Below, piece by piece: positions 1-64,000 of a stretch of DNA of 64,000 nt. The notes beneath the pieces are model-generated. The model was not told where the DNA came from. It saw only the letters and a list, made by a program, of their open reading frames with translations, and searched no databases. Within the stretch, counting starts at the first letter, position 1, and the number at the start of each line of letters is the position of its first letter. Made by a program: the position numbers and the translations under genes. Source of the DNA: Meiothermus sp. (GTDB lineage: Bacteria; Deinococcota; Deinococci; Deinococcales; Thermaceae); the NCBI RefSeq assembly GCF_026004075.1, contig NZ_BPIK01000002.1, positions 310,001 to 374,000 on the forward strand, read 5' to 3'.

Positions 1-1608
1 GCCCACCAGCACCCCCGGCGCACCGGCCAGCAAAGGGCGCAGGTCGTCTTTGGCCTCGGCGGTGTAGCGGTAGCGGGGTAGGGTGGGCAGGTACCGCTCC
101 AGGGCCTCCACAAGCCACTCCACCCCCGGCCCTCTGGGGTCGAAAACGTCGGACTGGCAGCCAGGGCATAGCCCGGGTGCTTTCTCTTCGTGGCCGCACT
201 GGTGGCACTGCAAGAGGCCCAGCCGTCCGCTTTTGTGGTAGCGCAGGGGTAGGGCGCAGTTGGGGCACATGGCCTTCCAGTCGCACTGCTTACAGCGCAG
301 CACCGCGCTATAGCCTCGCCGGGCCGAGAGCACAATGGCCTGGCGCTTTTTCTCCTGCACCTGCTGCAACAGGGCAATGGCAGCGCCCGTAAGGGGCCAG
401 CCCCGCTCCTGGCGCAGATCCAGCAGGTGCAGCCGCGGGTGGGGCGGGGGTAGCAGGTAGGATGGTTCGCCCCAGACCTCCAGGCTGTTGACGCTCGAGC
501 AGTAGTGGATGGGCACCCCCAGGCCCTGGGCCCGCAGCCGGGCCAGCCGGGGCACGAAGGCCCTCGAGCCCCCCGGAAGCTTGTAGGCCTCGGCGGCCTC
601 CTCCACCACCACGATGCGTTCCCAGTTGAGCGGAAGCAAGAGCCCCTGATAGGTTGCCAGCACCCACCGGGCCGCCCCTTGCACAAGCCTCCCCCACACC
701 AAGCGGCGCTCCTCGGCTTTCATCTCGCCGTGTAAAACGGCGGCCTCGGGGAAGAAGGGCTGGCATTTTTTGAGCAGCGAGACCTCGGGGAAGAGCACCA
801 GGGCCGGGCCCTCTTGCACCAGGCCCGCCAGGGCCCGCAGGCGCTCCAGCAGCCGCCCCCCTTGCAGCCGCACTGGCCGCAGGGGTAGCTCCAGGGGCTC
901 GAGCGGCCGTGTTGCAACAGCCTCGGGGGCTGGCGTCACCTCCACAAACCCGATATAGCCCTTCTCCACAAGGCCCTTTACCACCCCCACCCCCACCCCG
1001 GCGGCTCGAGCCAGCGCCGCCATGCTCTCCACCTGGCGCAGGTCGCGCAGGGCGTACCAGGCCGCTTTGGCCTTCTCGCTCAGCTTTTCCGAGGGCTCAC
1101 GCAGCACCATCAGGGCCTGGGCCAGGGTGCGCCGCTCGGCCACCTCTTCCTGCAAAACCCCGGCCTCGCGCAGCAAATCCAGCAGTTTGGGGTCAAAGCC
1201 CTGGGCTTCCTGCCAGCCTTCGGCCAGGGCTTCCAGGCCCCTGGGCAGCACCGCGGGGTCGGCCCCGGGCACAAGCCGCACCCGGTGGGTAAGGGGGGGC
1301 TCGAGAAAAGGCAGCAAATCATTGAGCAACGTGCCCACCGGACAGAAGCTATCGCGGGCGGCCACTTGCAGAAACTCGAGGGCCGAAGGATTAAGCCAGG
1401 GCCGCGCATCGAGGTAGGCCAGAGCCTCACGCAAGGTAAAGGCCTTCTGGGGGCTCTCCTCACGCCCCACCACCACCCCCACCCGCAGCTCGCCGCGCCA
1501 GGGCACCACCACCCGGTAGCCCTGCACCTCGGCTCGAGGGTCGGCGTGCGGGGGCAGGTACGACATCGGCTCCACCGGCAGGGGCAGGGCGACCTTCAAA
1601 ACCCACAT
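1..1608 (-). CDS. priA: Primosomal protein N' (PriA), N-terminal 536 residues, cut by window edge
   Basis: PriA reloads the replicative helicase at stalled forks. The frame starts at ATG 1608 (MWVLKVALPLPVEPMSYLPP) and runs off the left edge. It has the N-terminal 3'BD-like segment, a winged-helix stretch, a RecA-like core and the PriA zinc region (CKQCDWKAMCPNCALPL, then CHQCGHEEKAPGLCPGC). The RGY motif before the first zinc pair is kept. The Walker A segment that should read GxTGSGKT is replaced by LQGGRLLERL, and the DEEH box by VEEA, so ATP-driven unwinding looks lost. A Deinococcus radiodurans PriA has been described as a pseudohelicase, which fits. Family identity is firm; loss of helicase activity is inferred from the motifs. 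Confidence 0.92.
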   Translation of the reverse strand, partial: MWVLKVALPLPVEPMSYLPPHADPRAEVQGYRVVVPWRGELRVGVVVGREESPQKAFTLREALAYLDARPWLNPSALEFLQVAARDSFCPVGTLLNDLLPFLEPPLTHRVRLVPGADPAVLPRGLEALAEGWQEAQGFDPKLLDLLREAGVLQEEVAERRTLAQALMVLREPSEKLSEKAKAAWYALRDLRQVESMAALARAAGVGVGVVKGLVEKGYIGFVEVTPAPEAVATRPLEPLELPLRPVRLQGGRLLERLRALAGLVQEGPALVLFPEVSLLKKCQPFFPEAAVLHGEMKAEERRLVWGRLVQGAARWVLATYQGLLLPLNWERIVVVEEAAEAYKLPGGSRAFVPRLARLRAQGLGVPIHYCSSVNSLEVWGEPSYLLPPPHPRLHLLDLRQERGWPLTGAAIALLQQVQEKKRQAIVLSARRGYSAVLRCKQCDWKAMCPNCALPLRYHKSGRLGLLQCHQCGHEEKAPGLCPGCQSDVFDPRGPGVEWLVEALERYLPTLPRYRYTAEAKDDLRPLLAGAPGVLVG

Positions 1609-1697
1609 CCCGCTCAGATTACCCGAGGGCGCAGGGCGGATTGCACCCCCCAAACCCCCATTACTCCGGAGAAGTTCGTCGTGCAACCACCCGGCCG

Positions 1698-2633
1698 CTA
1701 GGCCCTGGGCATCCCAGCCAGGCTTTGCAGGGGCCGCCGGTGGCTTCGATACAGCAGCTCCTGGGCCTGGCGCAGGGCCTCCTCCAGGGTCAGGCCGTTG
1801 CAGGCCACCCAGACCACTCGGGCGTTGGGGAAGCGTCGGCTCAGGCGCTCGGTCAGCTCGTGCCCGCTCACCAGCCCGATGTGCAGCCCACAAAACAGAT
1901 GGTCGCCCATGTGGTACAGCCCGTCCCCCTGCTGTACGGCTTCGCGCATGATATGCCCCAGTTCCTGCAAAAGCTGGGGATTTTGCTGGACATCTGGGAG
2001 CAGCCAGTAGGAGAACAGGAGCGGCTGGTCGCTGCGGCTAGCCAGGGCCTGGTAGCGTTCGTAGTCGACCTCGAGGGCCAGGCGGGTGCTCAGGCCGGTC
2101 TGGCGATCGAAAAGGGCCACCTGGGATAGCTCCTGCTGGGTTGCCTCGAGCCTGCGGATGGCCCTGAAAACCGCCCATCCCACCAATCCCCCCAGGGCCC
2201 ACAAAGGCCACACCGCCCAGTACGGCCCTGCCTCGGGGTGGGGCATCAGCGCCACCAGGAAGATCAGGCCCCCCACCATGACCCACGGCCCACCAAACAA
2301 CGCCAGCACCGTCAGGAACAGGGTAGCCAGCGTGGCGCTAGCATAAAGCACAAGCTCCCGATTCCAGCCGGGCATCACCGCCCCCGGTTGTTGTAGGGCC
2401 CAGATGAGCAACCCCAGGGCCATCCCCAGGTGAACCATCAGCGCCCCCTGCGGGTATCGCTCGGACAGCGGGAAAATTATCAGGGTGACCGTAAGGTAGG
2501 CCATTGCAATCATTTTGATGGCATCGGCACCAATCCCTAGCTGGATCAGCGCCAAAGCGCCCCCACCAAATAGGGCGGTACGCCAATACAAGCTGTGAAA
2601 CCAGGCCCCAACCGGCTCAGGCAGATGCGGCAT
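1698..2633 (-). CDS. Membrane protein with degenerate GGDEF-like domain
   Basis: The N-terminal ~150 residues form about five or six hydrophobic segments. They are followed by a linker and a cytoplasmic domain that opens with DRQTGLSTRLALEVDYER, the usual entry of GGDEF diguanylate cyclase domains (D-x-LTGLxNR). No GGDEF active-site signature follows, so the domain is probably catalytically dead or a sensor. I start at the ATG at 2633 because a TACAAT -10 box lies 7 nt upstream on the minus strand; an ATG three codons earlier (2642) overlaps that box. It is divergent from the MFS gene. The signalling role is an inference. Confidence 0.72.
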   Translation of the reverse strand: MPHLPEPVGAWFHSLYWRTALFGGGALALIQLGIGADAIKMIAMAYLTVTLIIFPLSERYPQGALMVHLGMALGLLIWALQQPGAVMPGWNRELVLYASATLATLFLTVLALFGGPWVMVGGLIFLVALMPHPEAGPYWAVWPLWALGGLVGWAVFRAIRRLEATQQELSQVALFDRQTGLSTRLALEVDYERYQALASRSDQPLLFSYWLLPDVQQNPQLLQELGHIMREAVQQGDGLYHMGDHLFCGLHIGLVSGHELTERLSRRFPNARVVWVACNGLTLEEALRQAQELLYRSHRRPLQSLAGMPRA

Positions 2634-2743
2634 AGGGGCCATTGTAAAAAAGCCCTCCGCCCTGGGGGGCCAAAATAGCCATAATTCCTTAGATTGGCGT
2701 TACGCGATACCTCGAGCAGGAGCCCACCCGATATGCTTTGGAT

Positions 2744-3802
2744 GTGGGCGGGGCCTTGATTCCAGCGGGTGTTCTCATCTACGTGGCCCTGTACTCGGTA
2801 GTGCCGATGCTGCCCGGCCTGGAGCGCCTGTTTGGTACCGCCCCCGGCAGCACTCACCTGGGTATTAGCCTGCCCTTTCTGGTACTGGTGCTGCTCTCGC
2901 CCCTGGTGCCGCGGATTCGCTTGCCGGTGGGCCTGGTAATGGGCGGCGGGCTATTGGGGGTGGGTTTGTTTGGTGTGCTGGCCGGGCTGGCACCCAACCT
3001 GGAAATCTGGACGCTCTGTCGAGCCCTGCAGGGTGCTTTTGCAGCAGCCGTGCCTGGGCTTTCGCTGGCCTTACTACCCAAGCTGTACCCTGGCAAGCAC
3101 GCCCAGATGGCGGGGTTTTGGGTAGCTGGCAACGTCTTGGGTGGAGGTCTGGGACGGGGGTTGGGGGGCCTGTTTGCCGAGTGGTGGGGCGAGCGCTGGG
3201 CCATCGTCTTTCTGGCCCTTCCAGTTGCCATCGTCGCTCTGGCCGTGCTGCGCGCCCGCGACTACCTGGCCCTACCGCCCCCCCAGTACACCCTGAGGGC
3301 CTGGCCCTTATACACACTGGGATTTGCCCTCTTGTTCATCAACTTTTTTGTAGCCAACCTGCTACCCTACCGCCTCGAGGCCCTGGGTTTGTCGCAGGCC
3401 CAGATTGGGGGGATATTTTTCGCCTACCTGGCCGGCATTCCCGGCAGCGCCCTGGCTGGTGTACTGGTCAAACGGCTGGGTGAGGTGCGGGCCTTCCGGC
3501 TGGCCTTTGGCGTGGTCAGCCTGGGCCTGCTGGCGCAGTTACCCGACCTGCCCTTGTGGATTCTGGTGGGCTTTGTGATCATGATGGCCGGCATCTTCAC
3601 CGCCCAGGCCATCGCCGGTGGGGTCTCGGGGCGGGGCGGGAGTGGGGTGAGCGGCACCTATGTGGCGGCGTTCTACCTGGGTGGGACGGTAGCCGGCCTG
3701 GTATATCCACCCTTCATCGGGCAAAGCCCCCTGTGGGGCCTCGAGGTGGCCCTGGGGGTCTCGCTGCTGGCGGTGTTGCTAGCCGGACGGGCCCTGCGCT
3801 GA
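2744..3802 (+). CDS. Major facilitator superfamily transporter
   Basis: About 350 residues, almost all hydrophobic, with roughly ten or eleven membrane segments. Basic residues lie in the loop after helix 2 and a central cytoplasmic loop separates two halves (RARDYLALPPPQYTLRAWPLY), the MFS layout. It is short for the family (usually ~400 residues, 12 helices). TATGCT at 2732-2737 followed 6 nt later by an in-frame GTG suggests a leaderless start at 2744; an in-frame TTG at 2738 is the alternative. The substrate cannot be read from sequence. It converges on the hydrolase gene that ends at 3809. Confidence 0.78.
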   Translation: MGGALIPAGVLIYVALYSVVPMLPGLERLFGTAPGSTHLGISLPFLVLVLLSPLVPRIRLPVGLVMGGGLLGVGLFGVLAGLAPNLEIWTLCRALQGAFAAAVPGLSLALLPKLYPGKHAQMAGFWVAGNVLGGGLGRGLGGLFAEWWGERWAIVFLALPVAIVALAVLRARDYLALPPPQYTLRAWPLYTLGFALLFINFFVANLLPYRLEALGLSQAQIGGIFFAYLAGIPGSALAGVLVKRLGEVRAFRLAFGVVSLGLLAQLPDLPLWILVGFVIMMAGIFTAQAIAGGVSGRGGSGVSGTYVAAFYLGGTVAGLVYPPFIGQSPLWGLEVALGVSLLAVLLAGRALR

Positions 3803-3808
3803 TCCGGT

Positions 3809-4423
3809 TCAGCCCGCCAGGTAAGGGTTACTCGCCAGCTCCTCTGCGAGGGTAGTGGTGGGGCCATGCCCGGGGTAGACCACCGTTTCGGGCGGCAGTT
3901 GGGCGATTCGCTGGAGCGAGGCCAACAACGCCTGGGGGTCGCTGCCCGGCAGGTCGTAGCGGCCAATGCTCCCACGGAAGAGCACATCGCCGCTCACCAG
4001 GTAGCCGGGCCGGTAGAAGCCCACATGCCCCGGCGCGTGGCCGGGTAGAAACAGCACCTCGAGGCCCAGGCCAAAGTCCAGGGTCTGCCCTTCGGCCAGG
4101 GGCTCGATGGGTTCGGGCGGCTGGGGAATGGAGAGACCCCAGCGGGCCGCACTCAAAGCTGCGCTGCGGTAGAGCGGCAGGTCGGCCGGGTGCAGGTAAA
4201 CCGGTAGCTGCAAAGCTTCTACCAGCGGGGCCACCGCCCCCACGTGATCGAAGTGCGCATGGGTGAGCAAAATCGCCTCCGGCTTTAAACCCACCCGCCG
4301 CACCTCGGTCAGAATGCGCCCGGGCTCGTCGCCAGGGTCTACAATTACCCCCCGTCCATCCTCGCCTACCAGCAGGTAGGTGTTTTCCTGCAAAGGGCCT
4401 ACAGCCAAGCCATACACCTTCAT
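3809..4423 (-). CDS. Metallo-beta-lactamase-fold hydrolase, glyoxalase II-like
   Basis: A 204-residue protein with the binuclear-metal signature THAHFDHVG near residue 54 and further metal-ligand positions in PGHAPGHVGF and VYPGHGPTT. The N-terminus MKVYGLAVGPLQENTYLLVGED is typical of short hydroxyacylglutathione-hydrolase-like proteins. It lies head to tail with a tandem rhodanese, a pairing often linked to sulfur or persulfide handling, so a persulfide-dioxygenase-like or thioester hydrolase role is possible. Substrate unassigned. Confidence 0.82.
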   Translation of the reverse strand: MKVYGLAVGPLQENTYLLVGEDGRGVIVDPGDEPGRILTEVRRVGLKPEAILLTHAHFDHVGAVAPLVEALQLPVYLHPADLPLYRSAALSAARWGLSIPQPPEPIEPLAEGQTLDFGLGLEVLFLPGHAPGHVGFYRPGYLVSGDVLFRGSIGRYDLPGSDPQALLASLQRIAQLPPETVVYPGHGPTTTLAEELASNPYLAG

Positions 4424-4458
4424 GCCCTACAGCCTACAGGCAAATTCTGGCGAGGGCC

Positions 4459-5145
4459 TCAGGAACGTTCTACCGGCAGGTCGGCCTCGGCCTCCCACTC
4501 GAGCATGCTGCCCAGGTAGTTGCGGGCCTGCACCCCCTGCTGGCGTAGGAGCCAGAAGGCGCTGGCGCTGCGCGCGCCGCTGCGGCAGTGCACCCCCACC
4601 GCTTGGCCGGGCAAAAGGCCCAGGGCCCCAGCGTTGTCCAGTCCAAAAGCGCCCAGGGGGATGTTTTTGGCCCCGGGAATCCGGGCGGTGGCAAACTCGT
4701 GGGGTTCGCGCACATCCAGCAACGGATACGGCAGTCCGGCCAGGATTTCGTCGGCGGTGAGCAGGATCTCGCGGTTGAGCTGGGCCCAGGGCTCACCGGC
4801 CACCGGCTGGGCTGGGGGCTGCTGGGTGGCTCGAGACTCCCACCCCTGCGGCCACAGGTACACCTCCAGCCCCCCCAAGGCCAGCATGAAAGCGGTTTTG
4901 GTCAGGCGGGTGTTGAGTCCCATATCGTAGACCACCACCGGGCGGTGGGGGCCTGCCCCGATGCGGCCGTTGAGCTCGGCCAGGGCTTGCTCGAGCTGTT
5001 CTAGCTCTTGCTCGCTGCGCAAGCGCCCGCGGAAGCCCGACAGGTCGAGGTTAATGGCGCCCTCGAGGTGGCCCTGTGCGTACTCGGCCGGGGAGCGGCT
5101 GTCGATGAGCAGGGCGTGGGCAGGGGGATCAGTGGAGATAATCAT
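4459..5145 (-). CDS. Tandem-domain rhodanese (sulfurtransferase)
   Basis: 228 residues with two rhodanese modules. The first (LLIDSRSPAEYAQGHLEGAINLDL) ends at VVVYDMGLNTRLTK, where the catalytic cysteine is replaced by Asp. The second (LLDVREPHEFATARIPGAKNIPL) ends in the active loop VHCRSGARSAS with Cys present. This inactive-plus-active layout is the norm for thiosulfate or 3-mercaptopyruvate sulfurtransferases. The start is ATG 5145, preceded by GAAAGG and a TACAAT box. It is divergent from the GNAT gene and followed 35 nt later by the metallo-hydrolase. Confidence 0.85.
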   Translation of the reverse strand: MIISTDPPAHALLIDSRSPAEYAQGHLEGAINLDLSGFRGRLRSEQELEQLEQALAELNGRIGAGPHRPVVVYDMGLNTRLTKTAFMLALGGLEVYLWPQGWESRATQQPPAQPVAGEPWAQLNREILLTADEILAGLPYPLLDVREPHEFATARIPGAKNIPLGAFGLDNAGALGLLPGQAVGVHCRSGARSASAFWLLRQQGVQARNYLGSMLEWEAEADLPVERS

Positions 5146-5153
5146 CCTTTCAG

Positions 5154-5183
5154 ATTGTACCGGGCCGGCCCCCTGTTTATGCT
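5154..5183. promoter_or_regulatory. Overlapping divergent promoters of the rhodanese and GNAT genes
   Basis: On the plus strand TTGTAC (5155-5160), a 17-nt spacer and TATGCT (5178-5183) stand 7 nt before the GNAT ATG at 5191, a leaderless arrangement. On the minus strand the same bases read TACAAT (5159-5154), 8 nt before the rhodanese ATG. The -35 box of one gene therefore is the -10 box of the other, so the two promoters should be mutually exclusive. Confidence 0.6.
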
Positions 5184-5190
5184 GAAAAGC

Positions 5191-5778
5191 ATGAACCTGC
5201 GCGTGGATGTTTTCTCCGGTGCCGAGGTGGCCCCCTTCATCCCCGAGCTGGCCCGCCTGCGCATGGCGGTTTTTCGGGAGTGGCCCTATCTGTACGAGGG
5301 GAGCCTCGAGTACGAGACGCACTACCTAGCCAAGTTTATGAACCTCCCCGAGAGCACCCTGGTGGTGGTGCGGGACGGTGAGCGGGTGGTAGGGGCCTCC
5401 ACCGCCCTGCCCCTCGCGCAGGCCGAGGCCGAGTTCCAGGAGCCCTTCATAAAGGCCGGGCTGAATCCCCAGGCCTGGTACTACTTCGGGGAATCGGTGC
5501 TGGAGCCGGCGTACCGGGGCCGGGGGCTGGGGGTGGCCTTTTTTCATCACCGGGAAGCACGGGCCCTGCAGCTCGGCTACCGCCAGGTCGCTTTTTGTGC
5601 GGTGGAGCGCCCCGCGCATTACCCCCTCAAGCCCTCCGATTACGTGCCGCTGGATGCCTTCTGGCAGCGGCGGGGGTTTACCAAGCGCCCCGACCTGGTG
5701 TGCTATTTCACCTGGCGCGACTTAGACCAGCCTCAGGAGACCCCCAAGCCCCTGGTCTTCTGGGTGAAGCACTTCTAA
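5191..5778 (+). CDS. GNAT-family N-acetyltransferase
   Basis: 195 residues. The acetyl-CoA-binding motif A is visible as SVLEPAYRGRGLGVAFFHHREARA (Q/RxxGxG/A type), preceded by a beta-strand VVRDGERVVGASTAL and followed by a C-terminal FWQRRGF element typical of the fold. The start at 5191 follows a TATGCT box by 7 nt; an ATG four codons upstream (5179) overlaps that box and is rejected. The acceptor substrate is unknown. Confidence 0.8.
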   Translation: MNLRVDVFSGAEVAPFIPELARLRMAVFREWPYLYEGSLEYETHYLAKFMNLPESTLVVVRDGERVVGASTALPLAQAEAEFQEPFIKAGLNPQAWYYFGESVLEPAYRGRGLGVAFFHHREARALQLGYRQVAFCAVERPAHYPLKPSDYVPLDAFWQRRGFTKRPDLVCYFTWRDLDQPQETPKPLVFWVKHF

Positions 5779-6054
5779 TGGAAACCGCATGAATTGACAA
5801 CCGTTTCACATTTGAGTTTTTGAAAAATATCCTGTCTCAAACGGATAAAACTTGCGTATCCCCTTGAGAAACATTCAGATACCCACAGAGTTATCCACAG
5901 GTAGAGCCGGGTTATCCACAGAGTTATCCACAGGCCCGTCTTTTTTATGAGAAAAAAATGAATCAAAGCCTAAGGGCCGTCTGAATTTTCCTAGGCCCTC
6001 CTTTCACTTGCTTTATAGCCCCAGCCTATAGCATGATGGGTATACGGGTTGCAT
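5779..6054. other. AT-rich intergenic region with three perfect DnaA boxes
   Basis: TTATCCACA occurs three times in the same orientation at 5891-5899, 5912-5920 and 5924-5932. Weaker TATCC words (5828, 5858) and the reverse of TTATCCGT (around 5840) lie just before. The boxes are flanked by A/T-rich stretches (5800-5880 and 5939-5965) in an otherwise GC-rich sequence. This resembles part of a bacterial origin or a DnaA-titrating or DnaA-regulated site. No dnaA or dnaN gene is in the window, so assignment as oriC is not supported by context. No protein gene fits here. Confidence 0.6.
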
Positions 6055-6513
6055 ATGCCAGCCTCGGACGCCATTCACATTGAGCTGAAGCCATTTCTGC
6101 GCTTCGTAGCTGGCCTTTTGAACCGATGCCCCCGCTGGGTGGCCTCGCTAACCCCGGATCAGAAGCACCTCCTGGCCCAATCGCCCACAGGAACCCGGTA
6201 TGTCTTCCAGGCCTTCTCCCACCTCTCCGGTCTGGACAGCGCCTTGCAAGACGCACTAAGCGCCAAGCAAGCCCACCAGGCCGAGGGCGTCGTGCTAATT
6301 CTGCTCGACCAGCCCCAGGGCGCTTCGTTCGGCGAGCTGGCCCAGGCTCAGGGGGTGCAGCTTTGGACTTTGGCCGATGTGGACTATCTGGTCATGGCTG
6401 CCGACCTCGAGTCCAACGACCCCCTGGCCTACCTGGGCCTCGAGGTCTACCCGCCCAAAACCACCATCGCTCCCCCACCCACCACGGCTTCACAGCCCAC
6501 CCAGGGCTTTTGA
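6055..6513 (+). CDS. Hypothetical protein, 152 residues
   Basis: I do not recognise the family. The protein begins MPASDAIHIELKPFLRFVAGLL, has a soluble alpha/beta-looking core (GVVLILLDQPQGASFGELAQAQGV, then LWTLADVDYLVMAADL) and a Pro/Thr-rich tail. No signal peptide or membrane helix is evident. Codon use matches its neighbours. The ATG at 6055 is used; a TTG two codons earlier is possible. It lies between the DnaA-box region and ridA. Confidence 0.55.
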   Translation: MPASDAIHIELKPFLRFVAGLLNRCPRWVASLTPDQKHLLAQSPTGTRYVFQAFSHLSGLDSALQDALSAKQAHQAEGVVLILLDQPQGASFGELAQAQGVQLWTLADVDYLVMAADLESNDPLAYLGLEVYPPKTTIAPPPTTASQPTQGF

Positions 6514-6671
6514 GCTGTTCCTATACCAGGATTACCCCAACCGTTCCCCAAACTGGGCAGCGGTGTGGATTACTTTGTAGAGTCGCCGAAGCACAAGCTT
6601 GCGCTGGCGCGTCTTGTCTTTCTTTGGTGGGACAGCGCCGATTAAGTCGGCATGTGGTATAAGCTGTGGGT

Positions 6672-7049
6672 ATGAGTCAACAGCGCGTGCAAACCGATCA
6701 AGCCCCTCAGGCCATCGGCCCCTACAGCCAGGCCATCGTGGCCGGCGGGATGGTGTTTTGCTCGGGCCAGATTCCCCTTACCCCTTCCGGCGAGCTGGTC
6801 GCGGGGGATGTGGAGGCCCAGACCCATCAGGTCATGAAAAACCTGGGAGCGGTGCTCGAGGCCGCCGGAAGCTCGTATGCCAAGGTGGTGCAGACCACCT
6901 GCTACCTGGCCGATATGAACGACTTCCCGGCCTTCAACAAGGTCTACGCCGAGTACGTGCGCGAGCCCTTCCCGGCCCGGGCTACCGTGCAGGTGGCCCG
7001 CCTGCCCCGCGACGTGAAGGTGGAGGTGGCCTGCATCGCCCTGCTGTAG
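6672..7049 (+). CDS. ridA: RidA-family enamine/imine deaminase
   Basis: RidA hydrolyses reactive enamines and imines such as 2-aminoacrylate released by PLP enzymes. The 125-residue protein matches the family length and shows the signature region AIGPYSQAI near the N-terminus, the GGMVFCSGQIPLTP strand, and the C-terminal RATVQVARLPRDVKVEVACIAL that holds the carboxylate-binding Arg. The ATG at 6672 lies 6 nt after TAAGCT, a leaderless start. meaB starts 26 nt downstream. Confidence 0.93.
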   Translation: MSQQRVQTDQAPQAIGPYSQAIVAGGMVFCSGQIPLTPSGELVAGDVEAQTHQVMKNLGAVLEAAGSSYAKVVQTTCYLADMNDFPAFNKVYAEYVREPFPARATVQVARLPRDVKVEVACIALL

Positions 7050-7075
7050 GGGCCTGGCCGCGATACACTAACCCC

Positions 7076-8002
7076 ATGAGCCTCTACGAGCGCTTTCTGG
7101 CCCAGGACGTGCGGGCCCTGGCCCGGGCCATCACCCTGGTGGAGTCGGGCTATCCCGAAGGGCAGGCCCTGCTGCGGCAACTGCGCGGGCGCGGCCAGGC
7201 CAAAGTGGTGGGCCTGACCGGCAGCCCGGGAGCCGGCAAAAGCACCCTCACCGACCGGCTGATCGAGGAGGCCCGCAGGCGGGGCGAGCGGGTGGCGGTG
7301 CTGGCGGTGGATCCCAGCAGCCCCTTCACCGGCGGGGCCATCCTGGGCGACCGCATCCGCATGATGCGCCACCACCAGGACAAACAGGTCTACATCCGCT
7401 CGCTGGCCAGCCGGGGGGCTTTGGGCGGGCTGGCCGGGGCCACCGTGGCCAGCCTGGCCCTCCTGGAGGCCTTTGGCTTCGACCGCATCTTCGTGGAGAC
7501 GGTGGGGGTGGGGCAGAGCGAGGTGGACATCGCCCGCGTGGCCGACACCACCGTGCTGATTCTGACCCCTGCCGCCGGCGACGCGGTGCAGGCCTTCAAG
7601 GCCGGGGTGATGGAGATTGCCGACGTGTTTGTGGTTAACAAGTTCGACCTGCCGGGCGGCGAGCGCATCGTGCAGGAGCTTAAAACCACCCTGGAGCTGG
7701 CCGCCCCCCGCCCGGCGGGCTGGAAGCCACCCGTGCTCACCGCCATCGCTCCCAAGGCCGAGGGCATTGCGGAGCTGTTCGAGGCCCTCGAGGCTCACCA
7801 CCAGCACCTGCAACAACACAACCTGCTCGAGGCCGACCGGCTCGAGCGCGCCCGCTTCGAGGTGGAGAGCGTGATCCAGGAGTGGGGCCGCCGCAAAACC
7901 CGCGAAGGCCAGGCCCTCATCGCCCGGGTAGCCAGGGGCGAACTCACCCCCGAGGAGGCCGCCATGCAACTGCTGAGCGGGCCCCTGGGCGTTCAGGTCT
8001 AG
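7076..8002 (+). CDS. meaB: MeaB/ArgK-type GTPase chaperone of methylmalonyl-CoA mutase
   Basis: A G3E GTPase that protects and loads B12-dependent acyl-CoA mutases. The 308-residue protein shows Walker A GSPGAGKST (about residue 48), the switch region VDPSSPFTGGAILGDRIRM, the Walker B-like FVETVGVGQSE, and the NKFD base-recognition motif. The start ATG at 7076 follows TACACT by 6 nt. No mutase gene is visible in this window, so its partner must be elsewhere. Confidence 0.93.
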   Translation: MSLYERFLAQDVRALARAITLVESGYPEGQALLRQLRGRGQAKVVGLTGSPGAGKSTLTDRLIEEARRRGERVAVLAVDPSSPFTGGAILGDRIRMMRHHQDKQVYIRSLASRGALGGLAGATVASLALLEAFGFDRIFVETVGVGQSEVDIARVADTTVLILTPAAGDAVQAFKAGVMEIADVFVVNKFDLPGGERIVQELKTTLELAAPRPAGWKPPVLTAIAPKAEGIAELFEALEAHHQHLQQHNLLEADRLERARFEVESVIQEWGRRKTREGQALIARVARGELTPEEAAMQLLSGPLGVQV

Positions 8003-8007
8003 TTGCT

Positions 8008-9174
8008 TCAATCTGTAACCACGCTGCGCATGAAGGCCCCGATCTGCTGGGCCGCCCGGCGCAGCACCGCCTCGGGCTGCACCAGAGCGAAGCGCACATA
8101 CCCCACCCCTCCTGGCCCAAAAGCCCGTCCCGGCGAAAGGGCCACGCCGGTCTGGGCCACCAGGGCTTTGGCAAAGGCCAGGTCGTCCAGGGCCAGGCTG
8201 GAGGGCAGCCGGGCCCACAAGTACATCCCGGCCTCGGGGAGCGGCACCGTCCAGCCCTGCTGGGCCAGGGCCTCCACCATGGCTGCCCGGCGGCGGGCCC
8301 AGGTCTGGGCGTCGGCCTGCAGGCGGGCCTGGGGTACGGCCAGCGCGGCCATGCCCATGCGCTGGATGCCCAGGTACTGGTTGAAGTCAATGGGGGCTTT
8401 GAGGGCTTCCAGGCTGGCGATGGCCTCGGCGTTACCCAGGGCAAAACCCAGCCGGAAACCGGCCAGGTGGTAGCTTTTGGAGAAGCTAAAAAGCTCCACC
8501 ACCCGCTCCCGCCCTCCCGGCAGGGCCAGGGGCGAGGGGGTGGGTTTCAGGGCCTGGTCGAGGTAGGGGTTGTCGTGGATGAGCAGCAGGTCGTAGCGGC
8601 GGCAGAACTCGAGCGCCTCCGCAAAAAATTCCTCCGAGGCCAGGGCCGCGGTGGGGTTGTTGGGGTAGTTGAGCAGCAGCGCCTTAGCCCGCCGGGCCAC
8701 CGCCTCCGGTACGGCCCACAGGTCGGGCAGCAGGTGCTCGCCCAGCGGCATCAGGTGAACCTCGAGGCCCGCCACCTTGGCCGCTCCAAAATAGGAGGGG
8801 TAGGCCACATCGCACATCAGCAGAACCTCGCCGGGGTCGGCCACGGCCATCAGCAGATGGGCCAGTCCCTCCTGCGAGCCAATCAGGCTCAGGGCCTCGC
8901 GCCGGGGGTCGAGCTGCACCCCGTAGCGCCGGAAGTACCAGTCGGTGGCGGCCTCGAGGAAGGGCAGGGTGCCCGACTTGAGGCAGTAGCCGTAGCTCGA
9001 GGGGTCGTCTATGGCCTGTTTGAGGGCCTCCAGGGCCTCTGGGGGCGGGGGCAGGTCGGACGCTCCAATCGAGAGATCCACCACCTCGAGGCCCTGGGCG
9101 CGGGCCTCGGCCTTGGCCCTGTCCATCTCCAGAAAAACTCCTCCACCGGTGGGGGTGCGGCTCGAGCGAAACAT
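8008..9174 (-). CDS. Class I/II PLP-dependent aminotransferase
   Basis: 388 residues of fold-type I aminotransferase. Visible landmarks are SLIGSQEGLAHL, the pocket YPNNPTA, the DNPYLD loop, and SFSKSYHLAGFRLG, where the Lys forms the PLP Schiff base. It most resembles LL-diaminopimelate or succinyldiaminopimelate aminotransferase-like proteins, but substrate choice is not certain. The ATG at 9174 lies 9 nt after TATGGT; in-frame codons farther upstream to 9246 would overlap this box. It converges on meaB with a 5-bp gap. Confidence 0.87.
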   Translation of the reverse strand: MFRSSRTPTGGGVFLEMDRAKAEARAQGLEVVDLSIGASDLPPPPEALEALKQAIDDPSSYGYCLKSGTLPFLEAATDWYFRRYGVQLDPRREALSLIGSQEGLAHLLMAVADPGEVLLMCDVAYPSYFGAAKVAGLEVHLMPLGEHLLPDLWAVPEAVARRAKALLLNYPNNPTAALASEEFFAEALEFCRRYDLLLIHDNPYLDQALKPTPSPLALPGGRERVVELFSFSKSYHLAGFRLGFALGNAEAIASLEALKAPIDFNQYLGIQRMGMAALAVPQARLQADAQTWARRRAAMVEALAQQGWTVPLPEAGMYLWARLPSSLALDDLAFAKALVAQTGVALSPGRAFGPGGVGYVRFALVQPEAVLRRAAQQIGAFMRSVVTD

Positions 9175-9287
9175 ATGGGTTCTACCATACCGCAAACCGC
9201 TCAGTGGTACCTCGAGTGGTTTTCCAAACACCCGGCGGCCTAGCAATACGCCTGTGCGCAGCTCAGGAGCTTCGACCCCTCCTGGTT

Positions 9288-9517
9288 TGCTATAATGTAG
9301 GGGCTGCCCGGGAGTTTACGTGACAACTAACAAGCTAACCGTCGCAACCCTGAACGATCACCATCTATTCGTTTTGGCGCGATGGCTGTTATACATAGGA
9401 AGAGTTTGAGCAGCTCTAGCTGTAACCAATCGAGGCTTCTGGCGGAGATTACGAGGCACTTAATTGCGGTGCGTATGTTGAACCCGAAGACTGGTTTCTG
9501 AATAGCTTGAGGTAGTT
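9288..9517 (+). other. Extended -10 promoter and ~215-nt untranslated leader or small RNA
   Basis: TGCTATAAT (9288-9296) is a consensus extended -10 element with no clear -35 box. Transcription should begin near 9303 with GGGGCTGCC. No convincing reading frame follows until 9518. I could not match the stretch to tmRNA, SRP RNA or tRNA. It may be a 5' leader of the next gene or a separate RNA. Confidence 0.4.
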
Positions 9518-9754
9518 ATGGCTCCCCACCCGATATCCGAACTGTACGACGAAATGTACATCTTGTACCGGGAAGGCCGCTATACCCGAGAGGACTTTGA
9601 GCGGCTCTGGCCGCAAATGGTGGAGATTGCCCGCAAAAATAACGACTGGGATTTGCTGAGTACAGTTCGGCTGCTTACTCCCCAGGAGTGGCTCCGGGAT
9701 GCGTGGCAGAAGGTGCTAGCTGAAAGCCGCGCAGCAGAAAAAAGTCCCGCATAA
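9518..9754 (+). CDS. Small hypothetical protein, 78 residues
   Basis: An acidic, aromatic-rich helical protein (MAPHPISELYDEMYILYREG, then RYTREDFERLWPQMVEIARK). A GAGGT Shine-Dalgarno lies 4-8 nt before the ATG, and codon use is ordinary. I do not recognise the family. It ends 46 bp before the leader-distal end of the CRISPR array. Nothing ties it functionally to the array. Confidence 0.5.
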   Translation: MAPHPISELYDEMYILYREGRYTREDFERLWPQMVEIARKNNDWDLLSTVRLLTPQEWLRDAWQKVLAESRAAEKSPA

Positions 9755-9800
9755 TCGAGCCAATCTCGCCAATCCATACCCTGACCCCAATCGGGGCCCA

Positions 9801-12800
9801 CGGCTCATCCCCGCGGGTGCAGGGAATACCTGAGATCAACGCGGCCTATGCGATGGCGCAACGGTTCATCCCCGCGGGTGCGGGGAATACTTCACTTGAC
9901 ACCCGTTTTGACGCTGAGTATACGGTTCATCCCCGCGGGTGCGGGGAATACTTAGGCTTCGTTGAGGGCCTCGAGCAACTGCTCGGTTCATCCCCGCGGG
10001 TGCGGGGAATACGTGGGGCCGCCCGAGCCGAGCGGTACAAGTCCCGGTTCATCCCCGCGGGTGCGGGGAATACGCCCCCAGGGGGAGCACCCGGCCCACC
10101 CCGGTCGGTTCATCCCCGCGGGTGCGGGGAATACAAGGGTATGACGAAACGGATGCCCGGCGTGCTCGGTTCATCCCCGCGGGTGCGGGGAATACCCTGA
10201 TTGATGGCCGCTAGCGCTTCCGGTAGGCGGTTCATCCCCGCGGGTGCGGGGAATACAGGGGTATGCGTTCACCTGTGGGCCTGGACTCCGGTTCATCCCC
10301 GCGGGTGCGGGGAATACGGGCCAACTGGTTGGCGCACCATCGGATGGAGCGGTTCATCCCCGCGGGTGCGGGGAATACACAACAACAATCAGGTAACGGC
10401 TCAGGACGTGCGGTTCATCCCCGCGGGTGCGGGGAATACCCACCCGTAGTATCAATTACCATGGGCAACCGCGGTTCATCCCCGCGGGTGCGGGGAATAC
10501 TTGAATGTCCTCCGGCCTGAACACATCGCCCCCGGTTCATCCCCGCGGGTGCGGGGAATACAAGCTGGCCTTTTCGGCCAGAGAGGCGATGAACGGTTCA
10601 TCCCCGCGGGTGCGGGGAATACGCAGCATTTTGATTCCCCAGGTTTGCCCCCGGCGGTTCATCCCCGCGGGTGCGGGGAATACTGCTCCCGCGAAACCTG
10701 TCCGACAAACTCGCACGGTTCATCCCCGCGGGTGCGGGGAATACTTGCTGCTGGCTCTGTGCCTGCGCCTGCCCAGCGGTTCATCCCCGCGGGTGCGGGG
10801 AATACATCGGGCCATCGAAGCTGGCCCCCTTGTAAATCGGTTCATCCCCGCGGGTGCGGGGAATACAGAACATGCAGGGCCAGCTACGCGACCCCGTGCG
10901 GTTCATCCCCGCGGGTGCGGGGAATACCCGGAACCACAGACTCAGAGATGCTGCAGCGGCGGTTCATCCCCGCGGGTGCGGGGAATACGTATCGGCTGGA
11001 CTCGGGCGAGACCCTGCTGCACGGTTCATCCCCGCGGGTGCGGGGAATACGTTCGATTGACGCGGGTTGGCCTATGTTGCTGGCGGTTCATCCCCGCGGG
11101 TGCGGGGAATACCAACGGGCTGCCGAATCGCTGATATTGTCCACCGGTTCATCCCCGCGGGTGCGGGGAATACTTCGCCATGTAGTGCGTCTGCACCAGG
11201 TACTTCGGTTCATCCCCGCGGGTGCGGGGAATACGCGTTGCCACAACCGGCGTGGCCGCTCTGCGCCGGTTCATCCCCGCGGGTGCGGGGAATACGTCAT
11301 CCTCAGCGGGCGCCTGCCCGTCTGGCCGGTTCATCCCCGCGGGTGCGGGGAATACTCATGTCCTCAAGGTGGCGGGCCGGTTTGTGGGCGGTTCATCCCC
11401 GCGGGTGCGGGGAATACGGCAAGGTGGCCCTCGTGCTCTTCCTCCAGGGCGGTTCATCCCCGCGGGTGCGGGGAATACTGGGATGGCAAGGACTCCGGCG
11501 GGTATCGTGACGGTTCATCCCCGCGGGTGCGGGGAATACGCGTAGACGCCAACAGTCCAGGCGCACCCACGCGGTTCATCCCCGCGGGTGCGGGGAATAC
11601 ATGAAGCGCGTACCATTTGGGCCTGGCGCTAGCGGTTCATCCCCGCGGGTGCGGGGAATACGTGCCGTATTCTGCAACATCCCGGATCAGCCGCGGTTCA
11701 TCCCCGCGGGTGCGGGGAATACTCCTACAATCGTAAAAAATTACGAAAGCTCTTCGGTTCATCCCCGCGGGTGCGGGGAATACGAGGACACGCGCCTCAT
11801 TCTTAGCCGTGGGATGCGGTTCATCCCCGCGGGTGCGGGGAATACTGGCTCAACTTCTCGCCCTGCCCCCCCAAACCCGGTTCATCCCCGCGGGTGCGGG
11901 GAATACGCATGGGGCCCCCGCTAGACGGAACACGTAACCGGTTCATCCCCGCGGGTGCGGGGAATACTTGCCGTCTGGCTGCCGATGGATTTGACCGGCG
12001 GTTCATCCCCGCGGGTGCGGGGAATACGCCAGCGGTCGAGCTCCCCCAGGTCGTAGAGCGGTTCATCCCCGCGGGTGCGGGGAATACGAATGGCTGTATA
12101 GATACTGCAGAATGGCAAACGGTTCATCCCCGCGGGTGCGGGGAATACAGCTTCTCGATTCGGCGCTTGAGGGTGGTTGTCGGTTCATCCCCGCGGGTGC
12201 GGGGAATACTCGGCGCTGGCGGACACCGTTCAAATACACGGCGGTTCATCCCCGCGGGTGCGGGGAATACGTGGATCAGGTACGTGCGCTCATCGTCAAC
12301 TATCGGTTCATCCCCGCGGGTGCGGGGAATACAACAGTTTGAGCAGTACGCCGAGGAATACGGCCGGTTCATCCCCGCGGGTGCGGGGAATACGGCCTAC
12401 TCATCAGCAGGATGGGGAAATTAGCGGTTCATCCCCGCGGGTGCGGGGAATACGTCTGGCTGGCCCCGAACACAGCGCCGGTGTAGGGTTCATCCCCGCG
12501 GGTGCGGGGAATACGCTATCTAGGCGCTGATTGGCTGCTATTTGGCCGGTTCATCCCCGCGGGTGCGGGGAATACGTTAGGGGGTGCTCAAAGCTGAATT
12601 CCTCGTCCGGTTCATCCCCGCGGGTGCGGGGAATACTGGTGGATGATGCCGAGATTGGCCTGAATCCGCGGTTCATCCCCGCGGGTGCGGGGAATACTCC
12701 CTTGATCTGCTCCCGAATCGAGGCCAGGTCGGTTCATCCCCGCGGGTGCGGGGAATACGTGGCGGGAAAGGCTCTTCCGCAGGCAAGCTAGCGGTTCATC

Positions 12801-15800
12801 CCCGCGGGTGCGGGGAATACGGCTTTTCGCCATCCGCAAGCGCCGGAGCGAACGGTTCATCCCCGCGGGTGCGGGGAATACGCCCCTTGGAGGTTGTTCT
12901 GCCATTCATACGCCGGTTCATCCCCGCGGGTGCGGGGAATACTTGCGAGGCTTCGTAAATTTTTACGATGCCCTCGGTTCATCCCCGCGGGTGCGGGGAA
13001 TACGCCGAGCGCTCGGAGCGCGGCCACGCCGATGCCGGTTCATCCCCGCGGGTGCGGGGAATACCGCACCGAGTGGCAGGCCGATGACAACGCAGGCGGT
13101 TCATCCCCGCGGGTGCGGGGAATACGTCACGAGTCCTCGGGCCCTCGCCCACGTACCACGGTTCATCCCCGCGGGTGCGGGGAATACGCAACTCCTGAAG
13201 CTGCTCAAGCCGGGCGACCTGCGGTTCATCCCCGCGGGTGCGGGGAATACGGTTCGGCTTCTTCAAGGCGCTTCTGAAAAAACGGTTCATCCCCGCGGGT
13301 GCGGGGAATACAGTTCTGCGTCCAGTGTGCTGTACTCATCGAGCGGTTCATCCCCGCGGGTGCGGGGAATACGAAGAAAAGCAGTTGATTGACGAGACTA
13401 AAAACGGTTCATCCCCGCGGGTGCGGGGAATACGCATACCCTGCTACACCTTGCAAGCGTTTACCCGGTTCATCCCCGCGGGTGCGGGGAATACGTTGCG
13501 AGGCTTCGTAAATTTTTACGATGCCCTCGGTTCATCCCCGCGGGTGCGGGGAATACGCCGTCAAAGCTGGGCCGTGGGTTGGCCCCGCCGGTTCATCCCC
13601 GCGGGTGCGGGGAATACTTTTCTGCGCCCCTGGCTGGCCGTCCATGATGTCGGTTCATCCCCGCGGGTGCGGGGAATACGAGCGCCGCTGAACCGCCCGA
13701 GCGGTTTCCTCGGTTCATCCCCGCGGGTGCGGGGAATACATGTGCTCGATGGTTCCTACTGCCAGGTTTGCCGGTTCATCCCCGCGGGTGCGGGGAATAC
13801 GAGTTGGCCGATCTGCTGGAGTCCGGGGTGATCGGTTCATCCCCGCGGGTGCGGGGAATACGGCTGTAAGCAAATTTGCAAGCTCATGGCGGTCGGTTCA
13901 TCCCCGCGGGTGCGGGGAATACAACCGATTCAATCTGGTGGGGGTTTCCGTGCTCGGTTCATCCCCGCGGGTGCGGGGAATACTTATCGCGCGCCCAGTA
14001 GCGCACCGCATCCTGCGGTTCATCCCCGCGGGTGCGGGGAATACTGGCGCAACGCCGAGAAAACCGCCCGCCAGACCGGTTCATCCCCGCGGGTGCGGGG
14101 AATACATCTGTAACAGACCAATAGGCGTAGCAACATCCGGTTCATCCCCGCGGGTGCGGGGAATACCTCCGTGCGGTAAGCCTTCGGGCGGCCCCAGGCG
14201 GTTCATCCCCGCGGGTGCGGGGAATACGCAAATCTAGCTCCTGAAGCTGCAGTTCCAGCGGTTCATCCCCGCGGGTGCGGGGAATACTCGGCGCTGTAGC
14301 CGATGGCCTCGAGGCCCGTCGGTTCATCCCCGCGGGTGCGGGGAATACGATCGTTGTCGCTCAGCGCGGCGCGCTCCTGCGGTTCATCCCCGCGGGTGCG
14401 GGGAATACACGTTCCCGCCGCTGTGGCCAAAGGGCGCCCGCGGTTCATCCCCGCGGGTGCGGGGAATACGCGCTCGATCTCGACCGTGATCGGGGTCCAG
14501 GCGGTTCATCCCCGCGGGTGCGGGGAATACGGCTTGCAAGACGCGCTCAATGTACCGGGGCACGGTTCATCCCCGCGGGTGCGGGGAATACGAGCGCTGG
14601 GGAGGTGGAGGTGGCAGCTTAACGGTTCATCCCCGCGGGTGCGGGGAATACGCACTGCTTGCCAGAATACACGTAGCCGCACTTCGGTTCATCCCCGCGG
14701 GTGCGGGGAATACGCGCTTGCTCCGCAACCCTTCACAGCGCCACGCGGTTCATCCCCGCGGGTGCGGGGAATACAATGGCAGCCACCCCGCGATGGACTG
14801 GCGCAACGGTTCATCCCCGCGGGTGCGGGGAATACCTCACGGAGGGGATATTGACCAGGGCGGAGAGCGGTTCATCCCCGCGGGTGCGGGGAATACGATA
14901 CCCCGCTCGTCCACCTCCACCACGTACCGCGGTTCATCCCCGCGGGTGCGGGGAATACGCCCCACCCCCAGTGGCGGTGGTGGCGGCGATCGGTTCATCC
15001 CCGCGGGTGCGGGGAATACCAAGTTCCACCCTGAGCGGCGCTGGCGCTTCGACGGTTCATCCCCGCGGGTGCGGGGAATACGGCTGAGTAAAATCTAAGT
15101 TGGAAACAAATTCCGGTTCATCCCCGCGGGTGCGGGGAATACAACGGCAGCCACCCCGCGATGGACTGGGCCAACGGTTCATCCCCGCGGGTGCGGGGAA
15201 TACGAGGGCTGGAAGGCCGAGAACGGCTTCACGGACGGTTCATCCCCGCGGGTGCGGGGAATACGGCCTCTAATCGCCGAACTCAAGCGGCGTAGCCGGT
15301 TCATCCCCGCGGGTGCGGGGAATACGTCAGGGGGCCATCAATGACAACCTTCTTCCCCGGTTCATCCCCGCGGGTGCGGGGAATACTTGGGAAGCGCAAG
15401 GGCAGCCGGGTCGGTGGCGGTTCATCCCCGCGGGTGCGGGGAATACGCTGGTGGGCCACCCTGGAGCTTGGCCGGGAGCGGTTCATCCCCGCGGGTGCGG
15501 GGAATACTATATGGCTAGACAGCAACTAACCGACCTGGACGGTTCATCCCCGCGGGTGCGGGGAATACGCTGATCAAGCCCGATCCGGCCCCGACCAGGC
15601 CGGTTCATCCCCGCGGGTGCGGGGAATACCAGGGAGTCGTCGAAACGCTGAAACGCGTTGGCCGGTTCATCCCCGCGGGTGCGGGGAATACGACCCACGC
15701 AACCCCTTCATGGCCCATCTGCACGGTTCATCCCCGCGGGTGCGGGGAATACACCACCTCACCGGCGAGGGTGCGTGCATATGCCGGTTCATCCCCGCGG

Positions 15801-16240
15801 GTGCGGGGAATACGGAAGGCTTGTTACGAATCCAGAAAGACTCTTCGGTTCATCCCCGCGGGTGCGGGGAATACTCTGAGTGGTTTGACCTCGAACACGT
15901 GGCTTGCGGTTCATCCCCGCGGGTGCGGGGAATACCTTCTCCAGGCCCGCTACGACCACCAGAACCGCGGTTCATCCCCGCGGGTGCGGGGAATACGGTA
16001 AGGCAAAGCTGGCCGCGTCAAAAATCTGCGGTTCATCCCCGCGGGTGCGGGGAATACGTGTTGATGAGCTGCTCGGCCTGCTGGAGTCGCGGTTCATCCC
16101 CGCGGGTGCGGGGAATACTTCTGCACCCCCACGACCACCCGAGAGCCGGTCGGTTCATCCCCGCGGGTGCGGGGAATACTCCGGTCATCGCCCTTTTTCT
16201 CCAGCCAGCAACGGTTCATCCCCGCGGGTGCGGGGAATAC
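9801..16240 (-). CRISPR. Type I-E CRISPR array, 106 repeats and 105 spacers
   Basis: The 29-bp repeat reads on the plus strand from CGGTTCATCCCC through a GC-rich palindrome to GGGGAATAC. Its reverse complement (GTATTCCCCGC to GGATGAACCG) matches the E. coli I-E repeat orientation, so the array is transcribed leftwards, in line with the cas genes. I traced every repeat start from 9801 to 16212. Spacer lengths are 82 of 32 nt, 13 of 33, 9 of 31 and one of 34 (13188-13221). The repeat at 9801 has two substitutions, marking the leader-distal end. The repeat at 12486 differs at its first plus-strand base. The cas2-proximal end at 16240 is the acquisition end. No cas gene lies to the left. Confidence 0.99.
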
Positions 16241-16310
16241 ACTTGATTCTAACAGCAAAACTAGCCGCTCGAGCCCCCGGAAGTGTCAGAATCCCGAGTC
16301 TGATTGTCAA
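16241..16310 (-). promoter_or_regulatory. CRISPR leader and candidate pre-crRNA promoter, mostly inside cas2
   Basis: Only 20 bp separate the cas2 stop codon (16261) from the first repeat. On the minus strand TTGACA (16310-16305), a 17-nt spacer and GACACT (16287-16282) form a plausible promoter with a start near 16275, all within the last codons of cas2. A short inverted repeat TCAGA-N8-TCTGA lies between the boxes. A TAGAAT word sits 5 bp before the first repeat. The assignment is an inference. Confidence 0.45.
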
Positions 16311-16641
16311 GATTCGCCCCTGGGTTGCTTTTTCTGCTGCGTTTTTGGTGCATGCGCTCCCACTCGGCGTTCTTCACGGCCACCAGGGTCAGACCGTCGA
16401 AGTCTACGAGGGTGCGGGTGGTGTCGCCATGGGTTCGGATAGCAAAGCCCTGTTCGTTGTTGGTGCGGTAGAGCAGACAGCAGCGGCCAGCGGTTTTTTT
16501 GGCGACGCACTTTTCCCAGAGCAGGTCGCGCACCAGCGCCGAAACGCTGCCCACGAACACGCCGGTGCTCACCTCGAGCATCCAGCGCGAAAGCTCACCC
16601 CTCAGGGTCTTGGGTACCTTCTCCAGGACGATCACTACCAT
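16261..16641 (-). CDS. cas2: CRISPR-associated endoribonuclease-fold protein Cas2 (type I-E)
   Basis: Cas2 dimers bridge two Cas1 dimers in the spacer integration complex. MVVIVLEKVPKTLRGELSRW and the STGVFVGSVSALVRDLLWE helix match Cas2e, as does the closing strand VDFDGLTLVAV. The core ends near residue 100. A further ~25 residues (basic KRSRKSNPG then a Ser/Gly/Asp-rich tail) extend it beyond the 94-residue E. coli protein, and these codons overlap the presumed leader. It overlaps the end of cas1 by 47 bp in another frame. Confidence 0.93.
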   Translation of the reverse strand: MVVIVLEKVPKTLRGELSRWMLEVSTGVFVGSVSALVRDLLWEKCVAKKTAGRCCLLYRTNNEQGFAIRTHGDTTRTLVDFDGLTLVAVKNAEWERMHQKRSRKSNPGANLDNQTRDSDTSGGSSG

Positions 16642-17557
16642 AGGCTATCCCACCTGGAACCGGGCCGTCGGGATCCCATAGCTCGCCCGGCGCCGCGGGG
16701 TCGGCAGCGTAGGGGTCGGGGGTCTCGAGAGCATCGAAGAGGCTGTGCAGGTCGGAGACGATGCGCTCGAGCAGTTTGACCTCTTTTAGCTGCTCGCGCA
16801 GGGTGTGGCGCACACGGCGCTCGACGCCCACCTCCGATTCGGCAACCACCCGGAAGGCGGTGGGTATGAGGGTTTCGGCCTTATAGATATCGGCCACGTC
16901 GTAGACGAAGGAAAGCTGCTTGCCGGTGTGGATGAAGCCCAGGGCCGGGCTGTAGCCAGCCGAGAGGATGGCGGCGTGGGCCAGGCCATACAGGCAGGCT
17001 GCCCCGGCGGAGAGGGCGCGGTTGATGGGGTCGGCGGCGGCCCAGTTGCCCCGCTGGTAGTTGCGGCCCTTCCACTCCACGCCGGTCTCGCGGCTCCAGC
17101 GGGCGTAGGTCTCGCGCACCCGCACCCCTTCCAGGCCCCGGATTTGCTCGAGGGAAAGCTCGGGCGACAGCGGCTCGGGAAAGCGCAGCCGGTAGAGGCG
17201 TTTGACCACCTCGAGGTGAGCCTCGGGGTCGGCCCAGGCCCGCACCTGGCGCATCAGGTTGGCGCTGGAGCGGGTCTCCCCCATCCCGCTAGCGTAGAAG
17301 CGCACCATCTCCTCGCCCACCCAGAACACCGAGCAGCCGTTGTTGGCTAGCTGGCGTATGGCGGCGTGGGTGATGGAGGTGCCAGGGCCCAGCATCAGCA
17401 CCCCCAGCGCCGCCGCCGGGATGGCTACCACCCCTTCCTGGCTGTAGTAGGCCACCGCCTGGTCTTGCTGCTCGAGGCGGCCATGCTCCAGGTAAAGATA
17501 CGAGAGCCCATCGCGGAATTTGGGGAGTTCCTGGAGGTTGCGGGTCTCGTACTTCAT
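16595..17557 (-). CDS. cas1: CRISPR integrase Cas1 (type I-E)
   Basis: Cas1e catalyses spacer insertion at the leader-repeat junction. The 320-residue protein keeps the metal ligands Glu143 (GLEGVRVRE), His210 (GFIHTGK) and Asp220/Asp223 (FVYDVADIYK), corresponding to E. coli E141, H208, D218 and D221. The C-terminal ~30 residues are Gly/Pro/Asp-rich and are encoded in the overlap with cas2. cas6e ends 3 bp upstream, implying one transcript. Confidence 0.97.
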   Translation of the reverse strand: MKYETRNLQELPKFRDGLSYLYLEHGRLEQQDQAVAYYSQEGVVAIPAAALGVLMLGPGTSITHAAIRQLANNGCSVFWVGEEMVRFYASGMGETRSSANLMRQVRAWADPEAHLEVVKRLYRLRFPEPLSPELSLEQIRGLEGVRVRETYARWSRETGVEWKGRNYQRGNWAAADPINRALSAGAACLYGLAHAAILSAGYSPALGFIHTGKQLSFVYDVADIYKAETLIPTAFRVVAESEVGVERRVRHTLREQLKEVKLLERIVSDLHSLFDALETPDPYAADPAAPGELWDPDGPVPGGIAYGSDRPGEGTQDPEG

Positions 17558-17560
17558 GGC

Positions 17561-18226
17561 TCAGCCTCTAGCTATAGATAAAAGCCCCAGACCCAAGGCT
17601 TTAGAATGTCCCACACCGCTTTCGAGCAACCGAATGAACTCAGTGGTGTTGGTTATGCGCAGATGACCCTGATACAAGACGACCCGCAAAATCATGTGAC
17701 TTTGCGTTTGCCGCTTCGATACCTTCCAAACCCTCGAGTCCAACACGTGGACACTAGGAATTCGAACCCCATCATCTGCGTCATGGTGCAGCAATTCAAA
17801 CCCACCTTTCACCCCTTGTCGCTCGAGCCACGCAATCTGCTCATTCTCCTTGGCAATTCCTCGACGCTTACTTTTACCCGATTTTTCATCGAACTTGGTA
17901 ACAGTTGGATTGGCTCTTAGCCTGAATCGGTAAACCCGTCCGGAATTAAGCCGTGAAATCAGAGTGTACGATTTATGATCTTTCTCTATCAGGTAGTCTT
18001 CCCAACCCTCACGCCCCAGCATCCGCGTCCAAGCAGGCTCGGTGCGGCTTTGCAATAGCACATATGGGGGATCATGGCGTGTTCCTTCCTCGAGCCGCCA
18101 AAGGAAGCGCTCCTTTTTAGGGTTTTCAAACAGCCAGCACAATGTAGAGTGCATCTCGTAGGGGTTCTCGAGGTCTGCCCTTGCCCGAGCATTCTTTAGG
18201 TTCAGGACTAGTTTAGAGAGGTACAT
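17561..18226 (-). CDS. cas6e: crRNA-processing endoribonuclease Cas6e (CasE/Cse3)
   Basis: Cas6e cuts the repeat hairpin and stays bound to the 3' handle of crRNA in Cascade. The 221-residue protein has the catalytic His26 in YEMHSTLCWLF and the C-terminal glycine-rich loop GVGHSKALGLGLLSI that is typical of the family. Length is close to the Thermus thermophilus homologue. It overlaps cas5e by 14 bp. Confidence 0.96.
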   Translation of the reverse strand: MYLSKLVLNLKNARARADLENPYEMHSTLCWLFENPKKERFLWRLEEGTRHDPPYVLLQSRTEPAWTRMLGREGWEDYLIEKDHKSYTLISRLNSGRVYRFRLRANPTVTKFDEKSGKSKRRGIAKENEQIAWLERQGVKGGFELLHHDADDGVRIPSVHVLDSRVWKVSKRQTQSHMILRVVLYQGHLRITNTTEFIRLLESGVGHSKALGLGLLSIARG

Positions 18227-18932
18227 CTTTTAGCTCCTCTCCCCAGGTTTGAGTTCTGGAATAGACCAACCGTGCACCAAACTGGCGCTTGGAAAAAGCA
18301 TCTATTGGCACATCATTACGGATTTTGCCCTCACTGGCCTCTATCTCGTAACGAACTTTTTGGGGAGTGGGGCTTGTAAGTCGCGTGTGGCTCTGGTCTA
18401 GCAAATACTGATAAGAAACCAACGCTGCAAGCAGACTTGTGTTTTCCTTTAGGCCGTCTTTCAGCCACACCGAAGGGCTGGGCACATAACCCTTGCGGCC
18501 CAAGAACAAGGGCCAGGTTGGGTTCCTTAGGGCTGCATGAGCCTGCTGCAACATCTCCAAATCCTCACCCTCCAAACCCACCAAAAAAACGGCATCGGCA
18601 AGGTAGTAGCGCCGAGATTGCACCGTGTTATCTCTTTGATCTACCTTGCCATCTTTGGATTTCATTACCCCCATTGCAGTTTGGTAGTCGTAAGCGCGGG
18701 TTCCCTCGCGGTCTACTCGAACGCCCATTCTGAGCCCTGAAAGCTGCTTTAGAGTGGGTATGCTCGGGTTGAGTGGCTTATCCCACACCGACCGATCCAC
18801 CCCCAAAGCAGCGCAAAGCAAACCCAGCACCCCACTTTTGCTTGGCTCGGGGAGGGTGTCTCGTTCGCTAAATCGGCTTTGAACGCCCCAGGATTGCATG
18901 GGGCCAGCCAGGCGAAGCAACAACGTATGCAT
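18213..18932 (-). CDS. cas5e: Cascade subunit Cas5e (CasD)
   Basis: Cas5e caps the 5' handle of crRNA in Cascade. The N-terminus MHTLLLRLAGPMQSWGVQSRF is the standard Cas5 opening, followed by the glycine-containing thumb region SKSGVLGLLCAALGV. 239 residues is normal. Its start codon overlaps the cas7e stop (TAATG), so translation is probably coupled. Confidence 0.96.
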   Translation of the reverse strand: MHTLLLRLAGPMQSWGVQSRFSERDTLPEPSKSGVLGLLCAALGVDRSVWDKPLNPSIPTLKQLSGLRMGVRVDREGTRAYDYQTAMGVMKSKDGKVDQRDNTVQSRRYYLADAVFLVGLEGEDLEMLQQAHAALRNPTWPLFLGRKGYVPSPSVWLKDGLKENTSLLAALVSYQYLLDQSHTRLTSPTPQKVRYEIEASEGKIRNDVPIDAFSKRQFGARLVYSRTQTWGEELKDVPL

Positions 18933-20197
18933 TAGTCCTCCAAAATTGCTCGAGCCTTTGCTAAGGCATCGGCTATAGCTTGCTTAGCGGCTTTTGGCTC
19001 TCCAAATTTCGAGGTTAGATAGGGCGCAGCTTCTTTGAAGCGCGACCAAAAAAACACGCCATTGGTTTCATCGTAATTCTGATCCAACCACCCCCACTCC
19101 TTGTCCAGTTCAGAGATAGAGCGCTCAACATAGCCTTCAGGCCCTTTTGAAATAGGCCGCTCAAAGGCATTGGCGAGGTTGCGGGGCTGGGCATTGGCTT
19201 GAACACGAACTGCACCAAAGCTGGGCAAGTTATGGGCAGCAAAAGTGTTCTGTTTACCGCTGGGTACCGAATAGACAAAAGCTTTCAGGAAAGCCTCGAG
19301 GCCGCTTAAGGCTAGCTCTTTGTCAGGTACAACCTTTCCCTGCTCATCCTTGGCACCCCCAAGGTTTTCCGCGAGCTTGTCGAGGTTAATAACTGCATAG
19401 CGGTAATAGCAAGCGCTACCAAACTCCACTTCGCCAATCATGTCCGCCCCAGCTGTGTCTTCGGGCCTAAGGTCATCCACCGCGGTATAAAAGTCAAATT
19501 CTCTAGGCAGAGAATGGGTTGAAATTGCGTGGGCGAACTGACCAGAAGCATCTACATTTTTCTCGGGCAAATCGGCCAACATGCGCCCAAAAAGCGCCAG
19601 ATCTACGGCCTTGCTTCCATCGAAAGCCTTCTCGAGTTTGTCCGTGAGCTCTTTGCCCAAGGCTCTCTTGACAACGTCCTTGAATTTGTCTTTGTTATCT
19701 AGCGCGCCCTTGTACTTTTTATCTGAACGCAGCTTCTCGCGATATTTCCTCACTTCTTCGCCCGCCGCCTTGGCAAGATTCCAATTCTCCGACAACGCTT
19801 GCACAACCGCTTCGAGGCGATCTTGTCCCATAAAAATGAGGTATTCAGACTTGAGCTGTCGATTGGCATAATCCTCTTCGCCTTTTGCTTTTTCCTCCAC
19901 ATGGAATGCGCCAGTAAGGGTCAGCACTGCTTCTGCAACCCATTGCGCCTCGTCCCCTTTGTGGCTAAGGCACTTGGTTAGTTCTTCGTGCAGACGCTTG
20001 GAGCGAACGGCTCGATTTTCAGGGGCCAGCAACTCGAGGTTTTTTACATAGTCCCGCATTGCTTTTTTCCAAGACTGGCTCGATATGCGAGCACGGCGCA
20101 CACCGCCAAAGAGACAATCCTTGTGGCTACCGGTATCATCGCGGTTAAGCAGCGAGGGAACAAAGCTTTGCAGCAGGTGAATTTCCAATAGTTTCAT
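18932..20197 (-). CDS. cas7e: Cascade backbone subunit Cas7e (CasC/Cse4)
   Basis: Six Cas7e copies form the crRNA-binding backbone of Cascade. MKLLEIHLLQSFVPSLLNRD, the GGVRRARISSQSWKKAMRDY region and the C-terminal SVPSGKQNTFAAHNLPSF are family hallmarks. At 421 residues it is longer than E. coli Cas7e (363). The extra sequence looks like a charged helical insert around residues 125-200 (EEVRKYREKLRSDKKYKGAL and following), probably in the finger region. It overlaps cse2 by 4 bp. Confidence 0.96.
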   Translation of the reverse strand: MKLLEIHLLQSFVPSLLNRDDTGSHKDCLFGGVRRARISSQSWKKAMRDYVKNLELLAPENRAVRSKRLHEELTKCLSHKGDEAQWVAEAVLTLTGAFHVEEKAKGEEDYANRQLKSEYLIFMGQDRLEAVVQALSENWNLAKAAGEEVRKYREKLRSDKKYKGALDNKDKFKDVVKRALGKELTDKLEKAFDGSKAVDLALFGRMLADLPEKNVDASGQFAHAISTHSLPREFDFYTAVDDLRPEDTAGADMIGEVEFGSACYYRYAVINLDKLAENLGGAKDEQGKVVPDKELALSGLEAFLKAFVYSVPSGKQNTFAAHNLPSFGAVRVQANAQPRNLANAFERPISKGPEGYVERSISELDKEWGWLDQNYDETNGVFFWSRFKEAAPYLTSKFGEPKAAKQAIADALAKARAILED

Positions 20198-20796
20198 AGC
20201 TCTTCTCCTTCCTGGTTCTCATCGTCTTGCGATTGCTCATCAAGGTTGCGGTAGTTAAGGGCACGGTAATACTGGCGTGACCAGCGATCTTTGGTGGCTT
20301 CGTTCCAATGCTCTAGGTCTTTGAGCAGGCTGGCCCAGTCAATCTTTTTTTCCTTGAGCAGCCGCGACCATTGGCGCAGAACATACCCCAGTTCCTCGCG
20401 CTCACAGTCCAATAGGTATAAAAAACGTTTCTCGAGGCTGCTAATCTTATCTGAGTCTTCGCTGTCTCTGCGTTTATCTTTTGTGACTTCACCTGCGGCT
20501 TTGGCAAAACTGGTTTCGGGCCAGTCATCGTCCGCGGCAAGTGCTGCAAAGTCGTCACTTTCGGGGCCGGTGTAGCGCTGGGCATATAAGCCTGCTACCC
20601 AATAACGACAGAAGTTTTGCCAATCCTTACCCTCTTCGATATACCGGATAAGATGGCGCGTAGCTTGGGGCGGGTACTTGGCCTGCTTGGATAGATATAC
20701 ATCTGCGGATTCTCGCAGCGTCATGCGCAAGCCCGCCCTAGCACTCCGCTCCTTTCGGCTCAACTCTCGAATAAAACCTCTGTACATTTCACTCAT
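20194..20796 (-). CDS. cse2: Cascade small subunit Cse2 (CasB)
   Basis: Cse2 dimers stabilise the R-loop by holding the displaced strand. The 200-residue all-helical protein contains RHLIRYIEEGKDWQNFCRYW and FLYLLDCEREELGYVLRQW, typical of Cse2, and ends in an acidic tail. It overlaps cse1 and cas7e by 4 bp each. Confidence 0.92.
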   Translation of the reverse strand: MSEMYRGFIRELSRKERSARAGLRMTLRESADVYLSKQAKYPPQATRHLIRYIEEGKDWQNFCRYWVAGLYAQRYTGPESDDFAALAADDDWPETSFAKAAGEVTKDKRRDSEDSDKISSLEKRFLYLLDCEREELGYVLRQWSRLLKEKKIDWASLLKDLEHWNEATKDRWSRQYYRALNYRNLDEQSQDDENQEGEEL

Positions 20797-22328
20797 GTTT
20801 TCACCTCCTGGGTCTTTAGGCCCAAAGTTAACAGCTCACGATGCAGCTTATCCTCACCCATTAGCACAGCGCGGCGCTCGAGGGCGCTATTCCCAATCGC
20901 CCGACGTGTAAGGTTGTAAGCCTGCCAAGCGGTATCAACCAAATTCTGAGTCCACTCGCGGTAGGGAACCTCTGGATCATCGGCTCTGCCTAGGCCGCTT
21001 AGAAAATGGGTAAACTCAACCTCGAGGCGAGACCAGTACACCCGCATTAGTGGTAAGTTATCCAGTACATCACCAGCCAATTCAGCATCGGAAAGCTCGC
21101 GGGCAAGAACGTAACCTGCTCCACGCAAGGCTTTTCCAATGTCCTCAGCTAATTGAGTGGCCTGTCCAATCTTGATGCGCTTCTGCTCATCAGCCAAGAC
21201 GCTTAGCGGCAGTGGGTATACCTCATTGTTCCAAGCATCCACTACGGGTTTACCTGGACGGGCTACCTGACCCAAAATTTGCAGCCGCAACTCCCCTCGA
21301 GGCACTAGGTATGGCCTAAGTTCGTCATGGTTGACTTGTCGTAAAATCTGGGGCATCAAGTCTGCGTTAGGTGGAACCAGCGCCTGAAAATCCCTCCAGA
21401 AAGCCTTTTCGAGCGAAAACCTAACAGGTATCCGATCAGCATCCCCCTTTCTGGGTTTTTGGTAGGCTAGAGCAGGGTCTCGAAACACTCCCTTGGCTTG
21501 GAACCCTGAGGTATACATGATGGTTCTGACCAACCCATCCTCGGGAATCAGGCGAATTGCGCGGCTCTGCCAGGTATATAACCGCACCGGGCACACGTCC
21601 CCCTGGAGTGAACGGACTTGACCTTTTTGCAAAGTCTCGTAGGTAACCGCGGGTTCTTCCCAAGAGGGGGTGTCTTCCTCAACATCTTCTTCGTCCGTGT
21701 ACCAAACCAGATTGGCAACTAGAGTCTGGAAAAGGTTCTCTCCCAAGACAAATACCAAAGCCCCACGAGGCGATGGGGCATCGGTGAAGTTCATCAGACC
21801 ACCACCCGCCACCCCGCCACACAGCGAAAATGCCTGATGCGCCACCAACCACCGCGCTGCTTCGGCATAACTTATGGCTGGGGGCTGGTCATCAAGGGAA
21901 TGATCAAACAAGGCCTTGTTGTTGCCACTCGAGCGCTCCACCGCCAGCTTGGCAATTGAGGTGCTTTTCAGCTTGAGGTCACCCACCTGAAAGAACGGCT
22001 CGGGGCCAAATAAGAAAAAACGCGAGGAGTATTTCTCGAGATATTGCTCCACAGCAGGCGAGAAGCACCCTTGCTCGAGCAATCGCTGCACATCCGATAG
22101 GCCGAGCGGCCCCTGTATGGCGCGATGCACAATCGCCAACAAAAGCCGGTACAGCGAAGCCACCACCAACGGACTGGCATCCTCAACCGCTCGAAGTTGG
22201 CGCGCACGCCTAAACAGCTCGCTAAGACCGACCATGTCAGGCTTCCCGTCCAAGGTGCGAACAAGAATCCAGCGCTCTTGGATTAAGTCAAACTCATGTT
22301 CTTGCAAAATGACCTCCTCGCATCTCAT
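20793..22328 (-). CDS. cse1: Cascade large subunit Cas8e (Cse1/CasA)
   Basis: Cse1 recognises the PAM and recruits Cas3. The 511-residue protein has the N-terminal FDLIQERWILVRTLDGKPDM, the conserved FFLFGPEPFFQV segment and a long helical C-terminal four-helix bundle (AGDVLDNLPLMRVYWSRLEV onwards). Size matches the ~500-residue Thermus homologue. It overlaps cas3 by 4 bp. Confidence 0.95.
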   Translation of the reverse strand: MRCEEVILQEHEFDLIQERWILVRTLDGKPDMVGLSELFRRARQLRAVEDASPLVVASLYRLLLAIVHRAIQGPLGLSDVQRLLEQGCFSPAVEQYLEKYSSRFFLFGPEPFFQVGDLKLKSTSIAKLAVERSSGNNKALFDHSLDDQPPAISYAEAARWLVAHQAFSLCGGVAGGGLMNFTDAPSPRGALVFVLGENLFQTLVANLVWYTDEEDVEEDTPSWEEPAVTYETLQKGQVRSLQGDVCPVRLYTWQSRAIRLIPEDGLVRTIMYTSGFQAKGVFRDPALAYQKPRKGDADRIPVRFSLEKAFWRDFQALVPPNADLMPQILRQVNHDELRPYLVPRGELRLQILGQVARPGKPVVDAWNNEVYPLPLSVLADEQKRIKIGQATQLAEDIGKALRGAGYVLARELSDAELAGDVLDNLPLMRVYWSRLEVEFTHFLSGLGRADDPEVPYREWTQNLVDTAWQAYNLTRRAIGNSALERRAVLMGEDKLHRELLTLGLKTQEVKT

Positions 22329-25021
22329 CTGCGTTCGTAAACCACACCCAGTTCATCATCAAGCCTCACCTCGAGTTGGCCGATCACACACCTTTTGTCT
22401 TCGAGCTCCAACACCCGCACATGCCGCAGCAATGCACTCTCCTTCCAACTTACTATGGGTTTATCCGCCAAATAATCGAATATTTCACGGTTGCTTAACA
22501 CCACAGCGGTTCGAAGCAGTTCCTTTGCGTGGGCAAAAGTGGGCTCTTCCTCTAATGAAACCCGCACGCCCTGGAGGCTATAAAGTTTTCCCTCACGTCG
22601 CTCTAGCAACACTACAGTCACGCTGGGCTCGCCCAGACGGGTTACTGCCCGGAAGTTCTTGTTCAGTTGGGGGTTTTCATCATCGATTTTTCGGTCGTCA
22701 TCTGGCACATGTTCAAAAAAACGCTCAGGCCGGATGAGGGCGCTATCTTTCGCCAGTCTGCGTTCTTTTTTTCGGTCTTCCTCGAGTTTTTCCATTGCCG
22801 CAGATAGGTCTTGCTCGAAGTCTGGCCCAAAACTGCCCTCGAGTTTTCCTTTGCCGTAAACCTTCTCGATCAGAGAGTGTTCTCCCTGCAAGTCATGGGG
22901 TAGGCTCAGCATCGCACCGGTGTTTAGGCGATGCCGCAAAACCGCCCAGGTTCGCAAAAGCGTTGCTCGGTCGTAGACCATGTGCCAGTAATAGAGGGTC
23001 AGGTCTAGGCTCGAGTAATCCTCAGCTAGACCTGACACATACAAAATAGGCTTAGCGTGGCTACCACGCAGAGTTCGCTCAAAAGCCTTGGGATCGTTAT
23101 GGCGGTGCAAACGGCCCGCTCGTTGCAGGAGTAGATCTATGGGGCACAAATCGCTGACCAGGACATCAAAATCGGCATCTATAGATTGTTCAAGGGTTTG
23201 CGTCGCGATTACGATGCTCCTTCGCAAGGCTTTATTGTCTTTACCTAAATGATCAATAACCCAATCCTCAATCTCCTTACGCTGGTGTGCGGGGAATCGG
23301 GCGTGAAAAAGCTTCAACGTGGGTTTTTCGCTTTGTTCTGACAACCTAGCTTGTACCGCCTTATACAACGCTTGTGCCCGACTAACCGTGTTGACAATAC
23401 AACCTATAGCCCCTCCACCCTGGCTCAACTCAACAAGTTTCTTAGCCAGCCCTTCCACTTCTAGTGGAGCAGGCTGAATGGAGTATTTCAGGGCTCGGGT
23501 CTCGAGACCCACAACCACCGCTTTCCCTTTGTCAGCCTTTGTAATTCGGGGGTATGGTGCATCTTCTTGAGGAATCTCACTATCCCAAGCTTTTAGCAGC
23601 CTGTGACGAACCTGCTCCGGCAAGGTGGCCGATAAAAGAATCACACTGCTATTCATGGCTTTGAGCCAAGCCAGCAGACGCTCAATCAAAGTTGAAGTGT
23701 AGAGTTCGTATGCATGAACTTCATCCAAAATTACAACTCGATTACCCAAACCCCACAATCGCACAAAGTGGTGTCCAACATTCAAAATACTCAACAGTGT
23801 TTGGTCTACAGTACCCACAGCGTGAGGAGACAGCAACCCGTGTTTGCGGTGGCTAAACCACTCATGCGCAACAACGCTTTGCTCATGTTGAGCTTCTTCT
23901 CCAATCTGCAAACGCATTTCCTCAAACCTTTTGTCGAGTAGAGCTGCCCCATGAATGAGTTGCAAGTCGGGGGGTCTGGTATATCCCAACTTACTCAAAT
24001 ATTTTTTCCCTACCCGCTCGAACATTGCATTCCCCGTGGCTTGCGTAGGGAGTGCCACGTAAAAACCGCGATGACCAACTTGGTTCTGAAGCATTAGACT
24101 CGCATATAACGCTGCTTCGGTCTTACCCGAACCCATCTGGTCTTCGATCAAAAGCAAAGTTGGCTGACTTTGGTTGCTAAGCAATTTCTGGGTATGGCCT
24201 TGCAATGGGCGTGGCGGGAAGCCAAAAAGGTCTTGAAAACCGATTGTGCATTTTTCCATTTGGGGCCATCCAATATCCTCGAGAGCTTGTCTAGCACAGT
24301 CCAAAGCCTCTCCATAAAAAGCCGCCAAATCCGTAGTTTGACGCTCGAACTTGAACCAGCGGATGTTGGAGCCAATCCAATCTGCAAAGCTGACCAGGCC
24401 TGCCAAGCGCATAAAAGCTTGTCCTGATAATTCAGCCCCCCTTGGAGGAGGATATTTCGATGCCTGAGTAAGGTCTAATACTTGCTTCAGAAGCCAGTGT
24501 TGTGCTTCTTCCCACAAACCTGAGCCTTTTCGCAACCGAGCATCGCGCTTTTCTTTCCCATCCGCTCTAAACCCGTGGTGCGCCCCTAGTGCATCAGCAA
24601 TTTGACAGGCAGCTTTCTTAGGAATCTTCAAGACAACGAGCAATTCCTCAAGTAAGATTTGGCTCACCACCCCGTGTCCTGCAGCTTTACCCTGTACCTC
24701 TGATTCTTCCCATTCAAAGCCACCTTGCTCCAAAAGCTCTTTCCCTCGTTCACGCCCATTGCGCTTCCACTGCAATTGAAAGGCGGGAAAGGCTTTTCCA
24801 AGGTCGTGCAAACCACCCAGTGCTGCCAACCAGGGGATAACAGCGTCGGGCTCGAGACCCAAATCCTCAGCATAGAGTTTTCTTAGTTCCAATCCTTCAC
24901 GCTCGAGGATAGCTTGTACACAAGCTGCAACATCGAGTAAGTGGGCAACAAGTGGCAGATGCAAGCCGTCGGTTCGCCCTCTATCGCTCTTGGCCCACAA
25001 AAACCTGGCGGGTTCATTCAT
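22325..25021 (-). CDS. cas3: CRISPR helicase-nuclease Cas3 (type I)
   Basis: Cas3 nicks and degrades Cascade-bound DNA. Residues 20-260 form the HD nuclease (HLPLVAHLLD, then GGLHDLGKAF with the HD pair at 72-73). A superfamily 2 helicase follows, with Walker A MGSGKTEAAL near 297, the DEVH box near 433, SATLP, and late helicase motifs QTLEQSIDADFD and QRAGRLHR. Full length, 898 residues, with no disruption. It starts 3 bp after the WYL regulator and ends in an ATGA overlap with cse1. Confidence 0.97.
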   Translation of the reverse strand: MNEPARFLWAKSDRGRTDGLHLPLVAHLLDVAACVQAILEREGLELRKLYAEDLGLEPDAVIPWLAALGGLHDLGKAFPAFQLQWKRNGRERGKELLEQGGFEWEESEVQGKAAGHGVVSQILLEELLVVLKIPKKAACQIADALGAHHGFRADGKEKRDARLRKGSGLWEEAQHWLLKQVLDLTQASKYPPPRGAELSGQAFMRLAGLVSFADWIGSNIRWFKFERQTTDLAAFYGEALDCARQALEDIGWPQMEKCTIGFQDLFGFPPRPLQGHTQKLLSNQSQPTLLLIEDQMGSGKTEAALYASLMLQNQVGHRGFYVALPTQATGNAMFERVGKKYLSKLGYTRPPDLQLIHGAALLDKRFEEMRLQIGEEAQHEQSVVAHEWFSHRKHGLLSPHAVGTVDQTLLSILNVGHHFVRLWGLGNRVVILDEVHAYELYTSTLIERLLAWLKAMNSSVILLSATLPEQVRHRLLKAWDSEIPQEDAPYPRITKADKGKAVVVGLETRALKYSIQPAPLEVEGLAKKLVELSQGGGAIGCIVNTVSRAQALYKAVQARLSEQSEKPTLKLFHARFPAHQRKEIEDWVIDHLGKDNKALRRSIVIATQTLEQSIDADFDVLVSDLCPIDLLLQRAGRLHRHNDPKAFERTLRGSHAKPILYVSGLAEDYSSLDLTLYYWHMVYDRATLLRTWAVLRHRLNTGAMLSLPHDLQGEHSLIEKVYGKGKLEGSFGPDFEQDLSAAMEKLEEDRKKERRLAKDSALIRPERFFEHVPDDDRKIDDENPQLNKNFRAVTRLGEPSVTVVLLERREGKLYSLQGVRVSLEEEPTFAHAKELLRTAVVLSNREIFDYLADKPIVSWKESALLRHVRVLELEDKRCVIGQLEVRLDDELGVVYERR

Positions 25022-25024
25022 AGG

Positions 25025-26020
25025 CTATTCTCCCAAAGCCGCCACCTGCCGCGCCTCCGAAAGCCACCGCTGCCGCAGGCGGGCCGGTTCCAACACCTCC
25101 ACCCGAGGCCCCCAGCTCTGCACCCAGGACAAAAGCTCCAGGGGGAAGTTGTCGTTGTCGGTGCCCACGGTAATACAAACCTCGAGGCCCCCGTCGGGGA
25201 GCCTCGAGGCAATACGCAGGTTGGGGTAGCCGCCCTCCAAGATGCGGTAGGCGGCCTCGGGGCGGAAGCGAAGCCGAACCTCCACCGGCACACCGCCGCT
25301 GCTGCCCACCACCCCCCAGGCATTGGAGAGGTAGTGGCGGGGGTCGAAGTCCGGCGGGATGGTGTAGGCCCCCGGCTCGCCCACCGCCCGCACCCGGCGC
25401 ATCCGGCTCAGCTTGTAGGTGCGCAGGGCCTGGTGGTAGCCGCGCTCGAGGCCAATCACATACATCCCCAGGTTGGTGCGGGCCACCTCGAGAAAGTAGA
25501 CCTCGAGCACATTTTTGCGCGGGCGGCCCGAGCCCCCGGGCTTGAGGTAGTCGAACTCGATACGCTGGCGCTTGAACCAGGCCTCGGCCACCACGGCCAT
25601 GGCCTGCCCTTCATCGCGGTGCTGCAGGGTACGGCGCTCGAGGTCTTCGGTGCTCTTGAGCGCCAGCTCCTGGGCCGGGGAGGGCAGCCGCCGGGCCAGT
25701 TTTTTGAGGGCCGATAGGTAGGTGGGTTCGTAGCCGGGGGTGTGGTGGTAGAGCATCCGCAGGGCGCTGTGCGTGACCAGGGCCTCCACCGGGCTCAGCT
25801 CGTGGCTTTGCAGCAACTGATACTGTGGGGAACGCCCCACCCTGCCCACCTCCACCGCCTGTAAGTCCTCGAGCAGGTAGCGCAGGGCCGTGCGCTTATG
25901 CACCCCCAGCACCTGGGCCAGCTCATGGGCCGTGTAGGGCCGGGCCGCCAGCAGGTCGCGAACCTCTACCAAACGCAGCGCCTTTCTGTAGTCGGCACTT
26001 TCTCGGCGTAGTTGACCCAT
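25025..26020 (-). CDS. HTH-WYL transcriptional regulator heading the cas operon
   Basis: Residues 20-75 form a winged helix-turn-helix (ARPYTAHELAQVLGVHKRTA, then LRYLLEDLQAVEVGRVGRSP). The middle holds a WYL-type ligand domain (RQRIEFDYLKPGGSGRP, NLGMYVIGLERGYHQALRTY) and the end a WCX-like part. WYL proteins often bind nucleotides or nucleic acid ends and regulate defence systems. Here the gene is 3 bp upstream of cas3 on the same strand, so it is the promoter-proximal gene of the operon and a likely autoregulator. Whether it represses or activates cannot be told. Confidence 0.88.
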   Translation of the reverse strand: MGQLRRESADYRKALRLVEVRDLLAARPYTAHELAQVLGVHKRTALRYLLEDLQAVEVGRVGRSPQYQLLQSHELSPVEALVTHSALRMLYHHTPGYEPTYLSALKKLARRLPSPAQELALKSTEDLERRTLQHRDEGQAMAVVAEAWFKRQRIEFDYLKPGGSGRPRKNVLEVYFLEVARTNLGMYVIGLERGYHQALRTYKLSRMRRVRAVGEPGAYTIPPDFDPRHYLSNAWGVVGSSGGVPVEVRLRFRPEAAYRILEGGYPNLRIASRLPDGGLEVCITVGTDNDNFPLELLSWVQSWGPRVEVLEPARLRQRWLSEARQVAALGE

Positions 26021-26022
26021 AT

Positions 26023-26151
26023 AGCTTTACCTACCCGCAAGTTTAGGTGCTGGCGTCCAGGTCTCGTCCAGATTGTCAGAACAGCTTTTATTTTGCTCAT
26101 AAAATTTGATGGAAGTATACTCAGCTTTACCAGATTTTTCCTCATGGTAAA
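26023..26151 (-). promoter_or_regulatory. Putative cas-operon promoter and operator
   Basis: TTTACC (26126-26131) and GGTAAA (26146-26151) form an inverted repeat with a 14-nt spacer. AGCTTTACC occurs twice as a direct repeat, at 26023-26031 and 26123-26131. On the minus strand TATACT (26119-26114) could be the -10 box, giving a ~90-nt leader before the WYL gene. These repeats are natural candidates for binding of the WYL protein. Confidence 0.45.
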
Positions 26152-26179
26152 CGCCGCCACGAGGTGAGGGTTACCAGAA

Positions 26180-26341
26180 CTACCCGCCCCCACAACATTT
26201 GGGCCCACCGTCTACAACCCAATGGCCCGGCCTATTCCCCGGGCCGCCTGCCTGTAGCGCCAAGGCCAGCAGCACCAGCAGCAGAATTCCTTTTTTTAAC
26301 CAACCAGATACCTTTTTGTGAATGCGGTGTTTGTTTTCCAC
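26180..26341 (-). CDS. Possible 53-residue secreted or membrane micropeptide
   Basis: A GTG at 26341 opens a frame with a basic N-terminus (MENKHRIHKKVSGWLKKG), a hydrophobic core (ILLLVLLALALQAGG) and a short tail ending KCCGGG, the layout of a signal peptide. No good Shine-Dalgarno is visible, and the Leu run comes from a CTG-rich stretch, so chance is a real possibility. It lies between the cas operon and the palindromic element. Confidence 0.3.
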   Translation of the reverse strand: MENKHRIHKKVSGWLKKGILLLVLLALALQAGGPGNRPGHWVVDGGPKCCGGG

Positions 26342-26425
26342 GCCCGCCAGTGTGGGCCTCGAGCGTGACAGAACCTGTCTCGCATCTTCTGCAACCGAAC
26401 AAATCCTAGGAGTTCGGGTTTATGC

Positions 26426-26560
26426 GCATTCCGGCAGTATCGTTCACTTTTGAAAGCCTAAACGATACTGCCGAAATGCTTTTCTACTCCCTTCGGTCGG
26501 CTTGAATCCTTCACCTATGACTACGCATGGCGGTGAAGGATTCAAGCGGAAACGGTATTA
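26426..26560 (+). repeat. Palindromic MITE-like element, copy A
   Basis: This 135-bp element contains two hairpins. One has arms GGCAGTATCGTT and AACGATACTGCC; the other has arms CTTGAATCCTTCACC and GGTGAAGGATTCAAG. They are joined by CTACTCCCTTCGGTCGG. A near-identical copy in inverse orientation lies at 56399-56534 and a partial one at 58845-58924. No transposase is encoded. It separates the cas region from the NlpC gene. Confidence 0.85.
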
Positions 26561-26603
26561 CATCAGAACCCGAACTCGAGCCGGCCCTATTGTTTGTCGG
26601 TAT

Positions 26604-27653
26604 TCAGGGGTGCACTGCCTGCAAGGCCTCCACCCGCTTGGCCCCGCGATAGACCCGCTTGTAGAAAGGGCTATCCAGGCTTTCGATCACCACCCGGCTG
26701 CCGTAGCTGTTGGCGTGGGCGAACACGCCCCGGCCCAGGTAGATACCCACATGGTCAATCTGGCGGCCCCCAAAGCTGAAGAACACCAGGTCACCCTGGC
26801 GCATCGCGCCCTGCACAGTGGTAAAGGCCGCCCACTGCTCGCGGCTGGTGCGGGGCAGCTTAATGCCAATCTCGGCATAGACCTGCTGTACAAACGCCGA
26901 ACAGTCCACCGCGCGGTCGGAGTTGGCCCCAAACACATAGGGCAGCCCCAGGTACTTGAGCACCACCAGAATCAGGGGGTGGGTGGGGTCGTAGTCGGTG
27001 TCGGCGGGCTGGCTGGGCTGGGGCTGTGGGGTGGGTTCGGGTGCAGGCTGGGGGGAAGCTGGCGGCTGAGGTGGGGTGGGACTGGGGAGCGGGCTCGAGT
27101 TAACCAGATTGGCCGAGGAGCCCGCGGGTGGGGCAGGATTGGGGTTGGCAGGGGACGGGTTGGAAACAGAAGCCGATGGGTTTGCAGATGGGTTGCTGGG
27201 GGCCGCCACGCCCACCTGGGGAATCCGGAGCACCTGGCCGGGTGAGAGGCTGGTGCCCTCGAGGTTATTTTCCTGCTGGATGGCCTGCACCGTGGAGCCG
27301 TAGCGCCGGGCGATGGAAAAAAGCGTATCCCCCCGCTGAACGGTGTGTTGTACGGTGCGGGCTGGCAGTTGCAGCACCTGCCCTACGCTCAGGGTGGCCT
27401 CGCTCAGGCCGTTGAGCCGCATCAGAATTTCCACGGTGGTATCGTGGCGTTTGGCAATGGAGTACAGGGTATCGCCGCGCTGCACGGTGTAGGTGGGGCC
27501 GCTCTGGGCCAGCACCAGCGCAATAAACCAGGGCAGCACCGCAAAAAGAGCGGTCTTCAGAAAGAGCGGCCCTGTCGGAGCTATGAGGTGTGCTTTTACG
27601 GGCCTGTTTTTTGCCGCTGGGGGCAGCAATAGCGAAGGCCGCGATATGCGCAT
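26604..27653 (-). CDS. Secreted peptidoglycan endopeptidase, two LysM plus NlpC/P60
   Basis: An N-terminal hydrophobic stretch (LKTALFAVLPWFIALVLAQS) serves as signal peptide or anchor. Two LysM domains follow (YTVQRGDTLYSIAKRHDTTV and HTVQRGDTLFSIARRYGSTV), then a ~100-residue Pro/Ser/Gln linker and an NlpC/P60 domain with Cys in DRAVDCSAFVQQVY and His in IDHVGIYLG. It should cleave stem-peptide bonds in the cell wall. The ATG at 27653 is used; a GTG one codon earlier is possible. Confidence 0.92.
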   Translation of the reverse strand: MRISRPSLLLPPAAKNRPVKAHLIAPTGPLFLKTALFAVLPWFIALVLAQSGPTYTVQRGDTLYSIAKRHDTTVEILMRLNGLSEATLSVGQVLQLPARTVQHTVQRGDTLFSIARRYGSTVQAIQQENNLEGTSLSPGQVLRIPQVGVAAPSNPSANPSASVSNPSPANPNPAPPAGSSANLVNSSPLPSPTPPQPPASPQPAPEPTPQPQPSQPADTDYDPTHPLILVVLKYLGLPYVFGANSDRAVDCSAFVQQVYAEIGIKLPRTSREQWAAFTTVQGAMRQGDLVFFSFGGRQIDHVGIYLGRGVFAHANSYGSRVVIESLDSPFYKRVYRGAKRVEALQAVHP

Positions 27654-27721
27654 CACAGCGTAAGTATACGCCCAACCATGCCGGTTTTGCGTTCATGGAC
27701 GATTAATAAAGGGTTTGAGCT

Positions 27722-28888
27722 TCAGCCTGAGCCCTCCGAGCCGGGTCGGCCTTCGGCCCAGGCAATGGCAGGCCGCAGGAAAAGCGGGGCCAGCAGGGTG
27801 GTGCCCACCACCATAAAGAGCACCAGGGCGTACTCTTCCTCGTTCACTGCCCCTGCCGACAGGCCCAGCGCGGCTACAATCAGGCCCACCTCACCCCGGG
27901 GGGCCATGCCGATGCCCACCACCACCGCCCGGCGAAGGCCCTGGCTCAGGGCCCCCAGAAATCCGCCCAGGAGCTTGCCCAGCAAGGCAATGAGCAGCAC
28001 CCCGCTGCCCACCAGCAACACTTTGGCGCTCATCAGCGCGGCCAGCTCGAGCCTCACCCCCACCATGGCGAAGAAGATGGGGGTCAGAAACTGGCCCACA
28101 GATCGGGCGGGCTCCTCGATGGCCAGCTCCTCCCGCACCTCGGCCAGGAGCATCCCGGCCAGGAACGCCCCCACAATGGGGGCCAGTCCGATGGCCGCCG
28201 CCAGCGCCGCCAGGCCCACCCCCACCAAGAGGGCAAAGCCAAAGGGGTTACCCAGGGTAAAGTGCGGCAGCGAGACCCGCCGCAGCCAGGGCACCAGCAG
28301 CATGGCCCCGCCTACGAACAGGACCGAGAACAGGGTGATGCGCACCGCCACCGTCAGCTCGAAGGCGCCGTTTTGGGCCACCCCGTTCACTACCGCCAGC
28401 ACAATTAGGCCCAGCACGTCGTCAATGACCGCCGCGCCCAGGATGATGCGGCTGTAGTTGCGCGAGAGCACCCCCAGCTCCAGGAGCACCCGGGCGGTAA
28501 TGCCCACGCTCGTCGCCACCAGGGCCGTGCCCAAAAACAGCGCTGGAAGCTGCTCGAAGCCGATGCTGAGGCCAAAGAAATACCCCCCCACAAAGGGAAA
28601 CAGCACCCCCAGCACCGCCACCAAGAAGGCTTCCTTGCCCACCGCCAGAATATCGCGCAGGCGGGTCTCGAGGCCCACCATAAAGAGCAGGAAAATGGCC
28701 CCCAGTTCGGCCAAAAACTCCAGGACTTCGCCGTCGTGTACCAGGCCCAGCACCGCAGGCCCCACCAGCAAACCAGCCAGCACCTCACCGATCACCACCG
28801 GTTGCTTGAGGCGGGCAAACAGCCAGCCCACCACCTGCGCGGCCAGCAGCAGAAAAAACACCTCGAGCAAAGGACTTGAACCGTGCAT
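27722..28888 (-). CDS. napA: Na+/H+ antiporter of the NapA/CPA2 family
   Basis: 388 residues, about 12-13 membrane segments. The ion-binding aspartate pair appears in GAAVIDDVLGL, matching the essential DD of Thermus thermophilus NapA, and VVGIGMAPRGEVGL near the end is the conserved CPA2 Lys/Arg-region helix. Its ATG overlaps the stop codon of the upstream CBS gene (TGATG), so translation is likely coupled and CBS nucleotide sensing may control the antiporter. Confidence 0.9.
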   Translation of the reverse strand: MHGSSPLLEVFFLLLAAQVVGWLFARLKQPVVIGEVLAGLLVGPAVLGLVHDGEVLEFLAELGAIFLLFMVGLETRLRDILAVGKEAFLVAVLGVLFPFVGGYFFGLSIGFEQLPALFLGTALVATSVGITARVLLELGVLSRNYSRIILGAAVIDDVLGLIVLAVVNGVAQNGAFELTVAVRITLFSVLFVGGAMLLVPWLRRVSLPHFTLGNPFGFALLVGVGLAALAAAIGLAPIVGAFLAGMLLAEVREELAIEEPARSVGQFLTPIFFAMVGVRLELAALMSAKVLLVGSGVLLIALLGKLLGGFLGALSQGLRRAVVVGIGMAPRGEVGLIVAALGLSAGAVNEEEYALVLFMVVGTTLLAPLFLRPAIAWAEGRPGSEGSG

Positions 28889-29343
28889 CAGCGCCCCCGC
28901 ACAAACAAACGCAGGAAGTCGGAGCGGGTGAGGGTACCCAGCAGTTGCCGGCGTTCATCCACCACCAGCACCCGGCGGTACTGCCGATCCTGCAGCATCA
29001 GGCCCAGGGCTTTTTCGATGGGGTCGTCGGGCCCCACCATGGCTACGTCGGTACGCATCAAGCGGTGTACGGGGGTGTTTTTGTAGCGCTCGGCCAGCCG
29101 GTCGAAGGAGCCAGGATCTACCTACTCGTCCAGAAAGCGCAGGGCTTCCACGTCGGAAAACGGGACTTTCTGTGGCTCAGGCAGCATCTGGTCGATCTCG
29201 AGCAGCCCCACCACCACCCCCCCATCGTCCACCACCGGCAACCCCCCCAGGCGGTGCTCGAGCATGAGTTCAGCAGCCCTGTACAGGGTTTCGTCTTTGT
29301 GTACGGTGTAGGGACGCAATCCCATCAAATTTTTCACCTGCAT
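28888..29343 (-). pseudogene. Two-CBS-domain protein interrupted by an in-frame amber codon
   Basis: Frame from ATG 29343 (MQVKNLMGLRPYTVHKDETL) encodes a first CBS domain ending VEALRFLDE. TAG at 29124-29122 then stops it at codon 74. The same frame continues without any other lesion as VDPGSFDRLAERYKNTPVHR and a second CBS domain (VVDERRQLLGTLTRSDFLRLF) to a TGA at 28890. TACAAT lies 6 nt before the ATG. A single base change would restore a 151-residue protein. This may be a recent nonsense mutation, a sequencing error, or a functional split with internal initiation. Confidence 0.8.
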
Positions 29344-29427
29344 GCTGGGATTGTACCCAAAAACCCCCGACAAAAGCTCAAAACATGAAATGGGTGATAA
29401 GGTTCCCAATTTCACTTATAGTCCAGC

Positions 29428-29510
29428 TACAATAGCCCCTCACCCTGGCTGCGTAGCGTAGGAATCGAAGCCAAATCGTTCTGGCTTCAACAGCCAAAAA
29501 GGAGGTTTAT
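29428..29510 (+). promoter_or_regulatory. Promoter and structured leader of the SLH protein gene
   Basis: TACAAT (29428-29433) is a good -10 box with a weak -35 region. The ~70-nt leader holds a perfect 7-bp hairpin (GAAGCCA at 29467-29473 with TGGCTTC at 29482-29488) and an AAGGAGG ribosome site 5 nt before the ATG. A strong site and a 5' hairpin fit an abundant, stable mRNA. Confidence 0.5.
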
Positions 29511-30758
29511 ATGCGAAAAAGCCGTGTAACCTTATTAGGGTTGATACTGGCCGTATTTTTCGGTGCATTTGCCCACGCCCAGACCCAGTTCCGGGATGTT
29601 CCGGCCGGGCACTGGGCCCGCCAGGCCGTGGAGTTTGCCGTGCAGTGTGGCCTCATCGAAGGTTTCCCCGACGGCACCTTCCGTGGCAACCAGAACCTGA
29701 CCCGCTACCAGGCCGCCCTGATTTTCTTCCGCCTGTACCAGACCAACCGCCTCGAGAACACCCGTCCCGAGTGCCGCTTGGCGGTTGAGCGGGGTGCACA
29801 GGAGGTAGCGCCCGAACTGCAGCAATTGCAGCAGCGTTTTGCAGCCCTCGAGCGCACCACCCAGGATCAGGCCGCCCGGCTGGCCGCGCTCGAGGCCGAG
29901 GTCAAGCGAGCCATCGAGACCAGCGAAAAGGCGGCGGCCCTCGAACAACGCCTGGCCGCCCTGGAGCAGCAAGTCCAGCGGCTGGCCCAGGCCCCGGCCC
30001 AACCTGCCCCCGCCCAGCCGGAAGGCCCCACCCCGGCCGAACTCCAGGCCCGCATCGCCGCCTTAGAGCAGCAGGTTCAGCGGCTGGCCCAGGCCCCCGC
30101 CACCCCCACCGCCACGCAGGATGCGGTAGCCCTCGAGCGCCGTATCGCCACGCTGGAAGAGCAGATTCGCAACCGTCCCGATGCCGCCCGCGTGGCTGCC
30201 CTGGAAGAGCAGGTGCGCGGCCTGAGCAACCAGGTCACCACCCTGCAAAACCAGGTGAACGAGCTGCGCCAGCAAGCCCAGCAACCCGCACCCCAGCCGC
30301 AACCCCAACCCCAGCCTGAAGTACGGCCAGTGGCCCCCGTCACGCCCCCGGCCCGCAACCTTTACTTTGGTGCAGGCGCCGCGCTTGGCATCATCCCGCA
30401 GCCAGCCGGTGGCATCTTCGATAGCAGCAACCTCAACCTTACCGGTATGGTAGGGGTGAAGAATGTGTTCCTGGGCTTCGGCCTGCGGGCCGGCCTGGAT
30501 TACAACCTCAGCACCCAGGCCCTGGGGGTCGAAGGCTACCTGATGCGCCACTTTGGCAGTGGGCTTGTTAGCCCCTACCTGGGGGTGGGCGCCCGCTTCC
30601 TGCCCGCCCAGGCCAACCCCATCTACGGCTCCGCCGCCGTGGGGCTCGACCTCAACCTGTTTGGCCCCCTCGGTCTCTTCGTGGAGGGCAACCCCCGCTT
30701 CGAGAGCGGCGGCAACTTTGGCCTGGGGGCGCGGGCTGGCCTCAAGCTGAACTTCTAA
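29511..30758 (+). CDS. SLH-domain outer-envelope protein with coiled coil and C-terminal barrel
   Basis: A signal peptide (MRKSRVTLLGLILAVFFGAF to AHAQ) is followed by one SLH domain (QFRDVPAGHWARQAVEFAV to NLTRYQAALIFFRLYQ). Residues ~95-265 are a heptad coiled coil with two Ala/Pro/Gln breaks, then a PQPQPQ linker. The last ~125 residues alternate hydrophobic and glycine-rich strands ending in aromatic Phe (RAGLKLNF), like an outer-membrane beta-barrel. The layout matches Thermus/Deinococcus SlpA-type proteins that tether the outer membrane to cell wall polymer. 415 residues is short for SlpA. Confidence 0.85.
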   Translation: MRKSRVTLLGLILAVFFGAFAHAQTQFRDVPAGHWARQAVEFAVQCGLIEGFPDGTFRGNQNLTRYQAALIFFRLYQTNRLENTRPECRLAVERGAQEVAPELQQLQQRFAALERTTQDQAARLAALEAEVKRAIETSEKAAALEQRLAALEQQVQRLAQAPAQPAPAQPEGPTPAELQARIAALEQQVQRLAQAPATPTATQDAVALERRIATLEEQIRNRPDAARVAALEEQVRGLSNQVTTLQNQVNELRQQAQQPAPQPQPQPQPEVRPVAPVTPPARNLYFGAGAALGIIPQPAGGIFDSSNLNLTGMVGVKNVFLGFGLRAGLDYNLSTQALGVEGYLMRHFGSGLVSPYLGVGARFLPAQANPIYGSAAVGLDLNLFGPLGLFVEGNPRFESGGNFGLGARAGLKLNF

Positions 30759-30776
30759 CGCGCACCCTTGAATAAT

Positions 30777-30810
30777 AAGAGCCCTCGCCTCGGGGGCTCT
30801 TTGTTTTTTT
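30777..30810 (+). terminator. Rho-independent terminator after the SLH gene
   Basis: AAGAGCCC (30777-30784) pairs with GGGCTCTT (30794-30801) across a 9-nt loop and is followed by a T-rich run to 30810. It closes the SLH gene before the next promoter. Confidence 0.85.
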
Positions 30811-30850
30811 GAACCACCAAGGACGCCGCCGGTGCCTATAATTCCCTAGG

Positions 30851-31276
30851 ATGCGTGCTTTTTTGGGATGGTTCATCGTCGCACTGAGCGGGTTTTTTGT
30901 GGTGGCCGCCATCAGCGACCTGGTGTCGGGCAACTCGGGAGAAGAGGGGCCTGGGGTTCTGGCCGGCATGGCGGTGTTTTTCACCATTGTGGGGGTGCTG
31001 GGCTACCGGCTGGCAACCGCCAAAACCCCCCAAAGCGTCGCGCAATCGCCCGAGCAGCGCATTCTGGCCGTAGCCAAGCAGATGCAGGGCCGGGTCACCC
31101 TGGCCGAGGTGGTGCTGCACTGTCAGCTAGAAACCGAGCAGGCCCGCGCCCACCTGCGCGAGATGATACGTAAGGGGCTGGCCGAACTCCACCTCAGCGA
31201 CCAGGGGGACGAGGTCTATATGTTCGCCGGGTTTGCGCCCGAGACCAAGGAAACCGCCAAAGACCCCTTAGACTGA
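30851..31276 (+). CDS. Small membrane protein with winged-helix-like cytoplasmic domain
   Basis: 141 residues. Two membrane helices (MRAFLGWFIVALSGFFVVAA and VLAGMAVFFTIVGVLGYRLA) precede a soluble part, EQRILAVAKQMQGRVTLAEV then QARAHLREMIRKGLAELHLS, that reads like a winged helix. TATAAT (30837-30842) lies 8 nt before the ATG, a leaderless start. I do not recognise a named family. Confidence 0.65.
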   Translation: MRAFLGWFIVALSGFFVVAAISDLVSGNSGEEGPGVLAGMAVFFTIVGVLGYRLATAKTPQSVAQSPEQRILAVAKQMQGRVTLAEVVLHCQLETEQARAHLREMIRKGLAELHLSDQGDEVYMFAGFAPETKETAKDPLD

Positions 31277-31337
31277 GCGCCCAGTACGGCCCAAGCCGCC
31301 CCCAGCAAAGGAGGCCCACCCCAGATACCGAGGCTAT

Positions 31338-31402
31338 TTGCCCTTGCAAAAACATGACGCTTGTATTATGTAATATACATAATCACCGAAATCCATTCGG
31401 TG
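31338..31402 (+). promoter_or_regulatory. Twin palindromes upstream of the Y-family polymerase
   Basis: ATTATGTA-ATA-TACATAAT (31365-31383) is a perfect 19-bp dyad in an AT-rich spot overlapping the expected promoter; TTGCAA at 31344 could serve as -35. It is followed at once by CACCGAA-ATCCA-TTCGGTG (31384-31402), a second perfect dyad. The first looks like an operator and the second could be an operator or a leader hairpin. Neither resembles a known LexA box that I can name. Confidence 0.5.
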
Positions 31403-31432
31403 TGTACCATCCCCCACATCCTGGAGGTTCGC

Positions 31433-32659
31433 ATGGGCATCCACTACCTGTTTCTGGACATGAACGCTTTCTTTGCCTCGGTGGAGCAACAACTCCGGCC
31501 CGAGCTGCGCGGCAAGCCCGTGGCGGTGGTGCCCATGCTGGCCGAGACCACCTGCTGCATTGCTGCCAGCTACGAGGCCAAGCGCTACGGCATCAAGACC
31601 GGGACGCTGGTACAGGATGCCCGGCTGTTGTGCCCCAGGCTCGAGCTGGTCGAAGCCCGCCCCAGGGAGTACATTCGCGTGCACCATCAAATCCTGCAGG
31701 CGGTAGACAGCGTGCTGCCCGTCGAGGCGGTGCTCTCGATTGACGAGATGGTCTGCAAGCTAATGGGGCGGGAAAAGGAGCCCGAAAACGCCCTGCAACT
31801 GGGTAGGCAGGTCAAAGAGGCCATCTACCGGCGCGTGGGGGGCCAGCTTCGCTGCTCGGTGGGGCTGGGGCCCAACCGGTTTCTGGCCAAGGTGGCCGCC
31901 GAGATGCACAAACCCGACGGCCTGACCCTGTTGCAGCCCTCCGACCTGCCCCACCGGCTCTACTCGTTGCAGCTGCGCGATCTGCCGGGCATCGGCCCCG
32001 GTATGGAGCAGCGCCTGTTCAAGCACGGGGTGACCACGGTGGAGGGGCTCTACCGGCTTTCTGCGCTCCAGCTCGCCCAGGTCTGGGGCAGCCGGGTGCA
32101 CGGCTTGGCCTGGTGGCACCGCCTGCGGGGCGCCGACCTGCCCGAGACACCCACAAGGCGGCGCAGCCTGAGCCACTCACACGTGCTGCCCCCGGCGCTG
32201 CGTAGCGAGGCCGGGGCCCGCGCGGTGCTCACCCGGCTGGTGCACCGGGCCGCCGCCCGGCTGCGCCACGAGGGCTACTGGGCGGGTTCGCTGGCCCTGT
32301 TTTTGCGCTTTCTAGACGGTGGCGAGAGTCGCAAATGGGAGGCCTGTATCCGCATCCAGCCCAGCCAGGACACCCTGACCCTGTTGCGGGTGGCCCTTGG
32401 GCTCTGGCAGCAGAAGCCCGAGGGCACCCCCTTCAAGGTGGGGGTCGCCCTGGGCCACCTGACGCCGGCGCTCGAGCTGAGTGAGCCGCTGTTTGAGTCC
32501 GAGCAAAAACTGGTGCGGCTGGCCCAGGCCATGGACAAAGCCAACAGCAAGTACGGCCCCCAGGCCCTCTACTTTGCCGGTATGCACCGCACCGAGCAGA
32601 GCGCCGTGACCCGCATCGCCTTTAATCGCATCCCCGACCTGGATTTGCCGGAGATATAG
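31433..32659 (+). CDS. Y-family DNA polymerase (DinB/Pol IV-like)
   Basis: A translesion polymerase of 408 residues. The palm carries FLDMNAFFASVEQ with the first catalytic Asp and LSIDEMVCKL with the acidic pair. RCSVGLGPNRFLAKVAAEM is the conserved palm segment and LRDLPGIGPGMEQRL the helix-hairpin-helix. The little-finger part is present (residues ~240-360). No clear beta-clamp motif was seen at the C-terminus. The ATG at 31433 has a CTGGAGG ribosome site; the longer frame from 31361 would run through the palindromes. Confidence 0.9.
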   Translation: MGIHYLFLDMNAFFASVEQQLRPELRGKPVAVVPMLAETTCCIAASYEAKRYGIKTGTLVQDARLLCPRLELVEARPREYIRVHHQILQAVDSVLPVEAVLSIDEMVCKLMGREKEPENALQLGRQVKEAIYRRVGGQLRCSVGLGPNRFLAKVAAEMHKPDGLTLLQPSDLPHRLYSLQLRDLPGIGPGMEQRLFKHGVTTVEGLYRLSALQLAQVWGSRVHGLAWWHRLRGADLPETPTRRRSLSHSHVLPPALRSEAGARAVLTRLVHRAAARLRHEGYWAGSLALFLRFLDGGESRKWEACIRIQPSQDTLTLLRVALGLWQQKPEGTPFKVGVALGHLTPALELSEPLFESEQKLVRLAQAMDKANSKYGPQALYFAGMHRTEQSAVTRIAFNRIPDLDLPEI

Positions 32660-32741
32660 GACTTACTCGCAAGACTGTGTTTTCGGAGGGCTGGCGGCCC
32701 CGACGGGTCTCGCAATCAGGCGCATAATCGACACCCTGGCT

Positions 32742-32769
32742 TTGCGCTTTTGGCTCCGGGCCTTAAGCT
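32742..32769 (+). promoter_or_regulatory. dnaX promoter, leaderless
   Basis: TTGCGC (32742-32747), a 16-nt spacer and TAAGCT (32764-32769) precede the GTG start by 7 nt. This fixes the start at 32777 rather than at the in-frame TTG at 32750. Confidence 0.55.
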
Positions 32770-32776
32770 AGAACCC

Positions 32777-34624
32777 GTGAGCGCTCTCTACCGCCAGGCC
32801 CGCCCCTCCACCTTCGACGAGATGGTGGGGCAGGAGCATGTCAAGGAAGTGCTGCTCAACGCCCTGCGTTCGGGGCGGCTGGCCCAGGCCTACCTGTTTT
32901 CGGGGCCCCGGGGGGTGGGCAAGACCAGCAGCGCCCGGCTGATTGCCCAGGCGGTCAACTGCTCAAGCGATCCCAGGCCCTGCGGCACCTGTGAGGGCTG
33001 TCGGCTGGTGCGGGAGGGGCGGCACCCCGACGTGCTGGAAATTGACGCCGCCTCCAACAACTCGGTGGAGGACGTGCGCGAGCTGCGCGAGCGCATCCTG
33101 CTAAGCCCCATCCTGGGCCAGCACAAGGTGGTGATCCTGGATGAGGCCCACATGATGTCCAAGAGCGCCTTCAACGCCCTGTTGAAGACGCTGGAGGAAC
33201 CCCCGCCCCACGTGATTTTCATCTTTGCCACCACCGAGCCCGAGCGCATGCCCCCCACCATCCTCTCGCGCACCCAGCACTTCCGCTTCCGGCGGCTTTC
33301 CGAGGCCGAGATTGTGGAGAAGCTCGAGCGCATCCTGGCCGGGCTGGGCCGCGAGGCCGAGCCCCCGGCCCTGCAACTCGTGGCCCGGCTGGCCGACGGG
33401 GCCATGCGTGATGCGGAGAGCCTTTTGGACAGGCTGCTCACCCTCGAGGGCCCCCTCACCCTCAAGCAAACCGAGGACGCCCTGGGGCTGCCCCCCCAGG
33501 AGGCGCTGTTTGCGGTGGCTGAGGCCCTGGACAAAGGGCAGCTTCGCCCGGCTTTGGAGCAGGCCCACCACCTGTACACCCAGGGCTTCGCCGCCCGCAC
33601 CCTGGCCCAGGGGCTCCTGGAAGCCCTGCGGGCCGGGCTGTATGGGCGCATGGGGCTGGGCACGGGCCCCCACCTGAACCAGCCCGACGAACGCCTGGTG
33701 GCCGCCATGACCGCGCTGGACGAGGCCCAGGAGCGTCTCCTCAAGCGCTCCGACGCCCTCTCGCTGGAGCTGGCCCTCCTCGGCGCTTACCAGGCCCTCC
33801 ACCAGGCCCCTACCGCCTCGAGCGCAACAACAGCAGTTGCACCGCCCAGCATCCCCGATTTCGACCCCAGGCCCAAAAAGCTCGAGGCCCGCAAGGAGGC
33901 CCCCGCTGCCCCGGCCAGCACCCCATCCCCTTCTCCAGGTGTGGCCGACCTTGCTTCGGAGTGGCGGCGGGTCATGGGCGCGCTCAAGATGACCATCCGC
34001 GGCTTCGTGCGCGAGGCCGAGCCGCGCTTTGAAGAGGACAGACTGGTGCTTCTGTTCCCCGAGCGGGCCAGCTTCCACTTCCAGGGGGCACAGAAGAACC
34101 TCGAGGACATCCAGAAGGCAGTTCGGGAGGTGCTGGGTCTCGAGCAGGTCGAACTGCGCCTGGGTGGGAAAAAAAAACTAGCGGATGAGCCTGCGGGGTT
34201 TAGTCCCAACGGCGCACGGAGTGCGCTCCGTCCCGAAGGGGATCGTCCACATGGTGTACGGTCGCCAGACCGTCCAGAAGGGGATCGTCCACCAACCCCA
34301 CCCCCAACGGAACCCCCCAGCACCCCAGATATAGCCGCTCCAGCTTCCCCCCCCACCGATGCGCCCTGGGAGGAACCCGGTCTCTCCCTGGAGGGAGGCC
34401 CGCCCGAACCGGAACCCTGGCCCCCCGAAGCGGCCCTCTTTGACTCCAACCCGCCCGACGAAGCCCTCGAGGAGACCGAAGGCCAGCCCGGCCTGCTCGA
34501 AGACCCGCGTTTTCAGAAGCTCATCCAGCTATTCGGCGGAAGGCTGCGCAAGTTTTACCCCGAGGCTCCGCGCGAGGGGGCGCTCGAGGCTCCCGCCCTC
34601 GAGAGCGAAGGGGAGCCAGACTGA
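32777..34624 (+). CDS. dnaX: DNA polymerase III gamma/tau subunit
   Basis: The clamp-loader ATPase. The GTG start gives (M)SALYRQARPSTFDEMVGQEH, aligning with Thermus DnaX MSALYRRFRP. Walker A GPRGVGKTSSAR, a four-Cys zinc module (CSSDPRPCGTCEGC), DEAH (VVILDEAHMMSK) and sensor 1 FATTEPERMPPTILSRT are all present. An A9 run at codons 465-467 should give a shortened gamma form by slippage; full-length tau is 615 residues. The tau-specific tail is Pro/Glu-rich, holds a duplicated 11-codon insert (RPEGDRP), and ends in a short domain LFGGRLRKFYPEAP. Confidence 0.95.
   Translation: MSALYRQARPSTFDEMVGQEHVKEVLLNALRSGRLAQAYLFSGPRGVGKTSSARLIAQAVNCSSDPRPCGTCEGCRLVREGRHPDVLEIDAASNNSVEDVRELRERILLSPILGQHKVVILDEAHMMSKSAFNALLKTLEEPPPHVIFIFATTEPERMPPTILSRTQHFRFRRLSEAEIVEKLERILAGLGREAEPPALQLVARLADGAMRDAESLLDRLLTLEGPLTLKQTEDALGLPPQEALFAVAEALDKGQLRPALEQAHHLYTQGFAARTLAQGLLEALRAGLYGRMGLGTGPHLNQPDERLVAAMTALDEAQERLLKRSDALSLELALLGAYQALHQAPTASSATTAVAPPSIPDFDPRPKKLEARKEAPAAPASTPSPSPGVADLASEWRRVMGALKMTIRGFVREAEPRFEEDRLVLLFPERASFHFQGAQKNLEDIQKAVREVLGLEQVELRLGGKKKLADEPAGFSPNGARSALRPEGDRPHGVRSPDRPEGDRPPTPPPTEPPSTPDIAAPASPPTDAPWEEPGLSLEGGPPEPEPWPPEAALFDSNPPDEALEETEGQPGLLEDPRFQKLIQLFGGRLRKFYPEAPREGALEAPALESEGEPD
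34169..34177 (+). other. A9 slippery run in dnaX (gamma/tau switch)
   Basis: Nine A residues occupy three in-frame AAA codons after GGTGGG. Gaining one A puts TGA four codons on (ACT AGC GGA TGA); losing one puts TAG immediately after AAC. Either slip yields a ~468-471-residue gamma protein. Thermus thermophilus dnaX is the classic case of transcriptional slippage on A9. Confidence 0.85.
34216..34290 (+). repeat. Duplicated 33-bp hairpin unit inside the dnaX tail
   Basis: Two 33-bp units (34216-34248 and 34258-34290) each begin with a 6-4-6 hairpin (ACGGAG-TGCG-CTCCGT and ACGGTC-GCCA-GACCGT) and end with GAAGGGGATCGTCC. Each is exactly 11 codons, so the reading frame survives, adding RPEGDRP twice. 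The units sit 39-120 bp after the A9 run. Confidence 0.75.
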
Positions 34625-34645
34625 GGGCAGGGAAATGCTCAATGG

Positions 34646-34678
34646 ATTGCGCTCATCGCAATGTGTGGGGTGTAGACT
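34646..34678 (+). promoter_or_regulatory. Promoter and dyad upstream of the CsoR-family gene
   Basis: ATTGCG-CTCAT-CGCAAT (34646-34662) is a perfect inverted repeat. TAGACT (34673-34678) is the likely -10 box, 9 nt before the ATG, so the dyad covers the -35 region, suiting autorepression. Confidence 0.5.
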
Positions 34679-34687
34679 AACATTGCC

Positions 34688-34963
34688 ATGAATACCACCG
34701 ACCTCAACGGGGAGACCCTGGACGGCATTCTCAAGCGCTTGCGTCGCATAGAAGGACAGGTGCGGGGCTTACAAAAAATGGTCGAGGAAGGGCGCCCCTG
34801 CGAGGAAGTACTCACCCAGATGACCGCCACCAAAAAAGCCATGGAGTCGGCTTCTACCCTCATCCTACAGGAGTTCCTGACCCTCTGCGCCCTTGACATC
34901 GCCAGGGGCGACAACCAAAAACCCGCACAAATTGCCGCGATGCTGCGTAAGTTTGCAGGATAA
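34688..34963 (+). CDS. CsoR/RcnR-family repressor, CstR-like cysteine pattern
   Basis: 91 residues, DUF156 fold (LKRLRRIEGQVRGLQKMVEE). Two cysteines stand at the family metal or thiol positions (RPCEEVLTQM and FLTLCALDIA). The His that copper-sensing CsoR uses is Phe here (ILQEFLTLC). The Cys-Cys-only pattern is that of CstR-type persulfide sensors. That would suit the rhodanese and metallo-hydrolase genes 30 kb away, but no sulfur gene lies beside it. It ends 3 bp from the convergent lipoprotein gene. Confidence 0.85.
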   Translation: MNTTDLNGETLDGILKRLRRIEGQVRGLQKMVEEGRPCEEVLTQMTATKKAMESASTLILQEFLTLCALDIARGDNQKPAQIAAMLRKFAG

Positions 34964-34966
34964 GGC

Positions 34967-35863
34967 TCAATCTCGAGCCCGAATCTGGGCCACCACCCAC
35001 CGCATGGCGTCGCTGCCCTGGGCGGTAACGCTGCTGTGATCCTCGCGGGACTGGAAGCGGAATAGGCGGGTTTTGGAGCCGTCGAGCCGGTAGTCGGGGT
35101 CGTCGTCGTGGATGAAGTTGACCGGGGCCAGGTTGAGCGGGCTGCGGCTCACCACCTCGAGGCCCACTCCCACGTTGGGCGGCACCACATCGTTGAGATC
35201 CTGTTTGGCCGGCAGACCCGGCACCGCCACCACCTTGCAGGGGCCGCCGCCTTCATCTTCGTTGAGCGGGAAGGGGCGGCGCAACCCGCGGGCATCGTAG
35301 TAATCCTGAATGATGCGGTTGTTGCGCATATTATCGGTGTCCCAGAAGCTACAGATGGCGTCCAGGTAAATGAAATAATCGAAGCGCACCTCGGGGTGGT
35401 TCCAGGCCAGCAGGCTGGCCCAGACCGTGCCGTGGGAGTGGGCCAGCAGCACCACCCGCGTAGGGTTCTCGAAGCCCCGGATCCAGTACTCGTAGACCCG
35501 CTTTAGGTACCCCTCGGCCTCGAGGTAGCCCGGCTCCTGCTGCCTGGAGATGCCGCTGGTGTGGGCGTACAGGAAGGCCGAAACGTCGAAGTACTCCACG
35601 CTATAGCCCAGTTCACGAAAAACCCCGACCACCGTCTGGGCGGTCTGGCGGGGGGTGGTGCTACGGGGAAAGACTTCGTCGTCGAGGTAGCCATAGTTGT
35701 CGAAGGGCGGGTTGCAGCCATCCCCCACCACCGGCAGCGAAGCGCAACGCCCCGAAAAACCCATCACCACTACATCGGGGCTGCCTGCCGGTCGCAGGTT
35801 GCGCTGCGACGGGGCGGGCAGGCAGGCGGCCAGCAGCACTACCAGCCAGAGCAGGCGCCTCAT
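34967..35863 (-). CDS. Secreted lipoprotein with alpha/beta-hydrolase (lipase-like) features
   Basis: The 298-residue precursor has a lipoprotein signal (MRRLLWLVVLLAACLPAP, lipobox LAAC). The mature part has a nucleophile elbow LLAHSHGTVWASL (G/A-H-S-x-G) and a candidate late His in SREDHSSVTAQ. ATG 35863 follows TAACCT by 7 nt. It is divergent from the GH13_18 gene. Substrate unknown. Confidence 0.75.
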   Translation of the reverse strand: MRRLLWLVVLLAACLPAPSQRNLRPAGSPDVVVMGFSGRCASLPVVGDGCNPPFDNYGYLDDEVFPRSTTPRQTAQTVVGVFRELGYSVEYFDVSAFLYAHTSGISRQQEPGYLEAEGYLKRVYEYWIRGFENPTRVVLLAHSHGTVWASLLAWNHPEVRFDYFIYLDAICSFWDTDNMRNNRIIQDYYDARGLRRPFPLNEDEGGGPCKVVAVPGLPAKQDLNDVVPPNVGVGLEVVSRSPLNLAPVNFIHDDDPDYRLDGSKTRLFRFQSREDHSSVTAQGSDAMRWVVAQIRARD

Positions 35864-35886
35864 GGGTTTTAGGTTACAATTTTGGC

Positions 35887-35899
35887 GTTCTTGAAGAAC
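35887..35899. promoter_or_regulatory. GTTCTT-G-AAGAAC dyad between divergent genes
   Basis: This 13-bp near-perfect palindrome lies between the lipoprotein gene (start 35863) and the glycoside phosphorylase gene (start 35960). It covers the -35 side of the former and could be an operator for either or both. No regulator gene is adjacent except the CsoR-like one. Confidence 0.35.
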
Positions 35900-35959
35900 A
35901 TAGCGAGGGGTCGTTCTGCCATAATCGAGCCAACCCCTGAGGAGCGACCGCATCCCACC

Positions 35960-37618
35960 ATGACCGCGCACGTGAAGCTGAAAGACCACCTCGAGTTCCT
36001 CTACCCCGGTCGGGGCCAGGAAGTGCTGGGGCAGCTCATGGCCCTGCTCGAGCGCTACCCCGACCTGGCCCGGCCCCACCCCACCCCCCCCTGGAGCGAG
36101 CAGGACGCCTTCCTGATCACCTACCCCGACCAGATCACCCAGGCCGGCGAACCCCCCCTGCAAACCCTGCACCGCTTCCTGCGCCAGCACCTCCAGGGGG
36201 CCTTCTCCGGGGTGCACATCCTGCCCTTTTATCCCTACACCTCCGACGATGGCTTCAGCGTGGTGGACTTCAAGCAGGTCAAGCCCGAGTGGGGCACCTG
36301 GGAGGATATCCAGGCCATCGCAGCGGATTTCCGGCTGATGGCCGATCTGGTGTGTAACCACGTCTCGGCCTCGAGCCCCTGGTTCCAGGCTTTCTTAAAG
36401 GGCGACCCCAGGTACCAGAACTACTTCATCACCGTGGAGCCCGGCACCGACCTCTCGCAGGTCTTCCGGCCCCGCGCCCTGCCCCTCCTCACCCCCTTCC
36501 AGACCCAGAGCGGCGAGAAGCTGGTCTGGACGACCTTCTCCACTGACCAGATTGACCTCAATTTCGCCCACCCCGAGGTGCTGTTGGAGGTAATAGACGC
36601 CCTGCTGCACTACGTGCACAACGGAGCACAGCTCATCCGGCTCGATGCGGTGGGCTTTATCTGGAAGGTGATCGGGACAAGCTGCATACACCTGGAAGGG
36701 GCCCACCGCATTGTCAAGCTGATGCGGCTGGTGCTGGATATAAAAGCCCCCCAGGTGGTGCTGGTTACCGAGACCAACGTACCGCACCAGGACAACATCG
36801 CGTATTTCGGCAACGGCCACGACGAGGCCCAGATGGTCTACCAGTTCCCGCTGCCCCCTTTGGTGCTGCACACCTTCCGCACCGGCGACGCCAGCAAGCT
36901 GGCCGCCTGGGCCGCCAGCCTGAAGCCGCCCTCCGAGCGCACCACCTTCTTCAACTTCCTGGCCTCGCACGATGGGCTGGGGGTGGTGCCGGCCCACGGC
37001 ATTCTGGAGCCCGAAGAAATCGAGGCCCTCGTCCAGCAAGCCCTGGACCACGGGGGCCGGGTCAACTACAAGGACACCCCGGCGGGCCCGGTGCCCTACG
37101 AGCTGTGCCTGACCCTGTTCGATGCCCTCAATCATCCCCACGGCGACGAGGACGAAGACCTCAAGATCGCCCGCTTTCTGGCGGCCCATGCCGTTCTCCT
37201 GAGCTTGCAGGGTGTGCCGGGGGTCTACATCCACAGCCTCTTCGGCTCGCCCTCCGACCACGCGGGTCTGGAAGAAAGCGGGATCAACCGCCGCCTCAAC
37301 CGACACAAGTTCACCGGGCCGGAGCTGGCTGGGCTGCTCTCCAACCCTCATTCGCGCGCCCACAAGGTGCTGGCCCGCTTCAGCCACCTGCTCAAGGTGC
37401 GGGCTTCTCACCCGGCCTTCCACCCCAACGCGCCCCAGACCGTCATGGCCTCGAGGGAGGTGCTGCGCATCATCCGGGGCTACCGCGACCGGCAGGTGGG
37501 GTGCTACATCAACGTGACCAACCGGCCCCAGCCCATCCGGCGGGTGGGGCGCGACCTAATCAGCGGCAAATACTTCGCCGGCAGTCTGCCGCCCTACGGA
37601 GTGGTGTGGCTGGTTTGA
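35960..37618 (+). CDS. GH13_18 phosphorylase, probably glucosylglycerate (or sucrose) phosphorylase
   Basis: Retaining phosphorylase of 552 residues. The nucleophile is Asp229 (LIRLDAVGFIWK), the acid/base Glu271 (VLVTETNVPH), and the stabilising Asp338 (FLASHDGLG). Sucrose phosphorylases and the related glucosylglycerate phosphorylases share this fold; one GH13_18 enzyme of Meiothermus silvanus was shown to use glucosylglycerate, as does E. coli YcjM. The VGFIWKVIGTSCIH stretch resembles the latter group more than Bifidobacterium sucrose phosphorylase. The ATG at 35960 is preceded by GAGGAGCG. It heads a carbohydrate cluster with the MDR gene 10 bp downstream. Confidence 0.82.
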   Translation: MTAHVKLKDHLEFLYPGRGQEVLGQLMALLERYPDLARPHPTPPWSEQDAFLITYPDQITQAGEPPLQTLHRFLRQHLQGAFSGVHILPFYPYTSDDGFSVVDFKQVKPEWGTWEDIQAIAADFRLMADLVCNHVSASSPWFQAFLKGDPRYQNYFITVEPGTDLSQVFRPRALPLLTPFQTQSGEKLVWTTFSTDQIDLNFAHPEVLLEVIDALLHYVHNGAQLIRLDAVGFIWKVIGTSCIHLEGAHRIVKLMRLVLDIKAPQVVLVTETNVPHQDNIAYFGNGHDEAQMVYQFPLPPLVLHTFRTGDASKLAAWAASLKPPSERTTFFNFLASHDGLGVVPAHGILEPEEIEALVQQALDHGGRVNYKDTPAGPVPYELCLTLFDALNHPHGDEDEDLKIARFLAAHAVLLSLQGVPGVYIHSLFGSPSDHAGLEESGINRRLNRHKFTGPELAGLLSNPHSRAHKVLARFSHLLKVRASHPAFHPNAPQTVMASREVLRIIRGYRDRQVGCYINVTNRPQPIRRVGRDLISGKYFAGSLPPYGVVWLV

Positions 37619-37628
37619 GAAAGATGCT

Positions 37629-38687
37629 ATGGGACAACAGATGGTTTTTCCTTCACCTCGGCAGGTTGCCCTCGAGGACACCCCCGACCCGCCGCTTGGG
37701 CCCGGCGAAGTGCGGGTTCGGACGCTCTTCTCCGGCATCAGCGCCGGCACCGAGCTGACCCAGTACCGCGGCAGCAACCCCTACCTGCACAAGCGCTTCG
37801 ACCTCGAGCGGCGGCTGTTCGTGGACGACCGGCCCGGCCTGGCCTATCCGCTCAAAGGGGTGGGCTACGAGCAGGCGGGCGAGGTGGTGGAGGTGGGCCC
37901 GGAGGTCACACAGCTTCGGGTTGGACAGAGAATTTGGGGCTCCTGGGGCCACCGCAGCCCGGTGGTGCTGGCCGAATCCACAGCCGCCCCCAGGGTTTTG
38001 CCCGAGGGCACCGACCCCCGCCTGGGCATCTTTGCCCGCATCGGGGCCATCGCCCTGGGTGCGGTGCACGATGCCGAGATTCATTTAGGCGAGACGGTAG
38101 CCATTTTTGGCCTGGGCGTGGTGGGGCAGATCGCCCTGCAACTGGCCCGGTTGAGTGGGGCCCGCGTAATCGCGGTGGATGGCCTCGAGAAAAGGCTGGC
38201 CCTGGCCCGCCAGCTCGGCGCAGAACACACCCTGAACTTCCGCCAGGTCAACCCCGGCGAGGCCATCAAGGCCCTTACCCAGGGGCGCGGGGCCGATGTC
38301 AGCCTAGAGCTGAGCGGTGCGTACACCGCCCTGCACGAAGCCATCCGGGCCACCGCCTATAACTCGAGGGTTGTGGTAGCCGGCTTCTTGCAAGGCGAGG
38401 GGGTAGGCCTGCGGCTGGGAGAGGAGTTCCACCACAACCGCATCGAACTGGTCTCCTCCCAGACCCAGGGCATTGGCCCCCGCCTGGCCCACCGCTGGGA
38501 TCGCCTCCGGCAGGAGCAGACCATCATGCAACTGGCCACCCAGGGTAGGCTGCACCTGCTGCCCCTGATTACCCATACCTTCCCCTTTGCAGAGATCGGA
38601 GCCGCCTTCGCGCTGCTGGATCAACAGGCCAGTGAGGCGGTACAGGTCGTGCTGGAGTTCCCGTCAACCACACTGACCAAACCCTAA
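37629..38687 (+). CDS. MDR-superfamily dehydrogenase (YcjQ-like)
   Basis: 352 residues with an N-terminal GroES-like domain (PGEVRVRTLFSGISAGTELT) and a Rossmann domain (VAIFGLGVVGQIALQLARLSG). The GTE motif and the long loop after it resemble E. coli YcjQ, which reduces 3-keto-gulosides, rather than ordinary zinc alcohol dehydrogenases. The last residues, TTLTKP and the stop, are encoded by the end of the downstream tnpB element, so the original C-terminus may have been altered by insertion. Confidence 0.78.
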   Translation: MGQQMVFPSPRQVALEDTPDPPLGPGEVRVRTLFSGISAGTELTQYRGSNPYLHKRFDLERRLFVDDRPGLAYPLKGVGYEQAGEVVEVGPEVTQLRVGQRIWGSWGHRSPVVLAESTAAPRVLPEGTDPRLGIFARIGAIALGAVHDAEIHLGETVAIFGLGVVGQIALQLARLSGARVIAVDGLEKRLALARQLGAEHTLNFRQVNPGEAIKALTQGRGADVSLELSGAYTALHEAIRATAYNSRVVVAGFLQGEGVGLRLGEEFHHNRIELVSSQTQGIGPRLAHRWDRLRQEQTIMQLATQGRLHLLPLITHTFPFAEIGAAFALLDQQASEAVQVVLEFPSTTLTKP

Positions 38688-39809
38688 CGGGTTCCGGTCA
38701 GGGCTTGCAGGGACAGAACCATGCAGCGCACGATTCGCTTCCCCCACGTTCGGCCAGTTGACAATGGCCCGACGGCCAGTGTTGACCGCCGCGATGCGGT
38801 CGGCAAGCCCAGCGAAGCCGCAGACCACACAGGTAAAGGTGCGTTGGTTGGGTCGGTTGGCCCGCTCGGTGTGCCCGCAAACGGGGCATTCCCGAGAGGT
38901 GTTCTTTGGGTCAACAAAGACCAGGGGCACTCCCACCCGCTCCGCTTTGTACCGGAGCTTCTGCCCCAGGTCATGGAACGCCCAGCTATGCAGCGTGGAG
39001 CGCTGAGGCCGTCGAACCCTGACCCTCTGGCGAATGCCCTTGAGGTCTTCCAGGGCAATCGCCCGATTCGTGCGTTGGGCCTTCTCCACGATGCGCTTGC
39101 TGATGCGGTGGTTGAGGTCGTTGGCGAAGCGCCGTTCTTTTCCACTGAGTTGCTTCAACCTTCTCTTAGCCCCCTTGGTTCCCTTCTTCTGGAGTTTTCT
39201 TCTGAGCCTCCGGTGGCGGTGTCTGACCGAGTTGAGGTGCGCTCCCGAGTAAGTCTCGCCGTCCGAGTCGGTGGCGATGTTGACGATGCCCAGGTCAACC
39301 CCCAGCACGTCCCTGACCTCGATGGGGTCAGGCTCCTCGACGTTGACCGTGGCGAAGAGGTAGAACTCACCGCTTATGTAGGCCAGGTCGGTCTCGCCCT
39401 GCCGGGTCGCCAGCAAACGCCGCTGGTACTCCCCGCACGCGAAGGGGATGGTCTGACGACCCTCCACCGTCCAGATGGAGACCGTAGAGGCCGCGAGGTT
39501 CCAGGAGAGGATGCGGTCGTCGTAGGTGATGGCCGCCAGTTCACGGAAGGTGCGCCGGGTCTTCCTGTCCAGCTTGTAGGTATCCACCACCCGCGCGTTG
39601 GCCCGCACCACCATCTGAGCCGAAAGGCCAAAGCGTTTCTTGGTGGCGTGGTAATGGAGGTGATGCAGTGGAACCTGTTTGAACGTCTTGCTCTCCCAGG
39701 CGATGGCGGAAATGTGGTTGCAGGCCATGTTGAAGCGCCGCATGGTCTCCAGCAGGCACGCCCGCTGTTCGGGCGTGGGCCGCAGCTTGACCTTGGCGGT
39801 GAGCTTCAC
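38664..39809 (-). CDS. tnpB: TnpB-family RNA-guided nuclease
   Basis: 381 residues from a GTG start (VKLTAKVKLRPTPEQRACLL). RuvC motifs are VLGVDLGIVNIATD (Asp), IALEDLKGIR (Glu) and GLADRIAAVNTG (Asp). The zinc finger is CPVCGH...CVVCGF. The catalytic set looks intact. The guide RNA should come from the 3' end of the gene and the hairpin at 38673-38701. It overlaps the MDR gene by 24 bp on the opposite strand. Confidence 0.92.
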   Translation of the reverse strand: MKLTAKVKLRPTPEQRACLLETMRRFNMACNHISAIAWESKTFKQVPLHHLHYHATKKRFGLSAQMVVRANARVVDTYKLDRKTRRTFRELAAITYDDRILSWNLAASTVSIWTVEGRQTIPFACGEYQRRLLATRQGETDLAYISGEFYLFATVNVEEPDPIEVRDVLGVDLGIVNIATDSDGETYSGAHLNSVRHRHRRLRRKLQKKGTKGAKRRLKQLSGKERRFANDLNHRISKRIVEKAQRTNRAIALEDLKGIRQRVRVRRPQRSTLHSWAFHDLGQKLRYKAERVGVPLVFVDPKNTSRECPVCGHTERANRPNQRTFTCVVCGFAGLADRIAAVNTGRRAIVNWPNVGEANRALHGSVPASPDRNPLGFGQCG

Positions 39810-39842
39810 AAGGGTAGTTTATCAAATCTTCAATACTTGAAG
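38664..39842 (-). mobile_element. IS200/IS605-type tnpB-only element (boundaries approximate)
   Basis: A lone tnpB sits between two genes of one cluster. A hairpin at 38673-38701 (CTGACC-AA-ACCC against GGGT-CC-GGTCAG) overlaps the last tnpB codons, the usual right-end structure. At the other side are CTTCAA-TAC-TTGAAG (39828-39842), GCGCTC-TAGT-GAGCGC (39859-39874) and CCCCGACCA-TACC-TGGTCGGGG (39889-39910); which of these belongs to the element is uncertain. No tnpA is present, so mobility needs a helper. Confidence 0.7.
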
Positions 39843-39934
39843 GAGGTGAGCGGGTGCAGCGCTCTAGTGAGCGCCTGGGGCTCTACCTCCCCGACCATAC
39901 CTGGTCGGGGTCTCTCACCCCAGACCCCAATCGG

Positions 39935-40924
39935 ATGAAACCCCTCAAAACTGCCATCCTCGGCTGCGGCGGCTTCGCAAGACGCCACGCCCAGGTGCTG
40001 CAACAACTCCCCACCGAGGTTCAACTGGTTGCCTGCTGCGACCGCAACGCCTGGAAAGCCCAGGAATTATCCGCTCAGTACAGCGTCGGCCAGGCCCAAG
40101 TCTTCACCGACCATACCCGTATGCTGGAGGCCACCGACCTGGATATCCTGATCGTCTGCCTCCCCCCCTACGGCCACACCGACGAGGTAGAGCAGGCCGC
40201 CCAGCGCGGCATTCACCTGCTCATCGAGAAACCCATCGCGCTGAGCCGGGACAAGGCCTGGCAGATGGTCGAGGCCAGCGAAAAGGCCGGCATCAAAACC
40301 CAGGTGGGTTTTATGTACCGCTTCGGTGAGGCCCTGGAGTACCTGCGCACCCTGGACAGCGGCCCCATCGGTCTTTTTAGCGCCCGCTACTTCTGCAACG
40401 CGCTCCATGCCCCCTGGTGGCGCGACAAAGAAAAATCCGGGGGCCAGCTCGTCGAGCAGGTCATCCACATGTTCGACCTGATGCGCTACCTGATGGGCGA
40501 GCCGGTCACGGTCTACGCCAAGCAGGCCAACCTCTTCCACCAGCAAACCCCTGGCTACACCGTCGAGGATGTGAGCGCCACCATCGCCACCTTCCCAAAC
40601 GGCAGCCTGGGGGTCGTCTACGCCAGCAATGGGGCCATTCCAGGCCAGTGGATCAAGGACTTCAAACTGGTTGCACAGAACCTTACCGCCGAGTTTAGCG
40701 ACACCAACCAGGCCCGCTTCTTCTTCACCGCCCAGCCGGGGGTGCCCACCCAGACCATAGAGTCCAGCCGCGACCCCTACCTGGCCCAGCTCCAAGACCT
40801 CATCCAGGCCATCCGCAGCGGTGGCCCCACCCGTACCCCCCTGCGCGAAGGCGCGAAGTCGCTGGAACTTGTGCTGGCCGCTCGAGAGTCTGCCGAAAGT
40901 GGGGCCGAGGTCAGGTTGGCATGA
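39935..40924 (+). CDS. Gfo/Idh/MocA-family oxidoreductase (YcjS-like)
   Basis: 329 residues. The Rossmann opening is KTAILGCGGFARRHAQVLQQ, followed by LIEKPIAL with the catalytic Lys of the family and a C-terminal sheet domain (GGQLVEQVIHMFDLMRYLMG). Family members oxidise or reduce sugars and inositols, often at C3. In the E. coli ycj cluster a homologue (YcjS) works with an MDR enzyme and a GH13_18 phosphorylase. The start is ATG 39935. Its stop overlaps the GH36 start (ATGA). Confidence 0.88.
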   Translation: MKPLKTAILGCGGFARRHAQVLQQLPTEVQLVACCDRNAWKAQELSAQYSVGQAQVFTDHTRMLEATDLDILIVCLPPYGHTDEVEQAAQRGIHLLIEKPIALSRDKAWQMVEASEKAGIKTQVGFMYRFGEALEYLRTLDSGPIGLFSARYFCNALHAPWWRDKEKSGGQLVEQVIHMFDLMRYLMGEPVTVYAKQANLFHQQTPGYTVEDVSATIATFPNGSLGVVYASNGAIPGQWIKDFKLVAQNLTAEFSDTNQARFFFTAQPGVPTQTIESSRDPYLAQLQDLIQAIRSGGPTRTPLREGAKSLELVLAARESAESGAEVRLA

Positions 40925-42777
40925 ACCTTACCCTCAACCCCGATCAGACCCTGAACTTTCTGGGAAGCGACATCCGGCTCTTGCAGGCCCGGCCGGTGGT
41001 CAACGGGCGTTTACTCGAGATCACCTCGGCAAAGGTGGAGCAAGAGCATCCAAACCGGTGGCGGGCGCGCTACCACAGCCCGATGGGGGTCTTCTGGGTG
41101 AAGGCCTGGCGGGAGGAACCGATCTGGAAACTGAAGTTTGGATTGGATGGTTTCACCGGCAATTTCCCACTAGACTCCTTTGGGCTGCACTTTGCGCAGA
41201 TCGTGGGAGCCCAGAAATACCTGCGCCAGGGCTACCATAGCTGGGACGGGGCCGGGTATGTGGCCATGGGCGAGGCCCGCCAAACCGGCTATGCGCTCAC
41301 CCAACTGCTGGGCGCGTCTGGCACCAACAGCGTGGTTTTGGGCTTCGACCGGCACCACCGCTTCCAGCACACCTTCACCTTTGAAGACTCCTCGCTGCGC
41401 CTCGAGGTGCTGTGGGATCGAAAAAGCGCCAGGCGAATCGAGTCGGAATGCCTGCTGATCTTCGAGCAGGACGGCGTCGAAGAGGCTTTGCGCAGTTGGG
41501 CGCAGCAGGTAGCCCAGGCGGCCCCCGACCCCCCGCGTCGGCCTGCCCAGCCCATCACCGGCTGGTGCTCGTGGTACAACCTGTACGCCGCCATCAGCGA
41601 GGAGAACATCCTGGAGCACCTGCGCGGCGTGGAGAAGGTCTGCAAACGCGAACACCTGCCAATGCAGGTCTTCCAGCTCGACGACGGCTTTACCCCCGAG
41701 ATGGGCGACTGGCTCGAGGTCAAGCCTCAATTCCCCCGAGGGATTAAGCCGCTGCTGGACGAGATTCGCGCGGCGGGCTTGGTTCCGGGGCTGTGGATTG
41801 CCCCGTTCGTGGTGGGCAACCGCAGCAGGCTGTTTCAGCAGCACCCCGATTGGGTGCTGCACGAGCACAGCGGCCAGCCGCTGGTGCAGATGCGCTTTTA
41901 CGGTGAGTTCCGCTGGCACAAACGCAGCGAAGAGTACTACATCCTCGATGCAACCCATCCCCAAGCCCTCGAGTACCTGCGCAACGTTTTTCGCGTCTGG
42001 CGGCAGGACTGGGGCTGTGAATACTTCAAAACCGATTTCATGTTTTTCGGGGCCGAGTATGGCCCGGACCGCGTGGCCTACCATACCCCCGGCCTGAGCA
42101 GAATGGAGGTCTGGCACCGGGTAGCCCGGATGATTCGCGCCGAGATCGGGGATGCGCTGTGGGTGGGCTGCGGCATGCCGCTGTGGGCCTCGGTCGGGCT
42201 GGTAGACGGCAACCGTATCGGGCGCGATGTGGGGGCCGAGTGGCTGCCCGATACCTACGAACGCCTGTACGGGCTGGCCCTGCGCAACTTCGGCAACCAC
42301 CTGCTCTGGGAAGCCGACCCCGACTGCGTGCTGTTGCGCGAACGGTTCCATTACCTGAGCGAGCAGGAGCAAACCGGTCTGGCCTTGTTTTTCGGGATGA
42401 TGGGTGGGGTTCTCCTCACCAGTGACGCCCTGGACGAAATTTCCACTGAACGGCTGGCGTTGTGGCGGATGCTGCTACTCTCTGCGGGAGGTTCCTGCCG
42501 CTATCCCCTGCTGGGTTCGGACGACCGGGTGCTGGTGCAGGTCAGGGGCCATTGCCCGGCAGCGGTGCTGGCCTTCAACCTGAGCGACCAGACCGTCCAG
42601 CGCACCTACCCGCTGCACACGCTGGGCTTGCCGGCTGGGCTGGTGGGTTACGACTGGCACCGGCGCGAATGGCTACCCCAAAACGGACAACTCGCCTTTA
42701 CCCTGGGCCCCCACCAAAGCGCCCTGGTCTTTTTGAGCGATGGGCCGCTCGAGCCGCCCCCCACCCAGCTTCCGTAA
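40921..42777 (+). CDS. GH36-like glycosidase (alpha-galactosidase family)
   Basis: 618 residues. A beta-sandwich N-domain is followed by a TIM barrel. GWCSWYNLYAAISEENILEH and FQLDDGFTPEMGDWLEV are typical of clan GH-D. The nucleophile is Asp372 (YFKTDFMFFG) and the acid/base Asp436 (GNRIGRDVGAEW). It has no signal peptide, so it acts in the cytoplasm. It overlaps the Gfo/Idh gene by 4 bp. Specificity may be alpha-galactoside or a modified (3-keto or epimerised) glycoside. Confidence 0.87.
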   Translation: MNLTLNPDQTLNFLGSDIRLLQARPVVNGRLLEITSAKVEQEHPNRWRARYHSPMGVFWVKAWREEPIWKLKFGLDGFTGNFPLDSFGLHFAQIVGAQKYLRQGYHSWDGAGYVAMGEARQTGYALTQLLGASGTNSVVLGFDRHHRFQHTFTFEDSSLRLEVLWDRKSARRIESECLLIFEQDGVEEALRSWAQQVAQAAPDPPRRPAQPITGWCSWYNLYAAISEENILEHLRGVEKVCKREHLPMQVFQLDDGFTPEMGDWLEVKPQFPRGIKPLLDEIRAAGLVPGLWIAPFVVGNRSRLFQQHPDWVLHEHSGQPLVQMRFYGEFRWHKRSEEYYILDATHPQALEYLRNVFRVWRQDWGCEYFKTDFMFFGAEYGPDRVAYHTPGLSRMEVWHRVARMIRAEIGDALWVGCGMPLWASVGLVDGNRIGRDVGAEWLPDTYERLYGLALRNFGNHLLWEADPDCVLLRERFHYLSEQEQTGLALFFGMMGGVLLTSDALDEISTERLALWRMLLLSAGGSCRYPLLGSDDRVLVQVRGHCPAAVLAFNLSDQTVQRTYPLHTLGLPAGLVGYDWHRREWLPQNGQLAFTLGPHQSALVFLSDGPLEPPPTQLP

Positions 42778-42836
42778 GCCTACCGTGCGGCCCAGGCCAG
42801 CAGGTACTGGGCTGGGTAGTAAAGCGGCAGGCCCAG

Positions 42837-42865
42837 AAAAACCCACCCCAAGGCTAGGGGTGGGT
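42837..42865 (-). terminator. Terminator of the secreted nuclease-like gene
   Basis: ACCCACCCC (42841-42849) and GGGGTGGGT (42857-42865) form a perfect 9-bp stem with a 7-nt loop, followed on the minus strand by a T run (42841-42837). It lies 16 bp beyond the stop of the 42881-46057 gene. Confidence 0.85.
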
Positions 42866-42880
42866 CTGGCACATGCAACC

Positions 42881-45800
42881 CTACTTCACAAAGTTGAAGT
42901 TGGCCCGATAGGTAATGCCGTTGCTGTAGCGCACCACCACCTGGCGGCAACTCCCCGCCCAGCTCTTCTCGGTTTTCCAGGGATAGGTGTAGCGGTCCAG
43001 CAGGGGGTCGTAGCTCAGACCGCCGTTGCTGCTGGTGGGGTTGGTGCCATTTACCGCGGCAGTAGACCCACAGGGAATGGTCTCCCACTTGGGGTATCCC
43101 GGCGCAAAGATGTTGAGCCCCTGGTTGCCGCCCAGGCTAAAGATGAGCGGGATCGACTGGCCCGCATTAGCGGTGTTAAAGGCCGGGAAAGGCGCAACAG
43201 GGCCAAAGAACCACGCGCCCGGCGCAGTCAGATTCAAGCCCACCACCACCGGGTCGTGGTCAGACACCCGGTATTGATCGGGGGCGTAGAGCAGGGCTTG
43301 CAGGCTGGGGGTCTTGAAATCGGTGTTGTAATCGAGCACGCTGGGTTCGTCGGCGTTGATATGGTACTCAGCCACCCCCGATACCTGGGCATTCAGCGAG
43401 GCCGAGGCCAGCGCGTGGTCGAGGTAGCCCCACTGCCCGTCGAACACGTACGAATACGCATCGGGGCCCAGACGGGTCTCGAGCAGGTTGATAAAGCCTG
43501 CGTTCTTGAGGGCGGTAATGGGGTCTTCCTGGGCATAGGAGTTGTAGTCGCCAATCAGGAGAATGTCCGGGTCAGCAATGCCGGTGGGGTTCGTGGCCAG
43601 CCAGGCCGCTAGTTGCTGAGCGGCGTAGGTGCGCACAGCATTGCAGTTGCCCTGGCCGTCGCCCTGGTCGGGCAGGTCGCAGGCCGAACCCTTGCTCTTG
43701 AGGTGGTTCACGTTCACGATAAAAATGGCCCCGTTATCGTTTTGCTGGAAGGCCTGGGCCAGCGAGGCCCGGTTGCGCGGGGCACTGTCGCCGCCGTTGA
43801 CAAAGGCCGGGGTGTTGAGCACCGCGGTCTGTCCCACCGGGGTCACACGGGCCGGCTTGTAAATCAGGCCCACCTTGATGGCGTCGGTACCCAGGGCGTT
43901 CACCTGCCCGGTGGCCGTATCGGCATCAATAAAGGCATAGGTTCCGGGGGCGGTGGCTTCGTTGAGCTTGTTCACCAAAAAGGCAATGGCGCTATCGGGG
44001 CCGTAGCCGTCGTTCTCCATCTCGTTAAAGCCCAGCACATCCGGGTTCATGGCCAGGATGGCCGCCACCGTCTTGGGCCACTGGCGGTTGAACTCGGCCA
44101 GGGTATCGGCCCCGCGGCAGTCGGTGGGCAGGCCCCCCACCCCGTTGGTGCAGTTGTCCACGGTGTCGGGCAGGCCATCAAAGGTATTGAAGAAGTTGAG
44201 CAGGTTGAACCCCACCACCCGCAGCGTGCCCCCCACCTCAGGCGGGGTGGTCGGACGTGGGTTAGCCGCCACAAAATTGACGTACCCATTCAGGGCCCCA
44301 ATGGGCCGCACCCGGTAGGCATTCCCGCTGGCGGCATTGCCGGCCCAGGTATAGGTCATCACCCCCACGATGCCAGTCGCGGTGTCGCCCCCGCGCAGGG
44401 TGTTGCTGGCGCTCAGGGGCTGGCCGTTCCGCCCAAACAGGATGGGGTCGGGGTTCTGGTTTTGCAGGGCGTCGTCCAGGATGATGCGGTTGAGGTTGTT
44501 CTGGGCTTGCAGGGCATTGGCGGCAGCGCCAGGGGTGGTGACGTGGGTGGGCTGCTTCAGCCGCCCGCTCGAGGAGAGCACCACCTGTCCAAAGCGCCCA
44601 AGCTGGAAGTGCTCGGTTACATAAAGGGTCTGGGGCAGCCGCACCAGCATGCCCTCGTAGCGCTCGGCCTCGGTGGCCGAAGCGAAGGGCAGGGTCACGT
44701 CGGTCGGCGTGACGGTTCCGGTTCCGCACTTGGTAATGGAGGTCGCGCTAATCTGGGTCTGATCCTGGAACTCACCCGCCGTTCCCACCACCCGCACCAC
44801 ATCGCCCAGGCTCACGCTATTGTTGTTGCCGTTGAACACGAAGATGCCATCGGAGGTACTCGCATCCCCATCGCCGCTGGGGTCTTGGATGTAGAAGCCC
44901 CGCAGAGCCGGGGTGGGGCCTTCGTAATCCCCCACCACCACGCCTTTAGTCACCACATTGCCGGTAATGGCTGCCGACATGGCGCTGCCCTGAATCTGGT
45001 AGATGGGGGTATGGGGCAGGTCACAGACCGAGACCGGGTTGAAAGCAAGCTCAAAGTTGGCGGTCATGGTGTCGGGGGGGTCGAGGGTATCCACATCCGA
45101 GACCTGGGCCGCAAACACCGTAAGGGTGCAGCTCTCGCCCGAGGCAAAATCGGTGTTGGGGTTGATGACAAACTGCGTCGAGGTGGCGTTGGCCGTGACC
45201 ACCGTATCGGCCACGGTGCGGACACCACTGGTAGAGCAGGTAAGGCCAAACCACGCACCGCTCACGTTCACCGGCTTGCTAAAGGTGAGGGTCAGGTTGT
45301 CGTCGGGGTTGATGGTGCCGCCCGAGGCCGGAACTGTGGAGACCACACTGGGGGCCGACTCATTGCAAAAGTTGCGGGCCGAGGCGGTGTTGCGGGGGCT
45401 GGGGGCGGCCGCTTCAAAATCGGCTGCGTTGTTGTCGGTCTCGGTACAGCCGTTGCCCTTCCGAAGGGCTGCGGTAGTGTTGGAAAGTGTGGGGGCCGCG
45501 CCCGAGCCTTCAAAGAAATTGGCGCCGCCGTATCCCACCAGGTCCACAATCTGGGCCAACTGGGCATCGGAGCAAGGGGTGGAACCCCCGTTACAGCCCA
45601 GCGGCGTGGTGCTCGATACAAGAGCAACCTTTCCAGCCCCCGCCGCCATCGCAATCGGGGTGGAGTCCACCATATCCGGCGTGGGAAGCGGTGCGCCTGC
45701 CGTGCCCCCTGCTTGCTGCACCAGGTAGTACTGTCCAGGCTGTAGGGTCACGTTGGGCAGTTCGGTAATCTGGGTGCTGCTGGCGCCAAAATTGCCGGTT

Positions 45801-46057
45801 CCGGTCGCACTGGCGTACTGGATAGACCAGCCACTCAAAGACACCGGCGTGGTGCCGCGGTTGAACAGCTCTACAAAGTCGTGGGTATAGGGCGCTCCGC
45901 TGTTGCCACCCCCACCGTAGACCTGGCTGATCACCACCCCATTTGAAACTGCCTGGGCGCTGAGCCTGGCTTGGGGTTGCGCAGGCGGGGCCTGCGTACA
46001 CGCCGCCAGCGCGATTAAGACGAGCGATAGAACACTCACGCGTAAAGATGGCTTCAT
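42881..46057 (-). CDS. Large secreted lipoprotein, ExeM/NucH-like endonuclease/phosphatase
   Basis: 1058 residues. The signal (VLSLVLIALAACTQAPP) has lipobox LAAC. Residues ~40-230 form a lamin-tail domain (VVISQVYGGGGNSGAPYTHD), ~235-345 a Big_5-like Ig domain, ~355-470 an OB-like region, and ~615-950 an endonuclease/exonuclease/phosphatase domain (RVVGFNLLNFFNTFDGLPDT, GFNEMENDGYGP, VNVNHLKSKG, LIGDYNSYAQEDP, VSDHDPVVV). The last ~80 residues (YPWKTEKSWAGSCRQVVVRY) match a PxKF-type domain. Likely role is extracellular DNA degradation for phosphate or nucleotide scavenging. AGGAGA precedes the ATG. Confidence 0.88.
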   Translation of the reverse strand: MKPSLRVSVLSLVLIALAACTQAPPAQPQARLSAQAVSNGVVISQVYGGGGNSGAPYTHDFVELFNRGTTPVSLSGWSIQYASATGTGNFGASSTQITELPNVTLQPGQYYLVQQAGGTAGAPLPTPDMVDSTPIAMAAGAGKVALVSSTTPLGCNGGSTPCSDAQLAQIVDLVGYGGANFFEGSGAAPTLSNTTAALRKGNGCTETDNNAADFEAAAPSPRNTASARNFCNESAPSVVSTVPASGGTINPDDNLTLTFSKPVNVSGAWFGLTCSTSGVRTVADTVVTANATSTQFVINPNTDFASGESCTLTVFAAQVSDVDTLDPPDTMTANFELAFNPVSVCDLPHTPIYQIQGSAMSAAITGNVVTKGVVVGDYEGPTPALRGFYIQDPSGDGDASTSDGIFVFNGNNNSVSLGDVVRVVGTAGEFQDQTQISATSITKCGTGTVTPTDVTLPFASATEAERYEGMLVRLPQTLYVTEHFQLGRFGQVVLSSSGRLKQPTHVTTPGAAANALQAQNNLNRIILDDALQNQNPDPILFGRNGQPLSASNTLRGGDTATGIVGVMTYTWAGNAASGNAYRVRPIGALNGYVNFVAANPRPTTPPEVGGTLRVVGFNLLNFFNTFDGLPDTVDNCTNGVGGLPTDCRGADTLAEFNRQWPKTVAAILAMNPDVLGFNEMENDGYGPDSAIAFLVNKLNEATAPGTYAFIDADTATGQVNALGTDAIKVGLIYKPARVTPVGQTAVLNTPAFVNGGDSAPRNRASLAQAFQQNDNGAIFIVNVNHLKSKGSACDLPDQGDGQGNCNAVRTYAAQQLAAWLATNPTGIADPDILLIGDYNSYAQEDPITALKNAGFINLLETRLGPDAYSYVFDGQWGYLDHALASASLNAQVSGVAEYHINADEPSVLDYNTDFKTPSLQALLYAPDQYRVSDHDPVVVGLNLTAPGAWFFGPVAPFPAFNTANAGQSIPLIFSLGGNQGLNIFAPGYPKWETIPCGSTAAVNGTNPTSSNGGLSYDPLLDRYTYPWKTEKSWAGSCRQVVVRYSNGITYRANFNFVK

Positions 46058-46373
46058 ACATTCTCCTAGCCAAACTGTATTGACCCACCGTCAGGTTGTT
46101 TTGCAAACCAACCCAGCAAAAAGCGGTTGTATCTAGCCTAGCGCAGTATCGCGTTTCTTTCGCCATTACCAGGCATATCTTTCTTGGGTATGCCGGTGCT
46201 ATAACAGCGAATAGGGCCCTCTTTCGTTGGGTTGGTGGTCTGGTGTTAGTGGTGACGATTTGTTCGGCCCGTGAAAAAACCCCGGCCTTGCAGGCCGGGT
46301 TTAGTAAGGCGTATGTATGGTTATCGCGGTTCCCTCGTTTTTTGGGGATTGCCAGGTTCTTCTCGAGGTTGCT
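46058..46373. other. Intergenic region between the nuclease-like and DUF2892 genes
   Basis: It holds the nuclease-like gene's leader (ribosome site AGGAGA near 46065), a terminator at 46274-46303, and otherwise nothing I can assign. Reading frames here lack start signals and family resemblance. Confidence 0.5.
46274..46303 (-). terminator. Terminator downstream of the DUF2892 genes
   Basis: CCCGGCCT (46281-46288), a 3-nt loop and AGGCCGGG (46292-46299) form a perfect 8-bp stem. On the minus strand six T residues follow after a C (46279-46274). The plus side has only TTTAG, so the terminator mainly serves the minus-strand genes. Confidence 0.8.
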
Positions 46374-46577
46374 CTAGGAGGCTTTTCCTCGAGTATTGAT
46401 CTTAAGCGCTGCCCAGATAGGGCAGAAGTTAAGGGTAGCGGTTACCACCATAATTACCCCCAGCAAACCAAACACCCAGGCCCAGATACCGCTGCTACCG
46501 AAAAAGGCAATCAGGAAGAAGACCACCGCCAGGATGTAGCGAATGAGCCGATCCGTGCTGCCTACGTTGGGAATCAT
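46374..46577 (-). CDS. DUF2892 (YgaP-like) small membrane protein 1
   Basis: 67 residues with two membrane helices. MIPNVGSTDRLIRYILAVVF and FCPIWAALKINT are the DUF2892 signature (N-x-G-x-x-DR and CP). AGGAGGAAACT before the ATG is a strong ribosome site. It is a diverged duplicate of the gene at 46729. DUF2892 proteins often go with rhodaneses, but none is adjacent. Confidence 0.85.
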   Translation of the reverse strand: MIPNVGSTDRLIRYILAVVFFLIAFFGSSGIWAWVFGLLGVIMVVTATLNFCPIWAALKINTRGKAS

Positions 46578-46728
46578 AGTTTCCTCCTCGGTGGAAGCGG
46601 GCCATGCCTATGGCACGCGGAAGTCTGCGCATTGGCTTTAGACTGGCCCGATTCGCCTTACATCTTACACTCCACCCACTTAAGAACATCTACCCTTCTG
46701 TTTACATTTATGGCCTATCCGCATGGCA

Positions 46729-46941
46729 CTAGGCCTTGCGCTGGGGCACCGGGCAGGTGTTGATGCCCAGGAGGGCATACAGCGGGCAGAAGCCAACAGC
46801 CGCCGTCAAAAGCATGACCACACCCAGGCCCGCCGCCACATAGATCCACACCCCTGTGGCCACCGTAAAAGCCAGCAGGAAAAATACCACCGCCAACGCC
46901 AGACGGATGATCCGGTCGGTTGTACCTTCGTTGGGTTTCAT
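46729..46941 (-). CDS. DUF2892 (YgaP-like) small membrane protein 2
   Basis: 70 residues with two membrane helices, MKPNEGTTDRIIRLALAVVF then FCPLYALLGINTC. It is a paralogue of the gene at 46374, with the same strand and a GAGGAGG ribosome site. It ends with Cys-Pro-Val-Pro. It is divergent from the SufR-like regulator, which may control the pair. Confidence 0.85.
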   Translation of the reverse strand: MKPNEGTTDRIIRLALAVVFFLLAFTVATGVWIYVAAGLGVVMLLTAAVGFCPLYALLGINTCPVPQRKA

Positions 46942-47124
46942 ACTTGCCTCCTCGAGCCGGTTTGTTCTGCGCTTGCGAACATAACCGAATCTCTACTGGT
47001 AAGGTATGCTGTATTTAATGCTATATCAATAGTGAAAATAGCGGAAATATCTATGGCGAACGGGCGGGTGGCTGAACAGCCCATCCGCACGCAGAGTCCA
47101 GCACAAAGGTGAACAGGAGCGCCC

Positions 47125-47730
47125 ATGAGCATTCCCCGTCAACTGATGGAATACCTCAAGCAACACGGCCCCAGCACCATCAAAGAATTGATGACCCACC
47201 TGGGCCTGAGCGAGACCGCTGTTCGTCACCAGCTCAGTAGCCTCGAGAAAAGCGGCTGGCTGGTCAAAGAGCAGCGCCGCCTGGGCAAAGGCCGTCCCGC
47301 TACGGTCTACAGCCTGACCAAGGCTTCGGAAGGCCTCTTCCCCAAGCGCTATCCCGAGTTGCTGGACGCGGTGCTGGCGGAGGCCGAGCGCGAAGGCCTG
47401 ATCGAGCGGCTGCTGGAGGGGGTGGCCGAGAGCATGGCCCGGGAATTGCGGCAAAAGCTCGAGGGTCTCGAGGGCCCGGCCCGGCTCGAGGCCCTGCTTG
47501 CCCACATGGACTATGGCGATATGCTGGGCACCCTGGAAGAAACCCCGGCTGGCTGGGAGCTCAAAGCCCACAACTGCCTTTACTACGCCACTGGGCAACG
47601 CTTCGAGCAGGTGTGCAACCTGCCCCCCAAGGTGATTGCCAGAGCCACTGGCCTGCCCGCCGAGCGCCCTTTTTGTCAGCGCGACGGAAAGCGGGCCTGT
47701 CATTTTCTCATCTTCAAGCACCCTGTGTAG
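47125..47730 (+). CDS. SufR/DeoR-like HTH regulator with C-terminal cysteine cluster
   Basis: 201 residues. Residues 1-65 form a winged HTH (STIKELMTHLGLSETAVRHQ, then LGKGRPATVYSLT). The C-terminus has the SufR-type cysteine set (HNCLYYATGQRFEQVCNLPP and ERPFCQRDGKRACHF), with C-x12-C and C-x7-C spacing, expected to hold an Fe-S cluster. It probably senses redox or iron state. AGGAG lies before ATG 47125. It is divergent from the DUF2892 pair. Confidence 0.82.
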   Translation: MSIPRQLMEYLKQHGPSTIKELMTHLGLSETAVRHQLSSLEKSGWLVKEQRRLGKGRPATVYSLTKASEGLFPKRYPELLDAVLAEAEREGLIERLLEGVAESMARELRQKLEGLEGPARLEALLAHMDYGDMLGTLEETPAGWELKAHNCLYYATGQRFEQVCNLPPKVIARATGLPAERPFCQRDGKRACHFLIFKHPV

Positions 47731-47866
47731 GACAATCCGCAGCCACCGCTCTGCATACCCCTCTCTGGCCCGGCTAAAAGCTCCTTTCCATCACTGGTGA
47801 ACAAGTCCGTAAAAGTGTTGTGTCTTCGATCAGGGTGCTCAGGGAACTACTCATCGGGACGCGGCG

Positions 47867-48403
47867 CTATCCAGGGCTGCTCAATCGGTGACGAAGCTGG
47901 TTGAGATGATGCCGTTCGTGATAAGCCAGGGTTTGCAGCCAGCCCAAGGCCGTAAGTTCGCCAAAAAAAGGATGGGCGTAGGTGGGGGGCAATGGCAAGC
48001 ATTCACCACTTTCGGCCACCTCGAGTAGCAGTCGTTGGCGTACAGTCTCCAGGCGTTCTAGTAATTGCGTGCGGGTCAGGCCTCCTTTGGGCTCCATCTG
48101 GGGTGGGGCCAGCAAGCGGCCATCGGATCGGGTCTGGCCGGGCAGCGAAGGCGGAAACGGCTCGGCCTCGCCCAGCGCCACTTTGCGAAGGCGTCGGATG
48201 ATTTTTCCCCCCGACTCCTCAACCAAAGCGACGTGCTCGAGCACCTCCGCTGGGCTCCAAACCTCGGGCTCAGGTCGCCTAAAAAGCAGTTCATCGGTAA
48301 GGCTATCGACAAGCTGCAGCAGCTCTTGCCTCGAGCGCCCCAAATGCCGAAGGCAATTCTCCGCATCGCCAAAGCGGGACGTCAACTCTTGTGCAGATGG
48401 CAT
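47867..48403 (-). CDS. DinB-superfamily (four-helix, metal-binding) protein
   Basis: 178 residues. The DinB-fold metal histidines appear in SPAEVLEHVALVEESGG and LAYHERHHLNQL. Helices dominate. Such proteins include bacillithiol S-transferases and thiol-dependent enzymes; the activity here is unknown. TAAAAT lies 6 nt before ATG 48403, a leaderless start. Confidence 0.78.
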   Translation of the reverse strand: MPSAQELTSRFGDAENCLRHLGRSRQELLQLVDSLTDELLFRRPEPEVWSPAEVLEHVALVEESGGKIIRRLRKVALGEAEPFPPSLPGQTRSDGRLLAPPQMEPKGGLTRTQLLERLETVRQRLLLEVAESGECLPLPPTYAHPFFGELTALGWLQTLAYHERHHLNQLRHRLSSPG

Positions 48404-48420
48404 GAGGGCATTTTATCAAG

Positions 48421-48648
48421 CTAGGCTTTGTCGAAGGCCTCGCGCAGTTTGTTGGTAAAGGGTAAGCAGACCAGGCCCTTCAGGTAGAGTTCGTGCACAG
48501 CGTCTATTCCAGCAATTTGTTGCAGCCGCTCAAGCGAGACCTGCACTTCGTGATCGGGCAAGCAAACCTTGACCTGGTTTATGGTTCCCGGTACCCACTC
48601 GCACTGAATACCTACCCTCGCCGCCACCTCTTGTTGAAGCGCTTGCAT
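48421..48648 (-). CDS. Small hypothetical protein, 75 residues
   Basis: MQALQQEVAARVGIQCEWVP followed by strands and a helix (VQVSLERLQQIAGIDAVHEL). Two Cys lie in CEWV and VCLP. AAGGGGG precedes the ATG as a ribosome site. Family not recognised. It is upstream of the DinB-fold gene on the same strand. Confidence 0.6.
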   Translation of the reverse strand: MQALQQEVAARVGIQCEWVPGTINQVKVCLPDHEVQVSLERLQQIAGIDAVHELYLKGLVCLPFTNKLREAFDKA

Positions 48649-48890
48649 ATCAACACCCCCTTCTGCCAGTAGCCTTAAAGAGTGTTTATAGCCGAACGGG
48701 CTGGCTTAGCGCAGTGAAAAATGTCCCGTTATTTGTGATAGATCAAGTACGTTGTTCTAGTCTCAATTATAGTCAACTTAATATGAGAATTGGTTCTAGG
48801 TTCAGAGCGGCCTCAAAAGTGTGCCGAACTTCGTTTTTTGCCAGGACTAGCGGCAAAGGTAAATCGTGATACCCTCAAACGCGCACGGCC
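48649..48890. other. AT-rich intergenic stretch before tRNA-Leu
   Basis: This AT-rich stretch (around 48720-48800) contains TTGACTATAAT on the minus strand, so the small gene at 48648 may be transcribed from here. No protein or RNA gene was recognised within it. Confidence 0.4.
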
Positions 48891-48919
48891 TTGACAAGGA
48901 AGCGGCCCCCGACTAACCT
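48891..48919 (+). promoter_or_regulatory. Strong promoter of tRNA-Leu
   Basis: TTGACA (48891-48896), a 17-nt spacer and TAACCT (48914-48919) match the housekeeping consensus. Transcription should start about 5 nt before the mature tRNA. Confidence 0.8.
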
Positions 48920-48930
48920 TAGTTTTGCCT

Positions 48931-49017
48931 GCCGGGATGGTGGAACTGGTAGACACACTATCTTGAGGGGGTAGCGAGCGCAAGCTCATGCGGGTTCAAG
49001 TCCCGCTCCCGGCACCA
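48931..49017 (+). tRNA. tRNA-Leu (anticodon GAG), CCA encoded
   Basis: The acceptor stem is GCCGGGA with TCCCGGC, then ACCA. The anticodon stem CTATC/GGTAG encloses loop TTGAGGG, giving anticodon GAG. The long variable arm (CGAGCGCAAGCTC) marks a class II tRNA, and the T arm is GCGGGTTCAAGTCCCGC. The 87-nt length and the encoded CCA fit a bacterial tRNA-Leu. Confidence 0.95.
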
Positions 49018-49075
49018 GCCACAAAGCGATTGCGGTGCAGCCTGTAAACTGCACCGCTCTGTTTTGCAGCCCTGA

Positions 49076-49621
49076 TCAAACCCTCAAGCAGCCGCGAAAT
49101 CCGCGAGCCGCGTAGTAGGAATCGGCCCCATTGTGGTAAATGAACACGCGGTCGTAGCGCCGGTCGCCAAAGATGGCCCCGCCCAGCCGGCGGATGGCCT
49201 CGGGGGTTTTGAGCCAGCTCGAGGTCCTGGTATCAAACGGGCCCAGTTGCTGCAAGGCCTGGTACTGCTCCTCGGTCAAAAGCTCGATACCCATAGCCGC
49301 AGCCATCTCCAGGGCTGAGCCAGCAGGTTTGTTGTGCTTGCGAGCCAGTAGGGCTTCCCGGTCGTAGCAGAGGCTGCGACGGCCCTTGGGGCTTTCGGGG
49401 GCGCAGTCGAAAAAGATAAAAGCCCCGGTCTTTGGATCGTGGCCCACCACATCAGGCTCGCCGCCGGTATTTTCCATCTCCAGAAGCGAGGCCAGCTTAT
49501 CGGGCTGGGCCAGGAGGCGGGCCTCGAGGTCGGCCCAGCGCAGCCCTGGGTGGCGGTGGGGGTGCTGCTCAAAGCGATCTTTGAGCAGCCTGAGCAAATC
49601 GTCGCGCTGCTTGGAGGTCAT
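49076..49621 (-). CDS. DUF4256 protein at the end of the chaperone operon
   Basis: 181 residues matching the DUF4256 pattern (TGGEPDVVGHDPKTGAFIFF, CAPESPKGRRSLCYDREALL, GDRRYDRVFIYHNGADSYYA). It starts 7 bp after the dnaJ stop on the same strand, so it is likely cotranscribed with dnaK-grpE-dnaJ. In Thermus thermophilus this slot is held by dafA. Its function is unknown. Confidence 0.8.
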   Translation of the reverse strand: MTSKQRDDLLRLLKDRFEQHPHRHPGLRWADLEARLLAQPDKLASLLEMENTGGEPDVVGHDPKTGAFIFFDCAPESPKGRRSLCYDREALLARKHNKPAGSALEMAAAMGIELLTEEQYQALQQLGPFDTRTSSWLKTPEAIRRLGGAIFGDRRYDRVFIYHNGADSYYAARGFRGCLRV

Positions 49622-49628
49622 GTCTATG

Positions 49629-50504
49629 CTATCGAACCTTGACCAGCTCGGCCAGTTGGGCGTACAGGCGCTCTTCCTCGGGGCTGGGGTTGGTGGGGAT
49701 GGTCACCCGCACCTCGGCGTACTGGTCGCCCCTGCTTTTGTCTTTGCGGGGCCAGCCCTTGCCGGCCAGGCGCAGCTTGCGCCCGGCCTGGGTTCGCCTG
49801 GGAATGGTGATTTCCACCGGGCCGTCGAGGGTCTGCACCCGCACCTTGCCCCCTACTACGGCAATGGGGGCCGGTACCTCCACCACGGTGTAAATGTCAT
49901 CGCCTTCCAGGCGCATCTCCGGTCGGGACTGCAGCTTGACGCGCAGATATAGGTCGCCCCCGGCGCGCCCCTTGCCGGCCAGGCGGATCTTCTGGCCCTC
50001 GCGCACCCCCGGTGGAATGCGCACCGTAAGGCGCTCGGGGCCGATGGAAATGGTTTTTTCCCCGCCGCGGTAGGCCTCCTCCAGGCTCAGGGGCAGCTCG
50101 GCCTCGAGGTCGCCCGCCACCCGGCGCGCACCCCGGCTTGGCGCCTGCTCGAACAGGTCGCCAAAGCCGCCAAAACCACCCCGACTACCAAAAAGCTGCT
50201 GGAAAAAGTCGGAGAAATCGCCCACATTGCCGGTAAACCCCCCAAAGCCACCCTGTTCCGGTGGGGGGCCCTGCCAGCCCGCGCTGCCCGCGGCCGTGCC
50301 GTAGGTATCGTAGTAGCTGCGTTTTTCCGGGTCGGACAGCACCGTGTAGGCCTCGTTGATTTCCTTGAATTTCTCTTCGGCCCCCGGCTCTTTGCTCACG
50401 TCGGGGTGGTACTTACGGGCCAGCTTCTTGAACGCCTTCTTGATTTCGTCTTCGGTGGCGTTTTTAGAAACCCCAAGAATTTTGTAGTAGTCTTTGTAGG
50501 CCAT
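49629..50504 (-). CDS. dnaJ: DnaJ-type co-chaperone lacking the zinc-finger domain
   Basis: A J domain ([20 protein letters not shown]) with the HPD triad ([10 protein letters not shown]) is followed by a Gly/Phe-rich region and the two C-terminal beta domains ([40 protein letters not shown]). No CxxCxGxG repeats occur, as in short Thermus DnaJ. I use ATG 50504 ([11 protein letters not shown]); ATG 50510 is also possible. grpE ends 53 bp upstream. Confidence 0.93.
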
Positions 50505-50557
50505 ATTCATCACGAAGCTATGCGTAAGGCTTAGGGCCGAGGGCCGAATCCCGGAGG

Positions 50558-51112
50558 TTAGTTACTTTCGGTGCTCGGTTTCGGGCTTTCGGCCTCTTCC
50601 GGTTTGGCACCGCTGCCCACCACCACCCGCGCCGGCCGCACCAGCAGGTCGCCGTACTTGAAACCCTGCTGGTAGACGTGCATAACCTTGCCTTCCTCGC
50701 CCTCCGCGGCCCCGATGGCCTCGTGGTAGCGCGGGTCGAACTCGGAACCCACCCCCGGCACGGCCTCTACCCCCAGGCTTTTGAGGTTGCGGGTAAAGTT
50801 TTCCAGCACGCTTCTAACGCCCGGAATCAGGTCTTCGGGTTTCACGCTGGCAAAACCCAAAGCCCGCTCGAGGTCGTCCATCGTACCCAGCAAGGCCCGC
50901 ACCGCATCGAACTTACCGTTGCGCTGGGCGGCCTCGAGCTCCTGCGCCATGCGCTTTTTGTAGTTTTCGAAGTCGGCGTAAAGGCGCAGGAATTTGTTTT
51001 TGGAGGCCTCGAGCTCCGCTTTCAAAAACTCCACCTCGCCCTTGAGGCGCTCCACTTCGGGCAGGTCATTTTGGGTCTCTGGGGATTCAACCACAGGTTC
51101 TTTATTCTCCAT
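50558..51112 (-). CDS. grpE: Nucleotide-exchange factor GrpE
   Basis: 184 residues. A long N-terminal helix ([20 protein letters not shown]), the [13 protein letters not shown] signature and the C-terminal beta domain ([38 protein letters not shown]) are clear. ATG 51112 has GAGGTG upstream. It lies 67 bp after dnaK. Confidence 0.95.
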
Positions 51113-51179
51113 ATATCGCACCTCTATGGGCCAAAGGTGGGGTGCAGGAGGCACGCCCCCACACCCCACCTTCTGCAGC

Positions 51180-53045
51180 CTAGTCAGCCGGTTTGTAGTC
51201 GGCGTCAATCACGTCGTCGGACTTGGGCGTGCTGCCCTGGGCCTGGCTGCCGGCAGTTGCCCCTTGCTCGTAGGCTTGCAGGGCCGCGAGCAGTTCTTCG
51301 GTAGCCTGGCGCAGGTCGGCGTCGGAGGCGTCGGTATCCACCAGGGTCTTGGCCTTGCTTATTGCGGCCTCGAGGCGGCTCTTGGCCTCGGCGGTGCTCT
51401 CCTTCTCCCCCATCACCCGCTCAGCCTGGATACGCGCGGTATCGAGGTTGTTCTTGAGCTCAGCGTGCTCTTTGCGCTTACGGTCGGCCTCGGCGTTGGC
51501 CTCGGCTTCCTTCACCATGCGCTCAATTTCCTGCTCGGAGAGGGTGGTGGTGTTCTGGATGGTAATGGAGGCTTCCTTGCCGGTAGATTTCTCCTTGGCG
51601 GTCGCATGCAGGATGCCGTTGGCGTCGATGTCGAAGGTTACCTCGATCTGGGGCACGCCGGCCGGCATGGGCGGGATGCCATCGAGGCGGAAGCGGCCCA
51701 GGCTCTTGTTGTCGGCGGCCATGGGGCGCTCACCCTGCAGCACGTGGATCTCCACCGAGGGCTGGTTGTGCTCGGCGGTGGTGAAGATCTCCGACTTGCG
51801 GGTCGGCACGGTGGTGTTGCGCGGAATCAGCACCGTGAACACCCCACCCTTGGTCTCCACACCCAGCGAGAGCGGGGTCACGTCCAGCAGCACCACGTCT
51901 TCCACGTGTCCGGTCAGCACGCCGGCCTGCACCGCCGCCCCCAGGGCCACCACCTCGTCGGGGTTGACGCTGCGGTTGGGCTCCTTGCCCAGCATCTCCT
52001 TCACAATCTGCTGTACCGCCGGCACGCGGGTAGAACCACCCACCAGCAACACCTCATCAATCTGGCTGGCGCTCAGGCCGGCATCGCGCAGGGCCTGCTC
52101 AACTGGGCCGCGGATTTTCTTCAGCAGGGGCTGGATCAGCTCCTCGAACTTGGCCCGGGTGAGCTTGCGCTCGAGGTGCAGGGGGGTCTTGGAGACCGGG
52201 TCGAGGCCGATGAAGGGCAGGCTGATGGTGGTCTCGGTGACCGCCGAAAGCTCGATCTTGGCCTTCTCGGCGGCTTCAATCAGGCGCTGCAGGGCCTGCC
52301 GGTCGGCCTTCAGGTCTACCCCGCCCGACTCCTTCTTGAACTCCTCAGCCAGCCAGTTCACGATGGCGTGGTCGAAGTCGGAGCCACCCAGGTGGGTATC
52401 GCCCGCGGTGGCCTTGACCTCGAAGACGCCCTCGCCAATCTCGAGCACCGTCACGTCGAAGGTACCCCCGCCCAGGTCGAAGACCAGCACGGTCTCGTGG
52501 CCTTTTTTATCCAGGCCATAGGCCAGCGCGGCGGCGGTGGGCTCGTTGACGATGCGCAGCACCTCGAGGCCGGCAATCTTACCGGCGTTGGCAGTGGCCT
52601 CACGCTGGGAGTTGTTGAAGTAGGCCGGTACGGTAATCACCGCCTTGGTGATCTTCTCCCCCAGCTTTTTGGAGGCGTCGTCCACCAGCTTGCGCAGAAT
52701 CATGGCCGAAATTTCTTCGGGGGTGTAGAGCTTGCCGCCAATGTCCACCCGCACCCCGCCGTCGGGGCCCTTGACCACTTTGTAGGGCACCCGCTTGACC
52801 TCATCCTGTACCTCTTCCCACCGGCGCCCAATAAAGCGCTTGATCTCGAAGACGGTGCCCTCGGGGTTAAGCACAGCCTGACGGCGGGCTACCCGGCCTA
52901 CCAGCTGGTCGCTCCCTTTAAAGGCCACCACGCTCGGGGTGGTGCGCTCGCCTTCGGCGTTCTCGAGCACCACCGGGCTGCCACCTTCCATGACGGCAAT
53001 TACACTGTTGGTCGTTCCTAAATCAATTCCTACGGCTTTTGCCAT
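51180..53045 (-). CDS. dnaK: Chaperone DnaK (Hsp70)
   Basis: 621 residues. The ATPase domain opens [20 protein letters not shown] and includes [20 protein letters not shown] and [16 protein letters not shown]. The substrate domain ([16 protein letters not shown]) and helical lid follow, ending in the acidic [18 protein letters not shown], typical of GrpE/DnaJ-partner Hsp70s. GGAGGA precedes ATG 53045. It is the first gene of the chaperone operon. Confidence 0.98.
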
Positions 53046-53087
53046 ATATCCTCCACTGGCCGCACTAAGCACGGCTCACTGAAATAC

Positions 53088-53141
53088 ATGATAGCTCTTA
53101 TTATCAATATAGTCAATAGAGTTGAGTGTGGTGTTATCAAG
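53088..53141 (-). promoter_or_regulatory. dnaK promoter with HAIR-like operator
   Basis: On the minus strand TTGACT (53116-53111), a 17-nt spacer and TATCAT (53093-53088) form a housekeeping promoter with a ~37-nt leader. Directly upstream, CTTGATA-N7-ACTCAAC (53141-53121) matches 11 of 14 bases of the HspR-associated repeat CTTGAGT-N7-ACTCAAG. No CIRCE element was seen. Confidence 0.65.
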
Positions 53142-53325
53142 TTTGTAATTGTAGCCGCGCCCGCACCGTGTGAGACACGACCATATCAGGTGTCGGTTGC
53201 CAAAGGCCCCAATCCAGTATGAAGCACCCGACCACATTGGTCTAGCGGAAAAGTAATCCGCCTTTATCTGAATCCGTTCTTTTAACTACCTTTGTACCCA
53301 CAAATCGGTGTACGCTAAAAAAACA

Positions 53326-55206
53326 ATGAACCGCCTGCCGTTCAACTTATGGTTTATCTTGTTTGCAGCTATTCTGGTTGCCTGGGCCTTTAGCCTAACC
53401 TCCAGCCAGCAACCCACCAATCAGATTGCCTATACAACTTTTCTTAATGAAATTGACCAGGGGCGGGTAGCCAAAATTGTGGTGGATGGGCGGCAGCTCA
53501 ACATAACCCGGCGCGAAGACGGCGATCAGTACGTCACCTTTGCGCCAGGCCCCATCGATACCAGTACCATCCGCGAGTGGGGCGACAAAAAAATCCAGGT
53601 GGAAATAGCTGCGCCCAGACGGGAAAACCCCTTGCTTGGCTTCCTCATTCCTCTGCTCTTAATTGGTTTGCTGATCGGCGTTTTCTTCTTCTTCTCGCGC
53701 AACCGGGGCCCTTCGGGCGACAACGCCTTCAGTTTCACCAAGAGCCGGGCCAAGGTGCTAACCGAGGCCCCCAAAACCAGCTTCAAAGATGTAGCTGGCT
53801 GCGAGGAGGCCAAAGAGGAGCTGAGAGAAATCGTCGAGTTTCTCAAAGCCCCGGCCCGCTTTCACGAGATGGGGGCCCGCATCCCCAAAGGGGTGCTGCT
53901 GGTGGGGCCGCCCGGCTCGGGCAAGACCCACATTGCGCGGGCGGTGGCCGGCGAGGCCAAGGTGCCCTTTATTGCAGCCTCGGGCTCCGACTTTGTGGAG
54001 ATGTTCGTGGGGGTGGGGGCCGCCCGGGTGCGCGACCTGTTTGAGACCGCCAAGCGCCACGCACCCTGCATCATCTTCATAGATGAAATTGACGCGGTGG
54101 GCCGCCGGCGCGGCGGCGGCGTAGGCGGCGGCAACGACGAGCGCGAACAAACCCTCAACCAACTGCTGGTCGAGCTGGACGGCTTCGAGAAAGAAACCAG
54201 CATCATCATCATGGCGGCCACCAACCGCCCGGATGTGCTCGACCCGGCCCTCTTGCGTCCGGGCCGCTTCGACCGTCAGGTGGCCATTGATGCCCCTGAT
54301 GTGAAAGGGCGTGAGCAAATCCTTAAGATTCATGCCAAGGGCAAGCCCCTGGCCGAGGATGTGGATCTGGCCCTGCTGGCCAAGCGCACCCCCGGCTTTG
54401 TGGGAGCCGATCTGGAAAACCTGCTCAACGAAGCGGCCCTGCTGGCCGCCCGCGATGGCCGCAAAAAAATCACCATGAAAGATCTGGAGGAAGCCGCCGA
54501 CCGGGTGATTATGGGCCCTGCCAAAAAGAGCATGGTGATCACCCAAAAAGACCGCGAGGTCACCGCCTACCACGAGGCGGGGCACGCGCTGGCAGCGCAC
54601 TTCCTCGAGCACGCCGACAACGTGCACAAGGTGACCATCGTTCCGCGCGGACGGGCCATGGGCTTCATGATGCCCAGCCGCCAGGACACCCTGCACTGGA
54701 GCAAAAAGCGCCTGACCGATCAGATTGCCGTGGCGCTGGCAGGCCGGGTGGCCGAGGAACTCATTTTCGACGATGTGACCACCGGGGCCGAGAACGACTT
54801 CCGCCAGGCCACCGACCTGGCCCGGCGCATGATTACCGAGTGGGGGATGCACCCCGACTTTGGCATGGTAGCTTACCAGGTGCGCGAGGACACCTATCTG
54901 GGCGGCTACGACACCCGCCAGTACTCCGAAGACACCGCCCGGCGCATTGACGAGGCCGTGCAAAAGCTGTTGCAAGAGCAGCACGACCGGGTGCTGGGCC
55001 TGCTGACCGAGAAACGGGAGCTGCTCGAGCGCGTCGCACGGACGCTTCTGGAGCGCGAGACCCTGAATGCCGAGGAGTTCGTGCGGGTGGTGGAAGGCGA
55101 AGAGCTGGAAAGCCTCGAGCCTGTCGGCGAGCCCCCCAAAGACAAGGAAGAAAAAGAGCCCCCACGCGTTGTGCCCAAGGTCAAGCCCAATCTGGGCGGG
55201 GCCTGA
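53326..55206 (+). CDS. ftsH: ATP-dependent zinc metalloprotease FtsH
   Basis: 626 residues. Two membrane helices ([15 protein letters not shown] and [20 protein letters not shown]) flank a periplasmic domain. The AAA module has [21 protein letters not shown] and the [23 protein letters not shown]. The protease site is HEAGH, with the third ligand Asp in [21 protein letters not shown] 53326 follows TACGCT by 9 nt. It is divergent from dnaK. Confidence 0.97.
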
Positions 55207-55228
55207 GGTTTTTGGGTAAGCTGTCGAA

Positions 55229-56401
55229 GTGCGCGCTTACTGGGATCACCCCTACCAAAGCGAGTTCGAGGCCCAGGTGGTGCGGGCCTGGAGCGAGGGC
55301 GGGAAGCACTACGCGGTGCTCGACCAGACCCTCTTCTACCCCACCTCGGGCGGCCAGGCCTGTGATACGGGCCGCCTGGGGGGGGTTGCGGTGCTGGAGG
55401 TGCTCGAGGACGCCAAGGCCACCGGCCCGGTGATCCACCGGCTGGAAAGCCCCCTCTTGGAGGGGCAGCGCGTGGTGGGCCAGCTCGACTGGGCCCGTCG
55501 CTACCGGCACATGCAACGCCACACCGCCGAGCACATGCTGGGCCAGGCCTTTTTGCGGGCCGCAGGCTGGAACGTGGTGGCCGTCAATATGAGCAACCCG
55601 GTCTGCACCATGGACTTCGACGGCGCCCCCGACGAAGCGGTGATCCGCCAGGCCGAGGCCCTGGCCAACTGGGCGGTATATGCCAACACAGCGGTACGAA
55701 CCTACTTCATCAACGACGCAGAAGCCCCGGCCCACGGCCTGCGCCGCGCCCCCAAGGTGGCCGGTATCATCCGGGTGGTGGAGATCGAAGGCTGGGACAA
55801 GGTGGCCTGCGGTGGTCTGCACGTGGCCCACACCGGCGAGGCCGGCCCCATCAAAATAACCCGGTTCGAACGCTACAAAGGCGGCACACGCGTCTACTTT
55901 TCGGCCGGCTGGGAGGCCCTCGAGCTCTTCGACCAGGAACACCGCCTGCTCTCCCGTCTGGGCGAACGGTTTAGCTCGAGCCCCCTCGAGCTCGAAAAGC
56001 CCATTGGCAACTTGCAGGATGAGTGGCGCAGGGCACGGGCCGAAAACGCCGCGCTCAAGGACGAGCTGGCCGAGCGCATCATGCGCGACCTGCTGGCCGG
56101 TTTTCCCAACCTGACCATGGCCGCCCAGGTACCCCACATCGTGCTGGACATGGTGGGCAAGCGCCTGGCCGAGTGGCCGGGGGTGCTGGCCCTGCTGGTG
56201 GCCCAGGCCGAGGACAAGGCCCGCTACGTTCTGCTCAAGCACCCCAGCCGCAACGAAGACCTGCAAACCATCTGGGAGGAGGTGCTCAAGCCGCTGGGGG
56301 CCCGGGGCGGGGGGGCTTTGGTCAAGCTGGGGGTTATGCCCCTGAAAGCGCTCCACCCGGCCCTGCTGGCCTTCGAGCGTTACCTGGCCCAGGAGCGCTA
56401 A
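55229..56401 (+). CDS. AlaX-type alanyl-tRNA editing protein with DHHA1 domain
   Basis: 390 residues resembling the editing half of AlaRS without the aminoacylation core. TLFYPTSGGQACDTG opens the domain. The zinc ligands are HTAEH and CGGLH. A coiled linker (NLQDEWRRARAENAALKDEL) and a DHHA1-like C-terminus ending RGGGALVKLG follow. It should hydrolyse Ser- or Gly-tRNA(Ala). The GTG start follows TAAGCT by 6 nt. Its TAA stop overlaps repeat copy B. Confidence 0.87.
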   Translation: MRAYWDHPYQSEFEAQVVRAWSEGGKHYAVLDQTLFYPTSGGQACDTGRLGGVAVLEVLEDAKATGPVIHRLESPLLEGQRVVGQLDWARRYRHMQRHTAEHMLGQAFLRAAGWNVVAVNMSNPVCTMDFDGAPDEAVIRQAEALANWAVYANTAVRTYFINDAEAPAHGLRRAPKVAGIIRVVEIEGWDKVACGGLHVAHTGEAGPIKITRFERYKGGTRVYFSAGWEALELFDQEHRLLSRLGERFSSSPLELEKPIGNLQDEWRRARAENAALKDELAERIMRDLLAGFPNLTMAAQVPHIVLDMVGKRLAEWPGVLALLVAQAEDKARYVLLKHPSRNEDLQTIWEEVLKPLGARGGGALVKLGVMPLKALHPALLAFERYLAQER

Positions 56402-56534
56402 TACCGTTTCCGCTTGAATCCTTCACCGTCATGCGTAGTCATAAGGTGAAGGATTCAAGCCGACCGAAGGGAGTAGAAAGGCATTTCGGCAGTATCGTTT
56501 AGGCTTTCCAAAGTGAACGATACTGCCGGAATGC
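56399..56534 (-). repeat. Palindromic MITE-like element, copy B
   Basis: Reverse complement of copy A with only a few differences and one extra base. It contains the same two hairpins (CTTGAATCCTTCACC arms and GGCAGTATCGTT arms). Its first bases coincide with the stop codon of the AlaX gene, so it may also act as a 3' terminator or stabiliser of that mRNA. Confidence 0.88.
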
Positions 56535-56552
56535 CTATAAGACCGGAAGCGA

Positions 56553-58757
56553 CTACGGCTCGAGCCGCACCTGAGGCATGACCCGCCGGAGCGGCTCGGG
56601 CAGCCACCAGTTCCACCGGCCCGCCAGCACCAGCACCGCTGGCACCAGCACCAGCCGCACCAGGGTGGCATCCAGAAACACCGCCACCGCCAGCCCCAGA
56701 CCGATGGTCTTGTTGGCTACCACCTGCCCCACCACAAAGGCCGAGAACACGATAATCATGATCAGGGCGGCGCTGCTAATCACCCCGGCGGTGCGCTCGA
56801 GGGCAAACCGCACGGCCTGGGGGGTGTCCAGCCCGGCCAGATGGGCCTCCTGCACGCGGGAGAGCAGAAATATCTCATAGTCCATGGAAAGCCCAAAAAT
56901 CACCGCAAACATCAGGATTGGGAGCGAGCTGTCAATGCCCCCTACATCGGTGGGCGCGCCCACCAGCCCCGCCGCAAACCCCTCCTGAAACACCAGGGTT
57001 ACGAGACCGTAGGCCGCCCCCACCGTAAGGGTGTTCATCAGGATGGACTTGAGGGGGATGATCAGGCTACGGAAGGCCACGGCCAGCAAAAGGAAGGTAG
57101 CCACAAAAACCGTCCCGATGGCGGCGGGCATGGCCCCCACCAGGGCCTGGGTGAACTCCATCGAGCCAATGGGGGCACCGCCCAGCAGCACCCGCTGAAA
57201 CCCGGCCTGCTGCGCTTCCTGCTTGAGACGGGCATACCATTCGGGGATGCTGGGGGCCTGGACGGCATCCTTGGGGATTACGGTGAGACGCAGGTACTGG
57301 CGGTTCTGGCTGATGTACTGGTTGGTAAGACCCACCAGCTCGGCAAACCCGCCCTGGCCTTCCAGCCTGCCCGCCAGGAAGGGCGAGACCACCAGCCGCA
57401 CCTCCGGCCAGGCCGAAATACGCTGCTCGAGCGCCCGCCAGCGGGCCCGGTTTTGGGGGGTAAAGCCCTCCTCGCCCAGGTCGAGCAGCACCTCGAAGGC
57501 ATCCAGCGCCCCCCCAAGCTCGAGCTGCCGGATGAGCTCCAGGCCCTTGCGCGACTCCACACTGGGGCCCAGTCCAAACGCGCCGGTGTAGCCCAGCTTC
57601 ATCTGGGTGGCCGGCCAGGCCAGCGCCAGAAGCAACCCCGCCACCCCAAACGACCACATCCAGGGGCGCTGCATCACCGTGCTGGCCCAACGACCCCAGA
57701 AGGGGCTGACCTTTCCACTGCTGGTAGGTTTGAAGGCCCAGCGGCGCGGCGCGTTAACCCGCTCGCCCAGCAAAGCCAGAATGGCCGGAAGCAGGGTGAT
57801 GGAGGCCAGCACCGTCAGGGTAATGGACATCACCCCGCCCACCCCCATCGAGCGGATGAAGGTCAGGTCGGGCACCAGCATGGCCCCCATGGCAATCGCC
57901 ACCACCAGACCGCTCGAGGCCACCGTACGGCCGGCGGTCTGGGCGGTGATGGCTGCGGCGGCCTGCGCCGTGCGGCCCGCGGCCAGTTCCTCGCGGAAGC
58001 GATTGACCATCAGCAAGGCGTAATCGATGCCGGCCCCCAGCGAAAGCATGGTAATCACCGAAAGCGCAAAACTGCTCACCTCGCCCACAAGCGTCAAGAA
58101 AAACAAACAGGCCAGGCCGGTGGTGATGGCCACCACCCCCACCAGAAGGGGCAGCCCGGCCGCCACCAGGGCACCAAAGGCCAGGAGCAGCACCAGCCCG
58201 GTTAAAGGCAGGGCCATCAGCTCGCTGCGCTTGACATCGGCCTCCAGCAGGTGCAAAAAGTCCTTGGTGACGGCGGTGGCCCCGGTGACATAGAAGCGAA
58301 TTTCGGGCGTCTGGGCGGCTTTAGCTTCACGCCTCAAGGCCTCGATGACGGCCTCGCCGTTCTCCAGGCGCGTGTCCAGCAGGGTGGCGGTTATTTTGCC
58401 GTCCTGGCTTTGTTGCTGTAGCGGGCTGGGCGCATCGTAGCGGCTCAGGCGAAGCACACCCTCGAGGCCCTCGATTCGGGCTATGAGCTGGTTGTAGACC
58501 TGCCGGAAACGGGGGTCGTTCTCGGGAAGGCTGGACTCGCTCACCAGCACCGTGCGGTCTACAGGCTCTTGAAAGAATTGATCCGACAAGATTTGCAGCA
58601 CCTTTTGGGCTTCGCTGTTCTTCACATTGCTGGCGTTGGCGGCCAGGTTTTGTGGGGCCAAACGGGCGGCCGGGATGGCCAGCAATACCAACACAACCCA
58701 AACGAGGATGACCTGGACAGGATAGCGGGTGACGAACTGGGCAAGGCGGGCAAACAT
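56553..58757 (-). CDS. MMPL/RND-family membrane transporter
   Basis: 734 residues with ~12 membrane helices in two repeats, each with a large extracytoplasmic domain after helix 1. SLGAGIDYALLMVNRFREEL and FGLSMDYEIFLLSRVQEAHL are the paired MMPL motifs (GxxxDY) carrying proton-relay Asp. I start at MFARLAQFVTRYPVQ (58757); frames farther upstream run through repeat copy C. It likely exports lipids or hydrophobic compounds. Confidence 0.9.
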   Translation of the reverse strand: MFARLAQFVTRYPVQVILVWVVLVLLAIPAARLAPQNLAANASNVKNSEAQKVLQILSDQFFQEPVDRTVLVSESSLPENDPRFRQVYNQLIARIEGLEGVLRLSRYDAPSPLQQQSQDGKITATLLDTRLENGEAVIEALRREAKAAQTPEIRFYVTGATAVTKDFLHLLEADVKRSELMALPLTGLVLLLAFGALVAAGLPLLVGVVAITTGLACLFFLTLVGEVSSFALSVITMLSLGAGIDYALLMVNRFREELAAGRTAQAAAAITAQTAGRTVASSGLVVAIAMGAMLVPDLTFIRSMGVGGVMSITLTVLASITLLPAILALLGERVNAPRRWAFKPTSSGKVSPFWGRWASTVMQRPWMWSFGVAGLLLALAWPATQMKLGYTGAFGLGPSVESRKGLELIRQLELGGALDAFEVLLDLGEEGFTPQNRARWRALEQRISAWPEVRLVVSPFLAGRLEGQGGFAELVGLTNQYISQNRQYLRLTVIPKDAVQAPSIPEWYARLKQEAQQAGFQRVLLGGAPIGSMEFTQALVGAMPAAIGTVFVATFLLLAVAFRSLIIPLKSILMNTLTVGAAYGLVTLVFQEGFAAGLVGAPTDVGGIDSSLPILMFAVIFGLSMDYEIFLLSRVQEAHLAGLDTPQAVRFALERTAGVISSAALIMIIVFSAFVVGQVVANKTIGLGLAVAVFLDATLVRLVLVPAVLVLAGRWNWWLPEPLRRVMPQVRLEP

Positions 58758-58844
58758 AAATCGCAACGACCCCAAACTGCCCCAATATGCTCCTTCCTTC
58801 ACAAGAGGACAAGGGCGGATGCCGCAATTGGAGGCGTGCTTTTG

Positions 58845-58924
58845 ATACCAGTTCCGCTTGAACCCTTTACCTTTGGATGTAATCAAAGGTGAGGTGTTCA
58901 AGCCGACCGAAGAAAGCAGGAATG
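58845..58924 (-). repeat. Partial, diverged palindromic element, copy C
   Basis: About 80 bp match the first hairpin half of copy B in the same orientation: TTCCGCTTGAACCC, then GTTCAAGCCGACCGAAG and AGGAATGC. The GGCAGTATCGTT hairpin is missing. It lies upstream of the MMPL gene, so that gene is bracketed by copies B and C. Confidence 0.7.
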
Positions 58925-58956
58925 CGTATGACGCCGGGTAGGATACAATTATCCCA

Positions 58957-59190
58957 ATGGACATCTTGGTTACTGCGCTTTTGTTCGGCCTGGTCGTCTA
59001 TTTCCTTTTTCGGGTGCTGCGAGGGGTATGGCCGGCTCGATGGCTGGCCCGACCGCGCAAAGCCATCGAGAAATGCCCGGTCTGCAAGGATGTGCTCAAC
59101 CCCGCCGAAATTAGTGCACTGCGCCAGGGGAGACGCAAATGTCCAGAGATGGCCCGCTGCCCGTACCAGCGCAGCCGGTGGCTGAATTAG
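58957..59190 (+). CDS. Small membrane-anchored zinc-ribbon-like protein
   Basis: 77 residues. One membrane helix (ILVTALLFGLVVYFLFRVL) is followed by CPVCKDV and CPEMARCPY, four cysteines suited to bind zinc. TACAAT (58944-58949) lies 7 nt before the ATG, a leaderless start. Family not recognised. It converges on glnB. Confidence 0.68.
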   Translation: MDILVTALLFGLVVYFLFRVLRGVWPARWLARPRKAIEKCPVCKDVLNPAEISALRQGRRKCPEMARCPYQRSRWLN

Positions 59191-59202
59191 ATCGACACAA
59201 AT

Positions 59203-59228
59203 AAAAGCCAGGTGGATACCACCTGGCT
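59203..59228. terminator. Terminator between the zinc-ribbon gene and glnB
   Basis: AGCCAGGTGG (59206-59215), ATA and CCACCTGGCT (59219-59228) form a perfect 10-bp stem. On the minus strand it is followed by TTTTA, so it ends glnB; the plus strand has TAAAA and is less suited. Confidence 0.8.
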
Positions 59229-59245
59229 AAAATGGCAGAAGATCT

Positions 59246-59596
59246 CTAAGAAACCGGTGTAACAGCAGCGGTATCTTGCTCGCCAGTGCGAATGCGGTAG
59301 ACCTTTTCCACTGGCAGCACGAAAATTTTGCCATCGCCCACCTCACCGGTACGTGCGCTGGACAGGATGGCCTGCACTGTAGGCTCAACAAAGTGATCCG
59401 AAACGCCGATTTCCAGCCGCACTTTCTCCGAAAGCTCCATCTTGACAGTAGTGCCTCGGTAGGTCTCAACCCGTTCGGTCTCGCCACCATGGCCCTGGAT
59501 GCGGCTAATCGACAGGCCCCGCACCTCGGCCTTAAAGAGGGCTTCCAGAACATCGTTGAGCTTCTCGCTCCGGATGATAGCAACAATTAGTTTCAT
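59246..59596 (-). CDS. glnB: PII signalling protein (GlnB/GlnK)
   Basis: 116 residues, MKLIVAIIRSEKLNDVLEAL to the C-terminal signature GEVGDGKIFVLPVEKVYRIR. The T-loop reads YRGTTVKMELSEK: the Tyr that enteric PII uridylylates (RGAEY) is replaced, so control must rely on ATP/ADP/2-oxoglutarate binding alone. It lies 11 bp after amtB with an AAGGAGGG ribosome site, the usual amtB-PII pair. Confidence 0.95.
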   Translation of the reverse strand: MKLIVAIIRSEKLNDVLEALFKAEVRGLSISRIQGHGGETERVETYRGTTVKMELSEKVRLEIGVSDHFVEPTVQAILSSARTGEVGDGKIFVLPVEKVYRIRTGEQDTAAVTPVS

Positions 59597-59607
59597 CACG
59601 CCCTCCT

Positions 59608-60969
59608 TTAGTCGGTGCCACCTGCTGGCTTGGGTTTAGCCGCCGGCACAGGGGTCTCACTCTTGAGTAAAATCGCACCCTCGCCGCTGGTGTAGGCTTC
59701 TTCGCCGTGCTGCGTAATGTCCATGCCCACACCTTCTTCCTTGGCCGTAGCTTTGAGCGGAATCATGGCACCAACCAGCTTAAGCAGCAAGAAGGTAATG
59801 GTACCGCTGTAGATCATAGCAATCAGCACAGCAAATGCCTGAATCAGTACTTGGGCCGGATTGCCCGCAATCAGGCCATCAAACAGGCCATTAACCGACT
59901 TTTGGGCAAACACCCCGGTCAAAATAGCCCCTGTTATGCCTCCTACACCATGTGCCGCGAACACATCGAGTGAGTCGTCCATGCCGCTCCTAGCCCGCCA
60001 TAGCAGCACGTAGTAGCTGGGGAAGGCCCCTATTGCACCCATAACCATGGCAAACAAGGGGGAAACAAAAGCGGCCGCAGGAGTAATTACCACCAATCCC
60101 ACTACAATCGCAGTAGCAAGCCCTACAGCGGTCACCCGCCCTGTGCGCATCAGGTCAATTAACGACCACATCACAATGGTTGCAGCAGGGGCCAGAATAG
60201 TGTTGGTCATGGCCAGCCCGGCTGTCGCACTGGCCGCCCAGGCGCTCCCTGCGTTAAAGCCAAACCAACCAAACCACAACAACGCCGCACCCAGCAAGAC
60301 GAAGGGCACATTGTGGGGCAGAATGGCCTGTCGGCCAAAATCTTTACGGGCCCCCAGCACCAGGGCCGCTACCACCGCAGCAAACCCAGCGTTAATGTGA
60401 ACCACCGTCCCGCCAGCGAAGTCCCAAGCACCCAGATCGGCCAGGAAGCCACCTCCCCAGACCCACTTGGCCAGGGGAGCATAAACAGCGAGGCTCCAAA
60501 GGGTGATGAACAGCAAAAAAGCTGAGAAGCGCATCCGCTCGACCACCGCACCCGATATCAGGGCGGCAGTGATGATGGCAAAAGTACCCTGGAAGATCAT
60601 CCAGAGCATGTGGGGGATGGTGATGGAAACAATCGCCCCCCTGTTCTCCATACCCACGTTGTTCAAGAACAAATAGCGCAGGTCACCGATAAAGTTGCCG
60701 TCTCCCGAAAGAGCCAGGGTGTAACCCAGCAAGGCCCAGGTCACAGCTACAAAACCCAGCGCCGAGAAGCTCATCATCATGGTGTTGAGGGCGTTCTTGG
60801 AACGAACCATCCCACCATAAAAGAAAGCCAGCGCCGGCGTCATCAGCAAAACCAGACCGGTAGCTACCAACATCCAGCCTGTGTCGGCAGCGCTGAACTC
60901 AGGATCTTCGGCAAAAGCCAAGCCGCCCAGCAGGGTCAACAGGAACAGTGGCAGTCGAAGGCTCTTCAT
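59608..60969 (-). CDS. amtB: Ammonium transporter AmtB
   Basis: 453 residues with a signal-like first helix (MKSLRLPLFLLTLLGGLAFA) and 11 membrane segments. Visible landmarks include FFYGGMVRSKNALNTMMMSF, GAWDFAGGTVVHINAGFAAV (pore His) and DDSLDVFAAHGVGGITGAIL (second pore His). The cytoplasmic tail is Pro/Lys-rich. AGGAGGTG precedes ATG 60969. It is cotranscribed with glnB. Confidence 0.96.
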   Translation of the reverse strand: MKSLRLPLFLLTLLGGLAFAEDPEFSAADTGWMLVATGLVLLMTPALAFFYGGMVRSKNALNTMMMSFSALGFVAVTWALLGYTLALSGDGNFIGDLRYLFLNNVGMENRGAIVSITIPHMLWMIFQGTFAIITAALISGAVVERMRFSAFLLFITLWSLAVYAPLAKWVWGGGFLADLGAWDFAGGTVVHINAGFAAVVAALVLGARKDFGRQAILPHNVPFVLLGAALLWFGWFGFNAGSAWAASATAGLAMTNTILAPAATIVMWSLIDLMRTGRVTAVGLATAIVVGLVVITPAAAFVSPLFAMVMGAIGAFPSYYVLLWRARSGMDDSLDVFAAHGVGGITGAILTGVFAQKSVNGLFDGLIAGNPAQVLIQAFAVLIAMIYSGTITFLLLKLVGAMIPLKATAKEEGVGMDITQHGEEAYTSGEGAILLKSETPVPAAKPKPAGGTD

Positions 60970-60992
60970 TAACACTTCACCTCCTGAGCAAA

Positions 60993-61022
60993 AGGCTAGT
61001 GGTGGTCTGTGCAAATTGTCAA
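60993..61022 (-). promoter_or_regulatory. Promoter of amtB-glnB
   Basis: TTGACA (61022-61017), an 18-nt spacer and TAGCCT (60998-60993) lie ahead of amtB. An AT-rich region to 61130 holds TGTGACAAATG and similar half-sites that could bind a CRP/FNR-type regulator, but no full consensus is present. Confidence 0.65.
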
Positions 61023-61225
61023 TACTTTTTGTGACAAATGTTCATTTTTTTGATTACAATTTGCCATTTATTTGTGCGTATATCATAAGATATCGAAGTA
61101 TTTTTCGACATGTGTTCGATTTTTTACGAAATTCAAGTCTGCATAACTCGCGGGACTGTAATCTGCCCACAATGCAATCGGTGATACCCCCAGAAGCCGG
61201 TTTAGTTCTAAACTAGAAGCTGAAT

Positions 61226-62134
61226 ATGACCGAGCGGCAGCGGCGCATTCTGCATCTTCTGGTGGATAGTTATATCCAGACCCAGGCCCCCGTGCCTTCG
61301 GGGGTACTGGCCCAGCAGTTGTCGCTTTCGCCTGCCACCGTGCGGTACGAGCTGATTGAACTCGAGCAGCGAGGCCTAATCGGTAAGCCCCACACCTCGG
61401 CAGGCCGTGTGCCCACCCGGGCCGGATTCCGCCACTATGCACTCTCCAAACTGCCCCCCAGTCCCTTACCCCAGGCCACCCTGGAAAAGCTGGCCCAAGT
61501 GCTCGAGGATGCCGGCCCAAGGCGAGAAACCCTGCTCGTGCAGGTAGCTTCTAAACTTGCTGGCTACCCCGCCATGCTGCGGCTGAGGCCCCAGCGTGCA
61601 CCCAAGCTGTTACAAGTGCACCTTTCCAACCTGACATCTGGCAAGGTGCTGGCCGTGGCGGTGCTGGAAGGTGGGCGGGTGCGCGAAGCCCGAATCGAGC
61701 TGTCCTTTACACCCACTGAAGCCCAGCTCAACGAAGCCGAGCAGCGCCTGTACAAAGCAAGTGAGCCAATTAAAGCCAGTACGCCCGCCATGATGGAGCT
61801 TTACGAGTCTATTGCAAGAGCCTTTGCTCAGGGCAGCCAGGAGGAGTACCGCGAGGGAATGGGGCTACTGCTCAGTGAACCCGAAGCCCAAAACCCTTTG
61901 TTTTTGCGGCAGGCTATTGCGGTGTTCGAGGCTCCCAGCGACCTCACCTTTACCCCTCCGGGAGGCCTGAACGTTCGGGTAGGTGAGGACGAGGGGCTTT
62001 CGCTGGTACAGGCGGGTATCAGGGTCAACGACCAGATCGGTGAGCTTACGCTCCTTGGGCCGTTGCGTATGCGCTACGAAAGAGCCCTATCGGTAGCCTT
62101 CACCATGAGTCAGGTATATATGGGCAAGCCTTGA
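61226..62134 (+). CDS. hrcA: Heat-inducible repressor HrcA
   Basis: 302 residues. The winged HTH (MTERQRRILHLLVDSYIQTQ, LSPATVRYELIELEQRGLIG, KPHTSAGRVPTRAGFRHYAL) is the HrcA hallmark, followed by the GAF-like and dimerisation regions. HrcA binds CIRCE elements at groESL or dnaK. No CIRCE is present at dnaK in this window, so its targets are elsewhere. Confidence 0.9.
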   Translation: MTERQRRILHLLVDSYIQTQAPVPSGVLAQQLSLSPATVRYELIELEQRGLIGKPHTSAGRVPTRAGFRHYALSKLPPSPLPQATLEKLAQVLEDAGPRRETLLVQVASKLAGYPAMLRLRPQRAPKLLQVHLSNLTSGKVLAVAVLEGGRVREARIELSFTPTEAQLNEAEQRLYKASEPIKASTPAMMELYESIARAFAQGSQEEYREGMGLLLSEPEAQNPLFLRQAIAVFEAPSDLTFTPPGGLNVRVGEDEGLSLVQAGIRVNDQIGELTLLGPLRMRYERALSVAFTMSQVYMGKP

Positions 62135-62180
62135 TCAAAGCTTATGGACACCCAGGCCCTAATCCAGGACAATCTTTTGT

Positions 62181-62879
62181 ATGCGCGTACATGTGTTGCT
62201 TTTCGCTCTTTTCCGTGAGCAAGCAGGGCAGGCTCGGCTACAGCTCGAGCTGCCGGAAGGCTCTACCGTGGCCGATGCCAAAGCCTTGCTGGAAGCCCAG
62301 TTTCCCCTGCAACTCTCCGGCGGGCTGGCCGCCATCAACGAGCAGCTCGCGCAACCCGGCGACCTCTTGCAGGATGGTGACGAGCTGGCCTTCCTACCGC
62401 CTGTTTCAGGCGGCGCCTCGGCGCCTGCAGAAACATCTGCCGATATCGACAGCTTTGGCCTAACCTACGAGGCTCTGGCTGTACAGCCCTGGGTCGACTG
62501 GGCCTCGGGCGACCCTTACGGAGCAGTGATCAGCTTTCTGGGCACTACGCGCAGTCCCAACAAAGGCCTGGCGGTTACCCATCTGGAGTACGAAGCCTAC
62601 CCCGGTATGGCCGAAAAGGTCATGCAGCAAATTATTGCCGAGATGCGCGCACGCTGGGTGCTGGGTCGGGTGGCCCTGTGGCACCGATTAGGGCGGATAA
62701 TGCCCAGCGAGGGCTCTATCTTAATCGTGGTCTCGTCGCCTCACCGCCCGGAGGCCTTCGAGGCTTGCCGCTATGCCATTGAGCGGGTCAAACAAATCCT
62801 GCCGGTTTGGAAGAAAGAATTTCTGCCCGATGGCTCGCATTGGGTAGAAGGCCATGCACCCGAGGGGCACCGACTTTAA
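62181..62879 (+). CDS. moaDE: MoaD-MoaE fusion, molybdopterin synthase
   Basis: Residues 1-77 are MoaD (MRVHVLLFALFREQAGQARL) ending FLPPVSGG, the GG that must be free for thiocarboxylation. After a ~15-residue Ala/Ser linker comes MoaE (YGAVISFLGTTRSPNKGLAV, LEYEAYPGMAEKVMQQI) with catalytic lysines in PVWKKEFLPDG. A fused protein must be cleaved after GG or work by another route. Deinococcus has a similar fusion, reported to be cut by a JAMM protease. Confidence 0.93.
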   Translation: MRVHVLLFALFREQAGQARLQLELPEGSTVADAKALLEAQFPLQLSGGLAAINEQLAQPGDLLQDGDELAFLPPVSGGASAPAETSADIDSFGLTYEALAVQPWVDWASGDPYGAVISFLGTTRSPNKGLAVTHLEYEAYPGMAEKVMQQIIAEMRARWVLGRVALWHRLGRIMPSEGSILIVVSSPHRPEAFEACRYAIERVKQILPVWKKEFLPDGSHWVEGHAPEGHRL

Positions 62880-62932
62880 CAGAAAGCCTGCTCCAGACTG
62901 AATGCCTGCTCTTGCCGTAGGGTTGTGTCGCG

Positions 62933-62962
62933 TTGGACAAACGCGAGCTGCTATGCTATAAA
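62933..62962 (+). promoter_or_regulatory. rpsA promoter
   Basis: TTGGAC (62933-62938), an 18-nt spacer and TATAAA (62957-62962). The predicted leader is about 130 nt, long enough for autoregulation by S1. Confidence 0.6.
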
Positions 62963-63100
62963 TGACAGGTATGTCTCAACATAGGGTTTAGTATCCCTGG
63001 GGAGACAACCCATCGCGCAGACTATCGAAAACCCAGCCCCAGAGTGATCTGGGCGGGATTTTGGCGCGATGAACGGCAAAGGCAGAGAGGAAACAGGCGA

Positions 63101-64000
63101 ATGGAAGACCAAGCTACCCAGACTCCAGTGGAAACTGGAAAAGAACCCCAAGTTTTTAGCATGGAGCAGGCCCTGCAAGATGCAGAGGCTCGGCTCGAGA
63201 AGACCGTCCAGCGCGGCCAGATTGTCACCGGCACGGTGGTGTTCGTCACCAACGACGGCGTTATGGTAGACATCGGGGCGCGCACCGAAGCCATTATCCC
63301 GCTCAACCAGCTCACCGAGGAAAACCTGCCCGAAGAGGAGCTCAAGAATCTTCTCAAGCCAGGCGATACCGTTACCGCCTACGTGGTGCGGGCCGACCTC
63401 GAGAACGGCCAGGTGGTGCTCTCCAAAAAGCGAGCCGAAGCCGACCAGAGCTGGGTCAAGATTCAGGCCCTCTATGAGCAGGGCGAGCCGGTGATGGTGC
63501 AGGTTAAGGAAAAGGTCAAAGGGGGTCTGGTGGCGACCATCGAGGGCATCCGCGCCTTCCTGCCTGCCAGCCAAGTAGACCTGAAGCGCACCCCAGACCT
63601 TGACGAGTATGTGGGCCAGAGCTTCCTGGTCAAAATCATCGAACTCAATCGCAAAAAGGGCCGCATCATCCTATCGCGCCGCACAGTGTTGGAAGCCGAG
63701 CAAAAGGCGGCCCGTAGCCAGATACTCGCCAGCCTGAAGGAAGGCGATATCGTCGAGGGCCAGGTTGTTGAGGTCACCGAGTTCGGCGTGTTCGTAGCCC
63801 TAGGCGGTGTGGACGGCCTGGTACACCGCAGCGAGATTACCTGGGGTCGTTTCAATCATCCAAAGGACGTGGTGCAAAAAGGCCAGACCGTCAAGGCCAA
63901 GGTGCTATCGGTAGATACCGAGCGTGAGCGCGTCAACCTTTCGATGAAAGCCCTGACCGAAGACCCCTGGTTGACCGTTTCGGAAAAGCATCCCATCGGT
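63101..64000 (+). CDS. rpsA: 30S ribosomal protein S1, N-terminal 300 residues, cut by window edge
   Basis: ATG 63101 begins MEDQATQTPVETGKEPQVFS. Three S1 RNA-binding repeats are visible (GQIVTGTVVFVTNDGVMVDI, GEPVMVQVKEKVKGGLVATI, GDIVEGQVVEVTEFGVFVAL) and a fourth is starting or follows beyond the edge. The frame is open to base 64000. S1 delivers mRNA to the 30S subunit; because many genes here are leaderless, its role may be partial. Confidence 0.96.
   Translation, partial: MEDQATQTPVETGKEPQVFSMEQALQDAEARLEKTVQRGQIVTGTVVFVTNDGVMVDIGARTEAIIPLNQLTEENLPEEELKNLLKPGDTVTAYVVRADLENGQVVLSKKRAEADQSWVKIQALYEQGEPVMVQVKEKVKGGLVATIEGIRAFLPASQVDLKRTPDLDEYVGQSFLVKIIELNRKKGRIILSRRTVLEAEQKAARSQILASLKEGDIVEGQVVEVTEFGVFVALGGVDGLVHRSEITWGRFNHPKDVVQKGQTVKAKVLSVDTERERVNLSMKALTEDPWLTVSEKHPIG

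Follow-up and report, generated by a model that had tools for sequence, protein, structure and literature searches.

A TnpB-split gene row in Meiothermus that may be the remnant of a glycosylglycerate operon with an epimerase-free variant of the ycj 3-keto-sugar route

The window, by which we mean the whole stretch of 64,000 nucleotides analysed here (Meiothermus sp., contig NZ_BPIK01000002.1), carries four consecutive carbohydrate genes on the forward strand at 35960-42777. They encode GH13_18, MDR, Gfo/Idh and GH36 proteins and are split by a TnpB element. This layout had been described in a sequence-only reading, and both the open reading frames and the domain calls (Pfam, NCBIfam and PDB sequence searches) agree with it. 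An alternative GTG start of the Gfo/Idh gene is open at 39854, and Rfam returned no known RNAs in the window or in the TnpB element. The features are:

34967..35863, minus strand: lipoprotein-like gene at the upstream edge of a deletion (from comparison with the relatives' loci)
35960..37618, plus strand: GH13_18, predicted glucosylglycerate phosphorylase (GGaP); Pfam Alpha-amylase
37629..38687, plus strand: YcjQ-like MDR dehydrogenase, proposed alpha-guloside 3-dehydrogenase; Pfam ADH_zinc_N
38663..39934, minus strand: TnpB-only insertion element (edges set against the empty site in the relative L038)
38664-39809, minus strand: TnpB gene inside the element; NCBIfam guided_TnpB
39935..40924, plus strand: Gfo/Idh dehydrogenase, proposed 3-keto sugar reductase yielding an alpha-galactoside; Pfam GFO_IDH_MocA
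40921..42777, plus strand: GH36 from a separate subfamily, putative alpha-galactosidase for the epimerised glycoside; Pfam Melibiase

The GH13_18 protein matches E. coli YcjM at 527 bits (47% identity) and scores 194 bits against the TIGR03852 sucrose phosphorylase model, which does not reach the cutoff of 334. It has the TETN motif and, in PYEL, a loop-A Glu in place of Gln; (T/S)ETN is present in 22/22 GH13_18 proteins of related loci. The (T/S)ETN motif and the loop-A Glu are diagnostic of GGaP, and 2-O-glucosylglycerate phosphorylases with TETN and this Glu are inactive on sucrose (PMC7178133). Judged by these published sequence features, the protein is predicted to be a strict GGaP rather than a sucrose phosphorylase, in line with the earlier ycj-like reading. 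The plain alternative offered at the time was raffinose use, taken here more widely as raffinose or melibiose use, in which GH36 would free galactose, GH13_18 would phosphorolyse sucrose and the dehydrogenases would be bystanders. The alpha-galactosidase fold and residues of GH36 fit it, and sucrose phosphorylases do belong to GH13_18, but the features and score just given disfavour it, both dehydrogenases are conserved partners of window-type GH36, and the genome already has a separate, ordinary GH36 (G000:C2:78797-80065). We rejected raffinose or sucrose use on the GGaP features and regard it as extremely improbable.

The MDR protein aligns with YcjQ over its full length at 153 bits (31-32% identity), against 72 bits for the best solved MDR in the PDB sequence search, and none of the NCBIfam MDR equivalogs comes near its own cutoff. 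It lacks the usual catalytic zinc Cys and His, and reads GISAGTE and GYE. YcjQ, a guloside 3-dehydrogenase, thus appears to be its nearest characterised relative. The suspected link to the ycj pathway is real, because homologues of this MDR adjoin true YcjR-type epimerases, even in the same genus. The Gfo/Idh protein, which had been taken for YcjS-like, scores lower against YcjS (74 bits, 30% identity over two thirds of its length) than against the best solved Gfo (86 bits), and it has ExxxH where YcjS has DxxxH, placing a Glu at the catalytic Asp position. The earlier pathway reading is partly supported: GGaP, the YcjQ-like MDR and the ycj link agree with it, a specially YcjS-like Gfo is unsupported, and the raffinose option is disfavoured. 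No YcjR-type C4 epimerase is present at the window locus (the best match in the whole genome reaches 33 bits), and YcjT, a GH65 protein, has no match at any of the loci; GH36 is found instead.

Curated models point the dehydrogenases elsewhere: the best one for Gfo is inositol 2-dehydrogenase, and scyllo-inosose 3-dehydrogenase ranks high for MDR. GH36 might then free galactose and inositol from a galactosyl-polyol such as galactinol, with Gfo and MDR oxidising the inositol. Yet Gfo scores 135.6 bits against a cutoff of 355 (TIGR04380, IolG) and MDR 89.6 bits against 450 (scyllo-inosose 3-dehydrogenase), none of the recurrent neighbours listed for Gfo/GH36-type loci is a further inositol-pathway gene, and the homologues of MDR are paired with YcjR-type sugar epimerases. 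Inositol use was rejected on the curated cutoffs and seems to us very improbable.

The profile of the GH36 subfamily matches the T. maritima alpha-galactosidase (E 7e-101), which is also the best PDB match (Foldseek E 7e-39) of an AlphaFold model built from 39 sequences (pLDDT 93.7; a poor 6-sequence version, pLDDT 57.5, was replaced). The nucleophile D372 is Asp in 35/35 subfamily rows, and the acid/base D436 is Asp in 33/35 and Glu in the other two; they align with the residues that we take to be D327 and D387 in TmGalA numbering. D254, D255, K370, W292, C417 and R432 are also conserved. R301, R331, H333, K334 and R435 are found in this subfamily only, and this conserved Arg/Lys/His cluster possibly serves an anionic aglycone. 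On the strength of profile, modelled fold and catalytic Asp residues, we propose that the enzyme is an alpha-galactosidase, with a predicted hydrolytic role.

Comparison with the empty site in L038 places the TnpB element exactly at the ATGA overlap of the MDR stop and the Gfo start, where it supplies the last eight codons of MDR. Full-length copies of the element occur in two genomes (G003 and G011), and it is single-copy in its own. The uninterrupted cluster, which the sequence-only reading had suggested seeking in relatives, does exist: three of them (L036, L038, L041) have the order GGaP-MDR-Gfo-GH36 without the insert, and a fourth (L102) has MDR-Gfo-GH36, with GGaP absent. The unbroken operon of the relatives comprises a LacI regulator, an ABC importer, a GH63 glycosylglycerate hydrolase (398 bits against the GgH model, cutoff 550), GGaP, MDR, Gfo and GH36. 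At five loci (L034-L037 and L039), a lipoprotein-like gene is followed by a LacI-SBP-permease-permease-ATPase-GH63 block and then by GGaP. In the window and at L032 and L033, the lipoprotein-like gene directly adjoins GGaP and the block is gone.

The regulator, the importer and GH63 have been lost from the window's genome (G000), where SBP and GH63 have no match; a missing transporter located elsewhere in the genome is thus unsupported. The earlier remark that there is neither an epimerase nor an ABC transporter is true for the window locus, and the importer is absent because of a deletion in the window's lineage. A search of G000 with PF09488 found no endogenous mannosylglycerate synthesis. 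The route may be decaying in the window's organism, since it is both truncated and interrupted by TnpB. MDR-Gfo-GH36 is also kept in a wider set of loci from several phyla, so the gene row is not due to chance, and we consider the arrangement well supported.

We surveyed 87 loci carrying this MDR. A YcjR-type epimerase is present at 35 of them and the Gfo/GH36 arrangement at 29, and the epimerase and GH36 never occur together (0/87). The MDR tree implies at least five switches between the two types, and the window's clade adjoins YcjR-type Thermaceae, which is what a common first step would predict. Independent pairs on this tree always show the exclusivity in the predicted direction, with too few pairs differing for significance. 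No strong YcjR match exists in the genomes of GH36-type loci, where the top score is 148 bits; YcjR types reach about 250. A reverse search from GH36 gave six new members of the subfamily, with Gfo beside 6/6 and MDR beside 5/6; for the other GH36 proteins retrieved, both counts were 0/14. Gfo adjoins GH36 in all but one of the GH36-type loci. Two loci are exceptions in lacking one of the dehydrogenases: Gfo is missing at L146 and MDR at L225. The sequence analysis shows the enzyme families, the GGaP features, the GH36 catalytic residues, the conserved operon and the YcjR/GH36 exclusivity, as well as the loss of the importer and GH63 from the window's genome.

Other neighbours hint at the substrate and products. 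GalK and GalT lie together near five Gfo-type loci but near none of the YcjR type, an enrichment that is weak by itself and falls short of the 0.05 level (Fisher p 0.08); the presence of these genes beside some loci fits a galactose-releasing route. A Halanaerobium locus has a glycerate kinase and a 2-hydroxyacid dehydrogenase, and a mannosylglucosylglycerate-synthase-like glycosyltransferase is found at eight loci. This glycosyltransferase, GH63 close to glucosylglycerate hydrolase, GGaP and the glycerate genes fit a glycerate context.

These observations suggest a remnant operon for the uptake and breakdown of glycosylglycerate-type solutes, using an epimerase-free variant of the ycjQRS 3-keto-sugar route, a reading that we put at close to even chances. 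An imported alpha-D-guloside would be oxidised at C3 by MDR with NAD(P)+. Since C3 is the one carbon that distinguishes gulose from galactose, the resulting 3-keto-guloside would double as the 3-keto-alpha-galactoside, and reduction of C3 by Gfo from the opposite face would yield the alpha-galactoside; the two dehydrogenases would therefore convert guloside to galactoside without a C4 epimerase. GH36 would then split galactose from the aglycone, for which glycerate or glucosylglycerate is the likeliest candidate, and GGaP would phosphorolyse glucosylglycerate to glucose-1-phosphate and glycerate. In YcjR-type loci, the C4 epimerase would open an alternative branch to the alpha-glucoside. In short, MDR and Gfo probably flip one sugar carbon so that GH36 can cut. 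We infer the gulo substrate (from homology to YcjQ at 31%), the C3 position, the direction of flux and the glycerate aglycone. GH36 had been expected either to fill a new role or to leave the pathway to be completed elsewhere; neither would be needed here, as C3 oxidation and reduction would already produce an ordinary type of GH36 substrate.

The same chemistry could serve GGaP rather than GH36. MDR and Gfo would then epimerise an alpha-alloside to an alpha-glucoside at C3, likewise without a C4 epimerase, with GH36, as an independent alpha-galactosidase, widening the glycosylglycerate range. GGaP does adjoin the MDR-Gfo pair, at 15/29 GH36-type loci, but Gfo is in nearly all of them, so that GH36 is tied far more tightly to Gfo. 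Moreover, gulosides are the substrates of MDR's nearest characterised relative and GalK/GalT recur beside Gfo-type loci, and we consider the alloside unlikely. Some MDR-Gfo loci have another glycosidase (GH78 in L152, GH2 in L126), and the module may therefore serve several sugars. Such a broad module would reversibly oxidise several alpha-hexosides at C3, as in 3-keto-glycoside pathways, leaving locus-specific glycosidases to finish; pairs with GalT-GalK and no glycosidase also agree with this. However, the Gfo of most such loci is distant from the window's, whose subfamily is mostly partnered by GH36, which makes the broad module rather unlikely.

In its specific form, inversion of C3 of a rare alpha-D-guloside by MDR and Gfo/Idh to feed a dedicated GH36 subfamily would be an undescribed epimerase-free route, present in Deinococcota, Chloroflexota, Pseudomonadota and Bacillota. 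We advance it tentatively, at somewhat less than even chances. The guloside would probably be linked to glycerate or glucosylglycerate. A search of open-access papers turned up no description of an MDR-Gfo-GH36 or gulose-galactose route; subscription papers may differ. To our knowledge, no natural substrate has been assigned to the E. coli ycj pathway, and we know of no alpha-gulosylglycerate described as a natural product; the present cluster suggests that the substrates belong to the glycerate-linked solutes. It would also provide a simple stereochemical rule, by which loci with and without the C4 epimerase differ in the type of end enzyme (for alpha-glucosides or alpha-galactosides). If the route exists, the GH36 subfamily and the functions of both dehydrogenases are new, as is a rare-sugar pathway in several phyla, and alpha-gulosides or related rare glycosylglycerates must occur often enough in nature for two alternative branches of catabolism to be kept.

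Among known systems, TmGalA (TM1192) shares fold, nucleophile, acid/base and sugar-binding residues with the window's GH36, which differs in its low identity (about 24% in the structural alignment) and in forming its own subfamily, with an Arg/Lys/His cluster absent from other GH36. The GH63 glucosylglycerate/mannosylglycerate hydrolases (MgH/GgH) are represented by the GH63 partner gene of the intact operons, but this gene is gone from the window's genome. Characterised GGaPs (EC 2.4.1.352, GH13_18) are those of (Allo)Meiothermus silvanus, Spirochaeta thermophila and E. coli; the window's protein resembles them in motif, loop-A Glu and identity to YcjM, whereas its partners are MDR, Gfo and GH36 instead of synthesis genes, and it has no neighbouring glycerate kinase in the window. 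A further parallel is the E. coli ycjMNOPQRSTU cluster, which encodes a guloside-to-glucoside route, GGaP and kojibiose phosphorylase. Both have GGaP, a YcjQ-like MDR and a Gfo/Idh protein, together with an ABC sugar importer and a LacI regulator in the relatives of the window locus. They differ in that the window locus has neither the YcjR epimerase nor GH65, that its Gfo is not specially near YcjS, and that GH36 is present here, joined by GH63 in the relatives.

Five features make up the gene row. The families of its four enzymes were confirmed by Pfam, NCBIfam and PDB sequence searches, and the bounds of the TnpB element come from comparison with L038, the corresponding locus of another genome:

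35960-37618, + strand, GH13_18 gene
37629-38687, + strand, MDR dehydrogenase gene
about 38663-39934, TnpB-only element between MDR and Gfo, its TnpB gene on the opposite strand to its neighbours
39935-40924, + strand, Gfo/Idh dehydrogenase gene (Gfo)
40921-42777, + strand, GH36 gene

MDR and Gfo usually meet in an ATGA overlap, as in L038. The element sits exactly at this overlap, so that the window MDR lacks its own stop and takes its last eight codons from the element. This is the only copy in the genome, two related genomes have full-length copies, and its guide RNA region had no Rfam RNA match. Copies or fragments related to it occur elsewhere in the genus (G001, G003, G008, G009, G010, G011). 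Directly downstream of GH36, a - strand gene (42881-46057) encodes a large protein that is probably secreted and carries lamin-tail, Ig-like and endonuclease/exonuclease/phosphatase domains. Elsewhere in the window (about 10500-26020), a run of ORFs with CRISPR-repeat-like translations (GSSPRVRGI, FIPAGAGNT, VHPRGCGEY) adjoins a - strand gene row resembling type I-E cas genes.

The sequence-only reading had offered raffinose use, with a sucrose phosphorylase, as an alternative to a ycj-like pathway. A TETN motif and a loop-A Glu tell strict 2-O-glucosylglycerate phosphorylases (GGaP) from sucrose phosphorylases (PMC7178133), and the window GH13_18 protein has both (the Glu in PYEL). With E. 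coli YcjM it shares 47% identity, and it scores far below the NCBIfam sucrose phosphorylase cutoff; raffinose use is therefore disfavoured. Related loci agree, with (T/S)ETN in all 22 GH13_18 proteins and the Glu in all 18 of these examined for it.

Two genomes of the genus (G004, G005) and one of a different genus of the family (G022) share the order LacI, solute-binding protein, two permeases, ATPase, GH63, GGaP, MDR, Gfo, GH36; G009 has it without GGaP. The GH63 comes close to the model for glucosylglycerate hydrolases, with 398 bits against a cutoff of 550, and matches a mannosylglycerate hydrolase-like Pfam domain. The window has GGaP directly beside a lipoprotein-like gene whose usual neighbour is LacI, and a search of the whole genome gave no match to GH63 or to the solute-binding protein. 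The entire LacI-to-GH63 block is deleted in this lineage, as in L032 and L033, and the lack of an ABC transporter remarked on earlier is thus a lineage deletion.

Scanning GTDB species genomes for the MDR gave 80 loci (Actinomycetota, Chloroflexota, Pseudomonadota, Bacillota, Deinococcota); adding the window's own locus and six from relatives brings the total to 87. A YcjR-type C4 epimerase lies next to MDR in 35 of the 87 and GH36 is present in 29. Of these 29, tblastn identified 27, and the other two are divergent cases from Halanaerobium (L164 found by Pfam, L167 assigned from matching position and length). No locus has both YcjR and GH36 (0/87). The YcjR active-site pattern is kept in the aligned YcjR-type proteins, the L112 row (wrong frame) excepted, and no strong YcjR occurs anywhere in GH36-branch genomes. 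Independent pairs on well-supported branches of the MDR tree include none against this exclusion, and are too few for significance. The tree requires at least five changes between the two states and places the window clade beside YcjR-type Thermaceae (L042, L106), which argues that both branches use one kind of MDR.

With the GH36 alignment as query, a reverse search of 396 genomes of one class separated ten with subfamily members (at least about 400 bits) from the others (at most about 270). Six of the ten were new; GH36 there adjoins Gfo in six, and its neighbours include MDR in five, GH63 in five and GGaP in four. Fourteen other GH36 loci examined had neither MDR nor Gfo. Two loci with GH36 are exceptions to the pairing with both dehydrogenases: L146 lacks Gfo at the locus, and L225 lacks MDR.

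The GH36 subfamily profile matches Thermotoga maritima alpha-galactosidase (7e-101), also the top fold match of a confident AlphaFold model (pLDDT 93.7); the matches include its complexes with galactose mimics. The subfamily keeps the nucleophile, the acid/base (Glu in 2 of 35 aligned rows) and the sugar-site Asp pair, Lys, Trp, Cys and Arg. R301, R331, H333, K334 and R435, kept in most of the subfamily, are mostly missing from ordinary GH36; their positive charge, if it lines the aglycone site as predicted, would be a good fit for glycerate. The same genome holds a second, ordinary GH36 at another place (G000:C2:78797-80065), which shares 35% identity with that of the gene row.

Gulose reads RRLR in Fischer notation; galactose (RLLR) is its C3 epimer, and glucose (RLRR) has both C3 and C4 inverted. 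The 3-keto-guloside made by YcjQ is the same molecule as 3-keto-galactoside; in E. coli, C4 inversion by YcjR, reduction by YcjS and alpha-glucoside enzymes follow. Most likely, the MDR-Gfo-GH36 route leads from guloside to alpha-galactoside: MDR would act as YcjQ does on an alpha-guloside, Gfo reduction without YcjR would yield an alpha-galactoside, and the end enzyme would then have to be an alpha-galactosidase, that is, GH36. The missing epimerase of the earlier reading is indeed absent, and the route would account for this, Gfo reducing 3-keto-galactoside directly. It would likewise explain why YcjR and GH36 exclude each other, and why GalK/GalT adjoin Gfo-type loci (L132, L159, L175, L176, L177) and none of the 35 YcjR-type loci, an association not significant by itself (p 0.08). 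Glycerate-linked substrates are indicated by GGaP, GH63, glycerate kinase, 2-hydroxyacid dehydrogenase and genes resembling mannosylglucosylglycerate synthase; the gulo configuration is suggested by a relative at 31% identity. Activity in the window organism is uncertain, because it has lost the importer and carries the insertion.

Other MDR-Gfo loci have GH2 or GH78 enzymes. In Paenibacillus (L152), MDR, an AraC regulator, Gfo and a GH78-type alpha-rhamnosidase (Pfam-tested) stand in a row, with similar rows in L174 and L178, possibly another use of the pair. In L175 and L176 (Trueperaceae) and L132 (Actinomycetota), MDR-Gfo adjoins GalT and GalK with no recognised glycosidase, an arrangement that would fit conversion of a rare sugar, free or inside the cell, to galactose. 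The Geosporobacter row (L157:8371-13256) holds GGaP, MDR, a YcjR-type epimerase and a mannosylglucosylglycerate-synthase-like glycosyltransferase. Halanaerobium, a good mesophile for tests, has a strongly ycj-like locus (L164:2503-16144, L167), with permeases matching YcjO/YcjP at 43-51% and genes for a mannosylglucosylglycerate-synthase-like glycosyltransferase, GGaP, MDR, Gfo, the divergent GH36, 2-hydroxyacid dehydrogenase and glycerate kinase.
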